In this document: one piece after another, positions 1-64,000 of the stretch | Layout: the number at the start of each line of letters is the position of its first letter | Position numbering within the stretch: position 1 is the stretch's first letter | Origin: Catalinimonas alkaloidigena | GTDB lineage: Bacteria > Bacteroidota > Bacteroidia > Cytophagales > Flexibacteraceae | Assembly (NCBI RefSeq): GCF_900100765.1 | Contig: NZ_FNFO01000003.1 | Coordinates: 62,001 to 126,000 of the forward strand | DNA: 64,000 nucleotides | Direction of reading: 5' to 3' | Made by a program: the position numbers and the translations under genes | The notes under the pieces: model-generated | The model's database searches: none | What the model was told of the DNA's origin: nothing | Seen by the model: the letters and a program-made list of their open reading frames with translations, nothing else

Positions 1-538
1 TGTAGCGTCACCCTGGCCGGCTTGGTACTGACTGACCCCACCGCCCCGCAACTCACCCTGGCCCGCCGCCAACACCTCACCGGCTGTGACGGCACGCCCA
101 ACGGTCAACTGGTGGTGGCTGTCACCGGCGGCACGGCCCCCTACGAATACGCTCTTGGCAACGGAGCCTTCGGACCCGACTCGATCTTTGCCAACCTGCC
201 GGTGGGCACCTACTCGATCGTGGTGCGCGATGCCAACGGCTGTCAGGCCGCACTGGACACGCTGCGCCTCATCAACCAGGATGCCCCCACCCTGTCGCTG
301 GTCGCTCTCAATGACGCTACCGGCTGTGACGGCACGGACGGCAGCCTGCACGTCGCGGCCGCCGGCGGAGCGGGCGACTACCGCTTTGCTCTCAACAACG
401 GCGTGTTTGCCTCCGACTCGGTCTTCACGAACCTGGCGGCCGGCACCTACCAGGTCTCGGTGCGGGATGCCAACGGCTGCACCACCACCCTGGCCGATCT
501 GGTCATCCGAAACCAGAATGCTCCTCTAATCAGCCTTG
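1..538 (+). repeat. Direct repeat copy 1 (adhesin), 3000 bp from copy 2
   Basis: Aligned base by base with 3001-3538, I count ten mismatches up to about base 530; the copies diverge completely after about 538. Nine mismatches are silent and one (base 517) changes Asn to Asp. The match already exists at base 1, so the repeat continues left of the window. It encodes about two and a third SprB units. Confidence 0.95.
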
Positions 539-3500
539 TGGCGACAAGCAACCCGACGGGTTGTGCAGGTGCCACCGACGGCAGCATTACCGTCAGCACG
601 ACCGGAGGGGCAGGAAGTTATACGTACAGCCTCAACGGGATGGCTACCCCTGATTCGGTCTTCACCAACCTGACGGCCGGTAGCTATGAAGTCATCGTTA
701 CCGATGCCAACGGCTGTAGCGATACCTTGCAAAACATTGTACTCGATACTCCGTCTGCGGTGGCGATCGCCCTGGTAGACGCCCTCGATCCGACCTGCAA
801 CGGTGCTGACAATGGCCTCATCCGCGTCTCGACTACGGGTGGCCAGGGGAACTACCAGTACTCGCTCAACGGTGGTTTGTTTACGGCCGATTCTGTCTTT
901 GCCAACCTGACACCGGGTACCTATACCATTCTGGTGCGCGATGCGGCAGGCTGTCAGGACACGCTGCGTGGCATCACGTTAGCCGAACCCCTCGCACTGC
1001 AAATAGCGCTGGTCGCTACGCAGGACGACTCCTGTGGGGTAACACCCAGCGGTCTGATCCGCGTGAGCGCGACCGGTGGCACGGAACCATACACCTATGC
1101 GCTGGATGGCGGCTCGTTTGGCGCGGACTCTACCTTCACAGGTCTGACGGCCGGCACCTACGACGTTACGGTGCGCGATGCCCAAGGCTGTACGACTACC
1201 CTGCCCGACATTACGCTAAGCACGCCCGCTACCTTCACGGTAGATGTCGCCAAGCAAGAGCCGAGCTGCAGCAACAACGACGGTTCGATTACCCTACTGG
1301 TCAGCGATACAACCAATAAGCAGGTAAGTGGCGATCTGGTGGCTTTCTCTACCTCAGGGCTGGCCGAAGGTACGTACAACGCGGTGGTCACCGACCTCAT
1401 CAACAACTGCCGCCAAACGGTCTCTATTACCCTGAGCACGCCTCCGGCTAACTTCCTGTCGGATATCCAGATTCAGGCCCCCACGACTTGCAATGGCACC
1501 GACGGGGTGGTATCGTTTGCGTTCAATAGCCTGGATGTCGTAGTAACGGGCGACCTGACCTCGGATAACACCACGGATCTGGCAAGCGGTTCTTACTTTG
1601 TCGTACTGCTCGACACGGTGACCGGCTGTAGCCTCGACACGACGGTGGTAGTGCCCGCCGCTCCGGTGCCCTTCACGGTCAACGCCACCATTACGGCTAC
1701 GTCGGACTGCGGGCAGGCCGATGGCAGCATTCAGCTGAGCATGATGGGCGGAAGCGGGTCTTTCTCGTTCGCGGGTGATCTCACCGCTGCCACTACTACC
1801 AACCTGGCGGAAGGCACCTACCGCGTTTCCATCACCGATCAGGTAAGCGGTTGTGTCCTGGACACTAGTTTCTATGTTACCGGATGTGTTACGACTTGTA
1901 CGCTGATTGCTTCGGTAGATAGCGTACCGCCGACAGGCTGTAGCAATGCAAACGGCAGCATTACGGTCAATACCTCAGGAGGCGTCGCGCCGTTCCGCTA
2001 TGCTCTTAACAACGGCGTATTCGGGACCAACAACGTCTTTACGGATCTTCCCACAGGCGTGTACAGCGTCACCGTGCGCGACGCCCAGGGTTGTCTTGTC
2101 GAAATAACAGACATCAGCCTCATGCCGCCGTCTATGTTTACCGTGGACGTTGTTACGCAGGCCGCGTCGTGTGGCGCAAGCGACGGAGCGATCTTCCTGG
2201 AAGTAGCTGACACCACCGACATGACGGTTAGTGGCGATCTTACCGCATTCAGCACTACCGGCCTGCCGGCAGGTGCCTACAACGTAGTAGTCACGGATGT
2301 ATCAACTACCTGCCAGCGTTCGCTGAGCATTACACTTGATGCAACTGATCCTGCCTTCCTGACCGACGTTCAGACTCAGGCACCGACCACCTGTAACGGG
2401 GGAGACGGTTCCGTAACCTTCACGGTCAGCAACACAAACGTTGTGGTCACCGGTGATTTAACAGCACTGAGCAACACGGCACTCACCGCGGGCTCGTATA
2501 CCGTGCAACTGACGGACACCCTTACGAATTGTGTACTGGATACCACGGTGGTTGTGCCTAACGCACCTGCCCCGTTCACGGTAGTGGCCAGTGTGAGTGA
2601 CGTGTCGGCCTGCGGCACCCAGGACGGGGCCATCACCCTGACCCTGTCCGGCGGCAGCGGCTCCTTCTCGTTCGCCGGCGATCTCTCCGCCGCCACCACC
2701 ACCGCCCTGGACTCGGGCACCTACCAGGTCACCATCACCGACCTGAGCTCCGGCTGTCAGCTCGACACCGCCTTCACCATCCAGGGCTGTACCACCACCC
2801 CCGGCTGCACCCTCACCGCCTCGGCCACCCTCACCGACGTGACCACCTGCAGCCTGCCCGACGGTACGATCACCATCACCACCTCCGGCGGCACCGCGCC
2901 CCTGGAGTACGCCCTCAACGGCAGCGCCTTCGGTCCGGCCGCTTCCTTCTCTAACCTGACGGCCGGCACCTACCAGGTCATCGTCCGCGATGCCACCGGC
3001 TGTAGCGTCACCCTGGCCGGCTTGGTACTGACTGACCCCACCGCCCCGCAACTCACCCTGGCCCGCCGCCAACACCTCACCGGCTGTGACGGCACGCCCA
3101 ACGGTCAACTGGTGGTCGCCGTCACCGGCGGCACGGCCCCCTACGAGTACGCTCTTGGCAACGGGGCCTTCGGACCCGACTCGATCTTTGCCAACCTGCC
3201 GGTGGGCACCTACTCGATCGTGGTGCGCGATGCCAACGGCTGTCAGGCCGCACTGGACACGCTGCGCCTCATCAACCAGGATGCCCCCACCCTGTCGCTG
3301 GTCGCTCTCAATGACGCTACCGGCTGTGACGGCACGGACGGCAGCCTGCACGTCGCGGCCGCCGGCGGGGCGGGCGACTACCGCTTTGCTCTCAACAACG
3401 GCGTGTTCGCCTCCGACTCGGTCTTCACGAACCTGGCGGCTGGCACCTACCAGGTCTCGGTGCGGGATGCCAACGGCTGCACCACCACCCTGGCCGATCT

Positions 3501-6500
3501 GGTCATCCGAAACCAGGATGCTCCCCTGATCAGCCTTGCTGACCTGCGGCAGCCGAACTGCAATGGCGACAGCGCATTCTTCGCAGTTAGCTCTACCGGG
3601 GGTGTTGCGCCGTATCAGTACGCACTAAACGGCGGCACTTTCGGCTCCGATTCCATCTTCACCAACCTGACAGCCGGTAGCTATGAAGTCATTGTGCAAG
3701 ATGCCAATGGCTGTGTCGATACCTTGCGCAATGTGGTGATCGACAATGCTAGCCCGATTGCCATGACGTTGGTCAGCACAACGCAATTGACTTGCGATGG
3801 CAATGCCGATGGCGAGATTGTCGTCTCGGTCACCGGTGGAACAGGTGCGTACAGCTTCCTGATCAACGGTGTAGCGTCCAGCAACTCTACGTTCCGGAAC
3901 CTGGCAGCGGGCACGTACCAGATCGTCGTTACCGACGAAGCCGGCTGTAGCACTGCCTTGAACAACATCGTTTTAGCAGAACCCACCGCGATTGACCTCA
4001 CGCTGGCAGAGTCGTTCTCTTCCGTATGCGGCGGGGCTACCGGTCAGTTCTCTGTCGCAGTGGCCGGAGGAGCCGCGCCATACGAATATGCTTTGAACGG
4101 CGGAACCTTCGGTCCCGACTCGGTCTTCACCGATCTGGCGGCCGGCTTTTACAACGTTACCGTACGCGATCAAAACGGATGCACCACGACGCTGAGCGAC
4201 GTTACCATCGCAGCGCCGGGGAACTTCTGGTATGAACTCGATGTACAATCGCCGACGACGTGTGACGCCAGCAACGGCTTCATCAACATCAACATCGGTG
4301 GAACCGCCGCCAGCAACATCGTTGTGTCGGGCGACTTGTCGTCCCTCACCAACGCCAACTTGCCACAGGGCGTCTACCGCGTGCTACTGACCGATACCAC
4401 AACGGGTTGCTCGCTGGTTGCGAAAGCAACGCTGGCGGCTCCGGCGGCACAGTTCCTGGCTGAGGTAGTAGCGAAAAACCCGTCTGCCTGCGGCAATACC
4501 AACGGTTCGATTCGCTTCGTAGTGGCCGACAGCAGCAACATGCAAGTGACCGGCGACCTGACGGCGCTGACGACTACCGGCCTCGCGTCTGGGACGTATG
4601 CCGTCACACTGTTTGACGCCAACACGGGCTGTCAGATCGATACGGTAGTGACGTTGCAAGATGGTCCGGCACCGTTCACGGTACGCGCTACCATCCAGCC
4701 GGTAGCCGATTGTAGCAATCCGGATGGCAGCATCACGCTCAACGTAACGGGCGGCAGCGGCGATTACCTCTTCAGTGGTGATCTGACTGCCGCCACCACG
4801 ACAGGCCTGCGCGAAGGAAATTATCGCGTCACCATTACCGATGCCATCAGCGGATGCGTCACCGACACGACCTTCCTAATAGGAGGTTGTTCGATTCCGT
4901 GTGCCTTGTCGGTGTCTGCGGACCTGACGCCCGTTTCCGGCTGCGAAACCGCCAACGGTGAAATCAATGCTCAGGCAACGGGAGGCACGGCTCCTTACAC
5001 CTTCACGCTGAACACAGGAGCCCGCAATACCACAGGACGCTTCACAGGCCTTTCGGAGGGAACGTATGTGCTGTTCGTACGCGACGCGGCAGGCTGTACG
5101 GATACCTTGACGGATATCAACTTAGGCAACCCGACGGCGCCTTCGCTGCGCCTGGTTAGCACACAGAACGCCAGCAGCTGCACAGGTACGGCCAACGACG
5201 GGCAGATTACCGTAACGACCGACGGCGGACAAGCCCCGTATCGCTACTTCCTGAACGGGCAAGCGGCCAACAGCAACGTATTCCGCAACCTGACGGCCGG
5301 AACGTACCAAGTGGTAGTGGTAGATACCCTCGGCTGTTCCGATACACTCGGCAACATTCGGGTGGGCAACAGCGGCCCGAACTTCACGGTGACCCGTTCG
5401 ATCAACAACGTTACTTCTTGCGGCGGTACTGACGGACGCATTACGCCTTCCATCAACGGTGTGGGACCATTCTCGTACCTCTGGAGTGGAGTAGGCATCC
5501 AGCCCGGTAAGGAGAACCAATTAGTGCAGTCTAACTTGCCAGCGGGTACCTATCGTCTGGTAGTAACGCATACTGCTTCGGGATGTACGCGCGAAGCCAC
5601 GTTCACCGTATTGGAGCCAACCAACTGCGGAGGCAATGGCGGTGGATGTACGCCGACGGCGACCATTGTGATCGTCAGTCCAACTGCCTGTTCAGACATC
5701 AACGACGGTACGATTACCGTCACGCAGGTAGGCGGCACCGGCCCATTTGGCTACAGTATTGGTAATGCCTATACTTCCGACACCGTGTATACGGGTATCC
5801 AACCGGGCACCTATACTGTTGCAGTGTACGATTCGGCGACTGGATGTGAGTACACCACGCAGATCAATGTTGTCCGCGAAGCTTCGTTCGAGTTCCAGGC
5901 GGCAGTTGTGAAACAAGTAAGCTGTGCCGGAGGAAATGACGGTGCCATTGCGGTAACTGCTCTCACAGAAGGCAAAACCATGGTGTACGCCATCGATAAC
6001 CTGGATCCGAGTAGTTTCAAGGCGGTAAAAGCTGGTGATACCATCACCGGTCTGAACGCAGGACGACATACGCTCTACCTGCGCGACGCCAGCAACAATG
6101 CGTGTATCAAAGACACCTCGTTCCAGATCACCCAGCCGGAAGCCTTGGTAGCAACGGTCGCCGCTACGCAACTGTCGCAGTGTGCCACGCCAACCGGCAA
6201 AGCGAAGCTGAATGGGGTTGCCGGAGGCACCGCACCGTACCGCTACTACATAGGCTCACGGCAAGTAGGGGTTTCTCCGCAGAACGGCGTCTTTACGAAG
6301 CTTTCAAACGGACAGGATACGCTTCTGGCCGCGGGCGACTACACCTTAACAGTGGTAGACGCGAAAAACTGCGCGACGCAAGTCGCCTTCCGGATCGACG
6401 CGGATGGCCCGACCATCAATAAGTTCCTGCTGATCAACCCCGCATGTAGCGGTGGCCTCAACGGTGAAATCCGGATCACAGAAGTATCGGGCGGTACCGG

Positions 6501-7683
6501 ACCGTATCGTTACAGCCTGAACGGCGGGGCTTATCAGGAGAGCGGCGTATTTACCGGTCTGGCCGCGGGCGATTACACCATCCGCGTTCAGGATGTCTCC
6601 GGTTGCCCACGGGCGTTCGACTACACGTTGACCAGTCCGGAAGCGATCACGTTCAAAACGAGTTTTACGCCAACCTCGTGCGCCCTTAACGACGGAACCA
6701 TCACCGTGACAGGCTTCACCCATGGCGTAGCGCCCTACTTCGTGATCATCAACCGTGAGGATACGCTGATGGCACTCAACCAGGACGATGAAGTGAAGTT
6801 CAGCCGACTGACGTCAGGTGTGTATACCATCGAGGTAGTAGACCAATCCAACCGGGGTACCGGGTGCCGCGCGACGAGAGACGTAGCCGTGTCGGGGTAC
6901 GAAGGCTTCACCTTCACCCATTCGAATACGCACGTGAACTGCTTCGGCGATGCGTCCGGAACCATTACCATCGAGAACCTTCGGGGGCTGGGTCCGTTCA
7001 GCATCACGGCCAAAAATCGTCAGGGTCAGGTGGTCTTCCAGGACACCACCAGCGCCGGTACGCATCCGATCTTCGGCCTCACGGCGGGACAATACGCTGT
7101 AACGATCAAGCAGCTGACCGAATGCGAAGACCAGACGGCCATTACCTTCCTGGATACCATTCAGGGGCCGGCGCAACCGATCAAACTGCACTGGCGCGCA
7201 GTGGCTCCGTCGTACAACGACCTGCCGCAGGGACGCATCAAAATCGACAGCATCACCGGCGGGTCGGGTGGTCCGTACTGGATCCGGGTAGATGGCACTG
7301 CCGAACAGCGCATCTTCGCCAACGAGCGCGGTGTCTACGATACGCTGCTGATCGGGTTGTTGCCACGCAACTACCAGATTCTGGTGCGCGACGAGTTGGG
7401 ATGCTACCAGGAGTTTACCGCTACGGTAGTGGCCGACGACTCGTTCGTGATTCCGAACGTGTTCACGCCGAATGGTGATGGCAAAAACGACAAGTTCTAC
7501 CTGTCGAACCTGCCGGTCGGTACGGCGGTCTTCATCTACAACCGATGGGGTAAGCTGGTTTACAAAAACGGGGACTACGATAACCAGTGGGAAGGCGAAG
7601 GATTGTTAGAAGGAACCTACTTCTACAGCATTCGCCATCCTACCCTCGGTCTCCTCAAAGGGTGGGTACAAATCCGCCGTTAA
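1..7683 (+). CDS. SprB-repeat giant surface adhesin, T9SS type B substrate (5' end missing)
   Basis: The frame is open from base 1, so the start and N-terminus lie left of the window; at least 2560 residues are present. The protein is built of about 31 units of roughly 75-80 residues, each with a GGTAPYEYALNGG-like core and a GTYQVxVRDANGC-like end; these are SprB-type repeats. The last ~80 residues (from about nt 7447, VIPNVFTPNGDGKND...) match the gliding-motility-associated C-terminal domain, the sorting signal of type B type IX secretion substrates. SprB is the moving surface adhesin of gliding Bacteroidota, so export to the cell surface and a role in adhesion or gliding are inferred. Two unit types alternate: Gly-rich SprB units and SGDLTA units arranged in triplets. 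Segments are nearly identical at the DNA level (see repeats). A hairpin terminator follows the stop. No other motility or sorting gene is adjacent. Confidence 0.93.
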   Translation, partial: CSVTLAGLVLTDPTAPQLTLARRQHLTGCDGTPNGQLVVAVTGGTAPYEYALGNGAFGPDSIFANLPVGTYSIVVRDANGCQAALDTLRLINQDAPTLSLVALNDATGCDGTDGSLHVAAAGGAGDYRFALNNGVFASDSVFTNLAAGTYQVSVRDANGCTTTLADLVIRNQNAPLISLVATSNPTGCAGATDGSITVSTTGGAGSYTYSLNGMATPDSVFTNLTAGSYEVIVTDANGCSDTLQNIVLDTPSAVAIALVDALDPTCNGADNGLIRVSTTGGQGNYQYSLNGGLFTADSVFANLTPGTYTILVRDAAGCQDTLRGITLAEPLALQIALVATQDDSCGVTPSGLIRVSATGGTEPYTYALDGGSFGADSTFTGLTAGTYDVTVRDAQGCTTTLPDITLSTPATFTVDVAKQEPSCSNNDGSITLLVSDTTNKQVSGDLVAFSTSGLAEGTYNAVVTDLINNCRQTVSITLSTPPANFLSDIQIQAPTTCNGTDGVVSFAFNSLDVVVTGDLTSDNTTDLASGSYFVVLLDTVTGCSLDTTVVVPAAPVPFTVNATITATSDCGQADGSIQLSMMGGSGSFSFAGDLTAATTTNLAEGTYRVSITDQVSGCVLDTSFYVTGCVTTCTLIASVDSVPPTGCSNANGSITVNTSGGVAPFRYALNNGVFGTNNVFTDLPTGVYSVTVRDAQGCLVEITDISLMPPSMFTVDVVTQAASCGASDGAIFLEVADTTDMTVSGDLTAFSTTGLPAGAYNVVVTDVSTTCQRSLSITLDATDPAFLTDVQTQAPTTCNGGDGSVTFTVSNTNVVVTGDLTALSNTALTAGSYTVQLTDTLTNCVLDTTVVVPNAPAPFTVVASVSDVSACGTQDGAITLTLSGGSGSFSFAGDLSAATTTALDSGTYQVTITDLSSGCQLDTAFTIQGCTTTPGCTLTASATLTDVTTCSLPDGTITITTSGGTAPLEYALNGSAFGPAASFSNLTAGTYQVIVRDATGCSVTLAGLVLTDPTAPQLTLARRQHLTGCDGTPNGQLVVAVTGGTAPYEYALGNGAFGPDSIFANLPVGTYSIVVRDANGCQAALDTLRLINQDAPTLSLVALNDATGCDGTDGSLHVAAAGGAGDYRFALNNGVFASDSVFTNLAAGTYQVSVRDANGCTTTLADLVIRNQDAPLISLADLRQPNCNGDSAFFAVSSTGGVAPYQYALNGGTFGSDSIFTNLTAGSYEVIVQDANGCVDTLRNVVIDNASPIAMTLVSTTQLTCDGNADGEIVVSVTGGTGAYSFLINGVASSNSTFRNLAAGTYQIVVTDEAGCSTALNNIVLAEPTAIDLTLAESFSSVCGGATGQFSVAVAGGAAPYEYALNGGTFGPDSVFTDLAAGFYNVTVRDQNGCTTTLSDVTIAAPGNFWYELDVQSPTTCDASNGFININIGGTAASNIVVSGDLSSLTNANLPQGVYRVLLTDTTTGCSLVAKATLAAPAAQFLAEVVAKNPSACGNTNGSIRFVVADSSNMQVTGDLTALTTTGLASGTYAVTLFDANTGCQIDTVVTLQDGPAPFTVRATIQPVADCSNPDGSITLNVTGGSGDYLFSGDLTAATTTGLREGNYRVTITDAISGCVTDTTFLIGGCSIPCALSVSADLTPVSGCETANGEINAQATGGTAPYTFTLNTGARNTTGRFTGLSEGTYVLFVRDAAGCTDTLTDINLGNPTAPSLRLVSTQNASSCTGTANDGQITVTTDGGQAPYRYFLNGQAANSNVFRNLTAGTYQVVVVDTLGCSDTLGNIRVGNSGPNFTVTRSINNVTSCGGTDGRITPSINGVGPFSYLWSGVGIQPGKENQLVQSNLPAGTYRLVVTHTASGCTREATFTVLEPTNCGGNGGGCTPTATIVIVSPTACSDINDGTITVTQVGGTGPFGYSIGNAYTSDTVYTGIQPGTYTVAVYDSATGCEYTTQINVVREASFEFQAAVVKQVSCAGGNDGAIAVTALTEGKTMVYAIDNLDPSSFKAVKAGDTITGLNAGRHTLYLRDASNNACIKDTSFQITQPEALVATVAATQLSQCATPTGKAKLNGVAGGTAPYRYYIGSRQVGVSPQNGVFTKLSNGQDTLLAAGDYTLTVVDAKNCATQVAFRIDADGPTINKFLLINPACSGGLNGEIRITEVSGGTGPYRYSLNGGAYQESGVFTGLAAGDYTIRVQDVSGCPRAFDYTLTSPEAITFKTSFTPTSCALNDGTITVTGFTHGVAPYFVIINREDTLMALNQDDEVKFSRLTSGVYTIEVVDQSNRGTGCRATRDVAVSGYEGFTFTHSNTHVNCFGDASGTITIENLRGLGPFSITAKNRQGQVVFQDTTSAGTHPIFGLTAGQYAVTIKQLTECEDQTAITFLDTIQGPAQPIKLHWRAVAPSYNDLPQGRIKIDSITGGSGGPYWIRVDGTAEQRIFANERGVYDTLLIGLLPRNYQILVRDELGCYQEFTATVVADDSFVIPNVFTPNGDGKNDKFYLSNLPVGTAVFIYNRWGKLVYKNGDYDNQWEGEGLLEGTYFYSIRHPTLGLLKGWVQIRR
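1231..1887 (+). repeat. SGDL triplet module 1 (adhesin)
   Basis: A 657-bp module of three related units (TFTVDV..., FLSDIQIQAPTTCNG..., PFTVNATI...SFSFAGDLTAATTT) ending at a TGC residue triplet. The same order of units recurs at 2134-2790 and, more diverged, at 4222-4890. Confidence 0.85.
2134..2790 (+). repeat. SGDL triplet module 2 (adhesin)
   Basis: Exactly the same length (657 bp) and unit order as module 1. Its last third (after about 2600) has a much more C/G-biased third-position usage than its first two thirds. Confidence 0.85.
3001..3538 (+). repeat. Direct repeat copy 2 (adhesin)
   Basis: Near-identical to 1-538 at exactly 3000 bp offset, hence in frame. It sits at the end of a stretch (about 2600-3538) whose codons are markedly richer in C/G third positions than the flanking repeats, which suggests a recently copied block. 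Confidence 0.95.
4222..4890 (+). repeat. SGDL triplet module 3 (adhesin)
   Basis: A 669-bp version of the same three-unit module (NFWYELDVQSPTTCD..., FLAEVVAKNPSACG..., PFTVRATI...). It is the most diverged of the three, consistent with an older duplication. Confidence 0.75.
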
Positions 7684-7713
7684 TCAAGAAAGTTGTGTTA
7701 GGTTGTTGATATG

Positions 7714-7748
7714 CGCCCGGTGTGCCTCTGGCCACCGGGCGTCTTTTT
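7714..7748 (+). terminator. Rho-independent terminator of the adhesin
   Basis: A 9-bp stem CGCCCGGTG / CACCGGGCG with a 10-nt loop, followed by TCTTTTT, 30 bp after the stop codon. Confidence 0.8.
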
Positions 7749-7883
7749 GTGGTAACAAAAAAGCAGCCGCACAAACGTAGCGAGGGGACGGTGCTACCTT
7801 CGTGGGCTGCGGCACTAAGACAAAGGCTGTACGCTACCGAACCAAGGCTTGCTTAGTCACTGCGCGCGTAGATATGATTTTTC

Positions 7884-8909
7884 TTAAAGGCTGGTCGTAG
7901 GGTTGGGCACCCGCGCCTGGTTCATCATCGCTTCGATTGACTTCACCATCTGAGGAGAACCGATGAAAAGGGGCGCACGCTGGTGAAACCCGGTGGGTTC
8001 GATCTCCATGATGCGCCGTTGCCCGTCGGTCGCCATACCCCCCGCCTGTTCGATCACAAAAGCCAGAGCATTGCATTCGTACATCAGGCGCAATTTGCCC
8101 TGGGGTGATTTAGGCGTGGCCGGGTAGAGGTAGATTCCCCCCTTCAGCATGTTCCGGTGGAAGTCGGCCACAAGCGAGCCGATGTACCGGGCCATCAGTT
8201 TCTCCCGCTTGCACTGATCAATGTACTGCCGAATCGATTCGTCGTACAGATAGTAGTACCCTTCATTGCACGAGAAAATTTTACCGTTTTTGGGCGTACG
8301 GATTTCAGGATGCGACAGGATGAACTCACCAATCGAAGGTTCGTACGTAAAGCCGTTGACCCCCTGCCCGGTGGTGTATACCATGATGGACGACGAGCCA
8401 TACAAAACGTAGCCGGACGCCACCTGATCGACACCGCGCTGTAGAAAGTCTTCAGGCTGAACAGGGGTCCCGATGGGCGAGCGCCGCCGGTAGATCGAGA
8501 AAATCGTACCGATCGACACGTTTACGTCAATGTTGGAGGAACCGTCGAGCGGATCAATCGCCACGATGTATTTCCCTTTGTAATTGCCCGTATCGATGTA
8601 GTCTTCTTCTTCCTCCGAAATAATTCCGCAGACCTCGCCGCCGTTCCGCAATGCTCGCGTAAAACGAATGTCGGCGACTACGTCGAGTTTCTGTTGTTCC
8701 TCGCCCTGCACATTTTGCGAGCCATACGCCCCGGCGATGTTACTCAGCCCGGCACGGTTGATCTCCCGGTTGATGATTTTACCCGCCAGCGCAATATCGC
8801 GCAGCAGTTGTGACAACTCGCCCGAAGCGTATGGAAACTGCTCCTGATGGCGCATGATGAAGCGGTCGAGCGTAACGCCAACCGGCAATGCTAGTTTTTC
8901 CTCTTTCAT
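7884..8909 (-). CDS. fbp: Fructose-1,6-bisphosphatase, class I
   Basis: Predicted cytosolic enzyme of gluconeogenesis, hydrolysing fructose 1,6-bisphosphate to fructose 6-phosphate. The 341-residue product has the usual length and the diagnostic metal/substrate motif [17 protein letters not shown] with an upstream acidic EEEEDY loop, plus the C-terminal substrate region [17 protein letters not shown] chose the ATG at 8909 ([11 protein letters not shown]); a longer frame to 8951 adds 14 residues that do not look like family sequence. It is convergent with the adhesin and divergent from lysC. pgi and acs elsewhere in the window belong to the same central carbon network. Confidence 0.95.
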
Positions 8910-9043
8910 AGTGTCTTTCCGGTGTGTACCAAGCAGGAAGCGTGTGGCCAATGCATTCGATAAGGCAATCCAAGCCCGGGCCCGCAGTGCTGATGGAAAC
9001 CAGACTGCTGTGCCGCAGCAAAGCCAACATATCGAATCTTTAC

Positions 9044-9051
9044 TATTTTTG
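9044..9051 (+). promoter_or_regulatory. Candidate -7 box (TATTTTTG) upstream of lysC
   Basis: Fits the Bacteroidota -7 consensus TAnnTTTG, 86 bp before the lysC ATG. No clear TTG -33 element is at the expected distance, so support is limited. Confidence 0.35.
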
Positions 9052-9137
9052 GCCCCGCGGTGGAATCAGGGGCGTTTGTCTTATCAGAGGGGCGAAAGAA
9101 AATAATATAATCATCAAAGGGCTTTTTTTACGCACAA

Positions 9138-10472
9138 ATGGTCAGAATCTTCAAGTTCGGGGGGGCATCCCTAAAAAACGCAGCGGCTATTCGCAATACG
9201 GCCGACATCATTCGCCAACATGCGGCCGGCAACCAACTGCTGATTGTGGTGTCGGCCATGGGGCAAACCACCAACCGCCTGGAGGCCCTGTACAGCGCCT
9301 ATGCCCAACCGCAAGCCGGTGTTGACCATCCGCAGGAGATTTTGCAGGAAATTCGGCAGTACCACGAAGACATCGCCCGTGAGTTGTTCGGCGAACTACC
9401 CGAAACCCTCGTGGCCCTGTTCGACAACCTGTTCGGCAAACTGGAAACCAAGGCGTCGTCCCTCCCCCATTCCGTGCCCTTCGACGAGGGTTACGATCAA
9501 GTGCTGTGCTATGGCGAGATCATCTCGTCGCATCTGGTGGCGCGTTACCTGCAACACCTGGAATTACCCGTGGAGTGGATCGATTCCCGACGTTACATCC
9601 AGACCGACATGACCTGGCGCGAAGCCCGCATCGACTGGCTCTGGACCGAAAGTCAGGTGCAACGCCAACTGGCACCCAAGCTCAAACAGCAAATTGCGCT
9701 GACCCAGGGCTTCATCGGAGGCACGGTCGACGGGCGTACTACCACGCTGGGCCGCGAAGGGTCCGATTTTACGGCCGCCATCTACGCGCACTGCCTGCGG
9801 GCCGCCTCGGTCACCATCTGGAAAGACGTGCCGGGCATTTTGAACGCCGACCCCAAACGGATTGCCGACACGTACCTCTACCCGAACTTGTCGTACGAAG
9901 AGGCCGCCGAAATGACGTATTACGGCGCCACGGTGATCCATCCCAAAACCATTCGTCCTCTCAAGAGTCGCAACATCCCGCTGTACGTACGCTCATTTCT
10001 CAACCCGGACGCGCCGGGCACCTGCATCGGCGAAGGACAACCGGAGGGCATGAGGCCTGCCATCATTTTCAAGCGCAACCAACGCATGATTTCGTTCAGT
10101 GGCCGCGACCTGACGTTTGTCAGTGAACACAACCACTTCGTGATTCTGAACGCCTGCGCGCGCCAGAACCTCCACATCAACCTGATGCAGAACTCAGCCA
10201 TTTCGTTTCTCATCTGTTGCGACTACAACCCCTGGAAGGTGCAAGAGCTGGTGGACTCGCTTCGCGAGCAGTTCGAAATCAAAGTATCGGACGATTTGGA
10301 GCTGATCACCATCAAGCATTACGACCTGCCCACCATCGAAAAAGTAATGAAAGGAAAAAAAGCCCTAGTGGAACAGAACACGCTCCATACATATCAGGCG
10401 GTAGTGCCCACTTCGGCTGAACCTTTGCAGGATTCCGTCGTTCCACTATTTGAATGGAAACCTATCGGATAA
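9138..10472 (+). CDS. lysC: Aspartate kinase (monofunctional)
   Basis: Catalyses ATP-dependent phosphorylation of aspartate, the first step to lysine, threonine, methionine and diaminopimelate. The 444-residue product opens with the nucleotide-binding motif KFGGASL, carries the GREGSDFTAA and DPKRI segments of the amino-acid kinase fold, and ends with two ACT-like regulatory segments (from about residue 310) where end-product feedback is expected. No homoserine dehydrogenase domain follows, so it is monofunctional. Its 3' end overlaps the next gene by 19 bp, which suggests cotranscription with the DUF4174 gene. Confidence 0.93.
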   Translation: MVRIFKFGGASLKNAAAIRNTADIIRQHAAGNQLLIVVSAMGQTTNRLEALYSAYAQPQAGVDHPQEILQEIRQYHEDIARELFGELPETLVALFDNLFGKLETKASSLPHSVPFDEGYDQVLCYGEIISSHLVARYLQHLELPVEWIDSRRYIQTDMTWREARIDWLWTESQVQRQLAPKLKQQIALTQGFIGGTVDGRTTTLGREGSDFTAAIYAHCLRAASVTIWKDVPGILNADPKRIADTYLYPNLSYEEAAEMTYYGATVIHPKTIRPLKSRNIPLYVRSFLNPDAPGTCIGEGQPEGMRPAIIFKRNQRMISFSGRDLTFVSEHNHFVILNACARQNLHINLMQNSAISFLICCDYNPWKVQELVDSLREQFEIKVSDDLELITIKHYDLPTIEKVMKGKKALVEQNTLHTYQAVVPTSAEPLQDSVVPLFEWKPIG

Positions 10473-10924
10473 TCTTTAACCTGCTTTTTATCATGGCACT
10501 CCAGGGACCTGGAGCGGCTGGCCAGCCTGCTCCCCATCAACCGTCAAATGCAGGCGACGTGCTGGCACCGTATCGTTGGTCGAACCGACTGCTTCTTATT
10601 TTCTCCGAAGACACCAACATTACCGACTACCAGCGTCAGGTTTCCATCCTGCAGTCGGATCAGATGGGCATGGCCGACCGTGATCTGGTATTTTTCCGCA
10701 TTTTTCCGGACGAGGGGTACACCCCCGACAACGATGCCCTGACGCCCGCCCAGGTTACGGCGCTGCGCGAGCGTTTCGATGTCGGCACGGGCTTTACGGT
10801 GATTCTGATCGGCAAAGATGGAGGAGAGAAGCGCACCGAACGCAAACCCCTCACGCTCGATCAGTTGTATGGCACCATCGACGCCATGCCCATGCGCCAA
10901 AATGAAATGAAGCAAAACCCCTGA
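10454..10924 (+). CDS. DUF4174 domain protein with signal peptide
   Basis: A 156-residue protein. Residues 1-22 are a hydrophobic leader (RIIFNLLFIMALQGPGAAG), so it is probably exported. The rest (about residues 30-145) matches the DUF4174 pattern: YRWSNRLLLIF near the start, DRDLVFFRI in the middle and FTVILIGKDGGEK...LTLDQLYGTIDAMPMRQ at the end. The family has a thioredoxin-like outline but no CxxC here and no established reaction. The start lies inside lysC (19-bp overlap). A later Met at residue 14 is a possible alternative start but would shorten the leader. Confidence 0.75.
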   Translation: METYRIIFNLLFIMALQGPGAAGQPAPHQPSNAGDVLAPYRWSNRLLLIFSEDTNITDYQRQVSILQSDQMGMADRDLVFFRIFPDEGYTPDNDALTPAQVTALRERFDVGTGFTVILIGKDGGEKRTERKPLTLDQLYGTIDAMPMRQNEMKQNP

Positions 10925-11118
10925 AGCCATAGGGTGGCCTCTGTCTTTTATCTGATTCTTTTATGAAGATATACAGATATATCGCGGTTTAAACGGCCAT
11001 ATATGAAAGTTGAAAAAAGTCAAGACAGAATCAATTTTTTTGTTTCGTTTTTTTTTCAAAAATTTGTTCCCCTCTGTTAGAAAACCTGTCAGTTAAATCT
11101 CTTTAGAAACTCTTTCGG

Positions 11119-12576
11119 ATGGCAACAGATTGTCGTGCGGTATGGAAGCATTGTCTCAAGATAATACGGGATAATGTTGGCGAACAAAGCTACAATACGT
11201 GGTTTGAGCCGATTGTACCCCTGCGACTAGAGGGCCACGAGTTGACTATCCAGGTACCCAGCCAGTTCTTCTATGAGTGGTTGGAGGAGCACTATGTCAG
11301 CCTGTTACGGCACGTGGTGGATGTGGTATTAGGGCCAAACGGAAAATTGGAATATTCCATTATTGTGGACGGTGGCAACGAGCACAATAAGCCCTATACT
11401 ATTAATCTCCCAACGAGCCGCCCCAAAAGCACACGCCGCCCGGAAGCAGTACAGGAAGTAAAGACCAAAAAGAGCAAATACAACGGTACGTCAGAAGACA
11501 CCGCCGTGGCTACGTTGGCGCCCTACCAACAGTACGCTGCCGAAACCTGCCTGAACGATCGCTATACATTCGACACCTACGTCGAAGGAGACTGCAACCG
11601 CCTGGCGCGGTCGGCGGGCCTCGCCGTAGCGGCCCGTCCGGGGACCACGTCGTTCAACCCGCTGATGATCTACGGAGGCGTAGGTCTGGGCAAAACCCAC
11701 TTGGTGCAGGCCATTGGGAACAAGATCAAAGAAGACTACAAAGACAAAGTGATCTTCTACGTCTCGTCCGAGAAGTTTACCAATCAGTTTATCGAAGCGG
11801 TTAAGAACAACGGGATTCAGGAGTTCACCAACTTTTACCTCGGGGTTGACGCGCTCATCATCGACGATGTACAGTTCCTGGCGGGTAAAGAAAGAACACA
11901 AGAGATTTTCTTCCACATCTTCAACCACCTCCAGCAAAACAGCCGCCAGATCATCATGACAAGCGACTGCCCGCCGCGCGATCTGAAAGGCATGCAGGAG
12001 CGTTTGATTTCGCGTTTCAAGTGGGGCCTGACGGCCGACCTGTCTCAACCCGATTTTGAAACGCGTGTGGCCATCATCCAAAAGAAAATGCAGACGGATG
12101 GCATCGACGTGCCTTACGATGTGGTGGAGTTTCTGGCTTCCAAAGTGCAGACCAACATTCGGGAGCTGGAAGGGGTGATGATCTCCATGATTGCCCAGTC
12201 GTCCCTGAACCGCAAAGATTTTGACATCGATCTGGCAAAGCACATTCTTCAGAACATCGTCCAGAACATAGAAACCGGTATTGATATCGAATACATTCAG
12301 AAATCAGTCTCCGATTATTTCAAAGTGCCTGCCGACGCGCTAAAGGCCAAAACCCGCAAGAAAGAAGTGGTGATGGCGCGGCAGGTGGCCATGTATTTCA
12401 CCAAAGAATTTACCGACTACTCGTTGAAAAGCATCGGACAGTTTTTTGGCGGACGCGACCACAGCACCGTTATCCACGCCATTCGGGCGGTAAAAGACCT
12501 GATCGAAACCAACCGGAAATTCCGGAGTTCGATGGATGAACTCAACCACCTGCTGAAGCAGCGTGGCAAGTCCTAA
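11119..12576 (+). CDS. dnaA: Chromosomal replication initiator DnaA
   Basis: The AAA+ initiator that binds and melts oriC. The 485-residue product shows domain I (residues 1-90), a variable Lys/Ser-rich linker, the ATPase domain with Walker A GGVGLGKT (K192) and Walker B LIIDDVQFLAG, and a C-terminal DNA-binding domain with the signature SIGQFFGGRDHSTVIHAI. Upstream is an A/T-rich stretch (10960-11110) with long T runs. I see no cluster of DnaA boxes and no dnaN/recF neighbours, so this need not be the origin, in line with other Bacteroidota where dnaA is separated from dnaN. A strong terminator follows. Confidence 0.97.
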   Translation: MATDCRAVWKHCLKIIRDNVGEQSYNTWFEPIVPLRLEGHELTIQVPSQFFYEWLEEHYVSLLRHVVDVVLGPNGKLEYSIIVDGGNEHNKPYTINLPTSRPKSTRRPEAVQEVKTKKSKYNGTSEDTAVATLAPYQQYAAETCLNDRYTFDTYVEGDCNRLARSAGLAVAARPGTTSFNPLMIYGGVGLGKTHLVQAIGNKIKEDYKDKVIFYVSSEKFTNQFIEAVKNNGIQEFTNFYLGVDALIIDDVQFLAGKERTQEIFFHIFNHLQQNSRQIIMTSDCPPRDLKGMQERLISRFKWGLTADLSQPDFETRVAIIQKKMQTDGIDVPYDVVEFLASKVQTNIRELEGVMISMIAQSSLNRKDFDIDLAKHILQNIVQNIETGIDIEYIQKSVSDYFKVPADALKAKTRKKEVVMARQVAMYFTKEFTDYSLKSIGQFFGGRDHSTVIHAIRAVKDLIETNRKFRSSMDELNHLLKQRGKS

Positions 12577-12596
12577 TTTGAACCAAAATCACCCAC

Positions 12597-12631
12597 AAAA
12601 AAGGCTCGCTGTTTCCCAGTGAGCCTTTTTT
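12597..12631. terminator. Bidirectional terminator between dnaA and the small membrane protein
   Basis: Stem GGCTCGCTG / CAGTGAGCC (9 pairs including one G-U) flanked by AAAAAA and TTTTTT, with a 5-nt loop. It lies between convergent genes and can serve both strands. Confidence 0.85.
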
Positions 12632-12657
12632 ATGAGCTTGTTTTGTCTAACCGCCGG

Positions 12658-12924
12658 TTACGTACGCAACCAGAACGACCGGAAAAGCATGTAAAGCGTT
12701 CCGGGAATGAGCATCAGCCCGAACTGAAGGAAGTTGACACCATCGAGTTGGTACGTGCTGGCTACCACAAATACGAGTACGGTTGCGCCCAGCAGGAAAA
12801 GGCTCAGAATCCGGGCGAAAGGACGGGTGTAGAAGGAGGAACTGCTGTCCATGTAAGATTTTGTACGCGGGGCGTATAAAATCGATTCAGGACTCAGAAG
12901 GGAGGGCTTTCGTTTCTGTTCCAT
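12658..12924 (-). CDS. Small two-TM membrane protein, unknown function
   Basis: An 88-residue protein, not recognised. The first ~35 residues are polar and rich in Ser/Arg (cytoplasmic). Two hydrophobic segments follow, about residues 37-57 (ARILSLFLLGATVLVFVV) and 62-82 (VNFLQFGLMLIPGTLYMLF). It starts with a clear ATG and ends just before the dnaA terminator. The neighbour on the same strand is htrA, about 350 bp upstream and separated by a hairpin, so it is probably transcribed alone. Confidence 0.6.
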   Translation of the reverse strand: MEQKRKPSLLSPESILYAPRTKSYMDSSSSFYTRPFARILSLFLLGATVLVFVVASTYQLDGVNFLQFGLMLIPGTLYMLFRSFWLRT

Positions 12925-13276
12925 TCGTGTTAAAAGTTATAGAAGGCAATTACATTTATCTAAATAAAGAATAGATCATCTTACAAAGATCCAATTGCAC
13001 AAAAACAGCGCCTTGCCAGGAAGGCAGAATATCAAATGTAATAAATTAATCGTTTAGTTACTATTTATGCCTGAAATCCAGCACGATGTCGTCGTAAGTT
13101 TTTTTGAAAAACGTGAAAATCAGGACCTAGGTTGGCCGGCAAAGTAAGGCTGAACCGAATTAACAAAGAACGCCGGGACTGAGCCGTTAGGCCCGGGCAT
13201 TTAAAGCGGTCGGAAATTTCAGGAGAAAAAGCAAAAATTTCCGACCGCTTCGCTTTGCGCGCGCGGGTTGGCAGCA
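12925..13276. other. Intergenic region between the small membrane protein and htrA
   Basis: 352 bp without a supportable gene. It contains the A/T-rich promoter-side sequence of the small membrane protein gene (12930-13075) and a strong hairpin at 13204-13250. No RNA gene is recognised. Confidence 0.6.
13204..13250 (-). terminator. 16-bp hairpin after htrA, probable terminator
   Basis: Perfect inverted repeat with arms AAGCGGTCGGAAATTT (13204-13219) and its complement (13235-13250) around a 15-nt loop. It lies 26 bp downstream of the htrA stop. The T-run after the stem on the minus strand is short (TTTAAA), so termination is likely but not certain. Confidence 0.6.
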
Positions 13277-14719
13277 TCAGAGATAGAACGAATAGTAGCC
13301 TTTAACGCCTTTTTCGTTAACGCCTTCGATGATGGTTTTGCCGCGGGCCTGTGACAGGAGTCGTTCCACATCCTGCGGTTTGGTAACGGCCTGGCGGTTG
13401 ATGGCGGTGATGACAAACCCACTACGCAGATTCATCTGGTTCAGAATGCCGCGTTGCACGCCAAGCACGCGCACGCCGTTGGCAATGCCCATCCGGTCGC
13501 GCTCTACTTTCGACACCACTTCCAGATCGGCACCCAGAAGTTCTGAGTTGTAAATTTCGCGGCGCAGTAGTTCCGTAGTGCCTTCGCGGTTGGTGAGCAC
13601 CAACTCGGCTTCGCGCAGTTTGTTGTCGCGGCGGTAGGTCAGGCGTACCCGGTCGCCGGGGTTGAAGTAGCTCATCTCTTCATCGTAGGTGCCTTTGCCG
13701 TGCACCGTCAGGCCGTTGATTTTTAAGATGACGTCTCCTTGCTGCAGTCCCGCTTTATCGGCCGCGCCGTCCGGTTGCAGGTACGAGATTACCACGCCGG
13801 CAAAGTTGTCGAGTCCAATCCGATTGGCTAGTTCGGGCGTCACGTCCAGCACGTCAGCACCCAGGTAGGCTTTCTGCACCTCGCCGTATTCAATCAAATC
13901 CCCCACTACCTTGGTGACAATGTCGGACGGAACGGCAAAACCATACCCGGTGTACGAGCCGGTTTGGGAGTAAATCGCCGTATTGATGCCGATCAACTCC
14001 CCCTGGGCGTTCACCAGCGCACCGCCCGAATTGCCCGGGTTGATCGCCGCATCGGTTTGAATAAAAGATTCGATGGGGAAGCGACTGTTGACGATGTTGA
14101 TGTTGCGCCCTTTCGCACTCACAATACCCGCCGTCACCGTAGAGGTCAGGTTAAACGGATTGCCCACCGCCAGTACCCACTCGCCGACCTGCACCTGGCG
14201 CGAAGCGGCAATCTTGATGGCGGGAAGTCCGTTCGTCTCGATTTTCAGCACCGCCAAATCGGTCGAAGGATCGGTCCCGACCACCCGTGCGGCATATGAA
14301 CGCTCATCGTGAATAACTTCCAGCGAAGCGGCATCGTCCACCACGTGGTTGTTGGTGATGATGTAGCCGTCGGCCGAAAAAATAACCCCTGAACCGGAAC
14401 TCACGCGCTGCCCGGAAGCTCCACCGAAAAACTGATCGAACCAGCTGACTGCCTGCGGGGCCGACGTATTCTTGATGTAAACGACGCTGGGCGTGCTCAC
14501 GGCCGAAGCACGCACAAAGTCTTCGCTCAGGTGAGCCGAGATGGCGGCAGTGGGGTTGGCAGATAAGGGATGCGCACGCAACAGGGGCGCTTCGTCCGTT
14601 TGGCTGACCGTCTGCACCAGGCCGGTCGGCGCCGGAGGCACAAACCACCGTTGGTACGTGAACGCGCCGGCCAGCCCGGCCACAAAAGCAAGAAGTATGG
14701 TGAATAGGGTTCGTTTCAT
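13277..14719 (-). CDS. htrA: HtrA/DegP-family periplasmic serine protease
   Basis: Periplasmic quality-control protease of the trypsin fold. The 480-residue product, from the ATG at 14719, has a signal or anchor segment (TLFTILLAFVAGLAGAF). The catalytic triad is visible: H125 (ITNNHVV), D154 (TDLAVLKI) and S231 in INPGNSGGALV. Two PDZ domains follow (about residues 285-375 and 390-475), the first with YLGADVLDVTP. This is the standard two-PDZ DegP/DegQ layout. The longer frame upstream to 14776 adds non-family sequence. The gene is divergent from the GH3-like gene, sharing a 189-bp promoter region. Confidence 0.93.
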   Translation of the reverse strand: MKRTLFTILLAFVAGLAGAFTYQRWFVPPAPTGLVQTVSQTDEAPLLRAHPLSANPTAAISAHLSEDFVRASAVSTPSVVYIKNTSAPQAVSWFDQFFGGASGQRVSSGSGVIFSADGYIITNNHVVDDAASLEVIHDERSYAARVVGTDPSTDLAVLKIETNGLPAIKIAASRQVQVGEWVLAVGNPFNLTSTVTAGIVSAKGRNINIVNSRFPIESFIQTDAAINPGNSGGALVNAQGELIGINTAIYSQTGSYTGYGFAVPSDIVTKVVGDLIEYGEVQKAYLGADVLDVTPELANRIGLDNFAGVVISYLQPDGAADKAGLQQGDVILKINGLTVHGKGTYDEEMSYFNPGDRVRLTYRRDNKLREAELVLTNREGTTELLRREIYNSELLGADLEVVSKVERDRMGIANGVRVLGVQRGILNQMNLRSGFVITAINRQAVTKPQDVERLLSQARGKTIIEGVNEKGVKGYYSFYL

Positions 14720-14857
14720 AATCACGTTAACGTTCGGTTCGGCAAAATTGTGTAGCCCACAGCAATCCTTGTGCAAACCTGCGCCAATAACGCCAAAAAT
14801 ACTACCTTCCTTCCACAGCCGGTCAGAATGGCAGCGTCAGTGGTGACCGCGACGCCG

Positions 14858-14889
14858 TTGCTGCGCACTTTATAAAATCGTTACTTTTG
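14858..14889 (+). promoter_or_regulatory. Bacteroidota-type promoter of the GH3-like gene
   Basis: TTG (14858-14860), 21-bp spacer, then TACTTTTG (14882-14889), matching the -33 TTG / -7 TAnnTTTG pattern. It would give a very short leader before the ATG at 14909. Confidence 0.6.
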
Positions 14890-14908
14890 GCAGCACGTTA
14901 ACAGTCGC

Positions 14909-16408
14909 ATGGGAATCAGAGCCATTTTGAGTAAACCGCTGGCCGCCTGGGTAAAAGCCGACATCCGCAAGTGGTCGGCGCGCCCCGTCGAAAGCCAGCA
15001 GACGGTCTTTCAACAGCTGCTTCAGCAGGGAAAAGAAACCGCCTTCGGGCGCGATCACGGCTTTGCCGACATCGCTTCGCACGAGGCGTTCCGTCGCCAG
15101 GTTCCCATTCGCGACTACGAAGCGCTTTCTCCCTACATCAACCGTGTGGTGGAAGGCGAAAAAGACGTGCTGTGGCCCGGTCAGCCGCTGTACTTTGCCA
15201 AAACCTCCGGCACCACTTCGGGCATCAAGTACATCCCGATCTCCAAAGACTCGATTCCCAACCACATCAACTCGGCACGCAACGCCCTGCTCTGCTATGT
15301 AAACGAAACGGGCAAGGCGTCGTTTCTGGACCGGAACCTGATCTTCCTGTCGGGCAGCCCCGAGATGTACAAAAAGAACGGCATCTACGTAGGTCGTTTG
15401 TCGGGCATTGTCAACCACCACGTTCCCAGCTACCTGCGTACGAACCAGAAACCCAGCTACGAAACCAATTGCATCGACGACTGGGAAACCAAGCTGGAAC
15501 GCATCATCGACGAGACGCTCCACGCCGACATGTCGCTGATTTCGGGCATTCCCCCCTGGGTGCAGATGTACTTTGATCGTCTGCAGGAACGCACGGGCGG
15601 CAAACCCATCAAAGACATTTTCCCGAATTTTTCGCTGCTGGTGTACGGAGGCGTCAACTTTGAGCCGTACCGCAAAAAAATGTTCGAGACGATCGGCAAA
15701 CGCATCGATTCCATCGAAACCTATCCGGCGTCGGAAGGCTTCATCGCCTACCAGGATTCTCAGCGCAAAGAAGGTCTCTTGCTGCTACTCAACAGCGGAA
15801 TTTTCTACGAATTTGTGCCGGTCGAAGAGTTTTTCGACGAAAACCCCACCCGCCTGACTATCGGTGAAGTCGAGCTGGGCAAGAACTACGCCGTGGTGCT
15901 GAGCAACAACGCCGGCCTGTGGGGATATTCGCTGGGCGACACCGTCAAGTTTGTCTCCAAGCAACCGTACCGTTTGTTGGTGACCGGGCGCATCAAACAC
16001 TTTATCTCGGCCTTTGGCGAGCACGTGATTGGCGAAGAGGTCGAAAATGCCATGCGCACCACACGGGAGTATCACCCGGAAGTCGAACTGGTCGAATTTA
16101 CGGTGGCCCCTCAGGTGACCCCCGACGACGGATTGCCGCACCACGAATGGCTCATCGAATTTGCCAAACCGCCTGCCAACCTGCCTGCGTTCGAACGCCG
16201 GTTGGACGAGGCGTTGCGCAAGCTCAACATTTACTACGACGACCTGATTTCGGGGAGCATCCTGGAGCCCCTTCGGGTGACGCCTCTGAAACGCGACGCG
16301 TTCCGCGAGTACATGAAATCGCAGGGCAAGCTGGGTGGCCAGAACAAAGTACCGCGCCTGTCGAACGACCGCACCCTGGCCGATGCACTCCGGCCGTGGT
16401 ATCACTGA
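14909..16408 (+). CDS. GH3-family adenylating enzyme (acyl-acid-amido synthetase fold)
   Basis: A 499-residue member of the GH3 superfamily, which in plants adenylates auxin or jasmonate and conjugates them to amino acids. The bacterial function is not established. Visible motifs are the ATP-binding FAKTSGTTSGIKYIPIS (about residues 95-111), YPASEGFIAYQ (about 272-282) and the C-terminal hinge GRIKHFISAFGEHV. The family resembles acyl-CoA synthetases, so an adenylate-forming reaction on an unknown carboxylate is inferred. It has its own promoter and is followed by a hypothetical gene 22 bp downstream. Confidence 0.85.
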   Translation: MGIRAILSKPLAAWVKADIRKWSARPVESQQTVFQQLLQQGKETAFGRDHGFADIASHEAFRRQVPIRDYEALSPYINRVVEGEKDVLWPGQPLYFAKTSGTTSGIKYIPISKDSIPNHINSARNALLCYVNETGKASFLDRNLIFLSGSPEMYKKNGIYVGRLSGIVNHHVPSYLRTNQKPSYETNCIDDWETKLERIIDETLHADMSLISGIPPWVQMYFDRLQERTGGKPIKDIFPNFSLLVYGGVNFEPYRKKMFETIGKRIDSIETYPASEGFIAYQDSQRKEGLLLLLNSGIFYEFVPVEEFFDENPTRLTIGEVELGKNYAVVLSNNAGLWGYSLGDTVKFVSKQPYRLLVTGRIKHFISAFGEHVIGEEVENAMRTTREYHPEVELVEFTVAPQVTPDDGLPHHEWLIEFAKPPANLPAFERRLDEALRKLNIYYDDLISGSILEPLRVTPLKRDAFREYMKSQGKLGGQNKVPRLSNDRTLADALRPWYH

Positions 16409-16430
16409 GAAGTTTTCGGTAGTTTGATGA

Positions 16431-17072
16431 ATGGAAACGTCGCCCGTCCCTGAGGAGCAGCCCTCCCCACCATCACCGCCCCACCGCGCCTGGCAGTGGA
16501 ATGTCGATAAGGTCATCAGCATCACGGCTTTGTGCGTCAGTCTGGGTACGTTCATCATCTTCTCGTACCAGACGCGCCTTCTGCACGACCAGACCCAATT
16601 TTTGCGCGATCAGACCAAGTTACAAAATCAGCAGACCCAACTACTCCAGAATCAGCAACAGGCTTACCTCAAGCAACAGTACGCCTCGGTGATGCCCTAC
16701 CTTGAAGTATGGAATTCGCAAGCCCACGACTATTTCAAATTCATCCTTACCAATAACGGGGTTGGCCCTGCCTTTATCCGCGAAGTTCGGATGCACTATC
16801 GCGATACAGTCTATGCCTTAGATCCGGCTAACTTTTTAGAGAAAGTGCTACCTGACTCACTACGCATCAATTTTGTCTACTCTAACCTGGAGCCGGGTAG
16901 GGTGGTGCCGGCTGGCGAACAAATCGAAATGATTTATGTATCCTCACCTCGGGAAGTGATCAAACTGAAAACGTTTCTGCAGGCGCAGCCTCAGATCGAA
17001 ATTCGCTACGCATCGATCTATGATGAAGAATGGAGGATGTTGGGTTACAATCCACCCGAGAAAGTAGAGTAA
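16431..17072 (+). CDS. Membrane-anchored coiled-coil protein, unknown function
   Basis: A 213-residue protein, not recognised. A Pro-rich N-terminus (EEQPSPPSPPH) precedes one transmembrane helix (about residues 27-45, VISITALCVSLGTFIIFSY). Then comes a Gln/Asp-rich heptad stretch (about 48-83, repeated TQFLRDQT / TQLLQNQQ units) that should form a coiled coil. The C-terminal ~125 residues form a compact, probably beta-rich soluble domain (YLEVWNSQAHDYFKFILTNNGVGPAFIREV). The latter wording resembles protein segments that flank a single TM and coiled coil in many bacterial hypotheticals. It lies 22 bp after the GH3-like gene, so cotranscription is likely. Confidence 0.7.
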   Translation: METSPVPEEQPSPPSPPHRAWQWNVDKVISITALCVSLGTFIIFSYQTRLLHDQTQFLRDQTKLQNQQTQLLQNQQQAYLKQQYASVMPYLEVWNSQAHDYFKFILTNNGVGPAFIREVRMHYRDTVYALDPANFLEKVLPDSLRINFVYSNLEPGRVVPAGEQIEMIYVSSPREVIKLKTFLQAQPQIEIRYASIYDEEWRMLGYNPPEKVE

Positions 17073-17192
17073 GACAGTCCGGGCGCGGGTTTCCCACGGA
17101 TCTGTTCAAAGACTTCTACCAACTTAATGACAATTCAACTCATACGTTAGGACCGTACTCCTCCCTCAATGAGTTTCCTGGTAAAAAGCAAA

Positions 17193-17226
17193 AGCCGCCG
17201 TTGCTCGGGCAACGGCGGCTTTCTTT
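17193..17226. terminator. Bidirectional terminator between convergent genes
   Basis: Stem AGCCGCCGTTG / CAACGGCGGCT with a 6-nt loop, followed by TTCTTTT on the plus strand and flanked by A-runs on the other side, so both convergent genes can use it. Confidence 0.85.
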
Positions 17227-17247
17227 TCATAGGTGACACAAATGGTC

Positions 17248-17883
17248 TTAGATCTTGTTGTGGTACGAAATCTTCTGACGAAGTTCCTCCAAATGATTCC
17301 GCTCCGTTTGCAGTTCGCGCTTGATCTTGATTTCGCGCTCACGCGAACGCTTGCGAAACTCCTCAAACTCTTCGTTTAAGGCCTCGTATTCGCGGCGTGT
17401 CCGGGTCGTCACTTTGTTGCTGCTCTGGAATTTGTAGATCGCGCCCAGCATCAGCACCAGCAAAATGCCCACGATACTCCACATCACGGTCGAGTACGTT
17501 TCTTTCAATACATCCATACCCAGGAAAGAGATGGTCGCATTCTGGCGTTCGCTGCGCTCCAGTTCTTCACCACGCTTGGCCAGCTGTCCCTTCAAGTCCT
17601 GTAATTCCTGCTCCTGCGAAGCAAGTTGCTGCTGAAGCGTCCCGATTTGCGTCTGTAAGACCTGCACAGAGTCCTGCACGTTTTTCCACAATGCATTCAA
17701 CTTAAATTCCTTCACCACCTTGTAGTCCTCGTAGCGGTTAGAGCTCTTCTTCAGCGATTCGAACTGCGCATTCAGCGTATTGCTTGCTTCTTCCGTACTA
17801 GCCTCAGCGTCCTGTGCGTACGAAGGCAGCGCCGTACCCAAGGTCAGTACTAGTACAATCAGAGCGGAAATCTTTAGTTTCAT
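17248..17883 (-). CDS. Signal-peptide/coiled-coil/TM protein (often mislabelled tRNA (guanine-N1)-methyltransferase)
   Basis: A 211-residue protein. A signal peptide (residues 1-23, ending PSYA) is followed by a short domain with SLKKSSNRYEDYKVVKEFKLNALWKNVQDS, a coiled coil (about 70-118), a single TM helix (about 132-152, VMWSIVGILLVLMLGAIY) and a second, highly charged coiled coil (about 165-207). I recall this arrangement from Cytophagales proteins carrying the database name tRNA (guanine-N1)-methyltransferase. Nothing here resembles the knotted TrmD fold, and the signal peptide and TM exclude a soluble tRNA enzyme. An envelope structural role is a guess. Confidence 0.75.
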   Translation of the reverse strand: MKLKISALIVLVLTLGTALPSYAQDAEASTEEASNTLNAQFESLKKSSNRYEDYKVVKEFKLNALWKNVQDSVQVLQTQIGTLQQQLASQEQELQDLKGQLAKRGEELERSERQNATISFLGMDVLKETYSTVMWSIVGILLVLMLGAIYKFQSSNKVTTRTRREYEALNEEFEEFRKRSREREIKIKRELQTERNHLEELRQKISYHNKI

Positions 17884-18055
17884 GATGAAATCATTTAACT
17901 TATTGGGAGATTAAAAACTGTAGTGTTCTGCTAATTAAGAAATTTTTTACTCAAAGGATTCCCCGTACTAGGAAAAATACAATCAATCAACCTTATAGTG
18001 AACCCTTATATGTGTAGGTTTTGACGTTTATTTGCAGAGTTATGAAATAATAACG

Positions 18056-18091
18056 AAAGTGCCTCCAAAATCTGACGCTTGGAGGCACTTT
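18056..18091 (-). terminator. Hairpin after the DUF892 gene
   Basis: A 13-bp perfect stem (AAAGTGCCTCCAA and complement) with a 10-nt loop, 34 bp beyond the stop of the DUF892 gene and before the next minus-strand gene. The U-tract on the minus strand is weak (CTTTCGTT). Confidence 0.65.
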
Positions 18092-18124
18092 CTTTTAGGA
18101 TATTAAGCGCTGATTTTTAGCGAC

Positions 18125-18901
18125 TTAGTTGCGGTATTTATTCACAACTTCTTCTGTCTTGCTGCGCAAATCGTTGCTGACGGATTTTACATTTTCCGCT
18201 ACGTCGCGGCTGGTCGACTCTACGCTGGCTTTTACCTTCTCTGAGCCCTCTTTAACGCTTCCCAGCACGTTATTTAAAAATTTGTTGAGGTTTTCTTTCG
18301 TGTCTTTGTCCAGCTGCGGTGCCAGGTAATAAATGGCAGCACCGGCGCCGGCCAGCAGAAAGAGCGTTCCCCACGAAAATCCGCTGCTCTTTTTGCGGTA
18401 GCCGCTTTCAGACAGCGCTTCGTGGTTTACTTTTCCACCCACAGCAATCTGTGTGAGTTTTTTATCTGTATTTTTTTCTTCTGCCAACGAGGTTTCAAGT
18501 AACTGCACATCCGTTACAAAACCCAACTCTTTGGCGAAGGCGATCAGCGTGCCGTAGCTGGCAATTTCCAGGTGCTCGGCTTTTTGCGCGGCAAAGATCA
18601 ACGCTGCATCGACCGAATCCTGATCCCCACCGGCTTTCACGTAGTTTTCCGCATCGGCGACCAGCCCTTCAATGGACTTATTTTTTTCGGAAGTCGCCTC
18701 TTCGCCCAGATGGTTGAAGATGGCTTCCAGCCGACTTACCTGTGCTTTTGTCTCTTTCACGTGATCCAGAAACGCCTGGCGCAGGTCTTCGTTGCGGGCC
18801 GATTTAGCCATTTTAGGGAGCGCATCTACCAGCTGTTTTTCGGTATGATACAATTGATGCAACTCCTTGACATATAGATTTCTTAATGATTCGATTTTCA
18901 T
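18125..18901 (-). CDS. DUF892 (YciF-type) ferritin-like protein with C-terminal TM and YtxH-like tail
   Basis: A 258-residue protein. Residues 1-152 form a DUF892 four-helix domain (LYVKELHQLYHTEKQLV at the start) with candidate metal ligands E13, E21, H47, E50, E109, H110, E112 and E141. The family is linked to stress responses and binds a di-iron centre. Unusually, a Gly-rich transmembrane helix follows (about 176-194, WGTLFLLAGAGAAIYYLAP), and then a charged helical tail (195-258) with VKASVESTSRDVAENVKSV-like heptads resembling YtxH/apolipoprotein-type stress proteins. Typical DUF892 proteins are about 160-170 residues, so this is a membrane-tethered version. The function is inferred as stress protection. 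Confidence 0.85.
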   Translation of the reverse strand: MKIESLRNLYVKELHQLYHTEKQLVDALPKMAKSARNEDLRQAFLDHVKETKAQVSRLEAIFNHLGEEATSEKNKSIEGLVADAENYVKAGGDQDSVDAALIFAAQKAEHLEIASYGTLIAFAKELGFVTDVQLLETSLAEEKNTDKKLTQIAVGGKVNHEALSESGYRKKSSGFSWGTLFLLAGAGAAIYYLAPQLDKDTKENLNKFLNNVLGSVKEGSEKVKASVESTSRDVAENVKSVSNDLRSKTEEVVNKYRN

Positions 18902-19082
18902 GACGTTAATTCAATTTTGACAAAATAAAACTGTCGGTACATGCTCATACGAGTCGGATTCTTTCCTCGTTACGACGACAGCCATTTTAATTCTACCGGC
19001 CGGCAGCGGCATAGCGGGCAATCCAACACTTAAAATCGTTCCAAATTAAGTCCGGGGTTTTACGAGCGGTTCCGGAAATGTT

Positions 19083-19090
19083 TACCTTTG
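19083..19090 (+). promoter_or_regulatory. Candidate -7 box (TACCTTTG) at the start of the efflux operon
   Basis: Matches TAnnTTTG but ends only 3 bp before the chosen ATG (19094). If used, transcription would begin at or just inside the gene, implying a leaderless message or a start at an inner Met. No clear -33 element was found. Confidence 0.3.
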
Positions 19091-19093
19091 CTT

Positions 19094-19507
19094 ATGCGAC
19101 GAAAGTGGACGGCATACGGACTTATGTTGCTGGCCTGGATGATTCTGATGGCCCACAGCCTCTTTCCGCACGTCCATACCACGCACAAAACGCGGATCGT
19201 CACACAGACTGTTTCGGCCGAAGCAGGGCTGGGTTCTTTATTAGGAGGTGTTTTCTGGCTGGACGAGGGTCCGCAGCACCTGGAAAATTACCAGCCTAGC
19301 GATTTTCAGTCGGAAGTTGCCGCCACGGCGGCCGACCAGCCCACTCCCCCCCGTGCCGATTTTGCGCTGCCCAACCTGCCGGGCCAAAGGTTGCTTCCCC
19401 CTGCCCACGCGCCGCCCGCACAGCCGTCGTACGCCGCTTACGTTCCTACCGCTTACTTTTTCCTTTTCTGTAGCGCCACGCCCCTGCGTGCGCCGCCCGT
19501 TGCCTGA
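19094..19507 (+). CDS. Small exported protein with HxH motif at the head of the metal-efflux operon
   Basis: A 137-residue protein, not assigned to a characterised family. The N-terminus is a signal or anchor segment (GLMLLAWMILMAHSLFPHVH). Right after it comes SLFPHVHTTHKT, three His in a short run that could bind metal. The C-terminal half is Pro/Ala-rich and ends with a hydrophobic AYFFLFCSA segment. Similar short proteins with a PHHHH-like motif often precede CusA/CzcA pumps in Bacteroidota, so an accessory metal-binding role is inferred from context. The gene ends 77 bp before the pump. An inner Met (19124) is a possible alternative start. Confidence 0.6.
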   Translation: MRRKWTAYGLMLLAWMILMAHSLFPHVHTTHKTRIVTQTVSAEAGLGSLLGGVFWLDEGPQHLENYQPSDFQSEVAATAADQPTPPRADFALPNLPGQRLLPPAHAPPAQPSYAAYVPTAYFFLFCSATPLRAPPVA

Positions 19508-19584
19508 TTCCTTCCGGGTTGTCTATACTCCTACCCTTCCTCCGACGAAGGGTGGGTGTCTGTGCTATTTAATCAGGCATTCTC

Positions 19585-22500
19585 ATGATCGATTCCATCA
19601 TTCATTTTTCCGTCCGCAACAAGCTCATTATCGGCCTGATGGCCCTGGGGTTGGTGGCTTGGGGCGTTTATTCTTACCGACAACTCCCGATCGACGCCGT
19701 TCCTGACATCACCAGCAATCAGGTACAGGTCGTGACCATTTCGCCCTCGCTGGCCCCTCAGGAGGTTGAAAAATTCATTACGTATCCGGTCGAACTGGCC
19801 GTTGCCAATACGCAGGACGTGGTCGAAATCCGGTCGATTTCCAGCTACGGCCTTTCGGTCGTCACCATCGTATTTGAGGAAGGCGTGTCTACGCTGGCGG
19901 CGCGGCAGCTGATCAGCGAACACCTCACCACGGCCGCCGAGCAGATTCCGCCCGCGCTCGGACGCCCCGAGCTGATGCCCATCACTACGGGTCTGGGCGA
20001 GATCTACCAATACACGCTGGACGTACAGCCCGGCTACGAAGACCGGTTTACGGCGATGGACCTGCGCACCATCCAGGACTGGATTGTAAAACGGCAGCTG
20101 GCCGGGACGCCGGGCATCGTGGAAGTCAGCAGCTTCGGCGGCTTCTTGCGGCAGTACGAGATCGCCATCGACCCGCGGCGGTTGCGCAGCTACGACCTGA
20201 CGCTCGACGACGTACACGAGGCGCTGGCGATGAACAACCAAAATACCGGCGGCAGCTACTTTGAAGAAGGTCCGAACGCCTATTACGTCCGTGCCGAGGG
20301 TTTGGTCCGCTCACCCAGCGAGATTGGCGCCATTGTGGTGAAAACCCTTAACAATGTGCCCGTGCTGATTCGCGACATAGGCGAGGTGACCAACGGCTTC
20401 GCGCCCCGTTTCGGTGCCATGACCAAAGACGGTGAAGGCGAAGTGGTTGGCGGCATCACGCTGATGCTGAAGGGCTACAACGCCGTTAACGCCGTCGAAA
20501 ACGTGGAGGCGCGGATCGCCCAGATCCAGACGTCGCTGCCCGAAGGGCTGGAACTCAACGCTTACCTGGACCGGGGGCGGCTGGTGGAGCGCGTCATTCA
20601 TACGGTGCAGAAAAACCTGATTGAAGGCGGGCTGATCGTGATCTTCGTGTTGGTGCTGTTGCTCGGCAACTTGCGCGCCGGCCTGATTGTCGCCTCGGTT
20701 ATTCCATTGGCCATGATGTTCGCCCTCGGCATGATGAACCTGTTCGGCGTGTCGGCCAACCTGATGAGCCTCGGCGCCATCGACTTCGGGCTGATTGTGG
20801 ACGGCGCCGTGATCATCGTGGAAAGCATCGTCCACCGTCTGCACGACAAGTTCGGGCAAACGCCCACCCGACTGACACAGACGCAGTTAGACGACGAAGT
20901 GGCCGAGTCGGCGGTACGGATCCGGCAGTCGGCCGCGTTCGGCGAGATCATCATCCTGATTGTTTACCTGCCTATCATGACGCTGGTCGGCATCGAAGGC
21001 AAGATGTTCCGTCCCATGGCCCTGACCGTCTCGTTCGCCATTCTGGGGGCGCTGATTCTGTCGCTGACCTACGTCCCGATGATGTCAGCACTGTTTCTGA
21101 GCAAAAAGGTAGAAACCAAAGTCACCTGGGCCGACCGGCTGATCATGGCGGTGCAGCGGCGTTACCTGCCCGTCCTGAACTTCGCCCTGCGCCACCGGCT
21201 GATCGTCATCATCACGGCCGTTACGGCGTTTGTGCTGAGCCTGCTCCTCTTTTTCCGGTTGGGGGCCGTGTTTATTCCTACGCTGGAAGAGGGCGACTTC
21301 GCCATGCAGATGACCATCCCGCCCGGCAGTTCGCTGGAAGAGTCGATCCGCACCACCACCAAGGCCGAGAAAATTCTACGCGACAATTTCCCCGAAGTGG
21401 AGCACGTCGTTTCGAAAATCGGCACGGCCGAGGTGCCGACCGACCCGATGGCCATGACCGATACCGACGTGATGATCATCCTGAAGGAAAAGGACGAGTG
21501 GACCACGACCGACGACCGGGAAGCACTGGTCGGGATGATGAAAGAGAAACTTTCGTCCATCAGTTGGGCTAACTTCGAGTTCACGCAGCCCATCCAACTT
21601 CGGTTCAACGAACTGATTACGGGTTCGAAATCCGACATCGCACTCAAGATTTACGGCGACGACCTGAACCTGCTTTTCGAAAAGGGGCAACAGGCCGCGG
21701 CCATCATCTCGAAAATTCCGGGAGCGGCCGACATCCGCGTGCAGCAACTGGAAGGTTCGCCGCAGATCGTGATCGATTACAACCGGGAGGCGATGTCGCG
21801 CTACGGCCTGAACATCGAGCAGTTGAATACGGCAATTCGCACCGCGCTGGCCGGGCAAAGCGCCGGGCTGGTTTACGAAGAGGAGCGCCGGTTCGACCTC
21901 GTGGTGCGGCTCAACGAAACGTTTCGGCGTAATCCGGAGTCGCTGCAACTGCTGTTTGTGCGGGCACCGTCGGGCACGCTGGTGCCGCTGTCGGACGTGG
22001 CAACCATCCGCCTGGACGAAGGCCCGATGCAGGTCTCGCGCGAGAATACCCACCGCCTGATCAACGTGGGCATCAACGTCCGCAACCGCGACGTGAAAAG
22101 TCTGGTGGAGGAAATTCAGCAGAAATTAACCGCGCAATTGCCGCTGCCGCCCGGCTACTACATCCGCTACGGTGGTCAGTTCGAAAACTTACAGGCGGCG
22201 CAAGACCGTCTGATGATAGCCGTGCCCATCTCGCTGCTGCTGATTTTCCTTTTGCTGTTCTTCACGTTCCATTCGTTTACGCAGGCGCTGCTGATCTTCA
22301 CCGCCATTCCGCTCTCGGCCATCGGCGGCATTCTGGCGCTCTGGCTGCGCGACATGCCCTTCAGCATTTCGGCCGGGGTGGGCTTCATTGCCTTGTTTGG
22401 CGTGGCCGTACTGAACGGTATTGTGTTGGTCGGGTACCTGAACCAACTCAAACAGGAAGGCGTCGGCGACATCCGTGAGCGCGTTCGGCAGGGGGCGCTG

Positions 22501-23952
22501 GTGCGCCTGCGTCCGGTGCTGATGACGGCGGCGGTGGCCTCGCTGGGCTTTTTGCCGATGGCGCTGTCTACGACGGCGGGCGGCGAAGTACAACGGCCTC
22601 TGGCGACGGTGGTCATTGGCGGGTTGGTCACGGCCACGCTGCTGACGCTGCTGGTGCTGCCGGTGCTCTACAGTTGGGTGGAAGAAGGCGGCTTATCGCA
22701 AGCTTTCCGTCGAAAAAAGGGGTTGGCGGTCTTTGTGGTGCTGTTCTTCTGCCCTGCGTTGCTGCAGGCTCAAACGAATGAGGCGACGCCCGATACGCTC
22801 GAAGTCTCGCTCGACGAAGCCCTCCGGCTGGCGCGCGCCCGCAACCCGGACTTACAGAATGCCCAACTGCGTATCGAAGCGGCCCAAGCGCTGCAACGTA
22901 CGGCCTTCGACCTGGGCACAACCAGCGCTACCTGGCAACGGGGGCAGATCAACTCCAGCCTCACGGATAACTACTGGCAGGTGCACCAGAACTTCGGTGC
23001 CCCGCTGGAACACCTGGCGCGCGGCCAATTGCAACGTCAGGAAGTACAGGTGCAGGAAGCTACGCAGGTGGTGCAGGAACGTAACCTGATCGGCGAAGTG
23101 TACAGCACGTACTACCGGTGGGTGATGCTGGAACAGAAACGCCGGATTCTGCAGCGGTACGCCGCCCGCTACGACACCGTGGTAGCGGTGGCCGACCTGC
23201 GTTACCAGACCGGCGAAAGTCCTTACCTCGAAAAACTGGCTACACAAACACGACAGGCCGAACTGGTTACCCAACTCCGGCAACTGCAAACCGAACAGGC
23301 CGTAGCGCGGCGGCAGTTGCAACAGCTTCTGTTTACCCAGCAACCCCTCCGGCTCTCTGCCCAGGTGCCGATGCGGGTTCCGCTGGCGCAAGGTCAGCGG
23401 CCGCAACTAGTACGCGCTAACGACAGCACGCGTGCCTTGGCCGCCCCGCTGGTGCGGCAATATGCGGCGGAAGCGGCGCGGGCGCAGGCCGAACTCAAGG
23501 TAACACGGGCCGGCCTTTCACCCAGCTTTACGGCCGGTTATTTCAACCAGGAGCTGGAAGGCGTGCCCGGCTTTAGAGGATGGCAGCTCGGCATCTCGTT
23601 CCCGCTGTGGTTTGTGCCACAGCAAGCCCGCATGCAGGCCGCGCGCATCAGCCGCGACGTCGCCGACAACCAGTACATCTACGCGCAGTTTCGGTTGAAT
23701 CAGGAAACCCAAATGCTTGCGGAACAGATCGCTCAGGTGGAAGAAAAGCTACGTTACTTCGAAGAGAATGCGCTGCCCCAGGCCCAGACCCTGACCGAAA
23801 CCTCCACGCTACTCTATCAGAACGGCGAAATTGCCTATTACGAGCACCTGCTGAACCTCCAGGAAGCCCTGAACATCCAGACTACCTACCAGGATCAGCT
23901 CTATCAGTACAATCAACTCATCATTCGTCTGAATACCCTTTTTGCGTCATGA
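19585..23952 (+). CDS. CusA/CzcA heavy-metal RND pump fused to a TolC-like outer-membrane factor
   Basis: A 1455-residue fusion. Residues 1-~1040 are a heavy-metal RND pump; the proton-relay signature in the fourth TM helix is present (D400 and D406 in IDFGLIVDGAVIIVE, with E413). Residues ~1043-1060 (KKGLAVFVVLFFCPALLQAQT) look exactly like a signal peptide with an LQA-QT cleavage site. Residues ~1065-1455 are an outer-membrane-factor (TolC/CusC) domain with long helices (LDEALRLARARNPDLQNAQLR...). Pump plus exit duct would move Cu/Ag or Co/Zn/Cd out of the cell. Its stop overlaps the ATG of the membrane-fusion gene (ATGA, 23949-23952). Ion specificity cannot be told from sequence alone. Confidence 0.93.
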   Translation: MIDSIIHFSVRNKLIIGLMALGLVAWGVYSYRQLPIDAVPDITSNQVQVVTISPSLAPQEVEKFITYPVELAVANTQDVVEIRSISSYGLSVVTIVFEEGVSTLAARQLISEHLTTAAEQIPPALGRPELMPITTGLGEIYQYTLDVQPGYEDRFTAMDLRTIQDWIVKRQLAGTPGIVEVSSFGGFLRQYEIAIDPRRLRSYDLTLDDVHEALAMNNQNTGGSYFEEGPNAYYVRAEGLVRSPSEIGAIVVKTLNNVPVLIRDIGEVTNGFAPRFGAMTKDGEGEVVGGITLMLKGYNAVNAVENVEARIAQIQTSLPEGLELNAYLDRGRLVERVIHTVQKNLIEGGLIVIFVLVLLLGNLRAGLIVASVIPLAMMFALGMMNLFGVSANLMSLGAIDFGLIVDGAVIIVESIVHRLHDKFGQTPTRLTQTQLDDEVAESAVRIRQSAAFGEIIILIVYLPIMTLVGIEGKMFRPMALTVSFAILGALILSLTYVPMMSALFLSKKVETKVTWADRLIMAVQRRYLPVLNFALRHRLIVIITAVTAFVLSLLLFFRLGAVFIPTLEEGDFAMQMTIPPGSSLEESIRTTTKAEKILRDNFPEVEHVVSKIGTAEVPTDPMAMTDTDVMIILKEKDEWTTTDDREALVGMMKEKLSSISWANFEFTQPIQLRFNELITGSKSDIALKIYGDDLNLLFEKGQQAAAIISKIPGAADIRVQQLEGSPQIVIDYNREAMSRYGLNIEQLNTAIRTALAGQSAGLVYEEERRFDLVVRLNETFRRNPESLQLLFVRAPSGTLVPLSDVATIRLDEGPMQVSRENTHRLINVGINVRNRDVKSLVEEIQQKLTAQLPLPPGYYIRYGGQFENLQAAQDRLMIAVPISLLLIFLLLFFTFHSFTQALLIFTAIPLSAIGGILALWLRDMPFSISAGVGFIALFGVAVLNGIVLVGYLNQLKQEGVGDIRERVRQGALVRLRPVLMTAAVASLGFLPMALSTTAGGEVQRPLATVVIGGLVTATLLTLLVLPVLYSWVEEGGLSQAFRRKKGLAVFVVLFFCPALLQAQTNEATPDTLEVSLDEALRLARARNPDLQNAQLRIEAAQALQRTAFDLGTTSATWQRGQINSSLTDNYWQVHQNFGAPLEHLARGQLQRQEVQVQEATQVVQERNLIGEVYSTYYRWVMLEQKRRILQRYAARYDTVVAVADLRYQTGESPYLEKLATQTRQAELVTQLRQLQTEQAVARRQLQQLLFTQQPLRLSAQVPMRVPLAQGQRPQLVRANDSTRALAAPLVRQYAAEAARAQAELKVTRAGLSPSFTAGYFNQELEGVPGFRGWQLGISFPLWFVPQQARMQAARISRDVADNQYIYAQFRLNQETQMLAEQIAQVEEKLRYFEENALPQAQTLTETSTLLYQNGEIAYYEHLLNLQEALNIQTTYQDQLYQYNQLIIRLNTLFAS

Positions 23953-25106
23953 AATCGCTTTTGACATATACCGGAACCGTGCTTTGGGCCGTGTTCCTTT
24001 TGGCTTGCCAGTCCACACCAACCGCTCCGGAAACCGCCGCGTCCGACACAGCCGCCGCGCCGGCCGAAGATCAGGTCCGCATGACGGCCGAGCAACTCAG
24101 CCAGGCGGGTATCCAGCTCGGTCAAATCACCCCCCGTCCCATGGCGCGGGAGGTAAACTGCAACGGGGTGATCGACGTACCGCCCCAGGGCCGGGCCGTT
24201 ATCAGTCCGCCGCTGGCAGGCTTTGTGCAGTCGCTGCGCGTGCTGCCGGGCGACGACGTCCGCGCCGGGCAAACGCTTCTCACGCTGCGCCACCCCGACT
24301 ACATCCGGCTGCAGGAACGCTACCTGGAAGCCAACAGCCAGCTTACCTTTCAGGAGAAAGAATACGAGCGCCGCAGAACGCTGAGCGAGAACAACGCCCT
24401 GGCCCGCAAGTCGTTCGAACAAACGGAGTCGGAATACGCCACGCTACAGGCACGGCAGGCGTCACTGGCGGCACAGCTCCAACTGCTGGGCATCGACCCG
24501 GCGTCGGTCACGCCCTCCACCATTCGGCAGACCATCTCCATTCCGGCCCCCATCCAGGGACGGGTCGGCGCGGTGCACGTCAGTACCGGTTCGTACGTAG
24601 ATCCTCAAGATCCCATGCTGGAAATCATCAACAAGGAGCACATTCACCTGGAGTTGCAAGTGTTTGAAAAAGACGTACTTCAGCTGAAAAAGCAGCAGAA
24701 ACTCACGTTCCTGGTGAATGGCGCACCGGACCATACGTTTCGGGGGGAGATTTACCTGATTGGCGAGGTAGTAGACCCCATGAGCAAAACCGTGCAGGTT
24801 CATGCCCATCCGCTGACGGAAGAACACGCTCTGAAGCCCGGTATGTTTGTACAGGCCACCATTCTGACCGATGCCGACACGGTCCCCACGCTTCCGACCG
24901 ACGCGTTGGTGCGCGAGCAGGAAAACTACTTCGTGTTTACTCAGGAAGCCACCGGCACGTTTCGCAAACATCCGGTGCAGATCGGGAAACGCCAGGGCGA
25001 TTACGTCACCATTCTCAATGCCGACCAGCTTCCGACCGATGCGCCACTGGTTGTACAGGGTGCACATTACCTGGAAGCCACACGCACGGCGGGGGAAGGC
25101 GAATAA
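23949..25106 (+). CDS. Efflux RND periplasmic adaptor lipoprotein (CusB/CzcB type)
   Basis: A 385-residue membrane-fusion protein that links the inner-membrane pump to the outer-membrane duct. A lipobox is visible (VFLLAC, Cys about residue 20), so it is anchored as a lipoprotein. A lipoyl/barrel-sandwich half (GFVQSLRVLPGDDVRAGQTLLTL) is followed by a helical hairpin (about 120-175), the second half (IPAPIQGRVGAVHVSTGSYVDP) and beta-barrel domains. The start is fixed by the 4-bp ATGA overlap with the pump gene, indicating translational coupling. No His- or Met-rich N-terminal metal site is evident. Confidence 0.92.
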   Translation: MKSLLTYTGTVLWAVFLLACQSTPTAPETAASDTAAAPAEDQVRMTAEQLSQAGIQLGQITPRPMAREVNCNGVIDVPPQGRAVISPPLAGFVQSLRVLPGDDVRAGQTLLTLRHPDYIRLQERYLEANSQLTFQEKEYERRRTLSENNALARKSFEQTESEYATLQARQASLAAQLQLLGIDPASVTPSTIRQTISIPAPIQGRVGAVHVSTGSYVDPQDPMLEIINKEHIHLELQVFEKDVLQLKKQQKLTFLVNGAPDHTFRGEIYLIGEVVDPMSKTVQVHAHPLTEEHALKPGMFVQATILTDADTVPTLPTDALVREQENYFVFTQEATGTFRKHPVQIGKRQGDYVTILNADQLPTDAPLVVQGAHYLEATRTAGEGE

Positions 25107-25261
25107 GCGCTTGCTGGTTCGACCTTGTTTTCCTTGCATTTGTAGAAATCAGATGAGCGTTCGGAGGAGATTTCGTTGCAAGAGTCGCTACCGTTTTGCG
25201 GTGTTTCTCTGGTACGAAATCTCTTCTTGCCATTGTTTCTTACAAGCCTGTCTGTCAGGCA

Positions 25262-25295
25262 TTTGGTGCTGTTGACCGGCAACGTGGTATATTGG
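25262..25295 (+). promoter_or_regulatory. Candidate promoter of the DUF389 gene
   Basis: TTTG (25262-25265), 22-bp spacer, TATATTGG (25288-25295), one mismatch from TAnnTTTG, 19 bp before the ATG. Confidence 0.35.
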
Positions 25296-25314
25296 AGGTT
25301 CCAATTTTGCAGCC

Positions 25315-26739
25315 ATGAGTTTGCCTACCCAACAGCCCCCCGCTCCCCCGTCACGTCGCACCTACTACCGCCCTGCGCGCATCATTTTCGCGTTTTTGCG
25401 CGATCTGGTCAACCTGGAAGAAGACAAGGCCGATGAACTAAAGACCATCGACGACATCAAGCGAGGCGTGGTGTTCCGGGGCACTAACCTCTGGATTTTG
25501 ATTTTCGCCATTCTAATCGCCTCCATCGGGCTCAACGTCAACTCGACGGCGGTCATCATCGGCGCGATGTTGATTTCCCCACTAATGGGTCCCATCATGG
25601 GCATTGGGCTGGGCATCGGCATCAACGACTGGGAACTGATCAAGACGGGGATGAAAAACCTGGCCATTGCCGCCACCATCAGTGTCCTGACGTCTACGAT
25701 TTACTTTACCATCACACCGCTGAGCGACGCGCAATCGGAATTGCTGGCACGTACGCAGCCGACGCTGTGGGACGTGCTGATCGCCATTTTCGGCGGCCTG
25801 GCCGGTATCGTGGCGGGGTCGAGGCGCGAGAAAAGCAACGCCGTGCCGGGCGTAGCCATTGCCACCGCCCTGATGCCACCGCTCTGCACCGCGGGCTTCG
25901 GGCTGGCTTCCGGCAATTTCTACTACTTCTTCGGAGCGTTTTATCTGTTCTTCATCAACAGCGTTTTCATCAGCCTGGCGACGTTTGTCATCGTCCGTTA
26001 CCTGAAATACCCCCGCAAAGAGTTTGTCGATCCTGCCCGGGAAAAGCGGGTAAAGTCGTTCATTACGCTGTTTGTACTCATCGCGATTATGCCCAGCGTT
26101 TACACGGGCTATCAGGTGGTGCGCCGCAGCCTGTTCGAGCGAAACGCGCAACAGTTCATCCGTCAGGAGCTTCATTTCCCCAACACGCAGGTGATCAGCC
26201 ATGAAGTAGAGGCTCTGGGCGACAGCGGCCGCATCGAAGTCACGTTGTTTGGCGAGCCGGTTGCGGCCGACCTGATTCATCACATCGAGAAAAAGCTGCC
26301 GGGCTACGGGCTGGGCAGTGCCACCCTGACGGTGCATCAGGGGTACACGCCCAAAGGCAGCATCGACGTGGCGACCGTCGAGCAGATGAACCAGAACCTG
26401 AAGACGGGCATCATCGAAGAATTGTACCGCAAAAACGAAGAGGCACTGCAAAGCAAAGACTGGCAGATTGCCCTGTTGGAACGCGAGCTGCGTAAGTATC
26501 AGAACGATACCTTGCCGGTTACCGACATCGGGCAGGAGCTGAAAGTGCAGTACAAAGATGTATCGGAGTTTTCCATCACGCCGACGATAATCGCCGACAT
26601 GAACAGCCACCGGCACGACACCGTAATGCTGGCCTACTGCCGCTTCCGGCGACGCCCCCGCCAAACGGACCTGAACCGCCTTTCGGCTTGGTTAAAAGTG
26701 CGGACCAAGGCCGACTCGCTGCGCCTGGTGGTGCAATAA
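25315..26739 (+). CDS. DUF389 / TIGR00341 family membrane protein
   Basis: A 474-residue protein. The N-terminal ~290 residues carry the DUF389 core: TDDIKRGVVFRG-like entry, then TM helices including NSTAVIIGAMLISPLMGPIMGIGLGI and GVAIATALMPPLCTAGFGLASGN, both typical of the family. The C-terminal ~180 residues are soluble: a BON-like segment (VTLFGEPVAADLIHHIEKKLPGYG), a helical stretch and an ending (DLNRLSAWLKVRTKADSLRLV) that recalls OmpA-like periplasmic domains. The family function is unknown; transport has been suggested. It follows the metal-efflux operon after 208 bp with its own candidate promoter, so a link to efflux is not supported. Confidence 0.85.
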   Translation: MSLPTQQPPAPPSRRTYYRPARIIFAFLRDLVNLEEDKADELKTIDDIKRGVVFRGTNLWILIFAILIASIGLNVNSTAVIIGAMLISPLMGPIMGIGLGIGINDWELIKTGMKNLAIAATISVLTSTIYFTITPLSDAQSELLARTQPTLWDVLIAIFGGLAGIVAGSRREKSNAVPGVAIATALMPPLCTAGFGLASGNFYYFFGAFYLFFINSVFISLATFVIVRYLKYPRKEFVDPAREKRVKSFITLFVLIAIMPSVYTGYQVVRRSLFERNAQQFIRQELHFPNTQVISHEVEALGDSGRIEVTLFGEPVAADLIHHIEKKLPGYGLGSATLTVHQGYTPKGSIDVATVEQMNQNLKTGIIEELYRKNEEALQSKDWQIALLERELRKYQNDTLPVTDIGQELKVQYKDVSEFSITPTIIADMNSHRHDTVMLAYCRFRRRPRQTDLNRLSAWLKVRTKADSLRLVVQ

Positions 26740-26759
26740 CGCCACCGTCCGCAAGCGGC

Positions 26760-28025
26760 TCAAAACCGGTAACTCAACAGCAGGGAGTAGCTGGCAGTCT
26801 GCGATTGCAGCACCAAGTACTGCGACATGCCGTTGCCAAACGCGGCGCGCATTTCACCAGTCAGCTTGCCGTGCCGCAGGCCAACGCCCCCGACCACGCT
26901 GCTTTCCAGCTTGCGAAACACTTCCAGCACGGGCGTGTCTTCAATACGCTCCACGCTGTAATAGCGCGTTTCTTTGTGCTTGAAGTTATCGCTCCGGACG
27001 GCCCACCCGCCGGCGATCCCCGCCTGCACAAACGGCCGCCATTTGGCCTCGGGGTAATAGTACCGAAACAACGTCGTGAGTTTCAGGTACGACAGATCGA
27101 ACGAGGTTTGGTAGTACGTATAGTCGTTTTCGCTTTTGTAATCTTCCCACTCCCCTTCATAGGCAGCGCTTTGATACAGAAGGTCCGCATGCAGGCCAAT
27201 TTTCCTACGACCGCGGGGAAAGATCATCGTCACGCCGACCCCGAACGTAGGCTTGACCGAAGTAGCGTAGGAAACGTTGGTCAGAAAAGGATAAGCCGTA
27301 GGGCCATCGCCCGTAAAAGTTAGCCGCGAGGCCGAAGCGCCTACCAGGAGCTGAGGCTCTATCCACATGCGTTCGCGTGCTTTTACGTAGACATTGCCGG
27401 ATGCGCAGGTCCGGTTGTATTGCTGCACGACCTTGGCGAAGTTGTTGCGCCGAAAAGCCAGGTTAGCAAGCTTGGCGCGCACCGTGGGGCAATCGCTCAT
27501 AACATACGCCAGCTGCCCTTTGTAGCGCGTATCGGCTTTGATGCGAGTGCCTTCCATCGAGCGGAAGTAGATCAGTTCTTCGAGCGGTGCCCCCTCTTTC
27601 TGAATAAAGTAATGCAGCTTGGTGCTTTCGTCTTCCAGGAAGTAAAGCGACAGTGGCCCTCGTACTTCGGCCAGCAAAAAGACCGTATCGAGCACCACCG
27701 TCCGGTTGGGCGTTAAGGGCAAGTCTTCCAGGCGGTACGGCGACTTGTCGACGTGCACGACCCGGCCGATGTAGATTTCGTCCTCCACGGCGAAGGCGCT
27801 TACGTCCAGCGGCGTATAGCGTACCACCGCCGCGGCCATGTCTTCTTTGAACGAGATGGAAGTGGGATTGCTACTCCAGTTGCGGTAGTCGATCCAGCCG
27901 GATACCGTGTCGCCTTCCAATCCCACGACGTACCCGGGTTGAAAATTTGCCTGCGCTATGGCTGCGTTCGTCAGCAAGCTGCCTAATAAAAATGTAAAAA
28001 GTCGCTTACTCAGTAGTCCAACCAT
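26760..28025 (-). CDS. Outer-membrane beta-barrel protein, unknown function
   Basis: A 421-residue protein. The signal peptide (FTFLLGSLLTNAAIAQA) is followed by an N-terminal region (about 28-200) beginning FQPGYVVGLEGDTVSGWIDYRNW, a pattern seen in many Bacteroidota envelope proteins. From about residue 225 come alternating amphipathic strands (IEPQLLVGASAS, PTFGVGVTMIF, LTTLFRYYYP, PFVQAGIAGGW) ending in an aromatic C-terminus, SLLLSYRF. A small outer-membrane barrel is inferred. It is convergent with the DUF389 gene (20-bp gap) and divergent from the GH13 gene. Substrate and partners are unknown. Confidence 0.75.
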   Translation of the reverse strand: MVGLLSKRLFTFLLGSLLTNAAIAQANFQPGYVVGLEGDTVSGWIDYRNWSSNPTSISFKEDMAAAVVRYTPLDVSAFAVEDEIYIGRVVHVDKSPYRLEDLPLTPNRTVVLDTVFLLAEVRGPLSLYFLEDESTKLHYFIQKEGAPLEELIYFRSMEGTRIKADTRYKGQLAYVMSDCPTVRAKLANLAFRRNNFAKVVQQYNRTCASGNVYVKARERMWIEPQLLVGASASRLTFTGDGPTAYPFLTNVSYATSVKPTFGVGVTMIFPRGRRKIGLHADLLYQSAAYEGEWEDYKSENDYTYYQTSFDLSYLKLTTLFRYYYPEAKWRPFVQAGIAGGWAVRSDNFKHKETRYYSVERIEDTPVLEVFRKLESSVVGGVGLRHGKLTGEMRAAFGNGMSQYLVLQSQTASYSLLLSYRF

Positions 28026-28152
28026 AAAAAGCTAAAAATTCTAATAAATATACGGTAGAATCCTGTTTTGTGGAATTACTTTTCGCTTTCGCCAAGGAAA
28101 TGTAGCTTTTTCGTCCTCGGCCCGTATCAATGCGGGAACCCCCTGTTGACGT

Positions 28153-29847
28153 ATGGCCTCTCCGACCCAACCCCGGCACCCGGCCTGGTGGAAAGAAAGC
28201 GTGATCTACCAGATTTATCCGCGCAGCTTCAAAGACAGCAACGGCGACGGCATCGGCGACCTGCGCGGCATCCTCGAAAAGCTCGATTATTTGCAGGACC
28301 TGGGCATCGATCTGATCTGGTTGTGCCCGATTTACCGTTCGCCTAACGACGACAATGGCTACGACATTGCCGATTATGAGGCCATCATGGAGGAGTTCGG
28401 CACTATGGACGACTTCGATGCCCTGCTGGCAGAAGCGAAGCGACGCAACATCGGGATTTTGATGGACCTCGTGGTCAACCACAGTTCGGACGAGCATCGT
28501 TGGTTTCAGGAGGCCCGACGGTCGAAAGACAACCCCTACCGCGATTTTTACATCTGGCGGACGTCGCACGACGGCACGGTGCCCAACAACTGGGAATCGC
28601 TTTTTGGCGGCAGCGCCTGGGAACTGACTCCGGAAACCGGCGAATATTACCTGCATCAGTTTTCCATCAAACAACCCGACCTGAACTGGGAGCACGAACC
28701 GCTGCGACAGGAGGTGTACCGCATGATGCGCTTCTGGCTCGACAAGGGTATTGCCGGGTTTCGGATGGACGTCATTCCGCTGATTTCCAAGAAAGTAGGA
28801 TTACCCAACCGCCCTGACGATTTCCACGAAGGCTGGCTGCGGTGGTACGCCAACGGGCCGCGCCTGCACGAGTTTCTGCAGGAGATGCACCGGGAGGTGT
28901 TGCAGCATTACGACATTTGTACAGTAGGCGAAGCTCCGGGCGTCACCAGTCAGGAGGCGCGGCTCTATGTGGAAGAAGACCGTAAGGAACTGGACATGAT
29001 TTTTCAGTTTGACCATTTCAACATCGACCGCCAGCCCGGCTCCATGTACGACCGCCGCCCGTGGACTTTGCGAGCGTTCAAGCAGATATTCCGCCACTGG
29101 GACGAGGCCCTGGCCGCTCAAGGCTGGAACAGCATCTACCTCGGCAATCACGACCTGCCACGCATCGTTTCCCGCTTCGGCAGCGACGATCCGGCCTACC
29201 GTGAGGTGTCCGCCAAAATGCTGGCGACGTTGCTGCTTACCCTCCGCGGCACGCCCTACATCTACAATGGCGACGAGATCGGCATGACCAACGTGCACTT
29301 TGCGGCAATCGACGACTACCGCGACATCAGCGCGCGAAACATGTGGCAGTTGCGCCGGGCGGCCGGGGTTCCGGAGGCTGATCTGCTGGCGGCACTACAC
29401 GACTTCAGCCGCGACAACGCGCGCACGCCCATGCAGTGGGATGACAGTCCACACGGTGGCTTCAGCACCGCGGAAGCGACGTGGATCGACGTCAACCCCA
29501 ACTACCGGGAAATCAATGTGGCACAGGCGCAGGCCAACCCCGACAGTGTACTGAATCATTACAAAAAGCTGATTCGACTGCGTCGGCAACATTCCGTACT
29601 GGTGTATGGCGAATATGAGATCATCGACGAGGAAAACGAACAAGTGTACGCCTACCTGCGTAAAGATGCTCAGGAGTGCTTGCTGATTATGCTGAACTTT
29701 ACGCCGAAAGAGTTGCGCTTTTCGTTGCCCGAATCGGTTCAGTTCACGAAATCAGAAACACTAATTACTAATTATCAGGCAGTTACCTTATCAGAAAGGA
29801 CCGTGACCTTACTTCCGTTCGCTGCGGTAATTTTCAAATTGACATAA
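28153..29847 (+). CDS. GH13 alpha-glucosidase, oligo-1,6-glucosidase type
   Basis: A 564-residue glycoside hydrolase family 13 enzyme. The (beta/alpha)8 barrel begins at WWKESVIYQIYPRSFKDSNGDGIGD. Catalytic residues are visible: nucleophile D206 in GFRMDVI, acid/base E260 in TVGEAP, and D334 in GNHDLPR. A C-terminal beta domain closes the protein. In this subfamily the residue after the nucleophile is Val in alpha-1,6-specific enzymes and Ala in alpha-1,4-specific ones; here it is Val207, favouring isomaltose/isomalto-oligosaccharide hydrolysis. There is no signal peptide, so it acts in the cytoplasm on imported sugars. No transporter or regulator is adjacent. Confidence 0.92.
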   Translation: MASPTQPRHPAWWKESVIYQIYPRSFKDSNGDGIGDLRGILEKLDYLQDLGIDLIWLCPIYRSPNDDNGYDIADYEAIMEEFGTMDDFDALLAEAKRRNIGILMDLVVNHSSDEHRWFQEARRSKDNPYRDFYIWRTSHDGTVPNNWESLFGGSAWELTPETGEYYLHQFSIKQPDLNWEHEPLRQEVYRMMRFWLDKGIAGFRMDVIPLISKKVGLPNRPDDFHEGWLRWYANGPRLHEFLQEMHREVLQHYDICTVGEAPGVTSQEARLYVEEDRKELDMIFQFDHFNIDRQPGSMYDRRPWTLRAFKQIFRHWDEALAAQGWNSIYLGNHDLPRIVSRFGSDDPAYREVSAKMLATLLLTLRGTPYIYNGDEIGMTNVHFAAIDDYRDISARNMWQLRRAAGVPEADLLAALHDFSRDNARTPMQWDDSPHGGFSTAEATWIDVNPNYREINVAQAQANPDSVLNHYKKLIRLRRQHSVLVYGEYEIIDEENEQVYAYLRKDAQECLLIMLNFTPKELRFSLPESVQFTKSETLITNYQAVTLSERTVTLLPFAAVIFKLT

Positions 29848-29855
29848 AAAGCCCA

Positions 29856-29863
29856 TACTTTTG
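29856..29863 (+). promoter_or_regulatory. Candidate -7 box (TACTTTTG) before the DinB-like gene
   Basis: Perfect TAnnTTTG match 9 bp after the GH13 stop. It overlaps a TTG codon that could otherwise be taken as the start of the next gene. No -33 element at normal spacing. Confidence 0.35.
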
Positions 29864-29884
29864 AATGGTTTATTAGTGAGTGCC

Positions 29885-30448
29885 GTGGCAAAAAAGTTTA
29901 CTTGCAAAACCTTATTGGAGGAGAAGGCGGAAGAGGTTCGTCAGATTACCGAATTTGTACAGACGCAACTGGAAAACCTTCCTGAAGAGATCTTACGACA
30001 CCGCCCCGCGCCCGATGCCTGGAGCGCCATCGAATGCCTGGACCATCTGAATCGTACTGCCGATATCCTGCTTCGCCGCATGGAAGACGCGATGCCCAAA
30101 ATCGGAACGGCAGTGGAGGTGTTCCGCAGCCGCTACTTCGGCGAACAGATGGTGCAGATCATGTCCTCTCCTAACAAACAGCGCATTTCCATCAACAGCA
30201 TAAAACCGGCGGCAGGGTTGCCTACCTCGGTCGTATTTGACCGGTTTTACCACCATCAGCGCTGGCTGCTCCGCCTTATCCAAGAAGCTCATCACAAAGA
30301 CCTGAATAAAGGACGCATTACGTCTCTGATTGGTCCGCTGATTCGTTACCGCCTTGGCGATACGATCCGCATCATCGTAGTGCACGAATGGCGGCACCTC
30401 CGGCAAGCGGAGCAAGCCTTACAAACGGCTTCCAAAAAGTTGTCCTGA
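29885..30448 (+). CDS. DinB-like four-helix protein (DinB_2 superfamily)
   Basis: A protein of about 187 residues with four long helices and the pattern of DinB/YfiT proteins: PAPDAWSAIECLDHL early and IIVVHEWRHLRQAEQAL at the end, with His residues placed like the usual metal-binding triad. Members bind a divalent metal; some are thiol-dependent transferases, but no reaction is known here. There is no ATG near the 5' end. The frame could start at TTG 29861, GTG 29876 or GTG 29885. I chose 29885 (MAKKFTCKTLLEEK) because the TTG overlaps a candidate promoter box. Confidence 0.75.
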   Translation: MAKKFTCKTLLEEKAEEVRQITEFVQTQLENLPEEILRHRPAPDAWSAIECLDHLNRTADILLRRMEDAMPKIGTAVEVFRSRYFGEQMVQIMSSPNKQRISINSIKPAAGLPTSVVFDRFYHHQRWLLRLIQEAHHKDLNKGRITSLIGPLIRYRLGDTIRIIVVHEWRHLRQAEQALQTASKKLS

Positions 30449-30563
30449 TCCCCTAAAGGCGGGCACATACTTTCGCTGCGGGGCTGTGTAGTATAAAACA
30501 GATGCTGTGTCCTCTTTCCGGAGGAAGCAATCTAGTTTTACTGCCATTTTTAACGATACCCCT

Positions 30564-31655
30564 ATGCTTTGCAAAGTGCTTTTGCCCCTGGCCGCTGCGT
30601 CGGCCCTGCTGGCGGGCTGCTCGACCTCGGGCCCGTCCGACGAATCAACTACCTCTTCTGCTGTTGAAACTCCCGCCTCTGACAACCTGCGCGTGCAACT
30701 TCTCGAAAAACCCGACCGCGTCGACGTGATGATCGACGGCGATTTGTTCACTTCGTACCTCCACTCCGACACGATGGAAAAGCCGGTGCTTTACCCCGTG
30801 GTAGCGCCGGGCGGCGCAGTGGTGACGCGTGGCTATCCGCGTGATCCGCGACCGGGCGAGCGCGTCGACCATCCACACCACGTGGGCATGTGGTTTAACT
30901 ACGGCGACGTCAACGGGTTGGATTTCTGGAACAACTCCGATGCGATTCCGGCCGACCAGAAGCACAAATACGGCACCATCCGCCACGTGTCGGTCGACCG
31001 GGTAGAAGCCGGGGCCGACTCCGGCACGCTGAGCGTCACCACCGAATGGCTGGCCCCGTCGGGAGAAGCCCTGTTGCGCGAGCGCACGCACTTCACGTTC
31101 TGGGCTTTTGACGACAGCACCCGCCTGATCGACCGCGTGACGACCCTCACGGCGCTGGACAAAGAAGTGGCTTTTCACGACAACAAAGAAGGCATGATTG
31201 CCATCCGCGTCGCGCGGGGTCTGGAAATGCCCTCGGACCAACCCGAAATTTTCACTGATGCAAACGGCAACCCCACCGAAGTGGCCGAAATGAACAATGC
31301 AGGCGTCACTGGCGATTACCTGACCAGCGAAGGAAAAACCGGCGACGCTGCGTGGGGCACCCGCGCCCGCTGGACTCGCCTGCAAGGCACCCTCGACGGA
31401 CAACCGACGTCCATCACCATCATCGATCACCCGAGCAACCCGGGATACCCCACCTACTGGCACGCCCGCGGTTACGGACTTTTTGCGGCCAATCCACTCG
31501 GGCAAAGCGTCTTTTCGGAAGGGAAAGAAGCTATGAACTTCAGCCTTCCTGCAGGAGAATCGACCACGTTCCGGTACCGCGTCGTATTTCATTCGGGGTC
31601 TGAGCTATCAGAAGATCAGATCGAACAGATCGCCGGCGGCTTTCGGATGATGTGA
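30564..31655 (+). CDS. PmoA-family (DUF6807) lipoprotein
   Basis: A 363-residue protein. A lipobox at the N-terminus (AAASALLAGC, Cys about residue 19) after the ATG at 30564 makes it a predicted lipoprotein; the longer upstream frame lacks family character. The mature part matches the 'methane oxygenase PmoA' family of Bacteroidota, with the conserved HPHHVGMWFNYGDVNGLDFWNN and the ending NPLGQSVFSEGKEAMNFSLPAGES. Despite the name these are not methane monooxygenases. The fold resembles aldose-epimerase-like beta sandwiches and they often sit in carbohydrate loci. A role in sugar handling is inferred, helped slightly by the nearby GH13. Confidence 0.82.
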   Translation: MLCKVLLPLAAASALLAGCSTSGPSDESTTSSAVETPASDNLRVQLLEKPDRVDVMIDGDLFTSYLHSDTMEKPVLYPVVAPGGAVVTRGYPRDPRPGERVDHPHHVGMWFNYGDVNGLDFWNNSDAIPADQKHKYGTIRHVSVDRVEAGADSGTLSVTTEWLAPSGEALLRERTHFTFWAFDDSTRLIDRVTTLTALDKEVAFHDNKEGMIAIRVARGLEMPSDQPEIFTDANGNPTEVAEMNNAGVTGDYLTSEGKTGDAAWGTRARWTRLQGTLDGQPTSITIIDHPSNPGYPTYWHARGYGLFAANPLGQSVFSEGKEAMNFSLPAGESTTFRYRVVFHSGSELSEDQIEQIAGGFRMM

Positions 31656-31748
31656 TGGCAATGGCGACAGCTTTCAAAGCAACGCCGGCCGGCGGTATTC
31701 CTGATCGGTTCCCGCCTTTTTGATTCGACACGCTACCTGAAAAACTGC

Positions 31749-31776
31749 AAAAGCTCCGTCACGTGACGGAGCTTTT
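31749..31776. terminator. Bidirectional terminator between the PmoA-like gene and acs
   Basis: Perfect 12-bp stem AAAAGCTCCGTC / GACGGAGCTTTT around ACGT, T-rich on both strands' 3' sides, between convergent genes. Confidence 0.88.
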
Positions 31777-31866
31777 TACTTTTGTAGGCTACCGAGAGCA
31801 AGCATTCTGCCGCGCAGGCTTGCATTTTTATTTTCTTAGACGCAACGTGCGTTGACGGCGTAGCTT

Positions 31867-33777
31867 TTACTTCGCGGCGCTGCTGAGGGCACCGCTTTTG
31901 ATGTCTTCCACGACACCCGGATCGAGCAGCGTAGACGTATCGCCCAAATTGGATACGTCGCCTTCGGCCACCTTGCGCAGGATGCGTCGCATGATTTTGC
32001 CGGAGCGGGTTTTGGGCAGGCCGCGCACCACCTGAATTTTGTCCGGCTTCGCAATGGGGCCGATTACTTTGGTGACCGTGCCCAGAATTTCCTGCCGCAA
32101 CTTCTCTTCGTCTGTCACATCTTCTTCGCAGATCACGAAGGCATAAATGCCCTGTCCTTTGATTTCGTGCGGGTAGCCTACCACTGCCGACTCGATCACG
32201 TCCGGGTGCTCGTTAATGGCATTTTCCACTTCCGCGGTGCCCATCCGGTGTCCGGAAACGTTGATTACATCGTCGACACGACCCAGAATGCGGTAATACC
32301 CGTCCTCGTCGCGACGGCAGCCATCGCCCGTGAAATACATATCCGGATAGGTCGAGAAGTACGTCTGGCGGCACCGCTCGTGGTCGCCGTAAGTAGTCCG
32401 CAGAATCGAAGGCCACGGAAACTTGATGCAGAGGTTTCCTTCCACGCCATTGCCGGTCAGTTCCTTCCCTTCGGCATCGACCAGCATGGGCTGCACGCCG
32501 GGCAGAGGCAGCGTCGCGTAGGTCGGTTTGAGGGGCGTAATGCCCGCCAGCGGCGAAATCATGATGCCGCCCGTTTCGGTCTGCCACCACGTATCGACAA
32601 TCGGGCACTTTTTCTTCCCGATGTGCTCATAATACCATTCCCACGCTTCTTTGTTGATCGGCTCACCCACCGAACCCAGGGTTTTCAACGAACTGAGGTC
32701 ATACTTTTCTACGTACGCTTCGCCAAAGGCCTGCAACGCGCGGATGGCCGTCGGGGCCGTGTAAAAGATGTTGACGCGGTGTTTTTCCACGATCTGCCAG
32801 AAGCGCCCCGCATCGGGATAGGTCGGTACGCCCTCGAACATCATGGTCGTGGCGCCGGCCAGCAGCGGACCGTAGATGATGTACGAATGGCCCGTAATCC
32901 AGCCGATGTCGGCCGTACACCAGTAAATGTCCCCGTCTTCGTACTGAAACACGTTGCGGAAGCTGTACTCGGTGTAGACCATGTAGCCGCCGATGGTATG
33001 CACCACGCCCTTGGGCTTCCCGGTCGAACCAGACGTGTAAAGGATGAAGAGCATGTCTTCGGCATCCATCGTTTCTGCAGCGCAGTCGGCCGTCACTTTT
33101 TCGCGCTCTTCGTGCCACCAGAAATCACGACCCGGCGTCCAATCCACCTCATCTTTCGTACGTTGCACCACGATGCAGGACGACACCGACGTACATTGTT
33201 GCAGTGCTTCGTCGACGACAGATTTGACGGGAATGGATTTTTTGCCGCGAAAATTTCCGTCGGACGTCAGCACGGCTTTTGCCGAAGCGTCGTTGATGCG
33301 GTCGGCCAGCGCCGAAGCCGAAAAGCCGGCAAACACGACCGAGTGTACGGCGCCGATGCGGGCACAGGCCAGCACGCTGATGGCCAGCTCGGGAATCATC
33401 GGCATGTAGAGGCACACCCGATCGCCTTTTTCAATACCGTGCGCCTTGAGCACGTTGGCAAACCGGCACACTTCGGCATGAAGTTCGCGGTACGTCAGCG
33501 ACTTGCCGGGCTCGTCGGTTTCGTTCGGTTCCCACAGGATGGCCGTTTGGTCACCGCGGGTTTCCAGGTGGCGGTCGAGGCAGTTCTCGGTGATGTTGAG
33601 CTTGCCGCCCAGAAACCACTTGACGTCGGGATCGCGGAAGTTCCATTGCAGTACCTGATCCCAGGGTTTCTGCCATTGAAACTGCCGGGCTTTGTCGGCC
33701 CAGAAACCTTCTGGATCTGCTACGCTGCGTTCATATTCCTGGTGGTAAGCCTCCAGCGATTTGATTCGTTCTGACAT
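31867..33777 (-). CDS. acs: Acetyl-CoA synthetase (AMP-forming)
   Basis: Converts acetate, ATP and CoA to acetyl-CoA via acetyl-AMP. The 636-residue product has the standard length and motifs: the N-terminal ACAS region, the P-loop-like [16 protein letters not shown], the adenylate site [10 protein letters not shown], the hinge [20 protein letters not shown] and the C-terminal [10 protein letters not shown], where K594 is the lysine whose acetylation inactivates Acs in other bacteria. No acetyltransferase or deacetylase gene is adjacent. Divergent from the BamA-like gene. Confidence 0.97.
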
Positions 33778-33901
33778 GATTTTGGTATTTTTGGTAGATG
33801 TGTGGTGGCAGCACTTGGCGACTCAGCATGTACTTGCCCTCGCTCGAACTGCAGTGTTTGAAAAAGTTGTGTGTTGCTAATTTAGTAGATAGAAGATTAC
33901 G

Positions 33902-35350
33902 GTGCGCGTAGGACACAGGAAAGTATGGCTTATCGGGATGCTCCTCAGCCTTTGGGCAGGATCGCTATGCGCGCAGTCGGCGGCCGACTCGCTTCCCATA
34001 GGGCAGCACTTCGTGGTTGTACGTACCATCCAGATTGAGGGCAACACCCGCACACGGCATCACATCATCACCCGTGAACTGAACATCCACCCCGGCGACA
34101 CGATCGACCTGGCCCTGCTCCCCATGTTGTTGCAACAGGAACGTAACAAGATTTTCAATACGCGCCTGTTTGTGACCGTCGACGTAAAAGCGGCACCGGC
34201 CCTGCCCGACTCGCTGCCCCAGTACCTGGAGCGCGACGTCATCATTCTGCTCAAGGAGCGCTGGTACTTTTTTCCGAGTGTAATTTTTGAACTGGCCGAC
34301 CGGAATTTCAACGAGTGGTGGGAGCAACGGGGTCGCGACCTGAGCCGCACCAACTACGGCATCCGCCTCAGCCAGCGGAACTTCCGCGGCCGCAACGAAC
34401 GGCTCAAGCTCAAGTTGCAGGGCGGGTTTACCAAGAAATACGAACTGCTCTACGAAGTGCCCTACCTGAATCGCCAGCAGAAGGCCGGGGGCAGCGTGAT
34501 GTTTTCGTACATCACCCAGAAGAACGTGGCGTTCGACGTGAAAGACCACACCCTGGAGTTTCTGGGCAGTTCGGACGAGACGCTGCTCACTCGGTTTACG
34601 ACGGGCCTTACGTACGGACGACGCCACGGCTTTTTTACCAACAGCGCTTTCAGCCTGCAGTTTGTCTACAACACCATTGCCGATACCCTGGCCGAACTTA
34701 ACCCGAATTACTTCCTGAACGGCCGGACCCACCAACGCTACTTCCAGGCCTCGTATCGCTTCGACTGGGACCGGCGCGACATCAAGGCTTATGCCCTGCG
34801 CGGCCATCAATTGTGGGTCACGCTGGGGAGAGCGGGTCTGCTTCCTTCCGACGATTTTCACCGCACGTCGATCACCGCCCTGGGGGCCTTGTACCGCCCG
34901 CTGGGCCATCAGTTCTACTGGTCGGGGTCCGTTTCAGGCCAGCTGACCACCCGCGCCCGCCAGCCTTTTGCACAATTTCAGGCCTTGGGCTACGGCCAAG
35001 AGTTGGTGCGGGGCTACAACCGCTACGTCATCAACGGACAGCACTACGGCCTGCTGCGCAATACGCTTCGCAAGCGGCTGTTCTCGTACCAGACCGACCT
35101 AAACTTCATTCCGTTGCGGCAGTTCCGCACCATTCCGGTTGCGCTGTACATCAAAGGATTTTCCGATTTGGGCTACGTCTACAACCCACTCGCGACCGAA
35201 CAGAACGCCCGTTTTACCAACCAGCCGCTCTGGGGAACCGGCCTGGGACTCGATCTGGTCACGTTTTACGACGCCGTATTCCGGATCGAATGGGCGATCA
35301 ACGCGCAGGCCGAAACCGGCTTTTTCCTCAACTTCCGGTCGGAGTTTTAG
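33902..35350 (+). CDS. BamA/TamA-like outer-membrane protein (POTRA plus beta-barrel)
   Basis: A 482-residue protein. Signal peptide (MLLSLWAGSLCAQS), one recognisable POTRA-like segment (about residues 38-115, VRTIQIEGNTRTRHHIITRELNIHPGD) and a C-terminal beta-barrel (about 130-482) with alternating strands and a final Phe (FFLNFRSEF), as in Omp85 proteins. It is shorter than BamA, which has five POTRA domains, so it is a reduced member with an unproven role in outer-membrane insertion or transport. The start is GTG at 33902; the ATG at 33938 is an alternative with a shorter leader. Confidence 0.82.
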   Translation: MRVGHRKVWLIGMLLSLWAGSLCAQSAADSLPIGQHFVVVRTIQIEGNTRTRHHIITRELNIHPGDTIDLALLPMLLQQERNKIFNTRLFVTVDVKAAPALPDSLPQYLERDVIILLKERWYFFPSVIFELADRNFNEWWEQRGRDLSRTNYGIRLSQRNFRGRNERLKLKLQGGFTKKYELLYEVPYLNRQQKAGGSVMFSYITQKNVAFDVKDHTLEFLGSSDETLLTRFTTGLTYGRRHGFFTNSAFSLQFVYNTIADTLAELNPNYFLNGRTHQRYFQASYRFDWDRRDIKAYALRGHQLWVTLGRAGLLPSDDFHRTSITALGALYRPLGHQFYWSGSVSGQLTTRARQPFAQFQALGYGQELVRGYNRYVINGQHYGLLRNTLRKRLFSYQTDLNFIPLRQFRTIPVALYIKGFSDLGYVYNPLATEQNARFTNQPLWGTGLGLDLVTFYDAVFRIEWAINAQAETGFFLNFRSEF

Positions 35351-35400
35351 TCGAAGTACCCGCTGTACCAAGGCGAAGGCACCCTGCCCAAAAAACAACA

Positions 35401-35440
35401 TACCACTCTTGCGTCAGGCATCAGGAACGCAAAAGTGGTA
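35401..35440. terminator. Hairpin between convergent BamA-like and pgi genes
   Basis: Arms TACCACTCTTGCGT and ACGCAAAAGTGGTA pair at 13 of 14 positions around a 12-nt loop. It lies between two convergent stops, so terminator use is plausible, but neither side has a T-run. Confidence 0.45.
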
Positions 35441-35470
35441 CGTCAGTAAAATCAGAAGCGGGGCCTCTCG

Positions 35471-37120
35471 CTACCGCATGGCTTTGTAAGCATTGATCAG
35501 CCCATTGGTGGAGGCGTCGTGCGAAGTCACGTGTGCGTCCCCCTTCAACTCGGGCAGGATCGATTTGGCCAGCTGCTTGCCTAACTCCACGCCCCACTGG
35601 TCGAAGCTCAGAATGTTCCAGATCACGCCCTGCACAAAGATTTTGTGCTCGTACATGGCGACCAGGCTACCCAGCGTGCGCGGTGTCAGCATTTTGAACA
35701 GGATGGAGTTGGTCGGTTTGTTGCCGGAAAATACCCGGAAGGGCAGCAGTTCCCGAATTTCTTCTTCGCTTTTCCCGGCTTTCTGCATTTCCTCCCGCAC
35801 TTCGTCCTCTGACTTGCCGCGCATGAGGGCTTCGGTCTGCGCAAAGAAGTTGGATAGCAGAATGGGGTGATGCTCCCCAATGGGGTTGTGGCTCTGCGCC
35901 GGGGCCATAAAGTCGCACGGAATCAGCTTGGTTCCCTGGTGGATCAGCTGGTAGAACGCGTGCTGTCCGTTGGTGCCCGGTTCGCCCCAGATCACCGGCC
36001 CGGTTTCGTAGCTGACCCGGTGTCCGGCCCGGTCGACCGACTTACCGTTGCTTTCCATGTCGCCCTGTTGAAAATACGCCGGGAAGCGGTGCATGTACTG
36101 ATCGTACGGCAAAATGGCGTGCGTTTCGGCTTCGTAGAAGTTGTTATACCAGATGCCCAGCAACGCCAGCGTCACCGGCAGGTTTTGTTCGAAAGAAGTT
36201 TCCCGGAAGTGGTTGTCCATGGCGTGGGCACCTTCCAGCAGCTCACGGAAATGCTCAAAGCCCAGCACGCAGGCAATGGGCAGTCCGATGGCCGACCAGA
36301 GGGAGTAACGTCCGCCGACCCAGTCCCAGAAGCCAAACATGTTGTCGGGCGAAATGCCGAACTTCGCGACGCCCTCCGCGTTGGTCGATACGGCCACAAA
36401 GTGCTTCGCTACGGCCGACTCGTCCTGCGCCACGTTCAGGAGCCACTCGCGGGCCGTGTGGGCGTTGGTCATGGTTTCCTGGGTCGTAAACGTTTTGGAC
36501 GCGATGATGAACAGCGTCGTTTCCGGGTCGACCACTTTCAGCGCCTCGGCGATGTGCGTCCCGTCTACATTCGAAACGAAGTGGACGTTCAGGTGCGGCT
36601 TTTTGTAGGGCTTCAGCGCTTCGGTCACCATCACGGGACCCAGGTCCGAGCCACCAATCCCGATGTTGACAATGTCGGTGATGGGTCGCCCGGTGAACCC
36701 TTTCCACTCCCCGGAGATCACCTTATCGGTGAACTGCTCGATCCGCGCCAGCACTTCGTTTACCTCCGGCATCACATCCTGCCCGTCGACCACTACCGGC
36801 GTATTCGAGCGGTTTCGCAGCGCTACGTGCAACACGGCCCGCCCCTCGGTGGCATTGATTTTATCACCCGTAAACATCTTGTCGATCGCCTCTTTCAGTT
36901 GACACTGCTCTGCCAGATCGAGCAGCAGACGGTGCGTCTTTTCGGTGATGAGGTTTTTTGAAAAATCGAGGAGAATATCTTCAAAATGCAGCGAGAATTT
37001 CTGAAAGCGGTCCGGGTCGGCCTGAAACCAGTCGATCATGCGTTCGCCCATCATGGCACGGGAGTGGTCGCGTAACGCTGCCCAGGCATTGGTCTTGGTA
37101 GGGTTTATCTGCGGAAGCAT
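35471..37120 (-). CDS. pgi: Glucose-6-phosphate isomerase
   Basis: Interconverts glucose 6-phosphate and fructose 6-phosphate. The 549-residue product has the length of the large bacterial/eukaryotic form. Signatures are [18 protein letters not shown] (phosphate binding), the [13 protein letters not shown] segment, the [18 protein letters not shown] catalytic stretch and the C-terminal [14 protein letters not shown]. The active-site Glu (in [10 protein letters not shown]) and the HQ/K residues at these motifs are present. Together with fbp it serves gluconeogenesis. Monocistronic in this context. Confidence 0.97.
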
Positions 37121-37319
37121 AAGAAAATGAGCGTTTTGGTTTGTGGTCGGTGAAAGTAAAGAATGTAGTTGAGGCCAAAAACTTTTCCGGGACTTTCCCG
37201 ACCGTTTGTGTGCGGAACTTCATAAAAAAACCGGCCTCTCGCCACACAGGCATGGCTTACATATGCCGGAACCATTTTACCTTTAGGAAGTTACTTTCAA
37301 GGTACTGACCGTTCCGCGT

Positions 37320-38066
37320 ATGCCCCACCTACCCTTTGTGTTCCTGAAAGCCCAGTGGCGTAAACTCATCATGGCCAACTACGAGCTTCCGCCGAAAATG
37401 CTGGCCTCTTACCTACCCGCCGGTACCCAGCCCGACCTGTTCGAAGGCCGCGCTTACATGAGCCTAGTGGGTTTTCTGTTCGAGCGCACCAAAATTCTGG
37501 GCATCCCCGCCCCTTTCCACCAGCACTTCGAGGAGTTCAACCTGCGGTTTTATGCTACCAATCAGCTCGGCGCCGAACGCAAGCGGGCCGTGGTTTTTCA
37601 GAGCGAAATGGTGCCCAAGCCGTTGATTCCGCTGGTGGCCAATACGCTGTTCAACGAACGCTATTTCTACCGGCCGATGCGCCACCGGAATCATGTGGTC
37701 GGCGACCGCTTGGAAGTGGCCTACGAATGGAAACATAACCAGCAATGGGAAGGTATGCGCGTACAAGCCGAAAACCGCCTGCGCGACATTCCGGAAGGGA
37801 GTCTGGAAGAGTTTATTACCGAGCACTATTGGGGTTACGCGGGCCACTCGCCGCAAAAAACGTGGGAATATGCCGTGGAACACCCCCGCTGGCAGAGCTA
37901 CCCCGTGCTGGACTTCGAACTGAACGCCGACCTCCCTGCACTATATGGCAAAAAATTAGGGCAACTACTCCAGCAGCCCCCCGCCTCCGTTTATCTGCTG
38001 GAAGGCTCCGAAGCGCGCATCCGCTGGCGTCAGCCGCTGCCCGTGCAAGAAGCGGTATTGGCTTAG
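37320..38066 (+). CDS. DUF2071 (YqjF-like) protein
   Basis: A 248-residue protein matching the DUF2071 pattern: an opening FLKAQWRKLIMANYELPPKMLASYLPAGT, then a beta-rich core with a YFYRPMRH...VAYEWKH segment and WGYA...TWEYAVEHPRW near the C-terminus. The family belongs to the acetoacetate-decarboxylase-like superfamily; no activity is established. The first ATG (37320) is kept because the FLxAxWRKLxMANY motif, part of the family, precedes the second Met. It stands alone, divergent from pgi. Confidence 0.82.
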   Translation: MPHLPFVFLKAQWRKLIMANYELPPKMLASYLPAGTQPDLFEGRAYMSLVGFLFERTKILGIPAPFHQHFEEFNLRFYATNQLGAERKRAVVFQSEMVPKPLIPLVANTLFNERYFYRPMRHRNHVVGDRLEVAYEWKHNQQWEGMRVQAENRLRDIPEGSLEEFITEHYWGYAGHSPQKTWEYAVEHPRWQSYPVLDFELNADLPALYGKKLGQLLQQPPASVYLLEGSEARIRWRQPLPVQEAVLA

Positions 38067-38224
38067 GAAAAGGGTATTTAGGTCAAACGTTGCCTTTCCT
38101 TCAGCCTCTTGCCACCAGGGCGATGGAACCTCCGCCCCCCGGTCTTACGTACTACAGGGCTGAATTCGTCGTTTGGATTTCCAAGCGGAACTAATAGATT
38201 ATTTCCTTGAAGCAACAATTTTCG

Positions 38225-40594
38225 ATGCGGCGTCTGGTCCGTCCTTTCATCGCCTGGTGGCAACGCCTTACGACCGAGACCCGCCGGGGCAATTACCGTC
38301 CTCTCTTCCGGCTTTTTCTGGTGCTATTGGCCCTCCCGTTTGCCTTGGTGGCAACCCTGTACCTGGCCGTTTGGCTGGGCCTGACCGGTCCGCTGCCGAC
38401 CGCTAAAGATCTGCGTACGATCCAGAACGCGACTGCGTCGGAGGTGTATTCGGCCGATGGCGTATTGCTGGGCAAATACTTCATTGAAAACCGTACCAAC
38501 ATCGAGTATGCGCAGATTGCCCCGGCGGTCATCGATGCGCTGGTTGCCACAGAAGACGCCCGCTTTTACGAGCACGAGGGTGTCGACCTGCGCAGCCTGG
38601 GACGCGTGGTGGTGAAGTCGCTGCTGTTGCAACAGGAAAGTGCCGGCGGGGGCAGCACGCTCAGCCAGCAACTGGCCAAAAACTTGTTTCCGCGCCGGAC
38701 CTACGGCCCGTTGACCATGCCGATCAACAAGCTGCGGGAGATGATGATCGCCCGGCGGCTGGAACGGGTGTATTCTAAGCAGGACATCCTGACGCTGTAC
38801 CTCAACACCGTTCCGTTCGGCGGAAATTTATTCGGCATCGAAGCGGGAGCACGGCGGTTCTTCAACGTACCGGCCGCGCAGTTGACACCCGAACAGGCAG
38901 CGGTGTTGGTCGGGATGCTAAAGGCCACCACGTCGTACAACCCGAAGCGCCATCCGGAGCGGGCACAGGCCCGCCGCAACGTGGTGCTCAGCCAGATGGT
39001 GCGGTATCAGTACCTGGATGCGCCGACGGCCGACTCGCTGAAGCAGTTGCCGCTGAAGCTGGACTACCACTTGGTAACGCACAACGATGGGCTGGCCCCC
39101 TACCTCCGGGCGCACCTGCGGCGGGAATTGCAGGCGTGGTGCGAGGCACACACGAAGGCCGATGGCACGCCCTACAACCTCTACACCGACGGGCTGAAGA
39201 TCTACACGACGGTCGATTCGCGCCTGCAGGCCTATGCCGAGAAAGCCGTGGCGCGGCAGATGGCGCGGCTGCAAAGCTTGTTTTTCAAACACTGGAACAA
39301 CCGCACGCCGTGGGATCGCGATCCGAACATCATTCTCACCGCACAGCAACGTTCGCCCCGGTACCGGCAGTTGAAAGCGGCGGGGTCGTCGGACGAAGAG
39401 ATCCGGTCGCAGTTTCAGCAAAAAGTGCCGATGACCATTTTCACGTGGGATGGCGAAAAGGAACGTGACATGAGCCCGCTCGACTCCATCCGCTATTATC
39501 AACTGTTTCTGAACGCCGGCTTTCTGGCCATGCGTCCGCAGTCGGGCGAGGTACTGGCGTGGGTCGGCGGCATCAACCACAAGTATTTTCAGTACGACCA
39601 CGTGCGCTCGCGACGGCAGGTCGGCTCCACGTTCAAGCCCATTGTCTATGCGGCTGCGCTGGAAAGCGGCGTCGATCCATGTGCCTACATTCCGAACGAA
39701 CGCCGTACTTACGAAGAGTACGACAACTGGTCGCCGGGCAATGCCGAGGGCAACTACGAAGGCTTTTACTCAATGCAGGGCGGCCTGACACATTCGGTCA
39801 ACACGGTGGCGGCTCACCTGATTATGGAGACGGGCATCGACAAAGTTTCGGAGCTGGCACATCGCATGGGCGTGCAGCCGGAACTGCCGGAGGTGCCTTC
39901 CCTTGCGCTGGGCACGGCCAGCATTTCGCTTTACGACATGGTGAGCGTATACGCCACACTCGCCAACCGGGGGGCGTACGTGCCGCCACACTACCTCGTC
40001 CGCATCACCGACGCGCGCGGCCAAGTACTGGATCAGTTCGCGCCCGACCGCCTGCCCAAACGCGTCATGAAAGAGAGTACGGCCGACCTGATGACCCACA
40101 TGCTGGAAAGCGTGGTCGACTCGGGAACAGCCCGCCGGTTGCGCACACAGTTTCGCCTGCCAAACGACATCGCCGGAAAAACCGGCACCACGCAGTCGCA
40201 CGCCGACGGCTGGTTCATCGGCTATACGCCCGAACTGGTGGCCGGCGCCTGGGTAGGGGCCGAAGATCCGCGTGTGCGGTTTCGTACCATCAGCCTGGGG
40301 CAGGGCTCGGCCACGGCGCTGCCGATCTGGGGTGATTTCATGCAACAGGTTAACAAAGATCCGGAGTTCCGCTCCCTCGCACGGGCACAATTCCCGGAAC
40401 TGTCGCCCCGGCTGGCCAAGCGCCTCGACTGCGAAATGTACCGCGACAAAGACAAAGCCGATAACATTTTCGAACTCTTGTTCGGCACCGACCACGAGCG
40501 GGAAAAGCGTCGCGAAGAACGGCGCGAGCATCGGCAACAGGGAAAGAAAAAGAAGAACCTCGGCGACCGGCTGCGCGATCTGTTCGGCGGCTAA
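38225..40594 (+). CDS. mrcA: Class A penicillin-binding protein (PBP1A-like)
   Basis: A bifunctional peptidoglycan synthase. The 789-residue product has an N-terminal TM anchor (about 28-52, LFRLFLVLLALPFALVATLYLAV), a GT51 transglycosylase domain with catalytic E110 in ATEDARFYEHEG and GGSTLSQQLAKNLF, and a transpeptidase domain with active-site S468 (GSTFKP), S524-V-N526 and K652-T-G. The C-terminal tail is strikingly basic (EKRREERREHRQQGKKKKN). I chose the ATG at 38225 over the TTG at 38207. Its stop is 1 bp from the convergent stop of the DUF2851 gene. Confidence 0.95.
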   Translation: MRRLVRPFIAWWQRLTTETRRGNYRPLFRLFLVLLALPFALVATLYLAVWLGLTGPLPTAKDLRTIQNATASEVYSADGVLLGKYFIENRTNIEYAQIAPAVIDALVATEDARFYEHEGVDLRSLGRVVVKSLLLQQESAGGGSTLSQQLAKNLFPRRTYGPLTMPINKLREMMIARRLERVYSKQDILTLYLNTVPFGGNLFGIEAGARRFFNVPAAQLTPEQAAVLVGMLKATTSYNPKRHPERAQARRNVVLSQMVRYQYLDAPTADSLKQLPLKLDYHLVTHNDGLAPYLRAHLRRELQAWCEAHTKADGTPYNLYTDGLKIYTTVDSRLQAYAEKAVARQMARLQSLFFKHWNNRTPWDRDPNIILTAQQRSPRYRQLKAAGSSDEEIRSQFQQKVPMTIFTWDGEKERDMSPLDSIRYYQLFLNAGFLAMRPQSGEVLAWVGGINHKYFQYDHVRSRRQVGSTFKPIVYAAALESGVDPCAYIPNERRTYEEYDNWSPGNAEGNYEGFYSMQGGLTHSVNTVAAHLIMETGIDKVSELAHRMGVQPELPEVPSLALGTASISLYDMVSVYATLANRGAYVPPHYLVRITDARGQVLDQFAPDRLPKRVMKESTADLMTHMLESVVDSGTARRLRTQFRLPNDIAGKTGTTQSHADGWFIGYTPELVAGAWVGAEDPRVRFRTISLGQGSATALPIWGDFMQQVNKDPEFRSLARAQFPELSPRLAKRLDCEMYRDKDKADNIFELLFGTDHEREKRREERREHRQQGKKKKNLGDRLRDLFGG

Positions 40595-40595
40595 C

Positions 40596-41879
40596 CTACC
40601 GGCGCAGGAGCTCCAGCCCCACTTCGCACTTCAGACATTGCTTCTGGCTGCAATATGCCTGGTACCATTCCAGGGCACCCTGCGCGTCGGCGGCCGTTTT
40701 GAACGACAGTCCTAGCTCATTCCAGAGGCGGGTAATGTGATTCGATTCTGCGGGCAGCGTTTCCAGCAACGCCACGGCGCGGTCGAGCATCTCCGGCTGG
40801 TCGCGCTCACGGGCCACGGCTGCCAGGACTGGTGCTGCGGTATTGACGAGCAGGTTGTCCAGGCTGGTTGCACCCATGCGCTCCCCCAGACGCGTTTTGG
40901 CTTCTTTCCCGAAATGGTAATGACGCCGCCAGTACTCGCCGACGGGTTGCGCCAGCGCTTCTTTTAACGCTTCGGGCGTCGTGGCCTCCGTAAAGAGCGC
41001 AAACAAACTGTGCGGCTGCGCCAAAAGGGCCGCCAGTTGCGCCAGCCGCACGGTCGGAAAATTGGCCGGGCGCATCCGCGCGAATTTCCAGACCGAAGGG
41101 GACAGGGGTGACTCAAGTTGGTATTTGTGGTGCAGAAACCTGAACTCCTTCTGCAATTGCGCCGGATATGCATCCGGGAACGTTCCGACCAGCCAACCAG
41201 CCTGCCCAAACAGCAGCGCTTCCACCTGCCACGGCTGATTGCGGTGCTTCCGTAGGATTTTAAGCGGCAGGGCCCGTGCCAGTTGTTGCATCGGCTCGGC
41301 ATTCACCTTGAAGCCCATGTTCCAGGCCAACCGACGGTACACCGCCTCTTCCCAATCGTGACCTGTGGCTTTCCACTCGTCGCGTACATCGGCCGCTTTG
41401 CGCTCCAGACGCTGCAACAGCGCTTTATCGAGCATCGACAGTTTGCGTAACCGCTCGCTTTGCGGGAAGTGTGCGGCACAGGGAATGGGCGTGAGCGCGT
41501 GCACGAGTGTTTCGTACTTCTGAAGAATGCGTTCCGGAACTCGTCCTTGTAAAACCACCGTAGGAATCCGGCTGCCCTCGCTCCGAAAAACCGGGGCATC
41601 GTCTTCCCACACCACATGTAGGATGACGCCTTCGTAAGCCGCATCGGTCTGGTGTCGGTGGCGTGCCCAGTCCGACGACCGTACGTGAATTTCGATCGTA
41701 CCGGCCCACTCCAACGTACCGATGCGGACGCGCGCTTCGCCGAAATCCGGTCCGGCATGGCTGTTCAGAAATCCCGGTCGGAGCACATATACCTCTGCCC
41801 CTTCGGTGGTCAAAAGCGCCTGACGATCGAACTGTTGGTATTGCCAGACGTAGTGCAATAATTCCTCTTTCAACATCAT
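40596..41879 (-). CDS. DUF2851 family protein
   Basis: A 427-residue protein with the family opening EELLHYVWQYQQFD and the conserved block VLRPGFLNSHAGPDFGEARVRIGTLEWAGTIEIHVRSSDWARHRHQTDAAYEGVILHVVWEDD split over about residues 33-92. The His/Asp-rich early part and the positions of conserved acidic residues suggest a nuclease-like site, but no activity is known. The C-terminal ~60 residues are helical and end with two Cys (CSQKQCLKC) that could bind a metal. It is common in Bacteroidota. Convergent with the PBP gene, with no room for a terminator between them. Confidence 0.85.
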   Translation of the reverse strand: MMLKEELLHYVWQYQQFDRQALLTTEGAEVYVLRPGFLNSHAGPDFGEARVRIGTLEWAGTIEIHVRSSDWARHRHQTDAAYEGVILHVVWEDDAPVFRSEGSRIPTVVLQGRVPERILQKYETLVHALTPIPCAAHFPQSERLRKLSMLDKALLQRLERKAADVRDEWKATGHDWEEAVYRRLAWNMGFKVNAEPMQQLARALPLKILRKHRNQPWQVEALLFGQAGWLVGTFPDAYPAQLQKEFRFLHHKYQLESPLSPSVWKFARMRPANFPTVRLAQLAALLAQPHSLFALFTEATTPEALKEALAQPVGEYWRRHYHFGKEAKTRLGERMGATSLDNLLVNTAAPVLAAVARERDQPEMLDRAVALLETLPAESNHITRLWNELGLSFKTAADAQGALEWYQAYCSQKQCLKCEVGLELLRR

Positions 41880-42039
41880 GGTGGCTGGGCTTGCTTCGCG
41901 AGGAAGGCTGTTTCGGATGGAACAATTCCCACCCGGTACTGCAATCTAATCGAAGGAACTTTTCAGGTGCATTTTCGTTTCCAACATTAATTCCTCAAGT
42001 TTCTACCGTACCTGATCTCGGCGACTTCAACGCCTACTT

Positions 42040-43275
42040 ATGTCCTTCTCTTCCTTACCTGAACACGAGGCCGCACGTATTGATGCCCTCAAGCGCTACC
42101 ACATTCTGGACACCCAAGCAGAGCAGGATTTTGATGATCTGGTACAACTGGCTTCCCAGATTTGTGGCACCCCCATTTCCCTTATTTCACTGGTCGACGA
42201 ACGTCGCCAGTGGTTTAAGGCCAACAAAGGCCTGTCCGCGTCCGAAACACCACGAGAGCTAGCGTTTTGTGCGCATGCGTTACACCAGACCGAACCGCTG
42301 GTCGTAACGGATGCCACGCACGACGAGCGCTTTGCGCAGAATCCGCTCGTGACCGACGACCCGAGCATTCGGTTTTATGCGGGGGTTCCGCTTACCACGC
42401 CCGACGGCTACAACCTGGGAACGTTGTGCGTTATTGACCGGGTGCCGCGCCATCTGACCGACCAACAACTGTTTGCCCTGCGTACGCTGGCCCGGCAAGT
42501 GATTCAACAGTTTGAGTTGCGCCTTCAGAACAAGCAGATGGATCAGCAACTGAGTGAAATCAGCGAACAGCGACTGGAACTACAGCGCCTCACCCGCATT
42601 CAGCAGCAAATGCTCTCGATCATCTCGCACGACGTACGCAGCCCGCTTTTGTCGCTTTCGGGCATCCTGAGTATTCTGGAAAAGAGAGACTTACGGTCTG
42701 ATCAGTTGCAACCGCTCTTCCGGGAAGCCCGGCGCGGGGTGAGCAGCGCCCGCGATCTGCTGGAAAATCTGCTCCAGTGGGCGAGTCAGCAATTCAGTGG
42801 CGAACAGTTGCGCGTAAAACCGATTGAGCTTTCGCCGGTGGTAGAACAGTGCATCGCGCAGTTTACTCAGGAATCGCATCTGAAGTCGCTAGCGCTGCTT
42901 AACGAGGTAGCGCCGCGCGTCGAAGTGTTTGCCGATCTGGACATTCTCCAGGCCATTTTACGGAACCTGCTTCACAATGCCGTGAAGTTTACGGCGCAGG
43001 GGAGCATACGCGTCCGACTGGAGTCGCAACCCGATCGGGATGTCATCTCGGTACAAGACACGGGCGTCGGCATGTCCACGCATCAGCTCGATCGCCTCCT
43101 GAAATGGGGCTATTACCAGAAAACCGCCGACACGCAGGGCAACAAGGGAAGTGGACTGGGGTTGCTCATCAACAAAGAGTTTGTCAGCAAACTGGGCGGA
43201 AAAATCTGGGTAGAAAGCGCCCTGGGCCAGGGAAGCACGTTCTTCGTAAGCCTGCCCCGCCCCGCGGCCGCCTGA
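42040..43275 (+). CDS. GAF-domain sensor histidine kinase
   Basis: A 411-residue soluble kinase. Residues ~20-160 form a GAF domain (ISLISLVDERRQWFKANKGL... FYAGVPLTTPDGYNLGTLCVID), residues ~190-255 the HisKA dimerisation domain with H197 in ISHDVRSPLLSL, and residues ~295-408 the HATPase domain with N-box NLLHNAVKF and G-boxes DTGVGMS and GSGLGLLI. No TM helix is present, so it is cytosolic and senses a small molecule or a redox/light cue through GAF. No response regulator is adjacent (orphan kinase). Confidence 0.92.
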   Translation: MSFSSLPEHEAARIDALKRYHILDTQAEQDFDDLVQLASQICGTPISLISLVDERRQWFKANKGLSASETPRELAFCAHALHQTEPLVVTDATHDERFAQNPLVTDDPSIRFYAGVPLTTPDGYNLGTLCVIDRVPRHLTDQQLFALRTLARQVIQQFELRLQNKQMDQQLSEISEQRLELQRLTRIQQQMLSIISHDVRSPLLSLSGILSILEKRDLRSDQLQPLFREARRGVSSARDLLENLLQWASQQFSGEQLRVKPIELSPVVEQCIAQFTQESHLKSLALLNEVAPRVEVFADLDILQAILRNLLHNAVKFTAQGSIRVRLESQPDRDVISVQDTGVGMSTHQLDRLLKWGYYQKTADTQGNKGSGLGLLINKEFVSKLGGKIWVESALGQGSTFFVSLPRPAAA

Positions 43276-43296
43276 TCGGCGGTGCCCGGTGTTTGG

Positions 43297-44121
43297 TCAG
43301 GCTTGCGAAAAGTGCCGTTCCAGCAACTCCGCCATCTGCTGCTGCACCTGCTGCGCCGCCGCGCGCGCCTGTTGGGCGAAGTCTTTACCACGACCCGCGT
43401 ACAGAATGCTCCGTGAGGCATTGACCAGGAGGCCACATTGGCGATTCATGCCGAAGCGCGCGACGGCTTCCAAATCGCCGCCCTGCGCCCCGATGCCCGG
43501 CACCAGCAGGAAATGGTCCGGTGCCAGTTCGCGCACTTTACGCAGGTGTGTCGTCTGCGTGGCTCCTACGACGTACATCAATTGATCGGCACTGCCCCAT
43601 TTCTGCGCCGTGCGAATTACCTTCTCGAACAGCAGCTCCCGGTTTTGTAGCTCCAGCATCTGGAAATTAAGACTCCCCGCGTTCGACGTCAGTGCCAGCA
43701 TAATCACCCACTTGCCTTCAAAGTTCAGAAAGGGTGTCACCGAATCTTCGCCCATGTAGGGCGCAACCGTTACCGCATCGCAGCCCAGTGTTTCGAAAAA
43801 CGCCTTTGCGTACATGCTCGACGTGTTGCCAATATCGCCACGCTTGGCATCGGCAATGGTAAAAAGGCCTTCGGGAATGTAGTCGAGGGTTTGGGCCAGC
43901 GTTTCCCAGCCTTTTGGTCCCAGGCTCTCGTAAAACGCCAGGTTGGGTTTGTAGGCCACACACAGGTCGTGCGTCGCGTCGATGATCTGTCGGTTGAATT
44001 CCAGCACCGGATCGGCGGCGCTGTGCAGGTGTGCGGGAATTTTGGCGGGATCGGTGTCGAGTCCGATGCACAGGAAAGAACGCTTTTGTTGAATCTGGGC
44101 AAATAGTTGCTCGCGGGTCAT
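43297..44121 (-). CDS. pyrF: Orotidine 5'-phosphate decarboxylase, type 2
   Basis: The last step of UMP synthesis. The 274-residue product is of the longer 'subfamily 2' type. The catalytic block [20 protein letters not shown] supplies the Asp-Lys-Asp residues, and [11 protein letters not shown] is the phosphate-binding end. It faces the histidine-kinase gene (21-bp gap). It lies near pyrD but is separated from that operon by a terminator. Confidence 0.95.
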
Positions 44122-44177
44122 GAATCAGGAAGTTGGCTAACGCAGCCCGAAAATACGAGTTTACGGAAAGCTGCCAC

Positions 44178-44204
44178 AAAAAAACCCTCCATTTTGGAGG
44201 GTTT
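44178..44204 (-). terminator. Terminator of the xerD-pyrD-ftsK-lolA operon
   Basis: Stem CCCTCC / GGAGGG extended by A/T pairs, 5-nt loop, and seven consecutive U on the minus strand (A-run 44178-44184), 26 bp after the lolA stop. Confidence 0.88.
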
Positions 44205-44229
44205 GGTCTTTGACCGTACGTCTCTGCCC

Positions 44230-44886
44230 TTAACGAAGGTCTACTTCGTTCACACCAGGGTGACTGGATTTGTTGAAGGTAAACGTATCGTTCGTTACGT
44301 TGATGTTGGGGTCGTACTTGTTGATTTCGAAGATCTGCCGGTTGTTGGTGCCGCGCTCAAACACGATCCACTTCCGCACGGTGCTGTCTTTTTTGTTGAC
44401 CATCAGGCGGATCTTCGCCACTTCGCTACGGCGGTCTTCCGGCTCCATGTCGATGGTCTGGATGATGTCGCCATTTTTGTCTTTCAACTCACTCATCAAC
44501 GCATACTTATAACCGTTTTCGTACAGCGTGTAGATTTTGGTGGGCGTAATTTCGTCTTCGGTCGGTTCGTAATTAGAAATGTTGACTTCGTTGGCATCGC
44601 GCATGTAGGCCCATACCACTTTGCCATCGCTGATGATTTCCTGGTCCTCCATTTTGAGGTTGAACTTCGGTCCCTGCACCACGATTTCGCCGTCCATGGA
44701 CGCGTATACTTCGCCAGAAGGGCTCTCGATCGAGCGGGTATAGTGAGCTTTAAAAGCATCTACCGAGCGGTAGTTTTCACTGACTTTATCTAAGATCGCC
44801 TTTGCCTTGGGGTCGTACTGTGCAAAAGCGGTGCTGCTTCCTCCCACCACCAGCAAAAGCATCGCGATCCATACCAATCGTTTCAT
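44230..44886 (-). CDS. lolA: LolA-family lipoprotein carrier
   Basis: A 218-residue periplasmic protein: signal peptide (VWIAMLLLVVGGSSTAFAQ) followed by the open beta-barrel LolA fold (DPKAKAILDKVSENYRSVDAFKAHYTRSIE...). Expected role: ferry lipoproteins from the inner-membrane Lol ABC complex to the outer membrane. The typical alternation of strand segments (GPKFNLKMEDQEIISDGKVVWAYM) is present. It starts 38 bp after ftsK, so the two are cotranscribed. This ftsK-lolA order also occurs in other Bacteroidota and proteobacteria. Confidence 0.88.
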   Translation of the reverse strand: MKRLVWIAMLLLVVGGSSTAFAQYDPKAKAILDKVSENYRSVDAFKAHYTRSIESPSGEVYASMDGEIVVQGPKFNLKMEDQEIISDGKVVWAYMRDANEVNISNYEPTEDEITPTKIYTLYENGYKYALMSELKDKNGDIIQTIDMEPEDRRSEVAKIRLMVNKKDSTVRKWIVFERGTNNRQIFEINKYDPNINVTNDTFTFNKSSHPGVNEVDLR

Positions 44887-44924
44887 AACCTGTAATAATC
44901 TGTGTTTTACTAATCTACTACTAT

Positions 44925-47423
44925 TTACGAATCCAGGTTACTCAATAACTGTTCCAAACTCACTTCGTCGCGAATTAAAACTTCGCGGGCCTTGCTTCCT
45001 TCGAACGGCCCCACGATGCCGGCGGCCTCCAGTTGGTCGATCAGACGGCCCGCCCGGTTGTAACCTAACTTCAGCCGGCGCTGCAACAGCGACGTGCTGC
45101 CTTGCTGGTGCGCCACAATGACGCGCGCGGCGTCGGCAAACATGGGATCGCGGTCGGCCAGGTCCACATCCCCTTTGCTGCTGTCACCACTGTCGTCGCC
45201 GTAATACTCGGGCAGGAGGTACGCAGATTCGTACCCCCGCTGCTGGCCCACAAAGTCGCAGACCGCCTCCACTTCGGGCGTATCGACAAAGGCGCATTGC
45301 AGGCGCGTCAGTTCCGAGTTGATGCTCAGCAGCATGTCGCCCATCCCTACGAGTTGCTCGGCGCCGCCCGTATCGAGAATGGTACGGGAGTCCACTTTGG
45401 ACGTAACCTTAAAGGACAGGCGCGCCGGGAAGTTGGCCTTGATGATCCCCGTAATGACGTTGACGGACGGACGCTGCGTAGCCACCACCAGGTGAATCCC
45501 GATGGCCCGGGCCAGCTGCGCCAGGCGGGCAATGGGCGTTTCTACCTCTTTGCCGGCGGTCATCATCAGGTCGGCCAGCTCGTCGATCACCAGCACGATG
45601 TAGGGCATGTACCGGTGGCCTTTTTCAGGATTGAGCTTGCGTTGGGTAAACTTCTGGTTGTATTCTTTCAGGTTCCGGCAACCCGCATCTTTCAACAGAT
45701 CGTAGCGCGTATCCATTTCGATGCAGAGCGAGTTGAGCGTGTTGATCACCTTCTTGGTATCGGTGATGATGGCCTCGTCGCCGTCGGGCAACATGGCGAG
45801 GTAATGGCGCTCGATTTTACTGAAGAGCGACAATTCGACCTTTTTCGGATCGACCAGCACGAACTTGAGCTGCGACGGATGTTTCCGGTAGATGAGCGAG
45901 GTCAACAGCACGTTGAGTCCGACGGATTTCCCCTGCCCGGTGGCCCCCGCCATCAACAAGTGAGGCATTTTGGCCAGGTCAGTCACAAACACCTCGTTCG
46001 AGATGTTTTTGCCCAGTACGATGGGCAACTCGGCCTTGCTTTTCAGGAACTTCTCGGTCGAGATCACCCCGCGCGCCGACACGATCTCACGGTTTTTGTT
46101 CGGCACCTCGATCCCGATCGTCCCTTTTCCGGGAATCGGGGCAATGATGCGGATGCCCAACGCCGCGAGGTTCAGCGCGATGTCGTCTTCCAGGTTTTTG
46201 ATCTTGGAGATACGCACGCCGGCTTCGGGCACAATTTCGTAGAGCGTTACGGTCGGGCCGATGGCCGCTTTGATGCTGGCAATGCCGATGCCGTAGTTCG
46301 ACAACGTTTCGACGATGCGGTTTTTATTGGCTTCCAGTTCGTCGGACGATACCTGGTGTTCGCCGCTGCTGTGCTCCTGCAGAAGTTCGACGGGCGGCAA
46401 CTGAAACGAAGCCAGGTCGAGCGTTGGGTCGTAGGCTTCCTCACCCGCCGCCGCTAAGGGCTCTTCCACCGGCTTCTCGATCGTGAAAGAAGGCCCGTCC
46501 TCCTCTTCTTCCTCCGGTTCGTCGTCCGCAGGGCCCATGTCGATGTCCAACGGAATTTCGTGCCCGTTGCGGTTCGAAGCCGCCGGACGAGGGGGCGGTG
46601 TTACGTTCGCTTCGCGTTCAAACTGCGCGTAAGCAGGTTCCGGCTCGGGCTCTGGTTCCGGCATAGGTTCGGGGGGCGGCGGCGGGGCGGCCCGACGCGG
46701 TTCCCGGGCAGCCGGGGCCTCTTCTTCCTCCTCCTCTTCTTCTAGATCGGCCTGCGCATTGTAGGCTGTCTGATCCGACACGTCGCTGCGCAGGGCCCAC
46801 TTCCAGTGCGGCGCGTTGATGTGGGTGATGTCGAAATAGAAAATGACAAATACGGCCAGCGCAAACGCCAGCAGCACAAAGCTGCCCAGTCCCAGAAACT
46901 GCCGAAAGACCAACCCCCACTCGTAGCCGATGCCGCCGCTCAACTGTCCCCACTCTTCGGCGTGGCCCGTGGCCAGCAGAATGGAACCGATGGTGATGCT
47001 CAGCCAGACGGCCGCAAACAAACAGAGGTTGATGAGACGGTAAAGCGGCACCAGTTCGCGCCGGAAGACGATCTGATACCCGACCCCGAATAAGATAGGG
47101 AGCAGAAAGAACGCGCTGATGCCTAACCAGCGGAACATGAACAGATGTGATAACCAGGCCCCGGTAATGCCCAGCCAGTTTTCGATTTCGCTACCCGCCG
47201 GCCGAACGCCCGTGGTGCGGATCGATTCGATCACGCTTTGGTCGGCCGCTCCGGTAAACAGAAACGAGATGAAGGCTACGCCGAGGAAAATAGCACTAAT
47301 CAGCAGCAACAGGCCGATGCTCAGGTGCACCCGCCGGTCTGTGAAAAACCTCGCCACGCCCTGAAACGGGTTTTTCCGTGGTCGCTTTTCCTTTTCTTTC
47401 TTCTTGTATGTATTCTTCGCCAT
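44925..47423 (-). CDS. ftsK: DNA translocase FtsK/SpoIIIE
   Basis: A septal DNA pump that clears and aligns chromosome termini at division and activates Xer recombination. The 832-residue product has about four N-terminal TM helices (33-215), an acidic/proline linker (about 225-345, with EEEEEEEE and PEPEPEPE runs), the alpha/beta motor with Walker A GATGQGKS and Walker B VLVIDELADLMM, and a C-terminal winged-helix gamma domain (ARVIVAHQQGSTSLLQRRLKLGYNR...) that reads KOPS sequences. The linker is short compared with E. coli FtsK. It lies two genes from xerD, its functional partner. Confidence 0.96.
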   Translation of the reverse strand: MAKNTYKKKEKEKRPRKNPFQGVARFFTDRRVHLSIGLLLLISAIFLGVAFISFLFTGAADQSVIESIRTTGVRPAGSEIENWLGITGAWLSHLFMFRWLGISAFFLLPILFGVGYQIVFRRELVPLYRLINLCLFAAVWLSITIGSILLATGHAEEWGQLSGGIGYEWGLVFRQFLGLGSFVLLAFALAVFVIFYFDITHINAPHWKWALRSDVSDQTAYNAQADLEEEEEEEEAPAAREPRRAAPPPPPEPMPEPEPEPEPAYAQFEREANVTPPPRPAASNRNGHEIPLDIDMGPADDEPEEEEEDGPSFTIEKPVEEPLAAAGEEAYDPTLDLASFQLPPVELLQEHSSGEHQVSSDELEANKNRIVETLSNYGIGIASIKAAIGPTVTLYEIVPEAGVRISKIKNLEDDIALNLAALGIRIIAPIPGKGTIGIEVPNKNREIVSARGVISTEKFLKSKAELPIVLGKNISNEVFVTDLAKMPHLLMAGATGQGKSVGLNVLLTSLIYRKHPSQLKFVLVDPKKVELSLFSKIERHYLAMLPDGDEAIITDTKKVINTLNSLCIEMDTRYDLLKDAGCRNLKEYNQKFTQRKLNPEKGHRYMPYIVLVIDELADLMMTAGKEVETPIARLAQLARAIGIHLVVATQRPSVNVITGIIKANFPARLSFKVTSKVDSRTILDTGGAEQLVGMGDMLLSINSELTRLQCAFVDTPEVEAVCDFVGQQRGYESAYLLPEYYGDDSGDSSKGDVDLADRDPMFADAARVIVAHQQGSTSLLQRRLKLGYNRAGRLIDQLEAAGIVGPFEGSKAREVLIRDEVSLEQLLSNLDS

Positions 47424-47455
47424 GAGTCAGAAAAGCAAAACTAAAGTTTTTACCT

Positions 47456-48499
47456 CTACGCCGTGACCGTCAGTCGGTTGACTTCCCGGCAGATCGCCTT
47501 GACCAGCCCCGGTCCTTCGTAGATAAAGCCCGTGTACAACTGCACCAGGGCCGCACCGGCCTCCAGTTTTTCCAGCGCGTCGTCGGGCGAAAAAATTCCC
47601 CCCACGCCCACAATCGGGAAAGCACCGCCCGACGTCCGATTCAGGTACCGGATCACCTCCGTGGCTCTTTCCCGCAACGGACGGCCACTTAGCCCTCCCA
47701 TGCCCATCTGTTCAACCTGCGAGGGCGGGGTTTCCAACCCCTCGCGACTGATGGTGGTGTTGGTGGCCACTACACCCGCCAGGTTCGTCTCCTGCACAAT
47801 CTCGATGATGTCGTCAAGCTGCGCTTCGTTCAGGTCGGGCGCAATTTTCAACAACACCGGTTTCGGCTGCAGCTGCGCCCGGTTCTCTTCCTGCAGCGTT
47901 TGCAACAGATGCAACAGTGGCGCTTTGTCTTGTAACGCCCGCAGGTTGGGGGTATTGGGCGAACTGACGTTGACCACGAAATAATCGACCACGTCGAAGA
48001 GTTTCTGGAAGGCAAACCGGTAATCGTCGGCGGCCGCGTCGTTCGGGGTGGTCTTGTTCTTGCCGATGTTTCCGCCAACAATCACGTCGGACTTGCGCAG
48101 GCGCAGGCGATTGGCCGCCGCCGCGACACCTTCGTTGTTGAAGCCCATGCGGTTGATCAGGGCGCCGTCGTGCGGCAACCGAAACAGCCGGGGCCGAGGG
48201 TTGCCCGGTTGGGGGCGGGGCGTTACCGTCCCGATTTCTACAAAGCCGAAGCCCAGGGCAGCCATCTCGTCGACAAGGCGGGCATTTTTATCAAAGCCGG
48301 CGGCCAGCCCTACCGGATTGGGAAAGCGGAGCCCGAACACGTCCCGACTCAGGCCGGGCCCGGTCAGCTGAGCCCAGCGGCGCACCAACTCCGACACGCC
48401 GGGCAGTTGCAACAGCGCTTTCAGCGCGTAGAACGTAAACTCGTGTGCCTGCTCCGGCGGCAGTTGAAACAGGAGAGGACGGATAAGCGATTTATACAA
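47456..48499 (-). CDS. pyrD: Dihydroorotate dehydrogenase, class 2 (quinone)
   Basis: Membrane-associated flavoenzyme oxidising dihydroorotate with quinone. The 347-residue product begins with the class-2 N-terminal amphipathic region ([23 protein letters not shown]). FMN and substrate motifs are visible: [52 protein letters not shown] with its catalytic-loop Ser, and [20 protein letters not shown]. Gaps to ftsK (32 bp) and xerD (20 bp) indicate one operon. Confidence 0.95.
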
Positions 48500-48519
48500 A
48501 ACAGAACTTCGGTTTAAGG

Positions 48520-49425
48520 TTAGCTACGTGGGTGGTAATCCTGAATGACCTGCCGCAGGTATTCCACGTCCATATGAGTGTAAATTTCGGTCGTTACGAT
48601 CGATTCGTGGCCTAGCATCTCCTGAATGACGCGCAGGTCGGCGCCGCCTTCCAGCAGGTGTGTGGCAAACGAATGGCGAAACGTATGCGGGCTGATGTTT
48701 TTCTTGAGGCCGATTTTTTCCGCCAGTTTTTTAACAATGGCAAACACCATCACCCGCGTGAGCTTCGCACCGCGCCGGTTCAGAAACAGTACGGATTCGC
48801 TGCCGGGCTTGACTTCTTGCTGGTTCCGGATGTGTTCTTTGTACAGGTTGATGTACTTGATGGCATCGCCGCCGACCGGCACCAGCCGCTCTTTGTTGTT
48901 TTTGCCCAGCACCTTCATGAACCCGACGTCGAAGAAGAGGTTGTTGATCCGCAGGTCGATCAGTTCGGAAACGCGCAGGCCTGAACTATAAAGCGTTTCG
49001 AGCATGGCCCGGTTGCGCATCCCTTCCGGGGTAGACATGTCGATGGCGCCCAGCAGCTTCTCTACTTCGTGAAACTCGAGCACCTCCGGCAGTTTTTTGC
49101 CGCGCTGCGGCGCCTGAATCTGCGCCGAGGGGTCTTCCGGAATCACATTCTCCGAAACCAGGTATCGGAAAAAGGATTTGAGTCCCGAAAGCGTACGCGC
49201 CTGCGAGGGGGCAGTCATGCCCAGATTGTTAATGTAGACCAGAAAATTCTTGATGTCGCGCGTAGTGACCCGGTCGGGCGGGGTATCCTTCTGTTCGCTC
49301 AGGTCGAAAAACTGCTTCAGCTTGGTGACGTCGCGGACGTACGCCTCCACCGAGTTAGCCGACAGTGAGCGCTCTATCTGCAAGTAGTGCTGGTACTCCT
49401 GGATAATTTTAGTCCAATCCGACAT
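48520..49425 (-). CDS. xerD: Tyrosine recombinase XerD
   Basis: A 301-residue site-specific recombinase that resolves chromosome dimers at dif with XerC and FtsK. The SAM-like N-terminal domain (1-105) precedes the catalytic domain with R151 (SSGLRVSEL), K175 (GKNNKER), H247 and R250 (HTFRHSF), H273 (LGHES) and nucleophile Y282 (EIYTHM). The lack of any attachment site, phage gene or tRNA nearby supports a housekeeping role. XerC cannot be excluded from sequence alone. Start 28 bp after the upstream kinase-like gene, in the same operon. Confidence 0.9.
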
Positions 49426-49453
49426 AGGGAGGCGGAGGTTCGGGTACTTAAAG

Positions 49454-50338
49454 TTAAAGGTATTTTCTCAAAATGCGCTCAATGGCACTGGTATACGTTT
49501 CGCCGTTGGTATTGAGCAACACCAGCAACGGGTACAAATTGTACAGCGAGCGGCGTTCCTCAAAACCGGGCTCTAACGGAAAAATATTGTCGTAGGCCTC
49601 AAAAAAGGCTCTTTCGAATCGCCCGAGCAAGTGCGCGTACGCAATTTCGGCTTCGCGCAAGCCATAGTACGGTGCAGGCCCCAACAGCGACACGTACCCG
49701 TCTTCGCCGACCAGCACGTTACCGGCACGCAGATCGCCGTGTAAAAGTGCGGGTTTTTCGCGAGGAATGAGTTGCGGCAGGCGTTCGAACAGCTTTTCCA
49801 GACGCGCCAGCGTCTCGGTCGAGATCAGATGACGGTAATGTGCCAGTCCGGCCTGCGCGCGCAGTCGCTTCTCGATCCAGAACCGGATACCGTCCTGATC
49901 GAGCGCATTGTCCTGCCGCAAGCCGCACAAGTACGTATCGAAATGCAAGCCAAAGGTGGGATGGGTCCGAATGTGCAACTCGGCCAGTTGCTCGCCCAGC
50001 ACGCTGGAAAAATCGGGCCGGGGATAGTTTTCGTACAGAAATTCCAGCAACAGGTAGGTATGCTGGCCACTCTGCCCGTGGCCAATCACCTCGGGCAGGC
50101 GAATCACGTCCGTCTTCCGCAAGAGTTGCAGGCTTTGCGCCTCCGCCTCCACCACCTGAATGGACACTGCTTCGCTCCATTTCAGAAAAAAAGGTCCGGC
50201 ATCGGTTCCCAGGCGTACGGCCTGCCAGGTGGGGTTACTCCCCAGCAGTTGAAAATCCAGTACCTCGACATTTCGCCCTAACTGTTCCAACAGTATTGTT
50301 TCGAAGAACGGCGTAGGGTCCGCATCTGGTGTCATCAT
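49454..50338 (-). CDS. Fructosamine-3-kinase family protein with degenerate metal site
   Basis: A 294-residue member of the fructosamine/ribulosamine-3-kinase family, which phosphorylates sugars attached to protein lysines and triggers deglycation. Visible are K53 (FFLKW), E66 (VVEAEAQSL), the catalytic loop LLHGDLRAGN with D202 and N207, and the family ending FEAYDNIFPLEPGFEERRSLYNLYPLL. Unusually the metal-binding Asp of the DPA motif is Gly (LLGPAPYYG, G220), and the loop has R where W is common. The protein may be inactive or altered. Its ATG overlaps the end of the LMW phosphatase gene by 4 bp, so the two act together. Confidence 0.85.
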   Translation of the reverse strand: MMTPDADPTPFFETILLEQLGRNVEVLDFQLLGSNPTWQAVRLGTDAGPFFLKWSEAVSIQVVEAEAQSLQLLRKTDVIRLPEVIGHGQSGQHTYLLLEFLYENYPRPDFSSVLGEQLAELHIRTHPTFGLHFDTYLCGLRQDNALDQDGIRFWIEKRLRAQAGLAHYRHLISTETLARLEKLFERLPQLIPREKPALLHGDLRAGNVLVGEDGYVSLLGPAPYYGLREAEIAYAHLLGRFERAFFEAYDNIFPLEPGFEERRSLYNLYPLLVLLNTNGETYTSAIERILRKYL

Positions 50339-50838
50339 ACCTTCCCATTTGGACGCAGTGCATACTTTTCCATCAGGAACGCAAGCAGACGTTGGCCTGA
50401 GCGTTCCAGCATGCGCGCTACGTTTTCGAAGCCATCCTGCCCTCCGAAATAAGGATCGGGCACCTGCCCATCTTCGGGTTGAGGATCGAAATCACGCATC
50501 AAAACAAGCTTGTCTTGGTACTTTTCCGCCGAGGGCAATTTCCGAATCTCCGTCAGGTTAGCGCGGTCCATGGCGACGATCAGATCAAAAATTTCCAAAT
50601 CTTCCGTTAAAATTTGACGTGCCCGGTGTGTAAGGTTTAAGCCTCGTTTCGCAGCCGTAGCGCGCATGCGTTCGTCTGCCAACTCGCCAATGTGGTAACG
50701 GGAGGTTCCGGAAGAATCGATCGTGATCTGTTCTGATACCTGTGCTTGCTCTACCAGATGTCGAAATATGCCTTCTGCCATAGGCGAACGACAAATATTT
50801 CCTAAGCAAACAAATAACACTCGAACGGGAGATGCCAT
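50335..50838 (-). CDS. Low-molecular-weight protein tyrosine phosphatase family
   Basis: A 167-residue cytosolic phosphatase. The P-loop FVCLGNICRSPMAE supplies nucleophile C11 and R17; the general acid is D128 in VPDPYFGG. The family includes protein-tyrosine phosphatases and, when encoded beside fructosamine-kinase homologues, enzymes proposed to dephosphorylate ribulosamine 5-phosphate-type adducts so that the kinase can act. The 4-bp overlap with the kinase-like gene supports that pairing. It is the first gene of the minus-strand run that continues to lolA. Confidence 0.92.
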   Translation of the reverse strand: MASPVRVLFVCLGNICRSPMAEGIFRHLVEQAQVSEQITIDSSGTSRYHIGELADERMRATAAKRGLNLTHRARQILTEDLEIFDLIVAMDRANLTEIRKLPSAEKYQDKLVLMRDFDPQPEDGQVPDPYFGGQDGFENVARMLERSGQRLLAFLMEKYALRPNGKV

Positions 50839-50955
50839 ACTTATGGTTTATCAACAATGCCCGGCAAGGGCGTAAGTTTTTTTTAAGAAATAGATAGCTG
50901 CCAAGAGGTTACCATTTTAGTGGTCTATCGTATATACCTCTGATGTGTTTTAGCA

Positions 50956-50963
50956 TATATTTG
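50956..50963 (+). promoter_or_regulatory. Candidate -7 box (TATATTTG) before the 75-residue protein gene
   Basis: Perfect TAnnTTTG about 75 bp before the ATG at 51040. No clear -33 TTG at the expected distance. Confidence 0.35.
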
Positions 50964-51039
50964 CGACGCCTACGCTCGATCCCACCATTTGCTCCACCAC
51001 TTGTCAGGTTCATTACAGTAGTTGGCTAACCCCATAGTT

Positions 51040-51267
51040 ATGACGGCTAAAAAGCGCACGGATGTGTCTTTTGTACTTAAGGTTTTAACGCTTTTCTTCT
51101 TGCTAGCGCTCGGCATGTGGAAGAACCAAGATTTAAAATCAGATACTACACTCTCTCAGGAAGGGGATCTGTTTCATCCCTTTGACTTGCAGACTTCTGC
51201 CCCTGCTGATGCAATATACGGCGAAGTTACAGCAACTGCCGGTACTGCATCGCCCACACTAGAGTAG
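51040..51267 (+). CDS. Small single-TM protein, unknown function
   Basis: A 75-residue protein, not recognised. MTAKKRTDVSF is a basic N-terminus, then one hydrophobic helix (about residues 12-28, VLKVLTLFFLLALGMWK), then a polar, acidic C-terminal part (about 30-75) rich in Thr, Ala and Asp. It could be an anchored or secreted small protein. I chose the ATG at 51040 over a TTG at 51022. A candidate promoter box lies upstream, and a 176-bp gap separates it from the DUF2911 gene, which has its own promoter. No neighbour suggests a function. Confidence 0.5.
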   Translation: MTAKKRTDVSFVLKVLTLFFLLALGMWKNQDLKSDTTLSQEGDLFHPFDLQTSAPADAIYGEVTATAGTASPTLE

Positions 51268-51375
51268 GTTCCCTCTCCTGGCGTCCACACAACGCCACTT
51301 GCCTTTCCCGGAATTTCACTCCCGCTACGGAACGGTCTGCCGCGGTAGAATAGCACGAAATTCGGATTGTGATGC

Positions 51376-51404
51376 TTGCCTCAACAGGTTAGGCAGTATT
51401 TTTG
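51376..51404 (+). promoter_or_regulatory. Bacteroidota-type promoter of the DUF2911 gene
   Basis: TTG (51376-51378), 18-bp spacer, TATTTTTG (51397-51404), 40 bp before the ATG. Confidence 0.6.
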
Positions 51405-51443
51405 TAAGTCCTAATGCTTTATCACTCACAATCCGCTGAATTC

Positions 51444-51998
51444 ATGAAAAGAGCGCTGCTTCCGTTTGTTATTCTATCCCTCTTTTGCATAGCCCACCTC
51501 TCGGCACAAAGCATCAACCCCAAGTCGCGGGTCAGTCAGATCGCGCTGGCGACGTATAAAAGTCCTGAAGGCTACTTGAAGATTCATTACGGTCAACCTT
51601 ACCGGAAAGACCGGGCCATTTTCGGGGCGTTGGTGCCTTACCACCAGGTATGGCGAACCGGTGCTAACGAGGCGACCGAGCTGACCACTACGTCCGACCT
51701 GCTCATTGGCAACAAAGAGCTTAAGGCAGGCACCTACTCGGTCTACACCATTCCGCAACCCAACCGGTGGACGATCATCCTGAACAGCGATTTAGGGGCC
51801 TGGGGGGCGTATGAATATACTCCTAAAAAAGATGTCTTGCGTTTCGAAGTTCCTGTGGGCCATACGCCGGAAACCTACGAGGCCTTTACCATCAACATTC
51901 TGGGTGATGGGCCCGAAGCGGAGATCCAAATGATGTGGGAGCAGACATTTGTGAGCATCCCGGTAAAAATTCTGGGAGCAACTGCCTCCGCTCCCTGA
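51444..51998 (+). CDS. DUF2911 family exported protein
   Basis: A 184-residue protein. Signal peptide (LLPFVILSLFCIAHLSAQS) followed by a DUF2911 domain with the hallmark order GYLKIHYGQPYRKDRAIFGALVPYHQVWRTGANEATELTTTSDLLIGNK split over about residues 45-95, then GTYSVYTIP and a C-terminal TFVSIPVKI. The family is common in Bacteroidota; no function is established. The start was set at the ATG at 51444, which begins the signal peptide; the 10-residue upstream extension is not supported. It has its own promoter and a strong terminator. Confidence 0.88.
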   Translation: MKRALLPFVILSLFCIAHLSAQSINPKSRVSQIALATYKSPEGYLKIHYGQPYRKDRAIFGALVPYHQVWRTGANEATELTTTSDLLIGNKELKAGTYSVYTIPQPNRWTIILNSDLGAWGAYEYTPKKDVLRFEVPVGHTPETYEAFTINILGDGPEAEIQMMWEQTFVSIPVKILGATASAP

Positions 51999-52016
51999 CA
52001 CGCCATTTTACCTTGT

Positions 52017-52062
52017 TAATCGAAAAAGCCCGCTGCAGAACTGCAGCGGGCTTTTTCGATTA
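52017..52062. terminator. 22-bp perfect bidirectional terminator
   Basis: The arms at 52017-52038 and 52041-52062 are exact complements (core GAAAAAGCCCGCTGCAG), with only AA between them. It lies between convergent genes (DUF2911 and phoH) and has T-runs on both strands within the stem. Confidence 0.85.
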
Positions 52063-52070
52063 CGTAACGG

Positions 52071-53072
52071 TTATTCGACCGGTGTGCTTTTGGGCAACGG
52101 CTTGGGGCGGGGCTTCTCCGGGTTGTCTTGCCCTTCGGCGGCCCGGTCGTAGGCTTCGATGATCCGCTTGACGAGCCGGTGCCGTACAACATCCTCGCCA
52201 TCCAGATGGACGAACGAAATGCCTTTGACATCTTTCAGGATGTGAAGCGCCTCCAGCAACCCCGATTTCTGCTGCCGCGGCAAGTCGACCTGCGAGGCAT
52301 CACCCGTAATGATCGCCTTTGAGTTAGGACCCATCCGCGTCAGAAACATCTTGATTTGCATCGGCGTTGTGTTCTGCGCCTCGTCGAGCAGAATGAAAGC
52401 GTTGTGCAGCGTTCGGCCGCGCATGTACGCCAGGGGGGCAATTTCAATCACCCGGTTCTCCTGATAGTACTTGAGCTTTTCGGCAGGCACCATGTCGTCC
52501 AGGGCATCGTAGATGGGGCGCAGGTAGGGGTCGATTTTTTCTTTCATATCACCCGGCAGAAAACCCAGATTTTCGCCCGCTTCAACGGCGGGCCGCGTGA
52601 TGATGATCTTCTTCACCTCCTTATTTTTCAGCGCGCGCACGGCCATGGCCACCGAGATGTACGTCTTGCCGGTACCGGCCGGCCCCACGGCAAACACCAG
52701 ATCGTGGCGGCGTACCGCTTCGACCAACTTTTGTTGATTGACCGTTTTGGGTTTGATGATGACGCCTTTGGTACCGTAGATAATGGTATCTTCCAACAAC
52801 TCATTTTCGATGCGCTCTTCGTCCCGGCGGATGTAGCTCTGGACATTTTCCTGGGTCAGGCGTCCAAAGTGATTGTAGTGTTCGAGCAACGCATTCAGGA
52901 TGTCGTTGATCTTCATAATCTCGGGTGCGGTACCCTTGATACGAATTTCGTTTCCTCGCGAGATAATCTTGCTTTGAGGAAACGCGGACGCAATTTCGTT
53001 GATGTTCTGGTTGGCAACACCCAAGAAGTCCACCAGCGATACATTATCCAGCGTAATGACTTTTTCTACCAA
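52071..53072 (-). CDS. phoH: PhoH-like ATPase
   Basis: A 333-residue P-loop protein. An N-terminal KH-like segment (about 1-75, with the RGNEIRIKGTAPEIMKINDIL stretch) precedes the PhoH ATPase domain with Walker A GPAGTGKT (about 136-143) and Walker B FILLDEAQNTT. The C-terminus is Pro/Lys-rich (PEKPRPKPLPKSTPVE). PhoH proteins are linked to RNA handling, and some co-occur with YbeY/YbeZ; no ybeY is adjacent here. The exact biochemical role is open. Confidence 0.93.
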   Translation of the reverse strand: MVEKVITLDNVSLVDFLGVANQNINEIASAFPQSKIISRGNEIRIKGTAPEIMKINDILNALLEHYNHFGRLTQENVQSYIRRDEERIENELLEDTIIYGTKGVIIKPKTVNQQKLVEAVRRHDLVFAVGPAGTGKTYISVAMAVRALKNKEVKKIIITRPAVEAGENLGFLPGDMKEKIDPYLRPIYDALDDMVPAEKLKYYQENRVIEIAPLAYMRGRTLHNAFILLDEAQNTTPMQIKMFLTRMGPNSKAIITGDASQVDLPRQQKSGLLEALHILKDVKGISFVHLDGEDVVRHRLVKRIIEAYDRAAEGQDNPEKPRPKPLPKSTPVE

Positions 53073-53297
53073 GCGGTTGTGGATTTAAGTGAATATGTTT
53101 TACCCTTTGAAACGTTGCAAGAAATTAGAAAAATTCCCCACCATAATCAAAAGCCTACGTCAGTAATTACGCGACCGGCCGCAAATAGGTAATTTCATCT
53201 TTACGAAGTTTTATAAATTCTCTTTTATTTGATGTTGTGGCATGACAAGAGGGCATCAGCATAGGCCCTTTTCCACACTACCCCTAATCCTAACCGC

Positions 53298-53594
53298 ATG
53301 GTAATTCGCATTGTACGGCTGGTTTTTCGTGAAGATAGCGTCGAGGAATTTCTCCGGATTTTTCAGCGTACCTCTCCCCATATTCGTCATTTCGAAGGGT
53401 GCCAGCACCTGGAGCTGCTACACGATTGCACCCATCCGCATGTGTACTACACGTATAGCTACTGGGAGTCGGAAGCGGCCCTGGAGCAGTACCGGCATTC
53501 GCCCCTCTTCAAGCAAACCTGGGCAGAGACCCGTCAGCTTTTCGGCGGCAGGCCCTCAGCACATTCGGTACAGCGCGTCACGCAGGTTACCTAA
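53298..53594 (+). CDS. Antibiotic-biosynthesis-monooxygenase (ABM) domain protein
   Basis: A 98-residue single ferredoxin-like domain protein. Its MVIRIVRLVFREDSVEEFLRIFQ opening, central HLELLHDCTHPHVYYTYSYWESEAALEQYRHSPLFK and short C-terminal helix are the ABM/dimeric alpha-beta barrel pattern. Members are quinol monooxygenases, haem oxygenases or simple stress proteins, and the substrate is not predictable. Its 3' end overlaps the convergent giant kinase gene by 8 bp. Confidence 0.8.
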   Translation: MVIRIVRLVFREDSVEEFLRIFQRTSPHIRHFEGCQHLELLHDCTHPHVYYTYSYWESEAALEQYRHSPLFKQTWAETRQLFGGRPSAHSVQRVTQVT

Positions 53595-56500
53595 GCACTT
53601 CCCGCACAGCCGGCTCAGACGTCGGGGTAGTTTGTGGCGTTAAGTTGGGCAGTTTGATTTTGAACGCCGTGCCCACGCCTGGCGTAGACGTGACGACGAT
53701 CTGTCCCTTGAGTTTTTCGATCACCTGCTTGGTGATGTAAAGCCCCAGACCCGAGCCGTACGACTCTTCCGAAGCGCGGAAAAACATCTCGAAAATGCGG
53801 TCGAGGTGTTTCTGGTCGATGCCTTTCCCGTTGTCTTCCACCACGATCTGGGCATACTCCTGCTTTTGGTTGACCATCACTTTCACGAACGAATCGGGGG
53901 CCGTTACTTTCTGGTACTTCACCGCGTTGGACACCAGGTTTTGCATCACAATGGCCAGGCGCCTCGGGTCAGAATAAAAATCGTATTCGCGGTTCACTTC
54001 CACGGTGCATTGGATCTTGTCCGCGTGGTCCATGTACCGCAGATTTTCGACCGTATCGTTCAGCAAGTGTTCGAAATCAATCCGTTCGGCTTTTACTTCC
54101 AGGCGGGTATTCCGGGAGAAGTTCGTCAGATCGATGATGAAGGTATCGAGTTTATTGACCGACTTTTCGATGAGATTCAGGAACTTGAGTCGTTCTTCCG
54201 CGTTATCCTCAATCTTCGAAATATTCAGCAATCCCAGGATAGAACGTAGCGGCGCCCGCAAGTCGTGAGAAGCCCGGTACACAAAGCTATCCAGCTCGAA
54301 GTTGGTCCGCTTCAGTTCGTCTTCCCATATTTTTCGTTGGGTGATGTCGTGCCCGAACACCGTCAGGCCGCTAATCTCTCCCTCTTTCGAGAAAATCGGG
54401 TTAAAGGAAATTTCCAGGTCGATGCTTCGCGTCGGCAGCTCGTAATGAAACTCTTTTTGCATCGTTTCGCCGGCCAGCGTCCGCGTGAAAATCTTCTTCC
54501 AACTGTTGAAATAAAGCGGCGGAATGTATTCGCCCAAGTTTTTACCTTTCTCCAACTCCACGCCAAACCCCACCTGACAGAGCTCCTGGAAAGGCGTATT
54601 CAGCGTCATGATGTTGAAGCTACTGTCGAGGGAGTAGATGATATCCGAGGTGTTTTCGATCAGCGCGCTCAGGTTGGCCTCGTTGTGCCGCAGTTCCAGC
54701 TCGGCCTGCTTGCGTTTCGAAATATCTTTGGCAAACACGCTGACGCCTGCAACCGCCTCGTTGCTCCCGAAAATGGGGTTGAACGACACTTCAAAGTTCA
54801 TCACCCGCTCGTCGGCCAGGACGTGGTCAAACTCGATGTAAAAGCGTTCGCCCGCCAAGGCACGTTGGTAATGCTCCTGCCAGAACAAAGTGCTTTTCTG
54901 AGAGCTGGCTTCCTGGATGTTGTCGCCCAGTGCGGCTTTTACGCCGTAGACCTCGGGCATAAAGAACTTGCTGGCAATGGTATTGAGGGCGATCAGTTCG
55001 TAGTGATGGTTGATTGCCCAAATGCTGTCGGTAGTGTTCTCGATGAGCGCACTCAGGTTGGCCTGGCTTTCGGTCAGTGCCTGCATGGTCGAGATCCGTT
55101 CCAGTTCTGCGGCAGCCCGGATCGAGAAGATTTTCAAGATCGATTCGGCAATCTGGCTGTTGAACAGGGGTTTGCTGTCTTCTACATAAAGTACGCCCAC
55201 CGCACGACGGCGGCTGTCCAGCAACTGAATGCCCATAAAGGTGCGAATCGTATCCGCTACATCCGGTCGGTTTTCCAGCTCTCCGTCACTCATGTAGACA
55301 AAGCCCTCCTCCAGGATGGTGCGACAAATGCTGTCGTTTAGTGCAAACTGGTAATTGGGCAACGTCTGCCCATCCCGAAATACTGCCAGCGTCGTTACGT
55401 CGGGAGCGCCTTTGGTGACGTCCTCGATCTTCGCAATAACGGCGTTGTTTACTTGCAGGTACGCCGCCAGGTTCTCGACCAGCGAAATAAAGAATTGCTC
55501 GCCAATGGCACCCGATACCCCCCGCACAATGTTACGCAAGATTTCCTCGGCCATCTTCCGGTCCGTGATGTCGTTCAGGATGCCGATGAAGTGGGTGAGC
55601 TGCTTTTTGTGGTTGTAAACAGGCGACAGATTGAATTCCTGCCACCGCTCCTGTTCGCCGTTGGTTTGATGAAACAGCACACTGCACTCCTCCTGCTGCT
55701 GAATGGCCCGGCTCAACAGCGCGAACGCTTCGTTGCGTTCAGAATCGTCGTTCCCCTGATTCAACTGGCGATTCAGGACTTGTAGTAATGGTTCCTGCGC
55801 CGTTCCCCGGAATACGCGGTTGCTGTAGATGACCTGGTGCGCAGGAGGACGGGCTTCGGCGATGACAATGCCGTTGTTGCTGGTATCGATGGCGCGCTGC
55901 AACAACCGAAGGTTTTCCTGTTGCAGGTACCGCTCCGTGACCTCACGTGTGTTGACCACGATTCCCTGCACTTCGTCTACGTCGAGCAGATTGCTGAATA
56001 CCGACTCCACGTAAACATAAGTATCGTCTGCACGGCAGAAACGGTATTCCAGCGTTGAGGTCTCTTCCTTCGCCAGAATTTGCCCGAACAGCTTGTCTAA
56101 CGTCGCCCGGTCTTCCGGATGCACTAAATCGCGCCAGCATTGCTCGTTCAGCTCCATCGCGTCGTACCCCAGATAACGGTAGGTTGACTCACTGGTGTAG
56201 CTCACATATCCCTCTTCGTTCAACACCGTCGTGATGTCGGACGAGTTCTGGACGAGCGAACGGAAGCGGGCTTCGCTCTCGGCCAGAGCCAGTTCGGTAT
56301 TTTTCCGATCCTGAATGTCGAGTGCCGTGAAACAGATGCTGGTGATTTCTTTGTGCTGATTATATACCGGCAGAAAGCTTACCTCAAGCCACAACTGCGA
56401 TCCGAAAGGCGTGCTAACCGATTTTTCCAGGGAGATGTAGCGCCCGCGCGCCGCCTCCTGAAACCGCTTTTTGAAGCCGTCGGTCCACTCCGGCATCAGG

Positions 56501-59500
56501 TATTCCAACACCGAGTGACCAGGTTCCGGCGACTTGCCGGTGAGGGAGTAGGCCAGTTGGCGTGCCGTTTTGTTGAACGTCTGCACCCGGTACGAATTAT
56601 CGAGGAGCACAAAGGCCTGGATGGTGGTTTCGAAGATGGCCTTCAGGTTGGCTTCCGAACGCGATAGCGCGCGCTCAATGCGACGGCGGTCGGTAATGTC
56701 GCGCGAATTGACCACAATGCCCCCTACATCGGGGTTGTGCAGCAGGTTTTTTACGCTGCCGTCGAAATACCGCCACTCGCCGTTTTTGTGACGCAATCCA
56801 ATCTCGATGTGATGAATTTCTTCCGGATCGTGAACGTGAGTTTCCAGTACGGTCCGCAGTTCTTCCTGGCTGTCCGCATCCATGAAACTGTACAGCCGTT
56901 CGCCCATCATCTCTTCCAGATCGTATCCCAACAGGGAGGTAACCGAGGGGCTTTCGTATAAGATCTCGCCGTCGGCTTTTAGCAACGTCACCAGATCGGT
57001 AGAGTGCTGAATGAGGGACTTGTAGTAAGCTTCGCTCTTCCGTACCGCCTCCTCGGCCTTCCGCTGCTCGGTCACGTCGTTGATCATCGCGATGACCAGG
57101 TCACTTTCGTTTGCCTGAATGCGCTCAAACGACGTGTTGACGTAACGTAAATCTCCCTGCTCTGCCACAAAGGCCATCGGGTAGTTGAGCACGGTGCGCC
57201 CTTTGCGAAGCTGCCGGTAAATTTCGTCGCGCTGCGCCTGATCGCTCCAGAAACTCAACCGGTTGCTGGGTCGACCCAGCAGCTGCTCGCGGGTATAGCC
57301 CGTGAGGCGCAAAAAGCTATCGTTGGCATCGACCAGCAAATCGGTCTGGAAGTCCGAAATCAGGATGGCCGTCGGGTTGGCAGTAAATACTTTCCGGAAA
57401 CGCTCTTCGTATTCGCGAAGCGAACGTTCGGCCAGGCGCTGTTGAGTAACTTCTCGGAGCACGTAAAGCGTCCCGTAGACCTTGCCGCGCTTGTCTTTCA
57501 GGGCCGTAGCCATCGTTTCGGCAATACCTCCCTGCTGGTCTTTCGTAATAAACTCGACTTCGTCCGGCAGCCCCACGGCCGAAGTTTGCGACAACGGACT
57601 TGGGGCCGAATGTTGCAGAAAGCCAAGATCTTTGCCGATGGCTTCTTCTTTAGAATAGCCAAACAGACGTTGCGCAGAAGGACTCCACTCCTGAATGCGG
57701 TTAGCGGGGTCGGTGATGATAACCGCATCGTTAATTTTTTCGAACGTGAGTGCCTGTTTATAGAGGCTTTCGTAATCGCTCTCCCGTTCTACGGCTAGTC
57801 CAATCAAACTACAGGTCACATCGACCAGGGGCAATACATTGGGCTGGCGGCGCTGAGGGCTGGTATAATACAGATCGAGCGTAGCGATCACGCGGCCGCG
57901 GTAATCCAACACCGGCGTAGAGCCACAAGCCCGTAGCGAATGCTTTAGGGCCAGGGTCCGTACCTCTTGCCAAGCTGGGTCTTCTGCGATGTCGTGCGTC
58001 CAGACCGCTTCTTTGCGCACCGTGGCCATACCCCAGCTTTCTTGCGCCGTTGTTGCACAGCGCCCGACCATCGCCTGTTGGTAGTCCGACGGCAGGCTAG
58101 CACCAACGGTACGGCTGACGCACCCTTCGTTTAATAGCGTTACGGCCGGAATAACCCCCTCCTCGGTCTCTTCGATTCGCTGACAGATCTGTTCCAGAAT
58201 CACGTCCAGGGCATTGCCGCGCGCTACCATTTCCAAGACGTCGCGTTGCAGGTTGACCAGCGTCTGAGCATTTCGTTCGGGCGTTACGTCGCGCAACACG
58301 CCCAGGTGCAACCCCGGCAAAAAGTGCGACTGCGCCTTTAGCTCGACATACCGCCGCTGCCCATCGGGCCGGCGAAAATCGAACGTGCGGGTCATGTCAG
58401 CCTTTTGTGACAGTTCCTGCCACAGATGCTCGAATTTTTCCTGAGGGCAGGAAGGAAACAACGAATACAGCGGCTGCCCGATCAGCTCTTCGATGGGGCT
58501 GTCGTACAAGCGCGCCGTGGCCCGGTTGGCGTCTTGCAATACGCCCTGGTCGTCGACGACCACAATCGACTCGTTGGTGTTTTCAAACAAGCTGCGGTAA
58601 CGAACTTCGCTTTTACGCAGGGCCTCTTCGGCCATAATTTTGGCGGTGATGTCCGTCGCCACAACCAGACGGGCTTTCCGACCCTCGAATTGTTGCGGCT
58701 GGCTATTTACATCCACGTAGATGCTGGTCCCGTCTTTCCGAAGCTGTTGCCACACGCGCGAAAGGGTACCGGCGCCGTCGATCGTCTTTAAGCTTTCCTG
58801 TAGCGCTTCCACTTCGCCCGGAGAACAGATATCCACGATGCGCATGCTGAGGAATTCTTCCTCCGTGTAGCCGTAGACTTGTTGTGCGACCCAGTTCACC
58901 GCCAGGAAACGTAATGTTTTGATGTCGTAAATCCACATCGGGAGCGGGCTGTCGGCAAACAGCAACTTGTATTGACGCTCCGAGTTTTCCAGTACTTGCC
59001 GTGCTTTGCGCTGCTCGGTTACGTCGCGGCGCAAACCAAAATGGCCCACAATGTGGCCTTCAGGATTGTAAATGCAGCTGTACTCTCCCTCTACCCAAAT
59101 GCCATGCTCCTGGTTAATCTGCTGGTAAAACTCTGTTTTCAGCGTTCCGCTTTCGTACAGTCGCAACAGGTGCTGCCGCCCCAACTCCGGGTTGAACGCA
59201 AAAATATGGTGGTACCGCAGGGTGATTAACTCTTCCTGCGACCGACCGTACTGCCGCGACATCACCTCGTTTACCTGCGTAAAATGTAACGTATGGAAAG
59301 CCCGCTCTACCAACTGCCGCTTCTCGGTCGTAGTGGCATCGCGCCAGTTGATCGGCTCGTCGAGCTCCATGAAGAATGCAGCGTCGAGCGACTGTGAGAA
59401 GAACAGACGCATCAGGTTCAGCGACTCACGCACCTGTTTTTCGCCTTCGCGCAGGCGAATGTCCACGCTATGCTTGTGCATTACCGTGCGAATCGTCAGA

Positions 59501-59838
59501 TCCAGCTCCCGGTCCTGGCACGGTTTGAGGATGTAGCCGAAAGGATCGGAAAGCTTGGCGCGCTGAAAAGTGCTTTCGTCTGCAAACGCCGTCAGGTAAA
59601 TCACCGGAATCTGTATCTCGCGGTGGATCAGTTCAGCCGTCTCGATGCCATCGAGGTCCCCGTCGATCATAATGTCCATCAGGATGACATCCGGCTGCTT
59701 GTCGCGTACCGATTGCAAAGCCGCATCGCTGTTGGAAACGGTTCCGGTAACCACATACCCCATGTTGCGAAGTCTCATCTCAAGGTCTTTTGAGATAATC
59801 ATTTCATCTTCAACAATGAGCACTTTAATCGACGGCAT
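53587..59838 (-). CDS. Giant hybrid sensor histidine kinase: receiver, 11 PAS, 2 GAF, HisKA, HATPase
   Basis: A 2083-residue cytosolic signalling protein. Residues 1-125 are a response-regulator receiver (D55 phosphoacceptor in LMDIMIDG, T83, K105). About eleven PAS domains follow, ending in ITDRR/VTEQRK-like PAC motifs, at roughly 140-525 (three), 700-1425 (six) and 1600-1835 (two). GAF domains lie at about 530-690 and 1430-1590. Then come HisKA with H1858 (ASHDLRAPL) and a HATPase domain (N-box NLVSNAVKY, G-boxes VVEDNGKGID and YGSGLGLYITK). No TM helix is seen. The receiver at the front means it is probably phosphorylated by another kinase. No other two-component gene is adjacent. The start ATG (59838) gives the receiver exactly. 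Confidence 0.94.
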   Translation of the reverse strand: MPSIKVLIVEDEMIISKDLEMRLRNMGYVVTGTVSNSDAALQSVRDKQPDVILMDIMIDGDLDGIETAELIHREIQIPVIYLTAFADESTFQRAKLSDPFGYILKPCQDRELDLTIRTVMHKHSVDIRLREGEKQVRESLNLMRLFFSQSLDAAFFMELDEPINWRDATTTEKRQLVERAFHTLHFTQVNEVMSRQYGRSQEELITLRYHHIFAFNPELGRQHLLRLYESGTLKTEFYQQINQEHGIWVEGEYSCIYNPEGHIVGHFGLRRDVTEQRKARQVLENSERQYKLLFADSPLPMWIYDIKTLRFLAVNWVAQQVYGYTEEEFLSMRIVDICSPGEVEALQESLKTIDGAGTLSRVWQQLRKDGTSIYVDVNSQPQQFEGRKARLVVATDITAKIMAEEALRKSEVRYRSLFENTNESIVVVDDQGVLQDANRATARLYDSPIEELIGQPLYSLFPSCPQEKFEHLWQELSQKADMTRTFDFRRPDGQRRYVELKAQSHFLPGLHLGVLRDVTPERNAQTLVNLQRDVLEMVARGNALDVILEQICQRIEETEEGVIPAVTLLNEGCVSRTVGASLPSDYQQAMVGRCATTAQESWGMATVRKEAVWTHDIAEDPAWQEVRTLALKHSLRACGSTPVLDYRGRVIATLDLYYTSPQRRQPNVLPLVDVTCSLIGLAVERESDYESLYKQALTFEKINDAVIITDPANRIQEWSPSAQRLFGYSKEEAIGKDLGFLQHSAPSPLSQTSAVGLPDEVEFITKDQQGGIAETMATALKDKRGKVYGTLYVLREVTQQRLAERSLREYEERFRKVFTANPTAILISDFQTDLLVDANDSFLRLTGYTREQLLGRPSNRLSFWSDQAQRDEIYRQLRKGRTVLNYPMAFVAEQGDLRYVNTSFERIQANESDLVIAMINDVTEQRKAEEAVRKSEAYYKSLIQHSTDLVTLLKADGEILYESPSVTSLLGYDLEEMMGERLYSFMDADSQEELRTVLETHVHDPEEIHHIEIGLRHKNGEWRYFDGSVKNLLHNPDVGGIVVNSRDITDRRRIERALSRSEANLKAIFETTIQAFVLLDNSYRVQTFNKTARQLAYSLTGKSPEPGHSVLEYLMPEWTDGFKKRFQEAARGRYISLEKSVSTPFGSQLWLEVSFLPVYNQHKEITSICFTALDIQDRKNTELALAESEARFRSLVQNSSDITTVLNEEGYVSYTSESTYRYLGYDAMELNEQCWRDLVHPEDRATLDKLFGQILAKEETSTLEYRFCRADDTYVYVESVFSNLLDVDEVQGIVVNTREVTERYLQQENLRLLQRAIDTSNNGIVIAEARPPAHQVIYSNRVFRGTAQEPLLQVLNRQLNQGNDDSERNEAFALLSRAIQQQEECSVLFHQTNGEQERWQEFNLSPVYNHKKQLTHFIGILNDITDRKMAEEILRNIVRGVSGAIGEQFFISLVENLAAYLQVNNAVIAKIEDVTKGAPDVTTLAVFRDGQTLPNYQFALNDSICRTILEEGFVYMSDGELENRPDVADTIRTFMGIQLLDSRRRAVGVLYVEDSKPLFNSQIAESILKIFSIRAAAELERISTMQALTESQANLSALIENTTDSIWAINHHYELIALNTIASKFFMPEVYGVKAALGDNIQEASSQKSTLFWQEHYQRALAGERFYIEFDHVLADERVMNFEVSFNPIFGSNEAVAGVSVFAKDISKRKQAELELRHNEANLSALIENTSDIIYSLDSSFNIMTLNTPFQELCQVGFGVELEKGKNLGEYIPPLYFNSWKKIFTRTLAGETMQKEFHYELPTRSIDLEISFNPIFSKEGEISGLTVFGHDITQRKIWEDELKRTNFELDSFVYRASHDLRAPLRSILGLLNISKIEDNAEERLKFLNLIEKSVNKLDTFIIDLTNFSRNTRLEVKAERIDFEHLLNDTVENLRYMDHADKIQCTVEVNREYDFYSDPRRLAIVMQNLVSNAVKYQKVTAPDSFVKVMVNQKQEYAQIVVEDNGKGIDQKHLDRIFEMFFRASEESYGSGLGLYITKQVIEKLKGQIVVTSTPGVGTAFKIKLPNLTPQTTPTSEPAVREVLR

Positions 59839-60222
59839 ATTGTTTTGCTCGGTCAGGTGTGATTTGCAAATTCTTTCACAGGGGAAGACCAGAGGAGTCC
59901 ATGGAAGTGGTCCTGCGGGTTAGATGATCCAATACTGCTAGGGTCGATGTCCCTCCCTAAAAGTGAAAATCAAGCTTTAAAGCGAGTCGTTGTATTACCT
60001 TGCAGTTTACACATTTTCTCAAAATAGGTAAAACATTCAGAAAATGAACTTATTACGACGGGAATGTAAGAGTTGCGCCCTTCGTGCCATGAAGTTGCTC
60101 CACAAACACGTCGCAACGAAAGCAAAAGTTAGCAAAAAGTAACATCCTGTTCTACAAATAGCGGAATTTAGCCTTCAAAATTACAATCTACTTATAGAAA
60201 GTAAAAAGTGTTACGCTGCTTC
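59839..60222. other. Intergenic region between the giant kinase and the NR kinase gene
   Basis: 384 bp without a supportable gene. It is A/T-rich and should hold the minus-strand promoter of the giant kinase. One TAATTTTG box on the minus strand (60176-60183) matches TAnnTTTG, but no -33 TTG is placed correctly and it is over 330 bp from the start. No terminator for the upstream operon is evident. Confidence 0.55.
60176..60183 (-). promoter_or_regulatory. Candidate -7 box (TAATTTTG, minus strand)
   Basis: Matches TAnnTTTG on the minus strand, but is far (about 340 bp) from the kinase start and lacks a paired -33 element. Confidence 0.2.
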
Positions 60223-60732
60223 TTAAAGTAAAGCGTCGATCAGACGAATGGCGTGCTCATAACGCTCGTGCGCAGTGCCCGAAATCACTTGGTAGGGCCG
60301 TTTTTGGCCCTCAAGCTCACGTTGGTACCACTCAAAAAAATAATTGCGCAGGTGGGGATGCTCTCGTTGTGGATCGGCTTCCCAGGGCAGATCGACGTGC
60401 ATCAAAAGCTGTAAATCATACATGTGTGCTGTATCATACTCGGCAACCCACCGGGGCGATGTACGATATGCATGCTCCATCCATATTTTTATGACCAGCA
60501 GATTGGTATCGCACACCAGCACGCGATTGGCGAGCGGCGCCAGGGCAGCTTCTAACGCCATCTGTCCACGCCCTATGCGTGCGACATCCTGCTGCGTGTA
60601 AGGTCGCCCAGTGCGTGCCAGGTACTCGCGGGCGTACTCGGGCACCCAGACGGTCTGGTAATGTGCCGCCAACTGAGCGGCCAACGTGCTTTTTCCGGTA
60701 GATTCCGGTCCGACGAGCGCTACCCGAATCAT
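60223..60732 (-). CDS. Nicotinamide riboside kinase-like ATPase (NadR C-terminal domain type)
   Basis: A 169-residue P-loop protein. VALVGPESTGKST is the Walker A motif (K14) of NadR-type kinases, EYAREYLARTGRPYTQQD is the lid/substrate segment, and VLVCDTNLLVIKIW the Walker B-like strand. It corresponds to the C-terminal NR-kinase domain of NadR, without the HTH and NMN-adenylyltransferase domains. It would trap imported nicotinamide riboside as NMN. I chose the ATG at 60732; the upstream extension (to 60918) overlaps pnuC in another frame. It overlaps pnuC by 4 bp, as befits a coupled transport-kinase pair. Confidence 0.88.
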   Translation of the reverse strand: MIRVALVGPESTGKSTLAAQLAAHYQTVWVPEYAREYLARTGRPYTQQDVARIGRGQMALEAALAPLANRVLVCDTNLLVIKIWMEHAYRTSPRWVAEYDTAHMYDLQLLMHVDLPWEADPQREHPHLRNYFFEWYQRELEGQKRPYQVISGTAHERYEHAIRLIDALL

Positions 60733-61319
60733 GCGTTCACGGTTCGGTGGACCAACGCCTTGCGCCAGGAACGATACCCGAACCAGGCCAGGCCGATGAG
60801 TAGGGCGTATAAAACGAGCGTTGGGTAGAGTCCTTTGTAATAATAAACGCCGACGTAGACCACATCGACACCCAGCCATACCAGCCAGTTTTCCAGGTAC
60901 TTGCGCGCCAACATCCATTGGGCAATCAGACTGACGGCCGTGGTGCCCGCATCGAAATACGGCAGATCGGCATCAGTGAAGCGCCTCAGCAGATAGCCCG
61001 CCAGACCTGTTGTTACTACCGCAATTCCGACAAGCCACGGCCAGAATCGCGACGGCATCCATGAAGGCAGCAGCGGCGTTTGAGCTTTCCCGCCAAACCG
61101 CCACGCGTACCAACCGTACCCGCTGAGCGTCATAAAAAACACTTGCAGTACCATATCCGCATAAAGCCGCACGTCAAAGAAAACGACGGCATACAACCCG
61201 GACGCCACAATGGCCAGCGGCCACGACCACAGACTTTGCCGGGTGCCCAGCCAGATGCCCATAATGCTTATCACGGCTGCCACGATCTCAAGCCCTGACA
61301 TGCCCAACCAATTTTCCAT
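60729..61319 (-). CDS. pnuC: Nicotinamide riboside transporter PnuC
   Basis: A 196-residue membrane protein with about six TM helices and family features: N-terminal LEIVAAVISIMGIWLGTRQSLWSWPLAI, YADMVLQVFFMTLSGYGWYAWR and NWLVWLGVDVVYVGVYYYKGLYPT. It is a facilitator for nicotinamide riboside, made unidirectional by phosphorylation inside the cell. The ATG at 61319 overlaps the stop of the regulator gene by 1 bp, and its own stop overlaps the kinase ATG by 4 bp. So the three genes form a tightly coupled operon. Confidence 0.9.
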   Translation of the reverse strand: MENWLGMSGLEIVAAVISIMGIWLGTRQSLWSWPLAIVASGLYAVVFFDVRLYADMVLQVFFMTLSGYGWYAWRFGGKAQTPLLPSWMPSRFWPWLVGIAVVTTGLAGYLLRRFTDADLPYFDAGTTAVSLIAQWMLARKYLENWLVWLGVDVVYVGVYYYKGLYPTLVLYALLIGLAWFGYRSWRKALVHRTVNA

Positions 61320-62101
61320 CAAAGTAGCGTTACGTTTCCTGCTGCGTACGCTTTTTGCTGCGCCGCCGATAACGCCGGCTCGGCAATCAACGTATCGAGC
61401 GAATCATACGGACAAACGATGTAATGCGACGCGGTATCCAGTTTTTCGTGTGTAGCCAACAGTAACGTCCGTGCGCTGCACGCAACCATTTTTCGCTTCA
61501 GTTGCGCCTCCTCTCGGTCGGGCACGCTGACCCCTACGTCGGGATGGACGCTGCAGGCTCCTAACAAGCAAATGGTTGCCCGAACGTCGTCCAGCATGCG
61601 GATTGCTTCCGACCCCACCATCACCTGTGCCTGCTTAAACACCCGCCCTCCCAAGATTACCAGCTCAATCCGGGGTCGGGTCATCAACTCCTGCGCAATG
61701 GGGACACTGTTGGTGAAGATAGTTGCCTGAAAGTCAGCGGGTAGCGCTTTGGCAACGGCCAAGTTGGTAGTACCACCATCCAGCAGGATCAGCGTATCGG
61801 ATTCCAAGAAAGGCAGTGCTTTTTGAGCCAGGCGACTTTTTTCGGGTTGTGCAAATTGCAAACGCTCCGCATAGAGCAGTGGCGACGTAGGCAGCGGAAT
61901 GGCCCCGCCGTGTACTTTCCGCAACAGTCCCTGTTCGGCCAGTTCGTGCAGATCACGCCGAATGGTATCGTCCGATACCTGTAAGGCCTCACTCAGCGCC
62001 GTGGAAGTCACGCGTTTTGTTGCACGTAACTGCAATAAAATGTACTGGAGACGTTCTTCGCGTAACAATGCGTTTTTGTGCGTTTTTATTCCGAAACACA
62101 T
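61319..62101 (-). CDS. DeoR/GlpR-family transcriptional regulator
   Basis: A 260-residue regulator. The HTH (about 15-75) has the DeoR wording LREERLQYILLQLRATKRVTSTALSEALQVSDDTIRRDLHELAEQGLLRKVHGGA. The effector domain (about 85-250) is the phosphosugar-binding DeoRC fold with ILLDGGTTNLAVAKALP and ELVILGGRVFKQAQVMVG. A phosphorylated sugar or nucleotide is the expected ligand. It overlaps pnuC by 1 bp and so probably controls its own operon. DeoR-type control of NR salvage is not the usual NrtR or NadR scheme. Palindromes lie in the divergent promoter (62101-62143). Confidence 0.88.
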   Translation of the reverse strand: MCFGIKTHKNALLREERLQYILLQLRATKRVTSTALSEALQVSDDTIRRDLHELAEQGLLRKVHGGAIPLPTSPLLYAERLQFAQPEKSRLAQKALPFLESDTLILLDGGTTNLAVAKALPADFQATIFTNSVPIAQELMTRPRIELVILGGRVFKQAQVMVGSEAIRMLDDVRATICLLGACSVHPDVGVSVPDREEAQLKRKMVACSARTLLLATHEKLDTASHYIVCPYDSLDTLIAEPALSAAQQKAYAAGNVTLL

Positions 62102-62143
62102 TGCAAGTATGCAAAATTGTGCAGACTTTTACCTCGTAACGAG
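62101..62143. promoter_or_regulatory. Candidate operator palindromes in the divergent deoR/nucleotidase region
   Basis: Two inverted repeats occupy the 50-bp gap: TTGCA-N4-TGCAA (62101-62114), overlapping the regulator's start codon, and CTCGT-A-ACGAG (62133-62143), just before the nucleotidase. A similar TTGCA-N6-TGCAA lies at 62020-62035 within the regulator gene. Such sites could let the regulator control both directions. Statistical weight is modest because each arm is only 5 bp. Confidence 0.4.
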
Positions 62144-62151
62144 ATGAAATT

Positions 62152-62676
62152 ATGAAAAGAATTGCCATCGACATGGACGAAGTGATCGCGGATTCGCACG
62201 GGTCCCTGTTGCGTATCTACGAGTCTGAGTTCGGCAAGCGCATCCTTCCCGAAGAAGTGCAGGGACGCTCGTGGGAAGAGTTAGTAGGAGAAGATCATGC
62301 CGCGCACATTCGTCGTTACCCCAGTCGTGAAGGTTTTTTCAGGGCGCTTGAGCCCATCGCCGACAGCCAGCAGGTCCTGAAGGCGCTGATGGAACACTAC
62401 GAAGTTTTCATCGTCTCGGCGGCTACAGAATTTCCGCTCTCCCCGAACGAAAAACTGGCGTGGCTGGCTGAGTACTTTCCTTTTATCAGTTGGCGCAATG
62501 TCGTACTCTGTGGTGACAAGAGCATTATTGCCGCGGATTACCTGATCGACGATCACCTCAAAAATCTCCGGACATTCACAGGCACCCCTCTCTTGTTCTC
62601 GGCTCCTCATAATTTACGGGTGACCGGCTACGAGCGCCTCCACAGCTGGCAAGACGTCGCAGCACGTTTTCTTTAA
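62152..62676 (+). CDS. 5'(3')-deoxyribonucleotidase-like HAD phosphatase
   Basis: A 174-residue HAD enzyme of the NT5C family. The catalytic motif IDMDEVIADSHG contains D7 and D9, SAATEFPLSPNEK is the second motif region and DYLIDDHLKNL the last. The family dephosphorylates nucleoside 5'-monophosphates, preferring deoxy forms. It is transcribed away from the DeoR-pnuC-NR kinase operon from a shared 50-bp promoter region. It may therefore act on nucleotides in the same salvage network (for example NMN to NR), which is an inference from position only. Confidence 0.85.
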   Translation: MKRIAIDMDEVIADSHGSLLRIYESEFGKRILPEEVQGRSWEELVGEDHAAHIRRYPSREGFFRALEPIADSQQVLKALMEHYEVFIVSAATEFPLSPNEKLAWLAEYFPFISWRNVVLCGDKSIIAADYLIDDHLKNLRTFTGTPLLFSAPHNLRVTGYERLHSWQDVAARFL

Positions 62677-63155
62677 GCTTTCTACAACAGAGCGGACTGC
62701 GCATCCGGCAAGAAAACGTAGCTTGAGTTTACCGGTGCCACACCGATAACTTTTCACACCCTGCCTTCAGAAGGTCATTAGAGAAGGCCGCTTCTGCGAC
62801 GCTGATTCGCCTTGTGGAACGACATGTTGCTTCTTCTCTGCCCCCTGAAGCGCAAAAAAGCCTCTATTCTTCCGTATGCCTCACGTCAGGTATTCTACAC
62901 CGTGCGCTGGTACAGATTCGCTGCCCTTTCCTCGGTATTGGACAATCCCGCGCGAACCCTTGCCTGATACAGGCCAGATTCATGCTTAATTGACTTTTCG
63001 GCTAGTGCCAAACAGGAAGGTTTCAGGAAAAGAGGCCCAATCATAGTACACTTCTTACATAAGTATTTAAAGCGCTGCCTTCCGCGTTTCTATGGCCTGA
63101 TTCTACTCTACCTTGCATAAGCAGTGCAAAACACCTGCCCCAAAGAGATCTGGTT
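62677..63155. other. 479-bp region without a supportable gene
   Basis: No reading frame here resembles a gene. The longest candidate, 62824-62967 (47 residues, Arg-rich), has no clear start signal. Short inverted repeats occur (CCTTC-A-GAAGG at 62764-62774; TTGCA-N7-TGCAA at 63113-63129), none with a terminator tract. The 3' part should contain the promoter of the following gene, but no TAnnTTTG box is evident. A small RNA cannot be excluded. Confidence 0.5.
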
Positions 63156-63557
63156 ATGAATCAAACTATTACACAGGAGAAATTACGCAAGCTGCTTTCA
63201 CCGGATAATGCTTACCTCTCACTGCTGGCCTGGGAAACCGAGCAGTATTATGAACTAACCAACAAAGCCCTTTACAACGAATTTGTGCCCTTTTCCGGCG
63301 AGTACCCGGAAACCGTACGTCCTGCACCTTTCTGGGCGAAAAAAGCGGGCATGGACTGCATGATCCAGGAATCGTACGTTGCCGAAGAACAGCGCTCGCT
63401 GAAAGTGGCGGCTGCCAAGTGTAAACTGATTCTGATGTTGCGCACTGAGAAGCGCATCTCCGACGACATGCGCAACACCCTGATCAAGATTGTCGAATCC
63501 AACGACAATGCAGGCATGCGCGCCGTAGTCGAAATCATCGAAGCTTTGCGACTTTAA
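63156..63557 (+). CDS. Hypothetical 133-residue protein
   Basis: Not recognised. It is a soluble, mostly helical 133-residue protein with a Tyr/Glu-rich middle (LLAWETEQYYELTNKALYNEF) and a Lys/Met-rich second half (KVAAAKCKLILMLRTEKRISDDMRNTLIKIVESNDNAGMRAVVEIIEAL). Clean ATG, typical codon use. It is convergent with the malic enzyme gene (9 bp between stops) and preceded by a long gap. I see no domain, TM helix or signal peptide. Confidence 0.6.
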   Translation: MNQTITQEKLRKLLSPDNAYLSLLAWETEQYYELTNKALYNEFVPFSGEYPETVRPAPFWAKKAGMDCMIQESYVAEEQRSLKVAAAKCKLILMLRTEKRISDDMRNTLIKIVESNDNAGMRAVVEIIEALRL

Positions 63558-63566
63558 GCGTAATCT

Positions 63567-64000
63567 TTATTTATCCTTAAGCGCTGTTTCCGGTTGCCGC
63601 GCCGTTTTGCGGACCTCCCCTTTTCCATTTCCCTCACCCGATAGCGACTTCTGCCGCGCCTGTTCGTACTGCGCGTCAGCTACAGCAATGGCAGCCATGT
63701 TCACGATTTCGCGAACCGAGCTTCCGAGCTGAAGAATGTGGACCGGTTTCTGCATCCCGATCAAAATCGGGCCGATTACATCGGCTCCCCCCATTTCCTG
63801 CAAAAGTTTATAGGCGATATTTCCGGAAGCCAGATCCGGGAAAATCAACGTATTGGCTCCGGTTTCGGCCAGACAACTGAACGGGTAATTTTCCCGCTGC
63901 AGGTCAGTGTTCAGCGCGATGTTTGCCTGCATCTCTCCTTCGATCTGCAGATCGGGATATTTTTCCTGAGCCAACTGCGTGGCAAACGCCATTTTTTCGG
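63567..64000 (-). CDS. maeB: C-terminal part of NADP-malic enzyme / phosphotransacetylase (5' end beyond window)
   Basis: The frame is open to the right edge, so the gene starts outside. About 143 residues remain, with the phosphotransacetylase-domain signature EGEMQANIALN...FPDLASGNIAYKLLQEMGGADVIGPILIGMQKPVHILQLGSSVREIVNMAAIAVADAQ (spread over about 100 residues). In Bacteroidota this domain usually ends NADP-dependent malic enzymes of the MaeB type; a stand-alone Pta is the alternative. The tail after it (EGNGKGEVRKTARQPETALKDK) is polar and variable. Confidence 0.8.
   Translation of the reverse strand, partial: EKMAFATQLAQEKYPDLQIEGEMQANIALNTDLQRENYPFSCLAETGANTLIFPDLASGNIAYKLLQEMGGADVIGPILIGMQKPVHILQLGSSVREIVNMAAIAVADAQYEQARQKSLSGEGNGKGEVRKTARQPETALKDK

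Follow-up and report, generated by a model that had tools for sequence, protein, structure and literature searches.

A conserved internal signal peptide predicted between an RND efflux pump and its outer-membrane channel in a Catalinimonas alkaloidigena fusion gene and its relatives

How can a single reading frame supply both the inner-membrane pump and the outer-membrane channel of a metal efflux system? The question is raised by a gene in the window, i.e. the 64,000-nucleotide stretch of Catalinimonas alkaloidigena DNA that was analyzed (positions 62,001 to 126,000 of contig NZ_FNFO01000003.1). The gene at 19585-23952 (+) is a single uninterrupted open reading frame (ORF) of 1455 codons plus a stop, and its 1455-residue product begins as an RND pump and ends as a channel of the TolC/CusC type (Table 1). 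The Pfam model ACR_tran matches the pump part with an E-value of 1.3e-287, and the NCBIfam model for CusA/CzcA, TIGR00914, covers the whole of it with 1161.9 bits against a cut-off of 701.45. OEP (Pfam) is found on the C-terminal part in two stretches, the better of which spans residues 1284-1452 (E 5.7e-19), and the best solved structure matched by the channel in Foldseek is CusC (3pik; E 2.3e-15, TM-scores 0.71/0.73, probability 1.00). The preliminary description of this locus had called it a CusA-TolC fusion, of which the RND pump and the TolC-like channel are borne out by these matches. The CusA part of the name holds less well: the TM4 motif of the pump reads DFGLIVDGAV, which presumably is more CzcA-like than CusA-like, so a copper pump should not be assumed and the substrate is a predicted one.

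Table 1. Features of the fusion gene and of the adjoining ORFs (positions in the window)
Feature	Position	Strand	Evidence
Small ORF, 139 aa, hydrophobic N-terminus, contains HVHTTH, upstream of the fusion	19088..19507	+	no Pfam family
CusA/CzcA-family heavy-metal efflux RND pump, residues 1-1033	19585..22683	+	TIGR00914 1-1033; ACR_tran 5-1032
Linker after TM12, residues 1034-1041, presumably cytoplasmic	22684..22707	+	translation
Predicted internal signal peptide, residues 1042-1062 (made up of RRKK, a hydrophobic core and LQA); would double as a 13th membrane helix	22708..22770	+	
Codon of Gln1063, +1 of the predicted signal peptidase I (SPI) cut between residues 1062 and 1063	22771..22773	+	
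Mature TolC/CusC-type outer-membrane channel, residues 1063-1455, 393 aa	22771..23949	+	OEP; AlphaFold2; Foldseek
CusB/CzcB-type periplasmic adaptor, 385 aa, lipobox LLAC	23949..25106	+	HlyD_D23 E 6.4e-34; TIGR01730

Pump and channel are joined by VEEGGLSQAFRRKKGLAVFVVLFFCPALLQA/QT, where the slash marks the predicted cut, here and below. The junction proper, RRKK-GLAVFVVLFFCPALLQA/QT, contains every part of an SPI signal peptide: the basic stretch R1042-R-K-K1045, a core at about 1047-1060 and L1060-Q1061-A1062 ahead of Q1063 (nt 22708-22773), with the predicted cut between nt 22770 and 22771. The signal-peptide-like junction of basic residues, hydrophobic core and LQA-QT described earlier is thus found where it had been placed. 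Leu at -3 is tolerated by SPI and is not ideal. Standard leaders begin at the N-terminus of the precursor and this signal begins at residue 1042, which makes it an internal variant. The C-terminus of RND pumps lies in the cytoplasm, and a thirteenth helix running from inside to outside is therefore needed to export the channel. The preliminary description had argued for an extra helix on the same ground; its argument fits RND topology and the charge of the segment before the core, which is net positive in 180 of 192 related junctions (mean K/R 4.28 versus D/E 0.62).

The most telling residue of the junction is the Gln at +1, which goes beyond LQA-QT as a plain cleavage site. Most SPI substrates of Bacteroidetes expose an N-terminal Gln that is then cyclized to pyroglutamate, and the Q-value of these substrates averages 71% across species, as stated in portions of PMC5837995. 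This Q-rule and the cyclase raise the stability of exported proteins, according to passages of PMC10653852. By this rule, the Gln at +1 marks the junction as an SPI substrate and not as a membrane anchor. Together with split relatives and with the geometry of the chain (see below), it makes SPI cleavage at the junction very likely, from which we infer that the one gene most likely yields two separate proteins. The reading preferred here, with a probability of roughly 0.88, is that the fusion is a polyprotein, which is threaded through the membrane by a 13th helix and which SPI divides into a pump and a channel. No published measurement of cleavage at such a junction was found.

In this process, the twelve helices of the pump would leave the chain in the cytoplasm, and the internal signal peptide would then re-engage Sec and insert as helix 13, so that the channel part is exported. 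SPI would cut between residues 1062 and 1063 on the periplasmic side, and Gln1063 would probably become pyroglutamate. The freed 393-residue channel would trimerize and go to the outer membrane, the pump would, initially at least, retain the additional C-terminal helix, and both would join the adaptor lipoprotein encoded by the next gene of the operon to form a tripartite metal pump of the usual kind. This arrangement may have the advantage that pump and channel synthesis is fixed at 1:1, which would match the 3:3 ratio of pump to channel in assembled pumps.

Conservation of the junction is evaluated on a collection of 235 loci (L001-L235). A scan of named genomes supplied 80 loci, kept from 134 relatives, and further loci came from searches of 59 and of 395 genomes. 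The query contains the channel and the collection thus favors fused genes, so the number of loci is not a frequency. The 193 distinct fused junctions, which include the C. alkaloidigena fusion (L081) and some near-identical pairs, are aligned with MAFFT. Left out are L176 (a duplicate of L019), L076 (truncated by a contig end), L231 (missed by the anchor), 33 loci in which the pump frame stops shortly after TM12 (three are duplicates, and L066 looks frameshifted by eye), the adaptor fusions L068, L075, L077 and L142 and the other RND proteins L136 and L163. The site picker and the charge and core counts use 192 junctions, i.e. the 193 without L023. A second alignment (A1) covers TM12 and the channel and consists of the C. 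alkaloidigena fusion and 49 hand-chosen rows.

In all 193 junctions the residue at -1 is small (A in 165, S in 18, G in 7 and T in 3). Gln occupies +1 in 181, or in 182 when L043 is counted, which has the Gln in a misaligned row. This is the second most conserved column among those more than 80% filled in a 160-residue stretch of the 193 junctions, and in A1 three columns outside TM12 are invariant, of which it is one; 'invariant' here holds for those 50 rows, none of which is a junction lacking Gln. Junction length and core sequence vary among homologues, with 10 to 56 residues (median 18) between the end of TM12 and the core in the 192 junctions. The basic segment, the hydrophobic core and the small residue at the cut recur, and a junction conserved among homologues, on which the preliminary description depended, is what the alignment contains. 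The eleven junctions without Gln at +1 (L005, L006, L010, L011, L022, L036, L048, L080, L183, L196 and L207) all keep the small -1 residue, and in eight of them an A at -1 is combined with A or V at -3 (by eye). One of these, the fused pump-channel gene L196 (G221:C2:20861-21561), has Cys at +1 (SAEA/C) and is perhaps a lipoprotein-type junction.

The MAFFT column behind the Gln count can draw Gln residues together, a bias of which a blind site picker is free. The picker places the cut by hydrophobicity and the -3/-1 rule and ignores the residue at +1 save for barring Pro. Applied to the 192 junctions, it returns 187 sites, 141 with Gln at +1; after clustering at 50% identity (95 clusters), the count is 72 of 92 sites. 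Two negative controls were run. When the region past the core is shuffled, three shuffles give Gln at +1 in 23/176, 12/173 and 26/183 sites, and other hydrophobic segments of the same proteins (800 segments) give 5 of 742 sites. Gln at +1 of the junctions is therefore more frequent than chance would give. N-terminal signal-like segments of neighboring ORFs, an impure set, have Gln at +1 in 22 of 148 sites (155 ORFs) and, when the set is tightened and still impure, in 21 of 60 (62 ORFs), which is still below the junctions; no weight is put on this set, which visibly holds lipoproteins and membrane proteins. Eight signal-like ORFs of the window were inspected by eye. Three have A/Q at the likely cut (17248-17883, 44230-44886 and 51414-51998), one has perhaps G/Q (10454-10924), a fifth carries a lipobox and the remaining three do not fit; one more A/Q leader belongs to the ORF at 26760-28025.

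A different outcome would follow if the extra helix stayed uncut as a 13th transmembrane anchor, with the channel still covalently bound to the pump. With a mean Kyte-Doolittle value of 2.64 (12 residues, 192 junctions), the core is sufficiently hydrophobic for a membrane-spanning helix, but an anchor needs neither a small residue at -1 nor Gln at +1, and exactly these are conserved while core and linker vary. Geometry also argues against an anchor. An AlphaFold2 model from TM12 to the end, built from the 50 alignment rows, has a mean pLDDT of 90.4, with values below 50 at model residues 50-56 around the cut (between 52 and 53) and channel structure from model residue 62 onward, so that about ten residues (9-11) link the membrane to the channel structure. 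As described in sections of PMC8277102, helix H1 of outer-membrane factors lies in the equatorial domain, in the middle of a periplasmic barrel of ~100 A, and the periplasmic part of AcrB is ~70 A tall. The distance from the membrane to the first channel helix thus looks too great for about ten residues to bridge, and on this geometry an uncut chain should probably not assemble normally.

The split relatives weigh against an uncut anchor as well, since they keep the same motif as an N-terminal leader. In six relatives with the genus code g51 (L144, L145, L158, L159, L161 and L162), what is fused elsewhere is divided into a CusA gene and a TolC gene; the proteins are the same as in the fusion, with the signal peptide N-terminal on the separate TolC. 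These TolC proteins are 76-78% identical to the fused L127 over the alignment from column 70 onward, and their leaders, with the first Met taken as the start, end in A/Q at the same aligned columns as the junctions of three fused relatives (for example, MKTSISTIFLLLISSFSLA/QNAQ in the split L144 versus MTKPIVTVLLLLVSSFSFA/QNSK in the fused L127). Taken together, these points make an uncut anchor improbable.

Less probable again is separate production of the channel from an internal start of translation immediately ahead of the hydrophobic core. A Met lies between 25 residues before the core and just inside it in 85 of the 192 junctions, where these residues are perhaps relics of old start codons, and the C. 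alkaloidigena fusion has a TTG codon at L1047. However, the remaining 107 junctions have no Met in this interval, the C. alkaloidigena fusion has none between TM12 and the core, and translation beginning at TTG1047 would place no basic residue ahead of the core. Any full-length product would still require the same cut. That the fusion is an artefact of a missed stop, a frameshift or an assembly error can practically be dismissed: L061, L063 and L066 look broken near the junction by eye, but among the matches listed for a query without the channel (L142), 130 of 150 lie in frames of at least 1400 aa (hand count), named plasmids of Hymenobacter, Spirosoma, Runella and Flavobacterium span the query in one piece, and the C. 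alkaloidigena genome carries a second fused copy, 54% identical.

Among these same matches, of which the other 20 are in shorter frames, the gene is mostly fused within the pump subfamily. Distant CusA-like paralogues (about 33-39% identity) are mostly in frames near 1030-1100 aa and unfused, so the fusion is a trait of one subfamily and not of all CusA-like pumps. The fused form is found on plasmids of Hymenobacter, Pontibacter, Adhaeribacter, Spirosoma, Fibrella, Runella and Flavobacterium, and among the matches listed, 25 of 25 plasmid records name it only as a CusA/CzcA transporter. A pump tree was built with FastTree only, from the 79 rows (76 different) caught by the filter, including one of the four adaptor fusions. 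The three fusion states need 13 changes on this tree, and for fused versus the rest the starred branches force at least 10, counted without direction.

The adaptor fusions offer a second case of an exported partner behind the pump. In four pumps (L068, L075, L077 and L142), ACR_tran is followed by HlyD_D23, i.e. a CusB-type adaptor in place of the channel, and the junctions carry lipobox-like motifs (LTAC, LSSC, ISAC and SSAC), which correspond to an internal SPII-type signal. L142 comes from the same order as C. alkaloidigena, and the other three come from records titled Mediterranea or Phocaeicola plebeius. No further pump-adaptor fusion is present among the matches listed for the L142 query in 395 genomes, with at most two candidates scored per genome. 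To judge from their sequences, whichever exported partner is fused to the pump appears to keep its export-and-cut signal. In assembled pumps, the ratio of pump to channel to adaptor is 3:3:6. A tentative generalization, slightly likelier to fail than to hold, is that the RND C-terminus serves in Bacteroidota as a launch pad for co-translational polyproteins, in which the fused partner (the channel or, rarely, the adaptor) keeps an internal signal and is freed by SPI or SPII; the bias toward channels would then reflect the 3:3:6 ratio, with the fusion setting stoichiometry. Channel fusions account for 193 distinct junctions versus four adaptor fusions, a bias partly built in by a query that carried the channel.

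The adaptor gene overlaps the fusion stop with its ATG (ATGA), and its product scores 165.4 bits against a cut-off of 94.9 with RND_mfp (TIGR01730). The small upstream ORF is possibly part of the same operon. The C. alkaloidigena genome contains two SPI genes above the TIGR02227 cut-off, in keeping with the proposed cut, and 13 matches to the M28 family, which is too broad to single out a glutaminyl cyclase. The one M28 match examined (L244) has a lipobox-like start and reaches the cut-off of no NCBIfam model; a glutaminyl cyclase is possible in this genome.

A separate observation concerns another CusA-type RND gene of C. alkaloidigena, L163 (G000:C2:260000-265500, 185-3845), which is split in the loop after TM4, with an ORF of the 23S_rRNA_IVP four-helix-bundle family (PF05635) between its halves. 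In L267 (G052:C5:187500-194500, 2630-6603 (-)), an ORF that looks methyltransferase-like by eye lies at about the same place, so that two unlike genes occupy one site in one kind of pump.

If the polyprotein reading is true, the inner- and outer-membrane parts of these pumps come in a fixed 1:1 ratio from one chain, and an outer-membrane protein is hidden in entries labeled only as CusA/CzcA transporter. A proteomic study with a filter for N-terminal signal peptides would discard the fusion as inner-membrane contamination. In the outer-membrane proteome of B. fragilis, as reported in a part of PMC4319957, 28 proteins predicted to be inner-membrane and lacking a signal peptide were set aside, and a fusion of this kind would drop out in the same way. 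For B. thetaiotaomicron, a table in PMC10434189 gives BT3968-72 an adaptor and a CusA/CzcA pump and no TolC, and gives BT2038-40, BT0678-80 and BT4693-95 all three components; BT3969 as a candidate fusion would explain the TolC missing from the first system in that table. Fused, split and differently fused relatives form a natural set for asking when Sec takes up a signal peptide after twelve helices and what the fusion buys. No description of an RND-TolC fusion or of its internal signal peptide was found among the papers listed in searches of the open-licence PMC literature, which is weak evidence of absence. The fusion is common in its subfamily; the noteworthy feature is its conserved internal signal peptide.

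The junction resembles the Q-rule SPI substrates of Bacteroidetes (PMC5837995, PMC10653852) in its small -1 residue and Gln at +1; the rule, in the parts of these papers that state it, is described for leader peptides, whereas the signal of the fusion lies ~1040 residues into a polytopic protein. The terms TolC, efflux and CusA have no occurrence in the main text of either paper. With the CusCBA and CzcCBA tripartite efflux pumps, the locus shares all three components, namely an RND pump, an adjoining CusB-type adaptor and a CusC-type channel; in contrast to these systems, pump and channel form one frame, and the channel signal is of the SPI type with Gln at +1. CusC of E. coli is a lipoprotein. 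A close architectural counterpart is the fbcH gene of Bradyrhizobium japonicum, whose cytochrome b/c1 polyprotein is divided by signal peptidase at an internal signal into a membrane protein and an exported protein. As predicted from its sequence, the pump-channel fusion would fit this architecture. The products of fbcH belong to a respiratory complex and stay in the inner membrane, whereas the pump-channel fusion would send one of its two products to the outer membrane.
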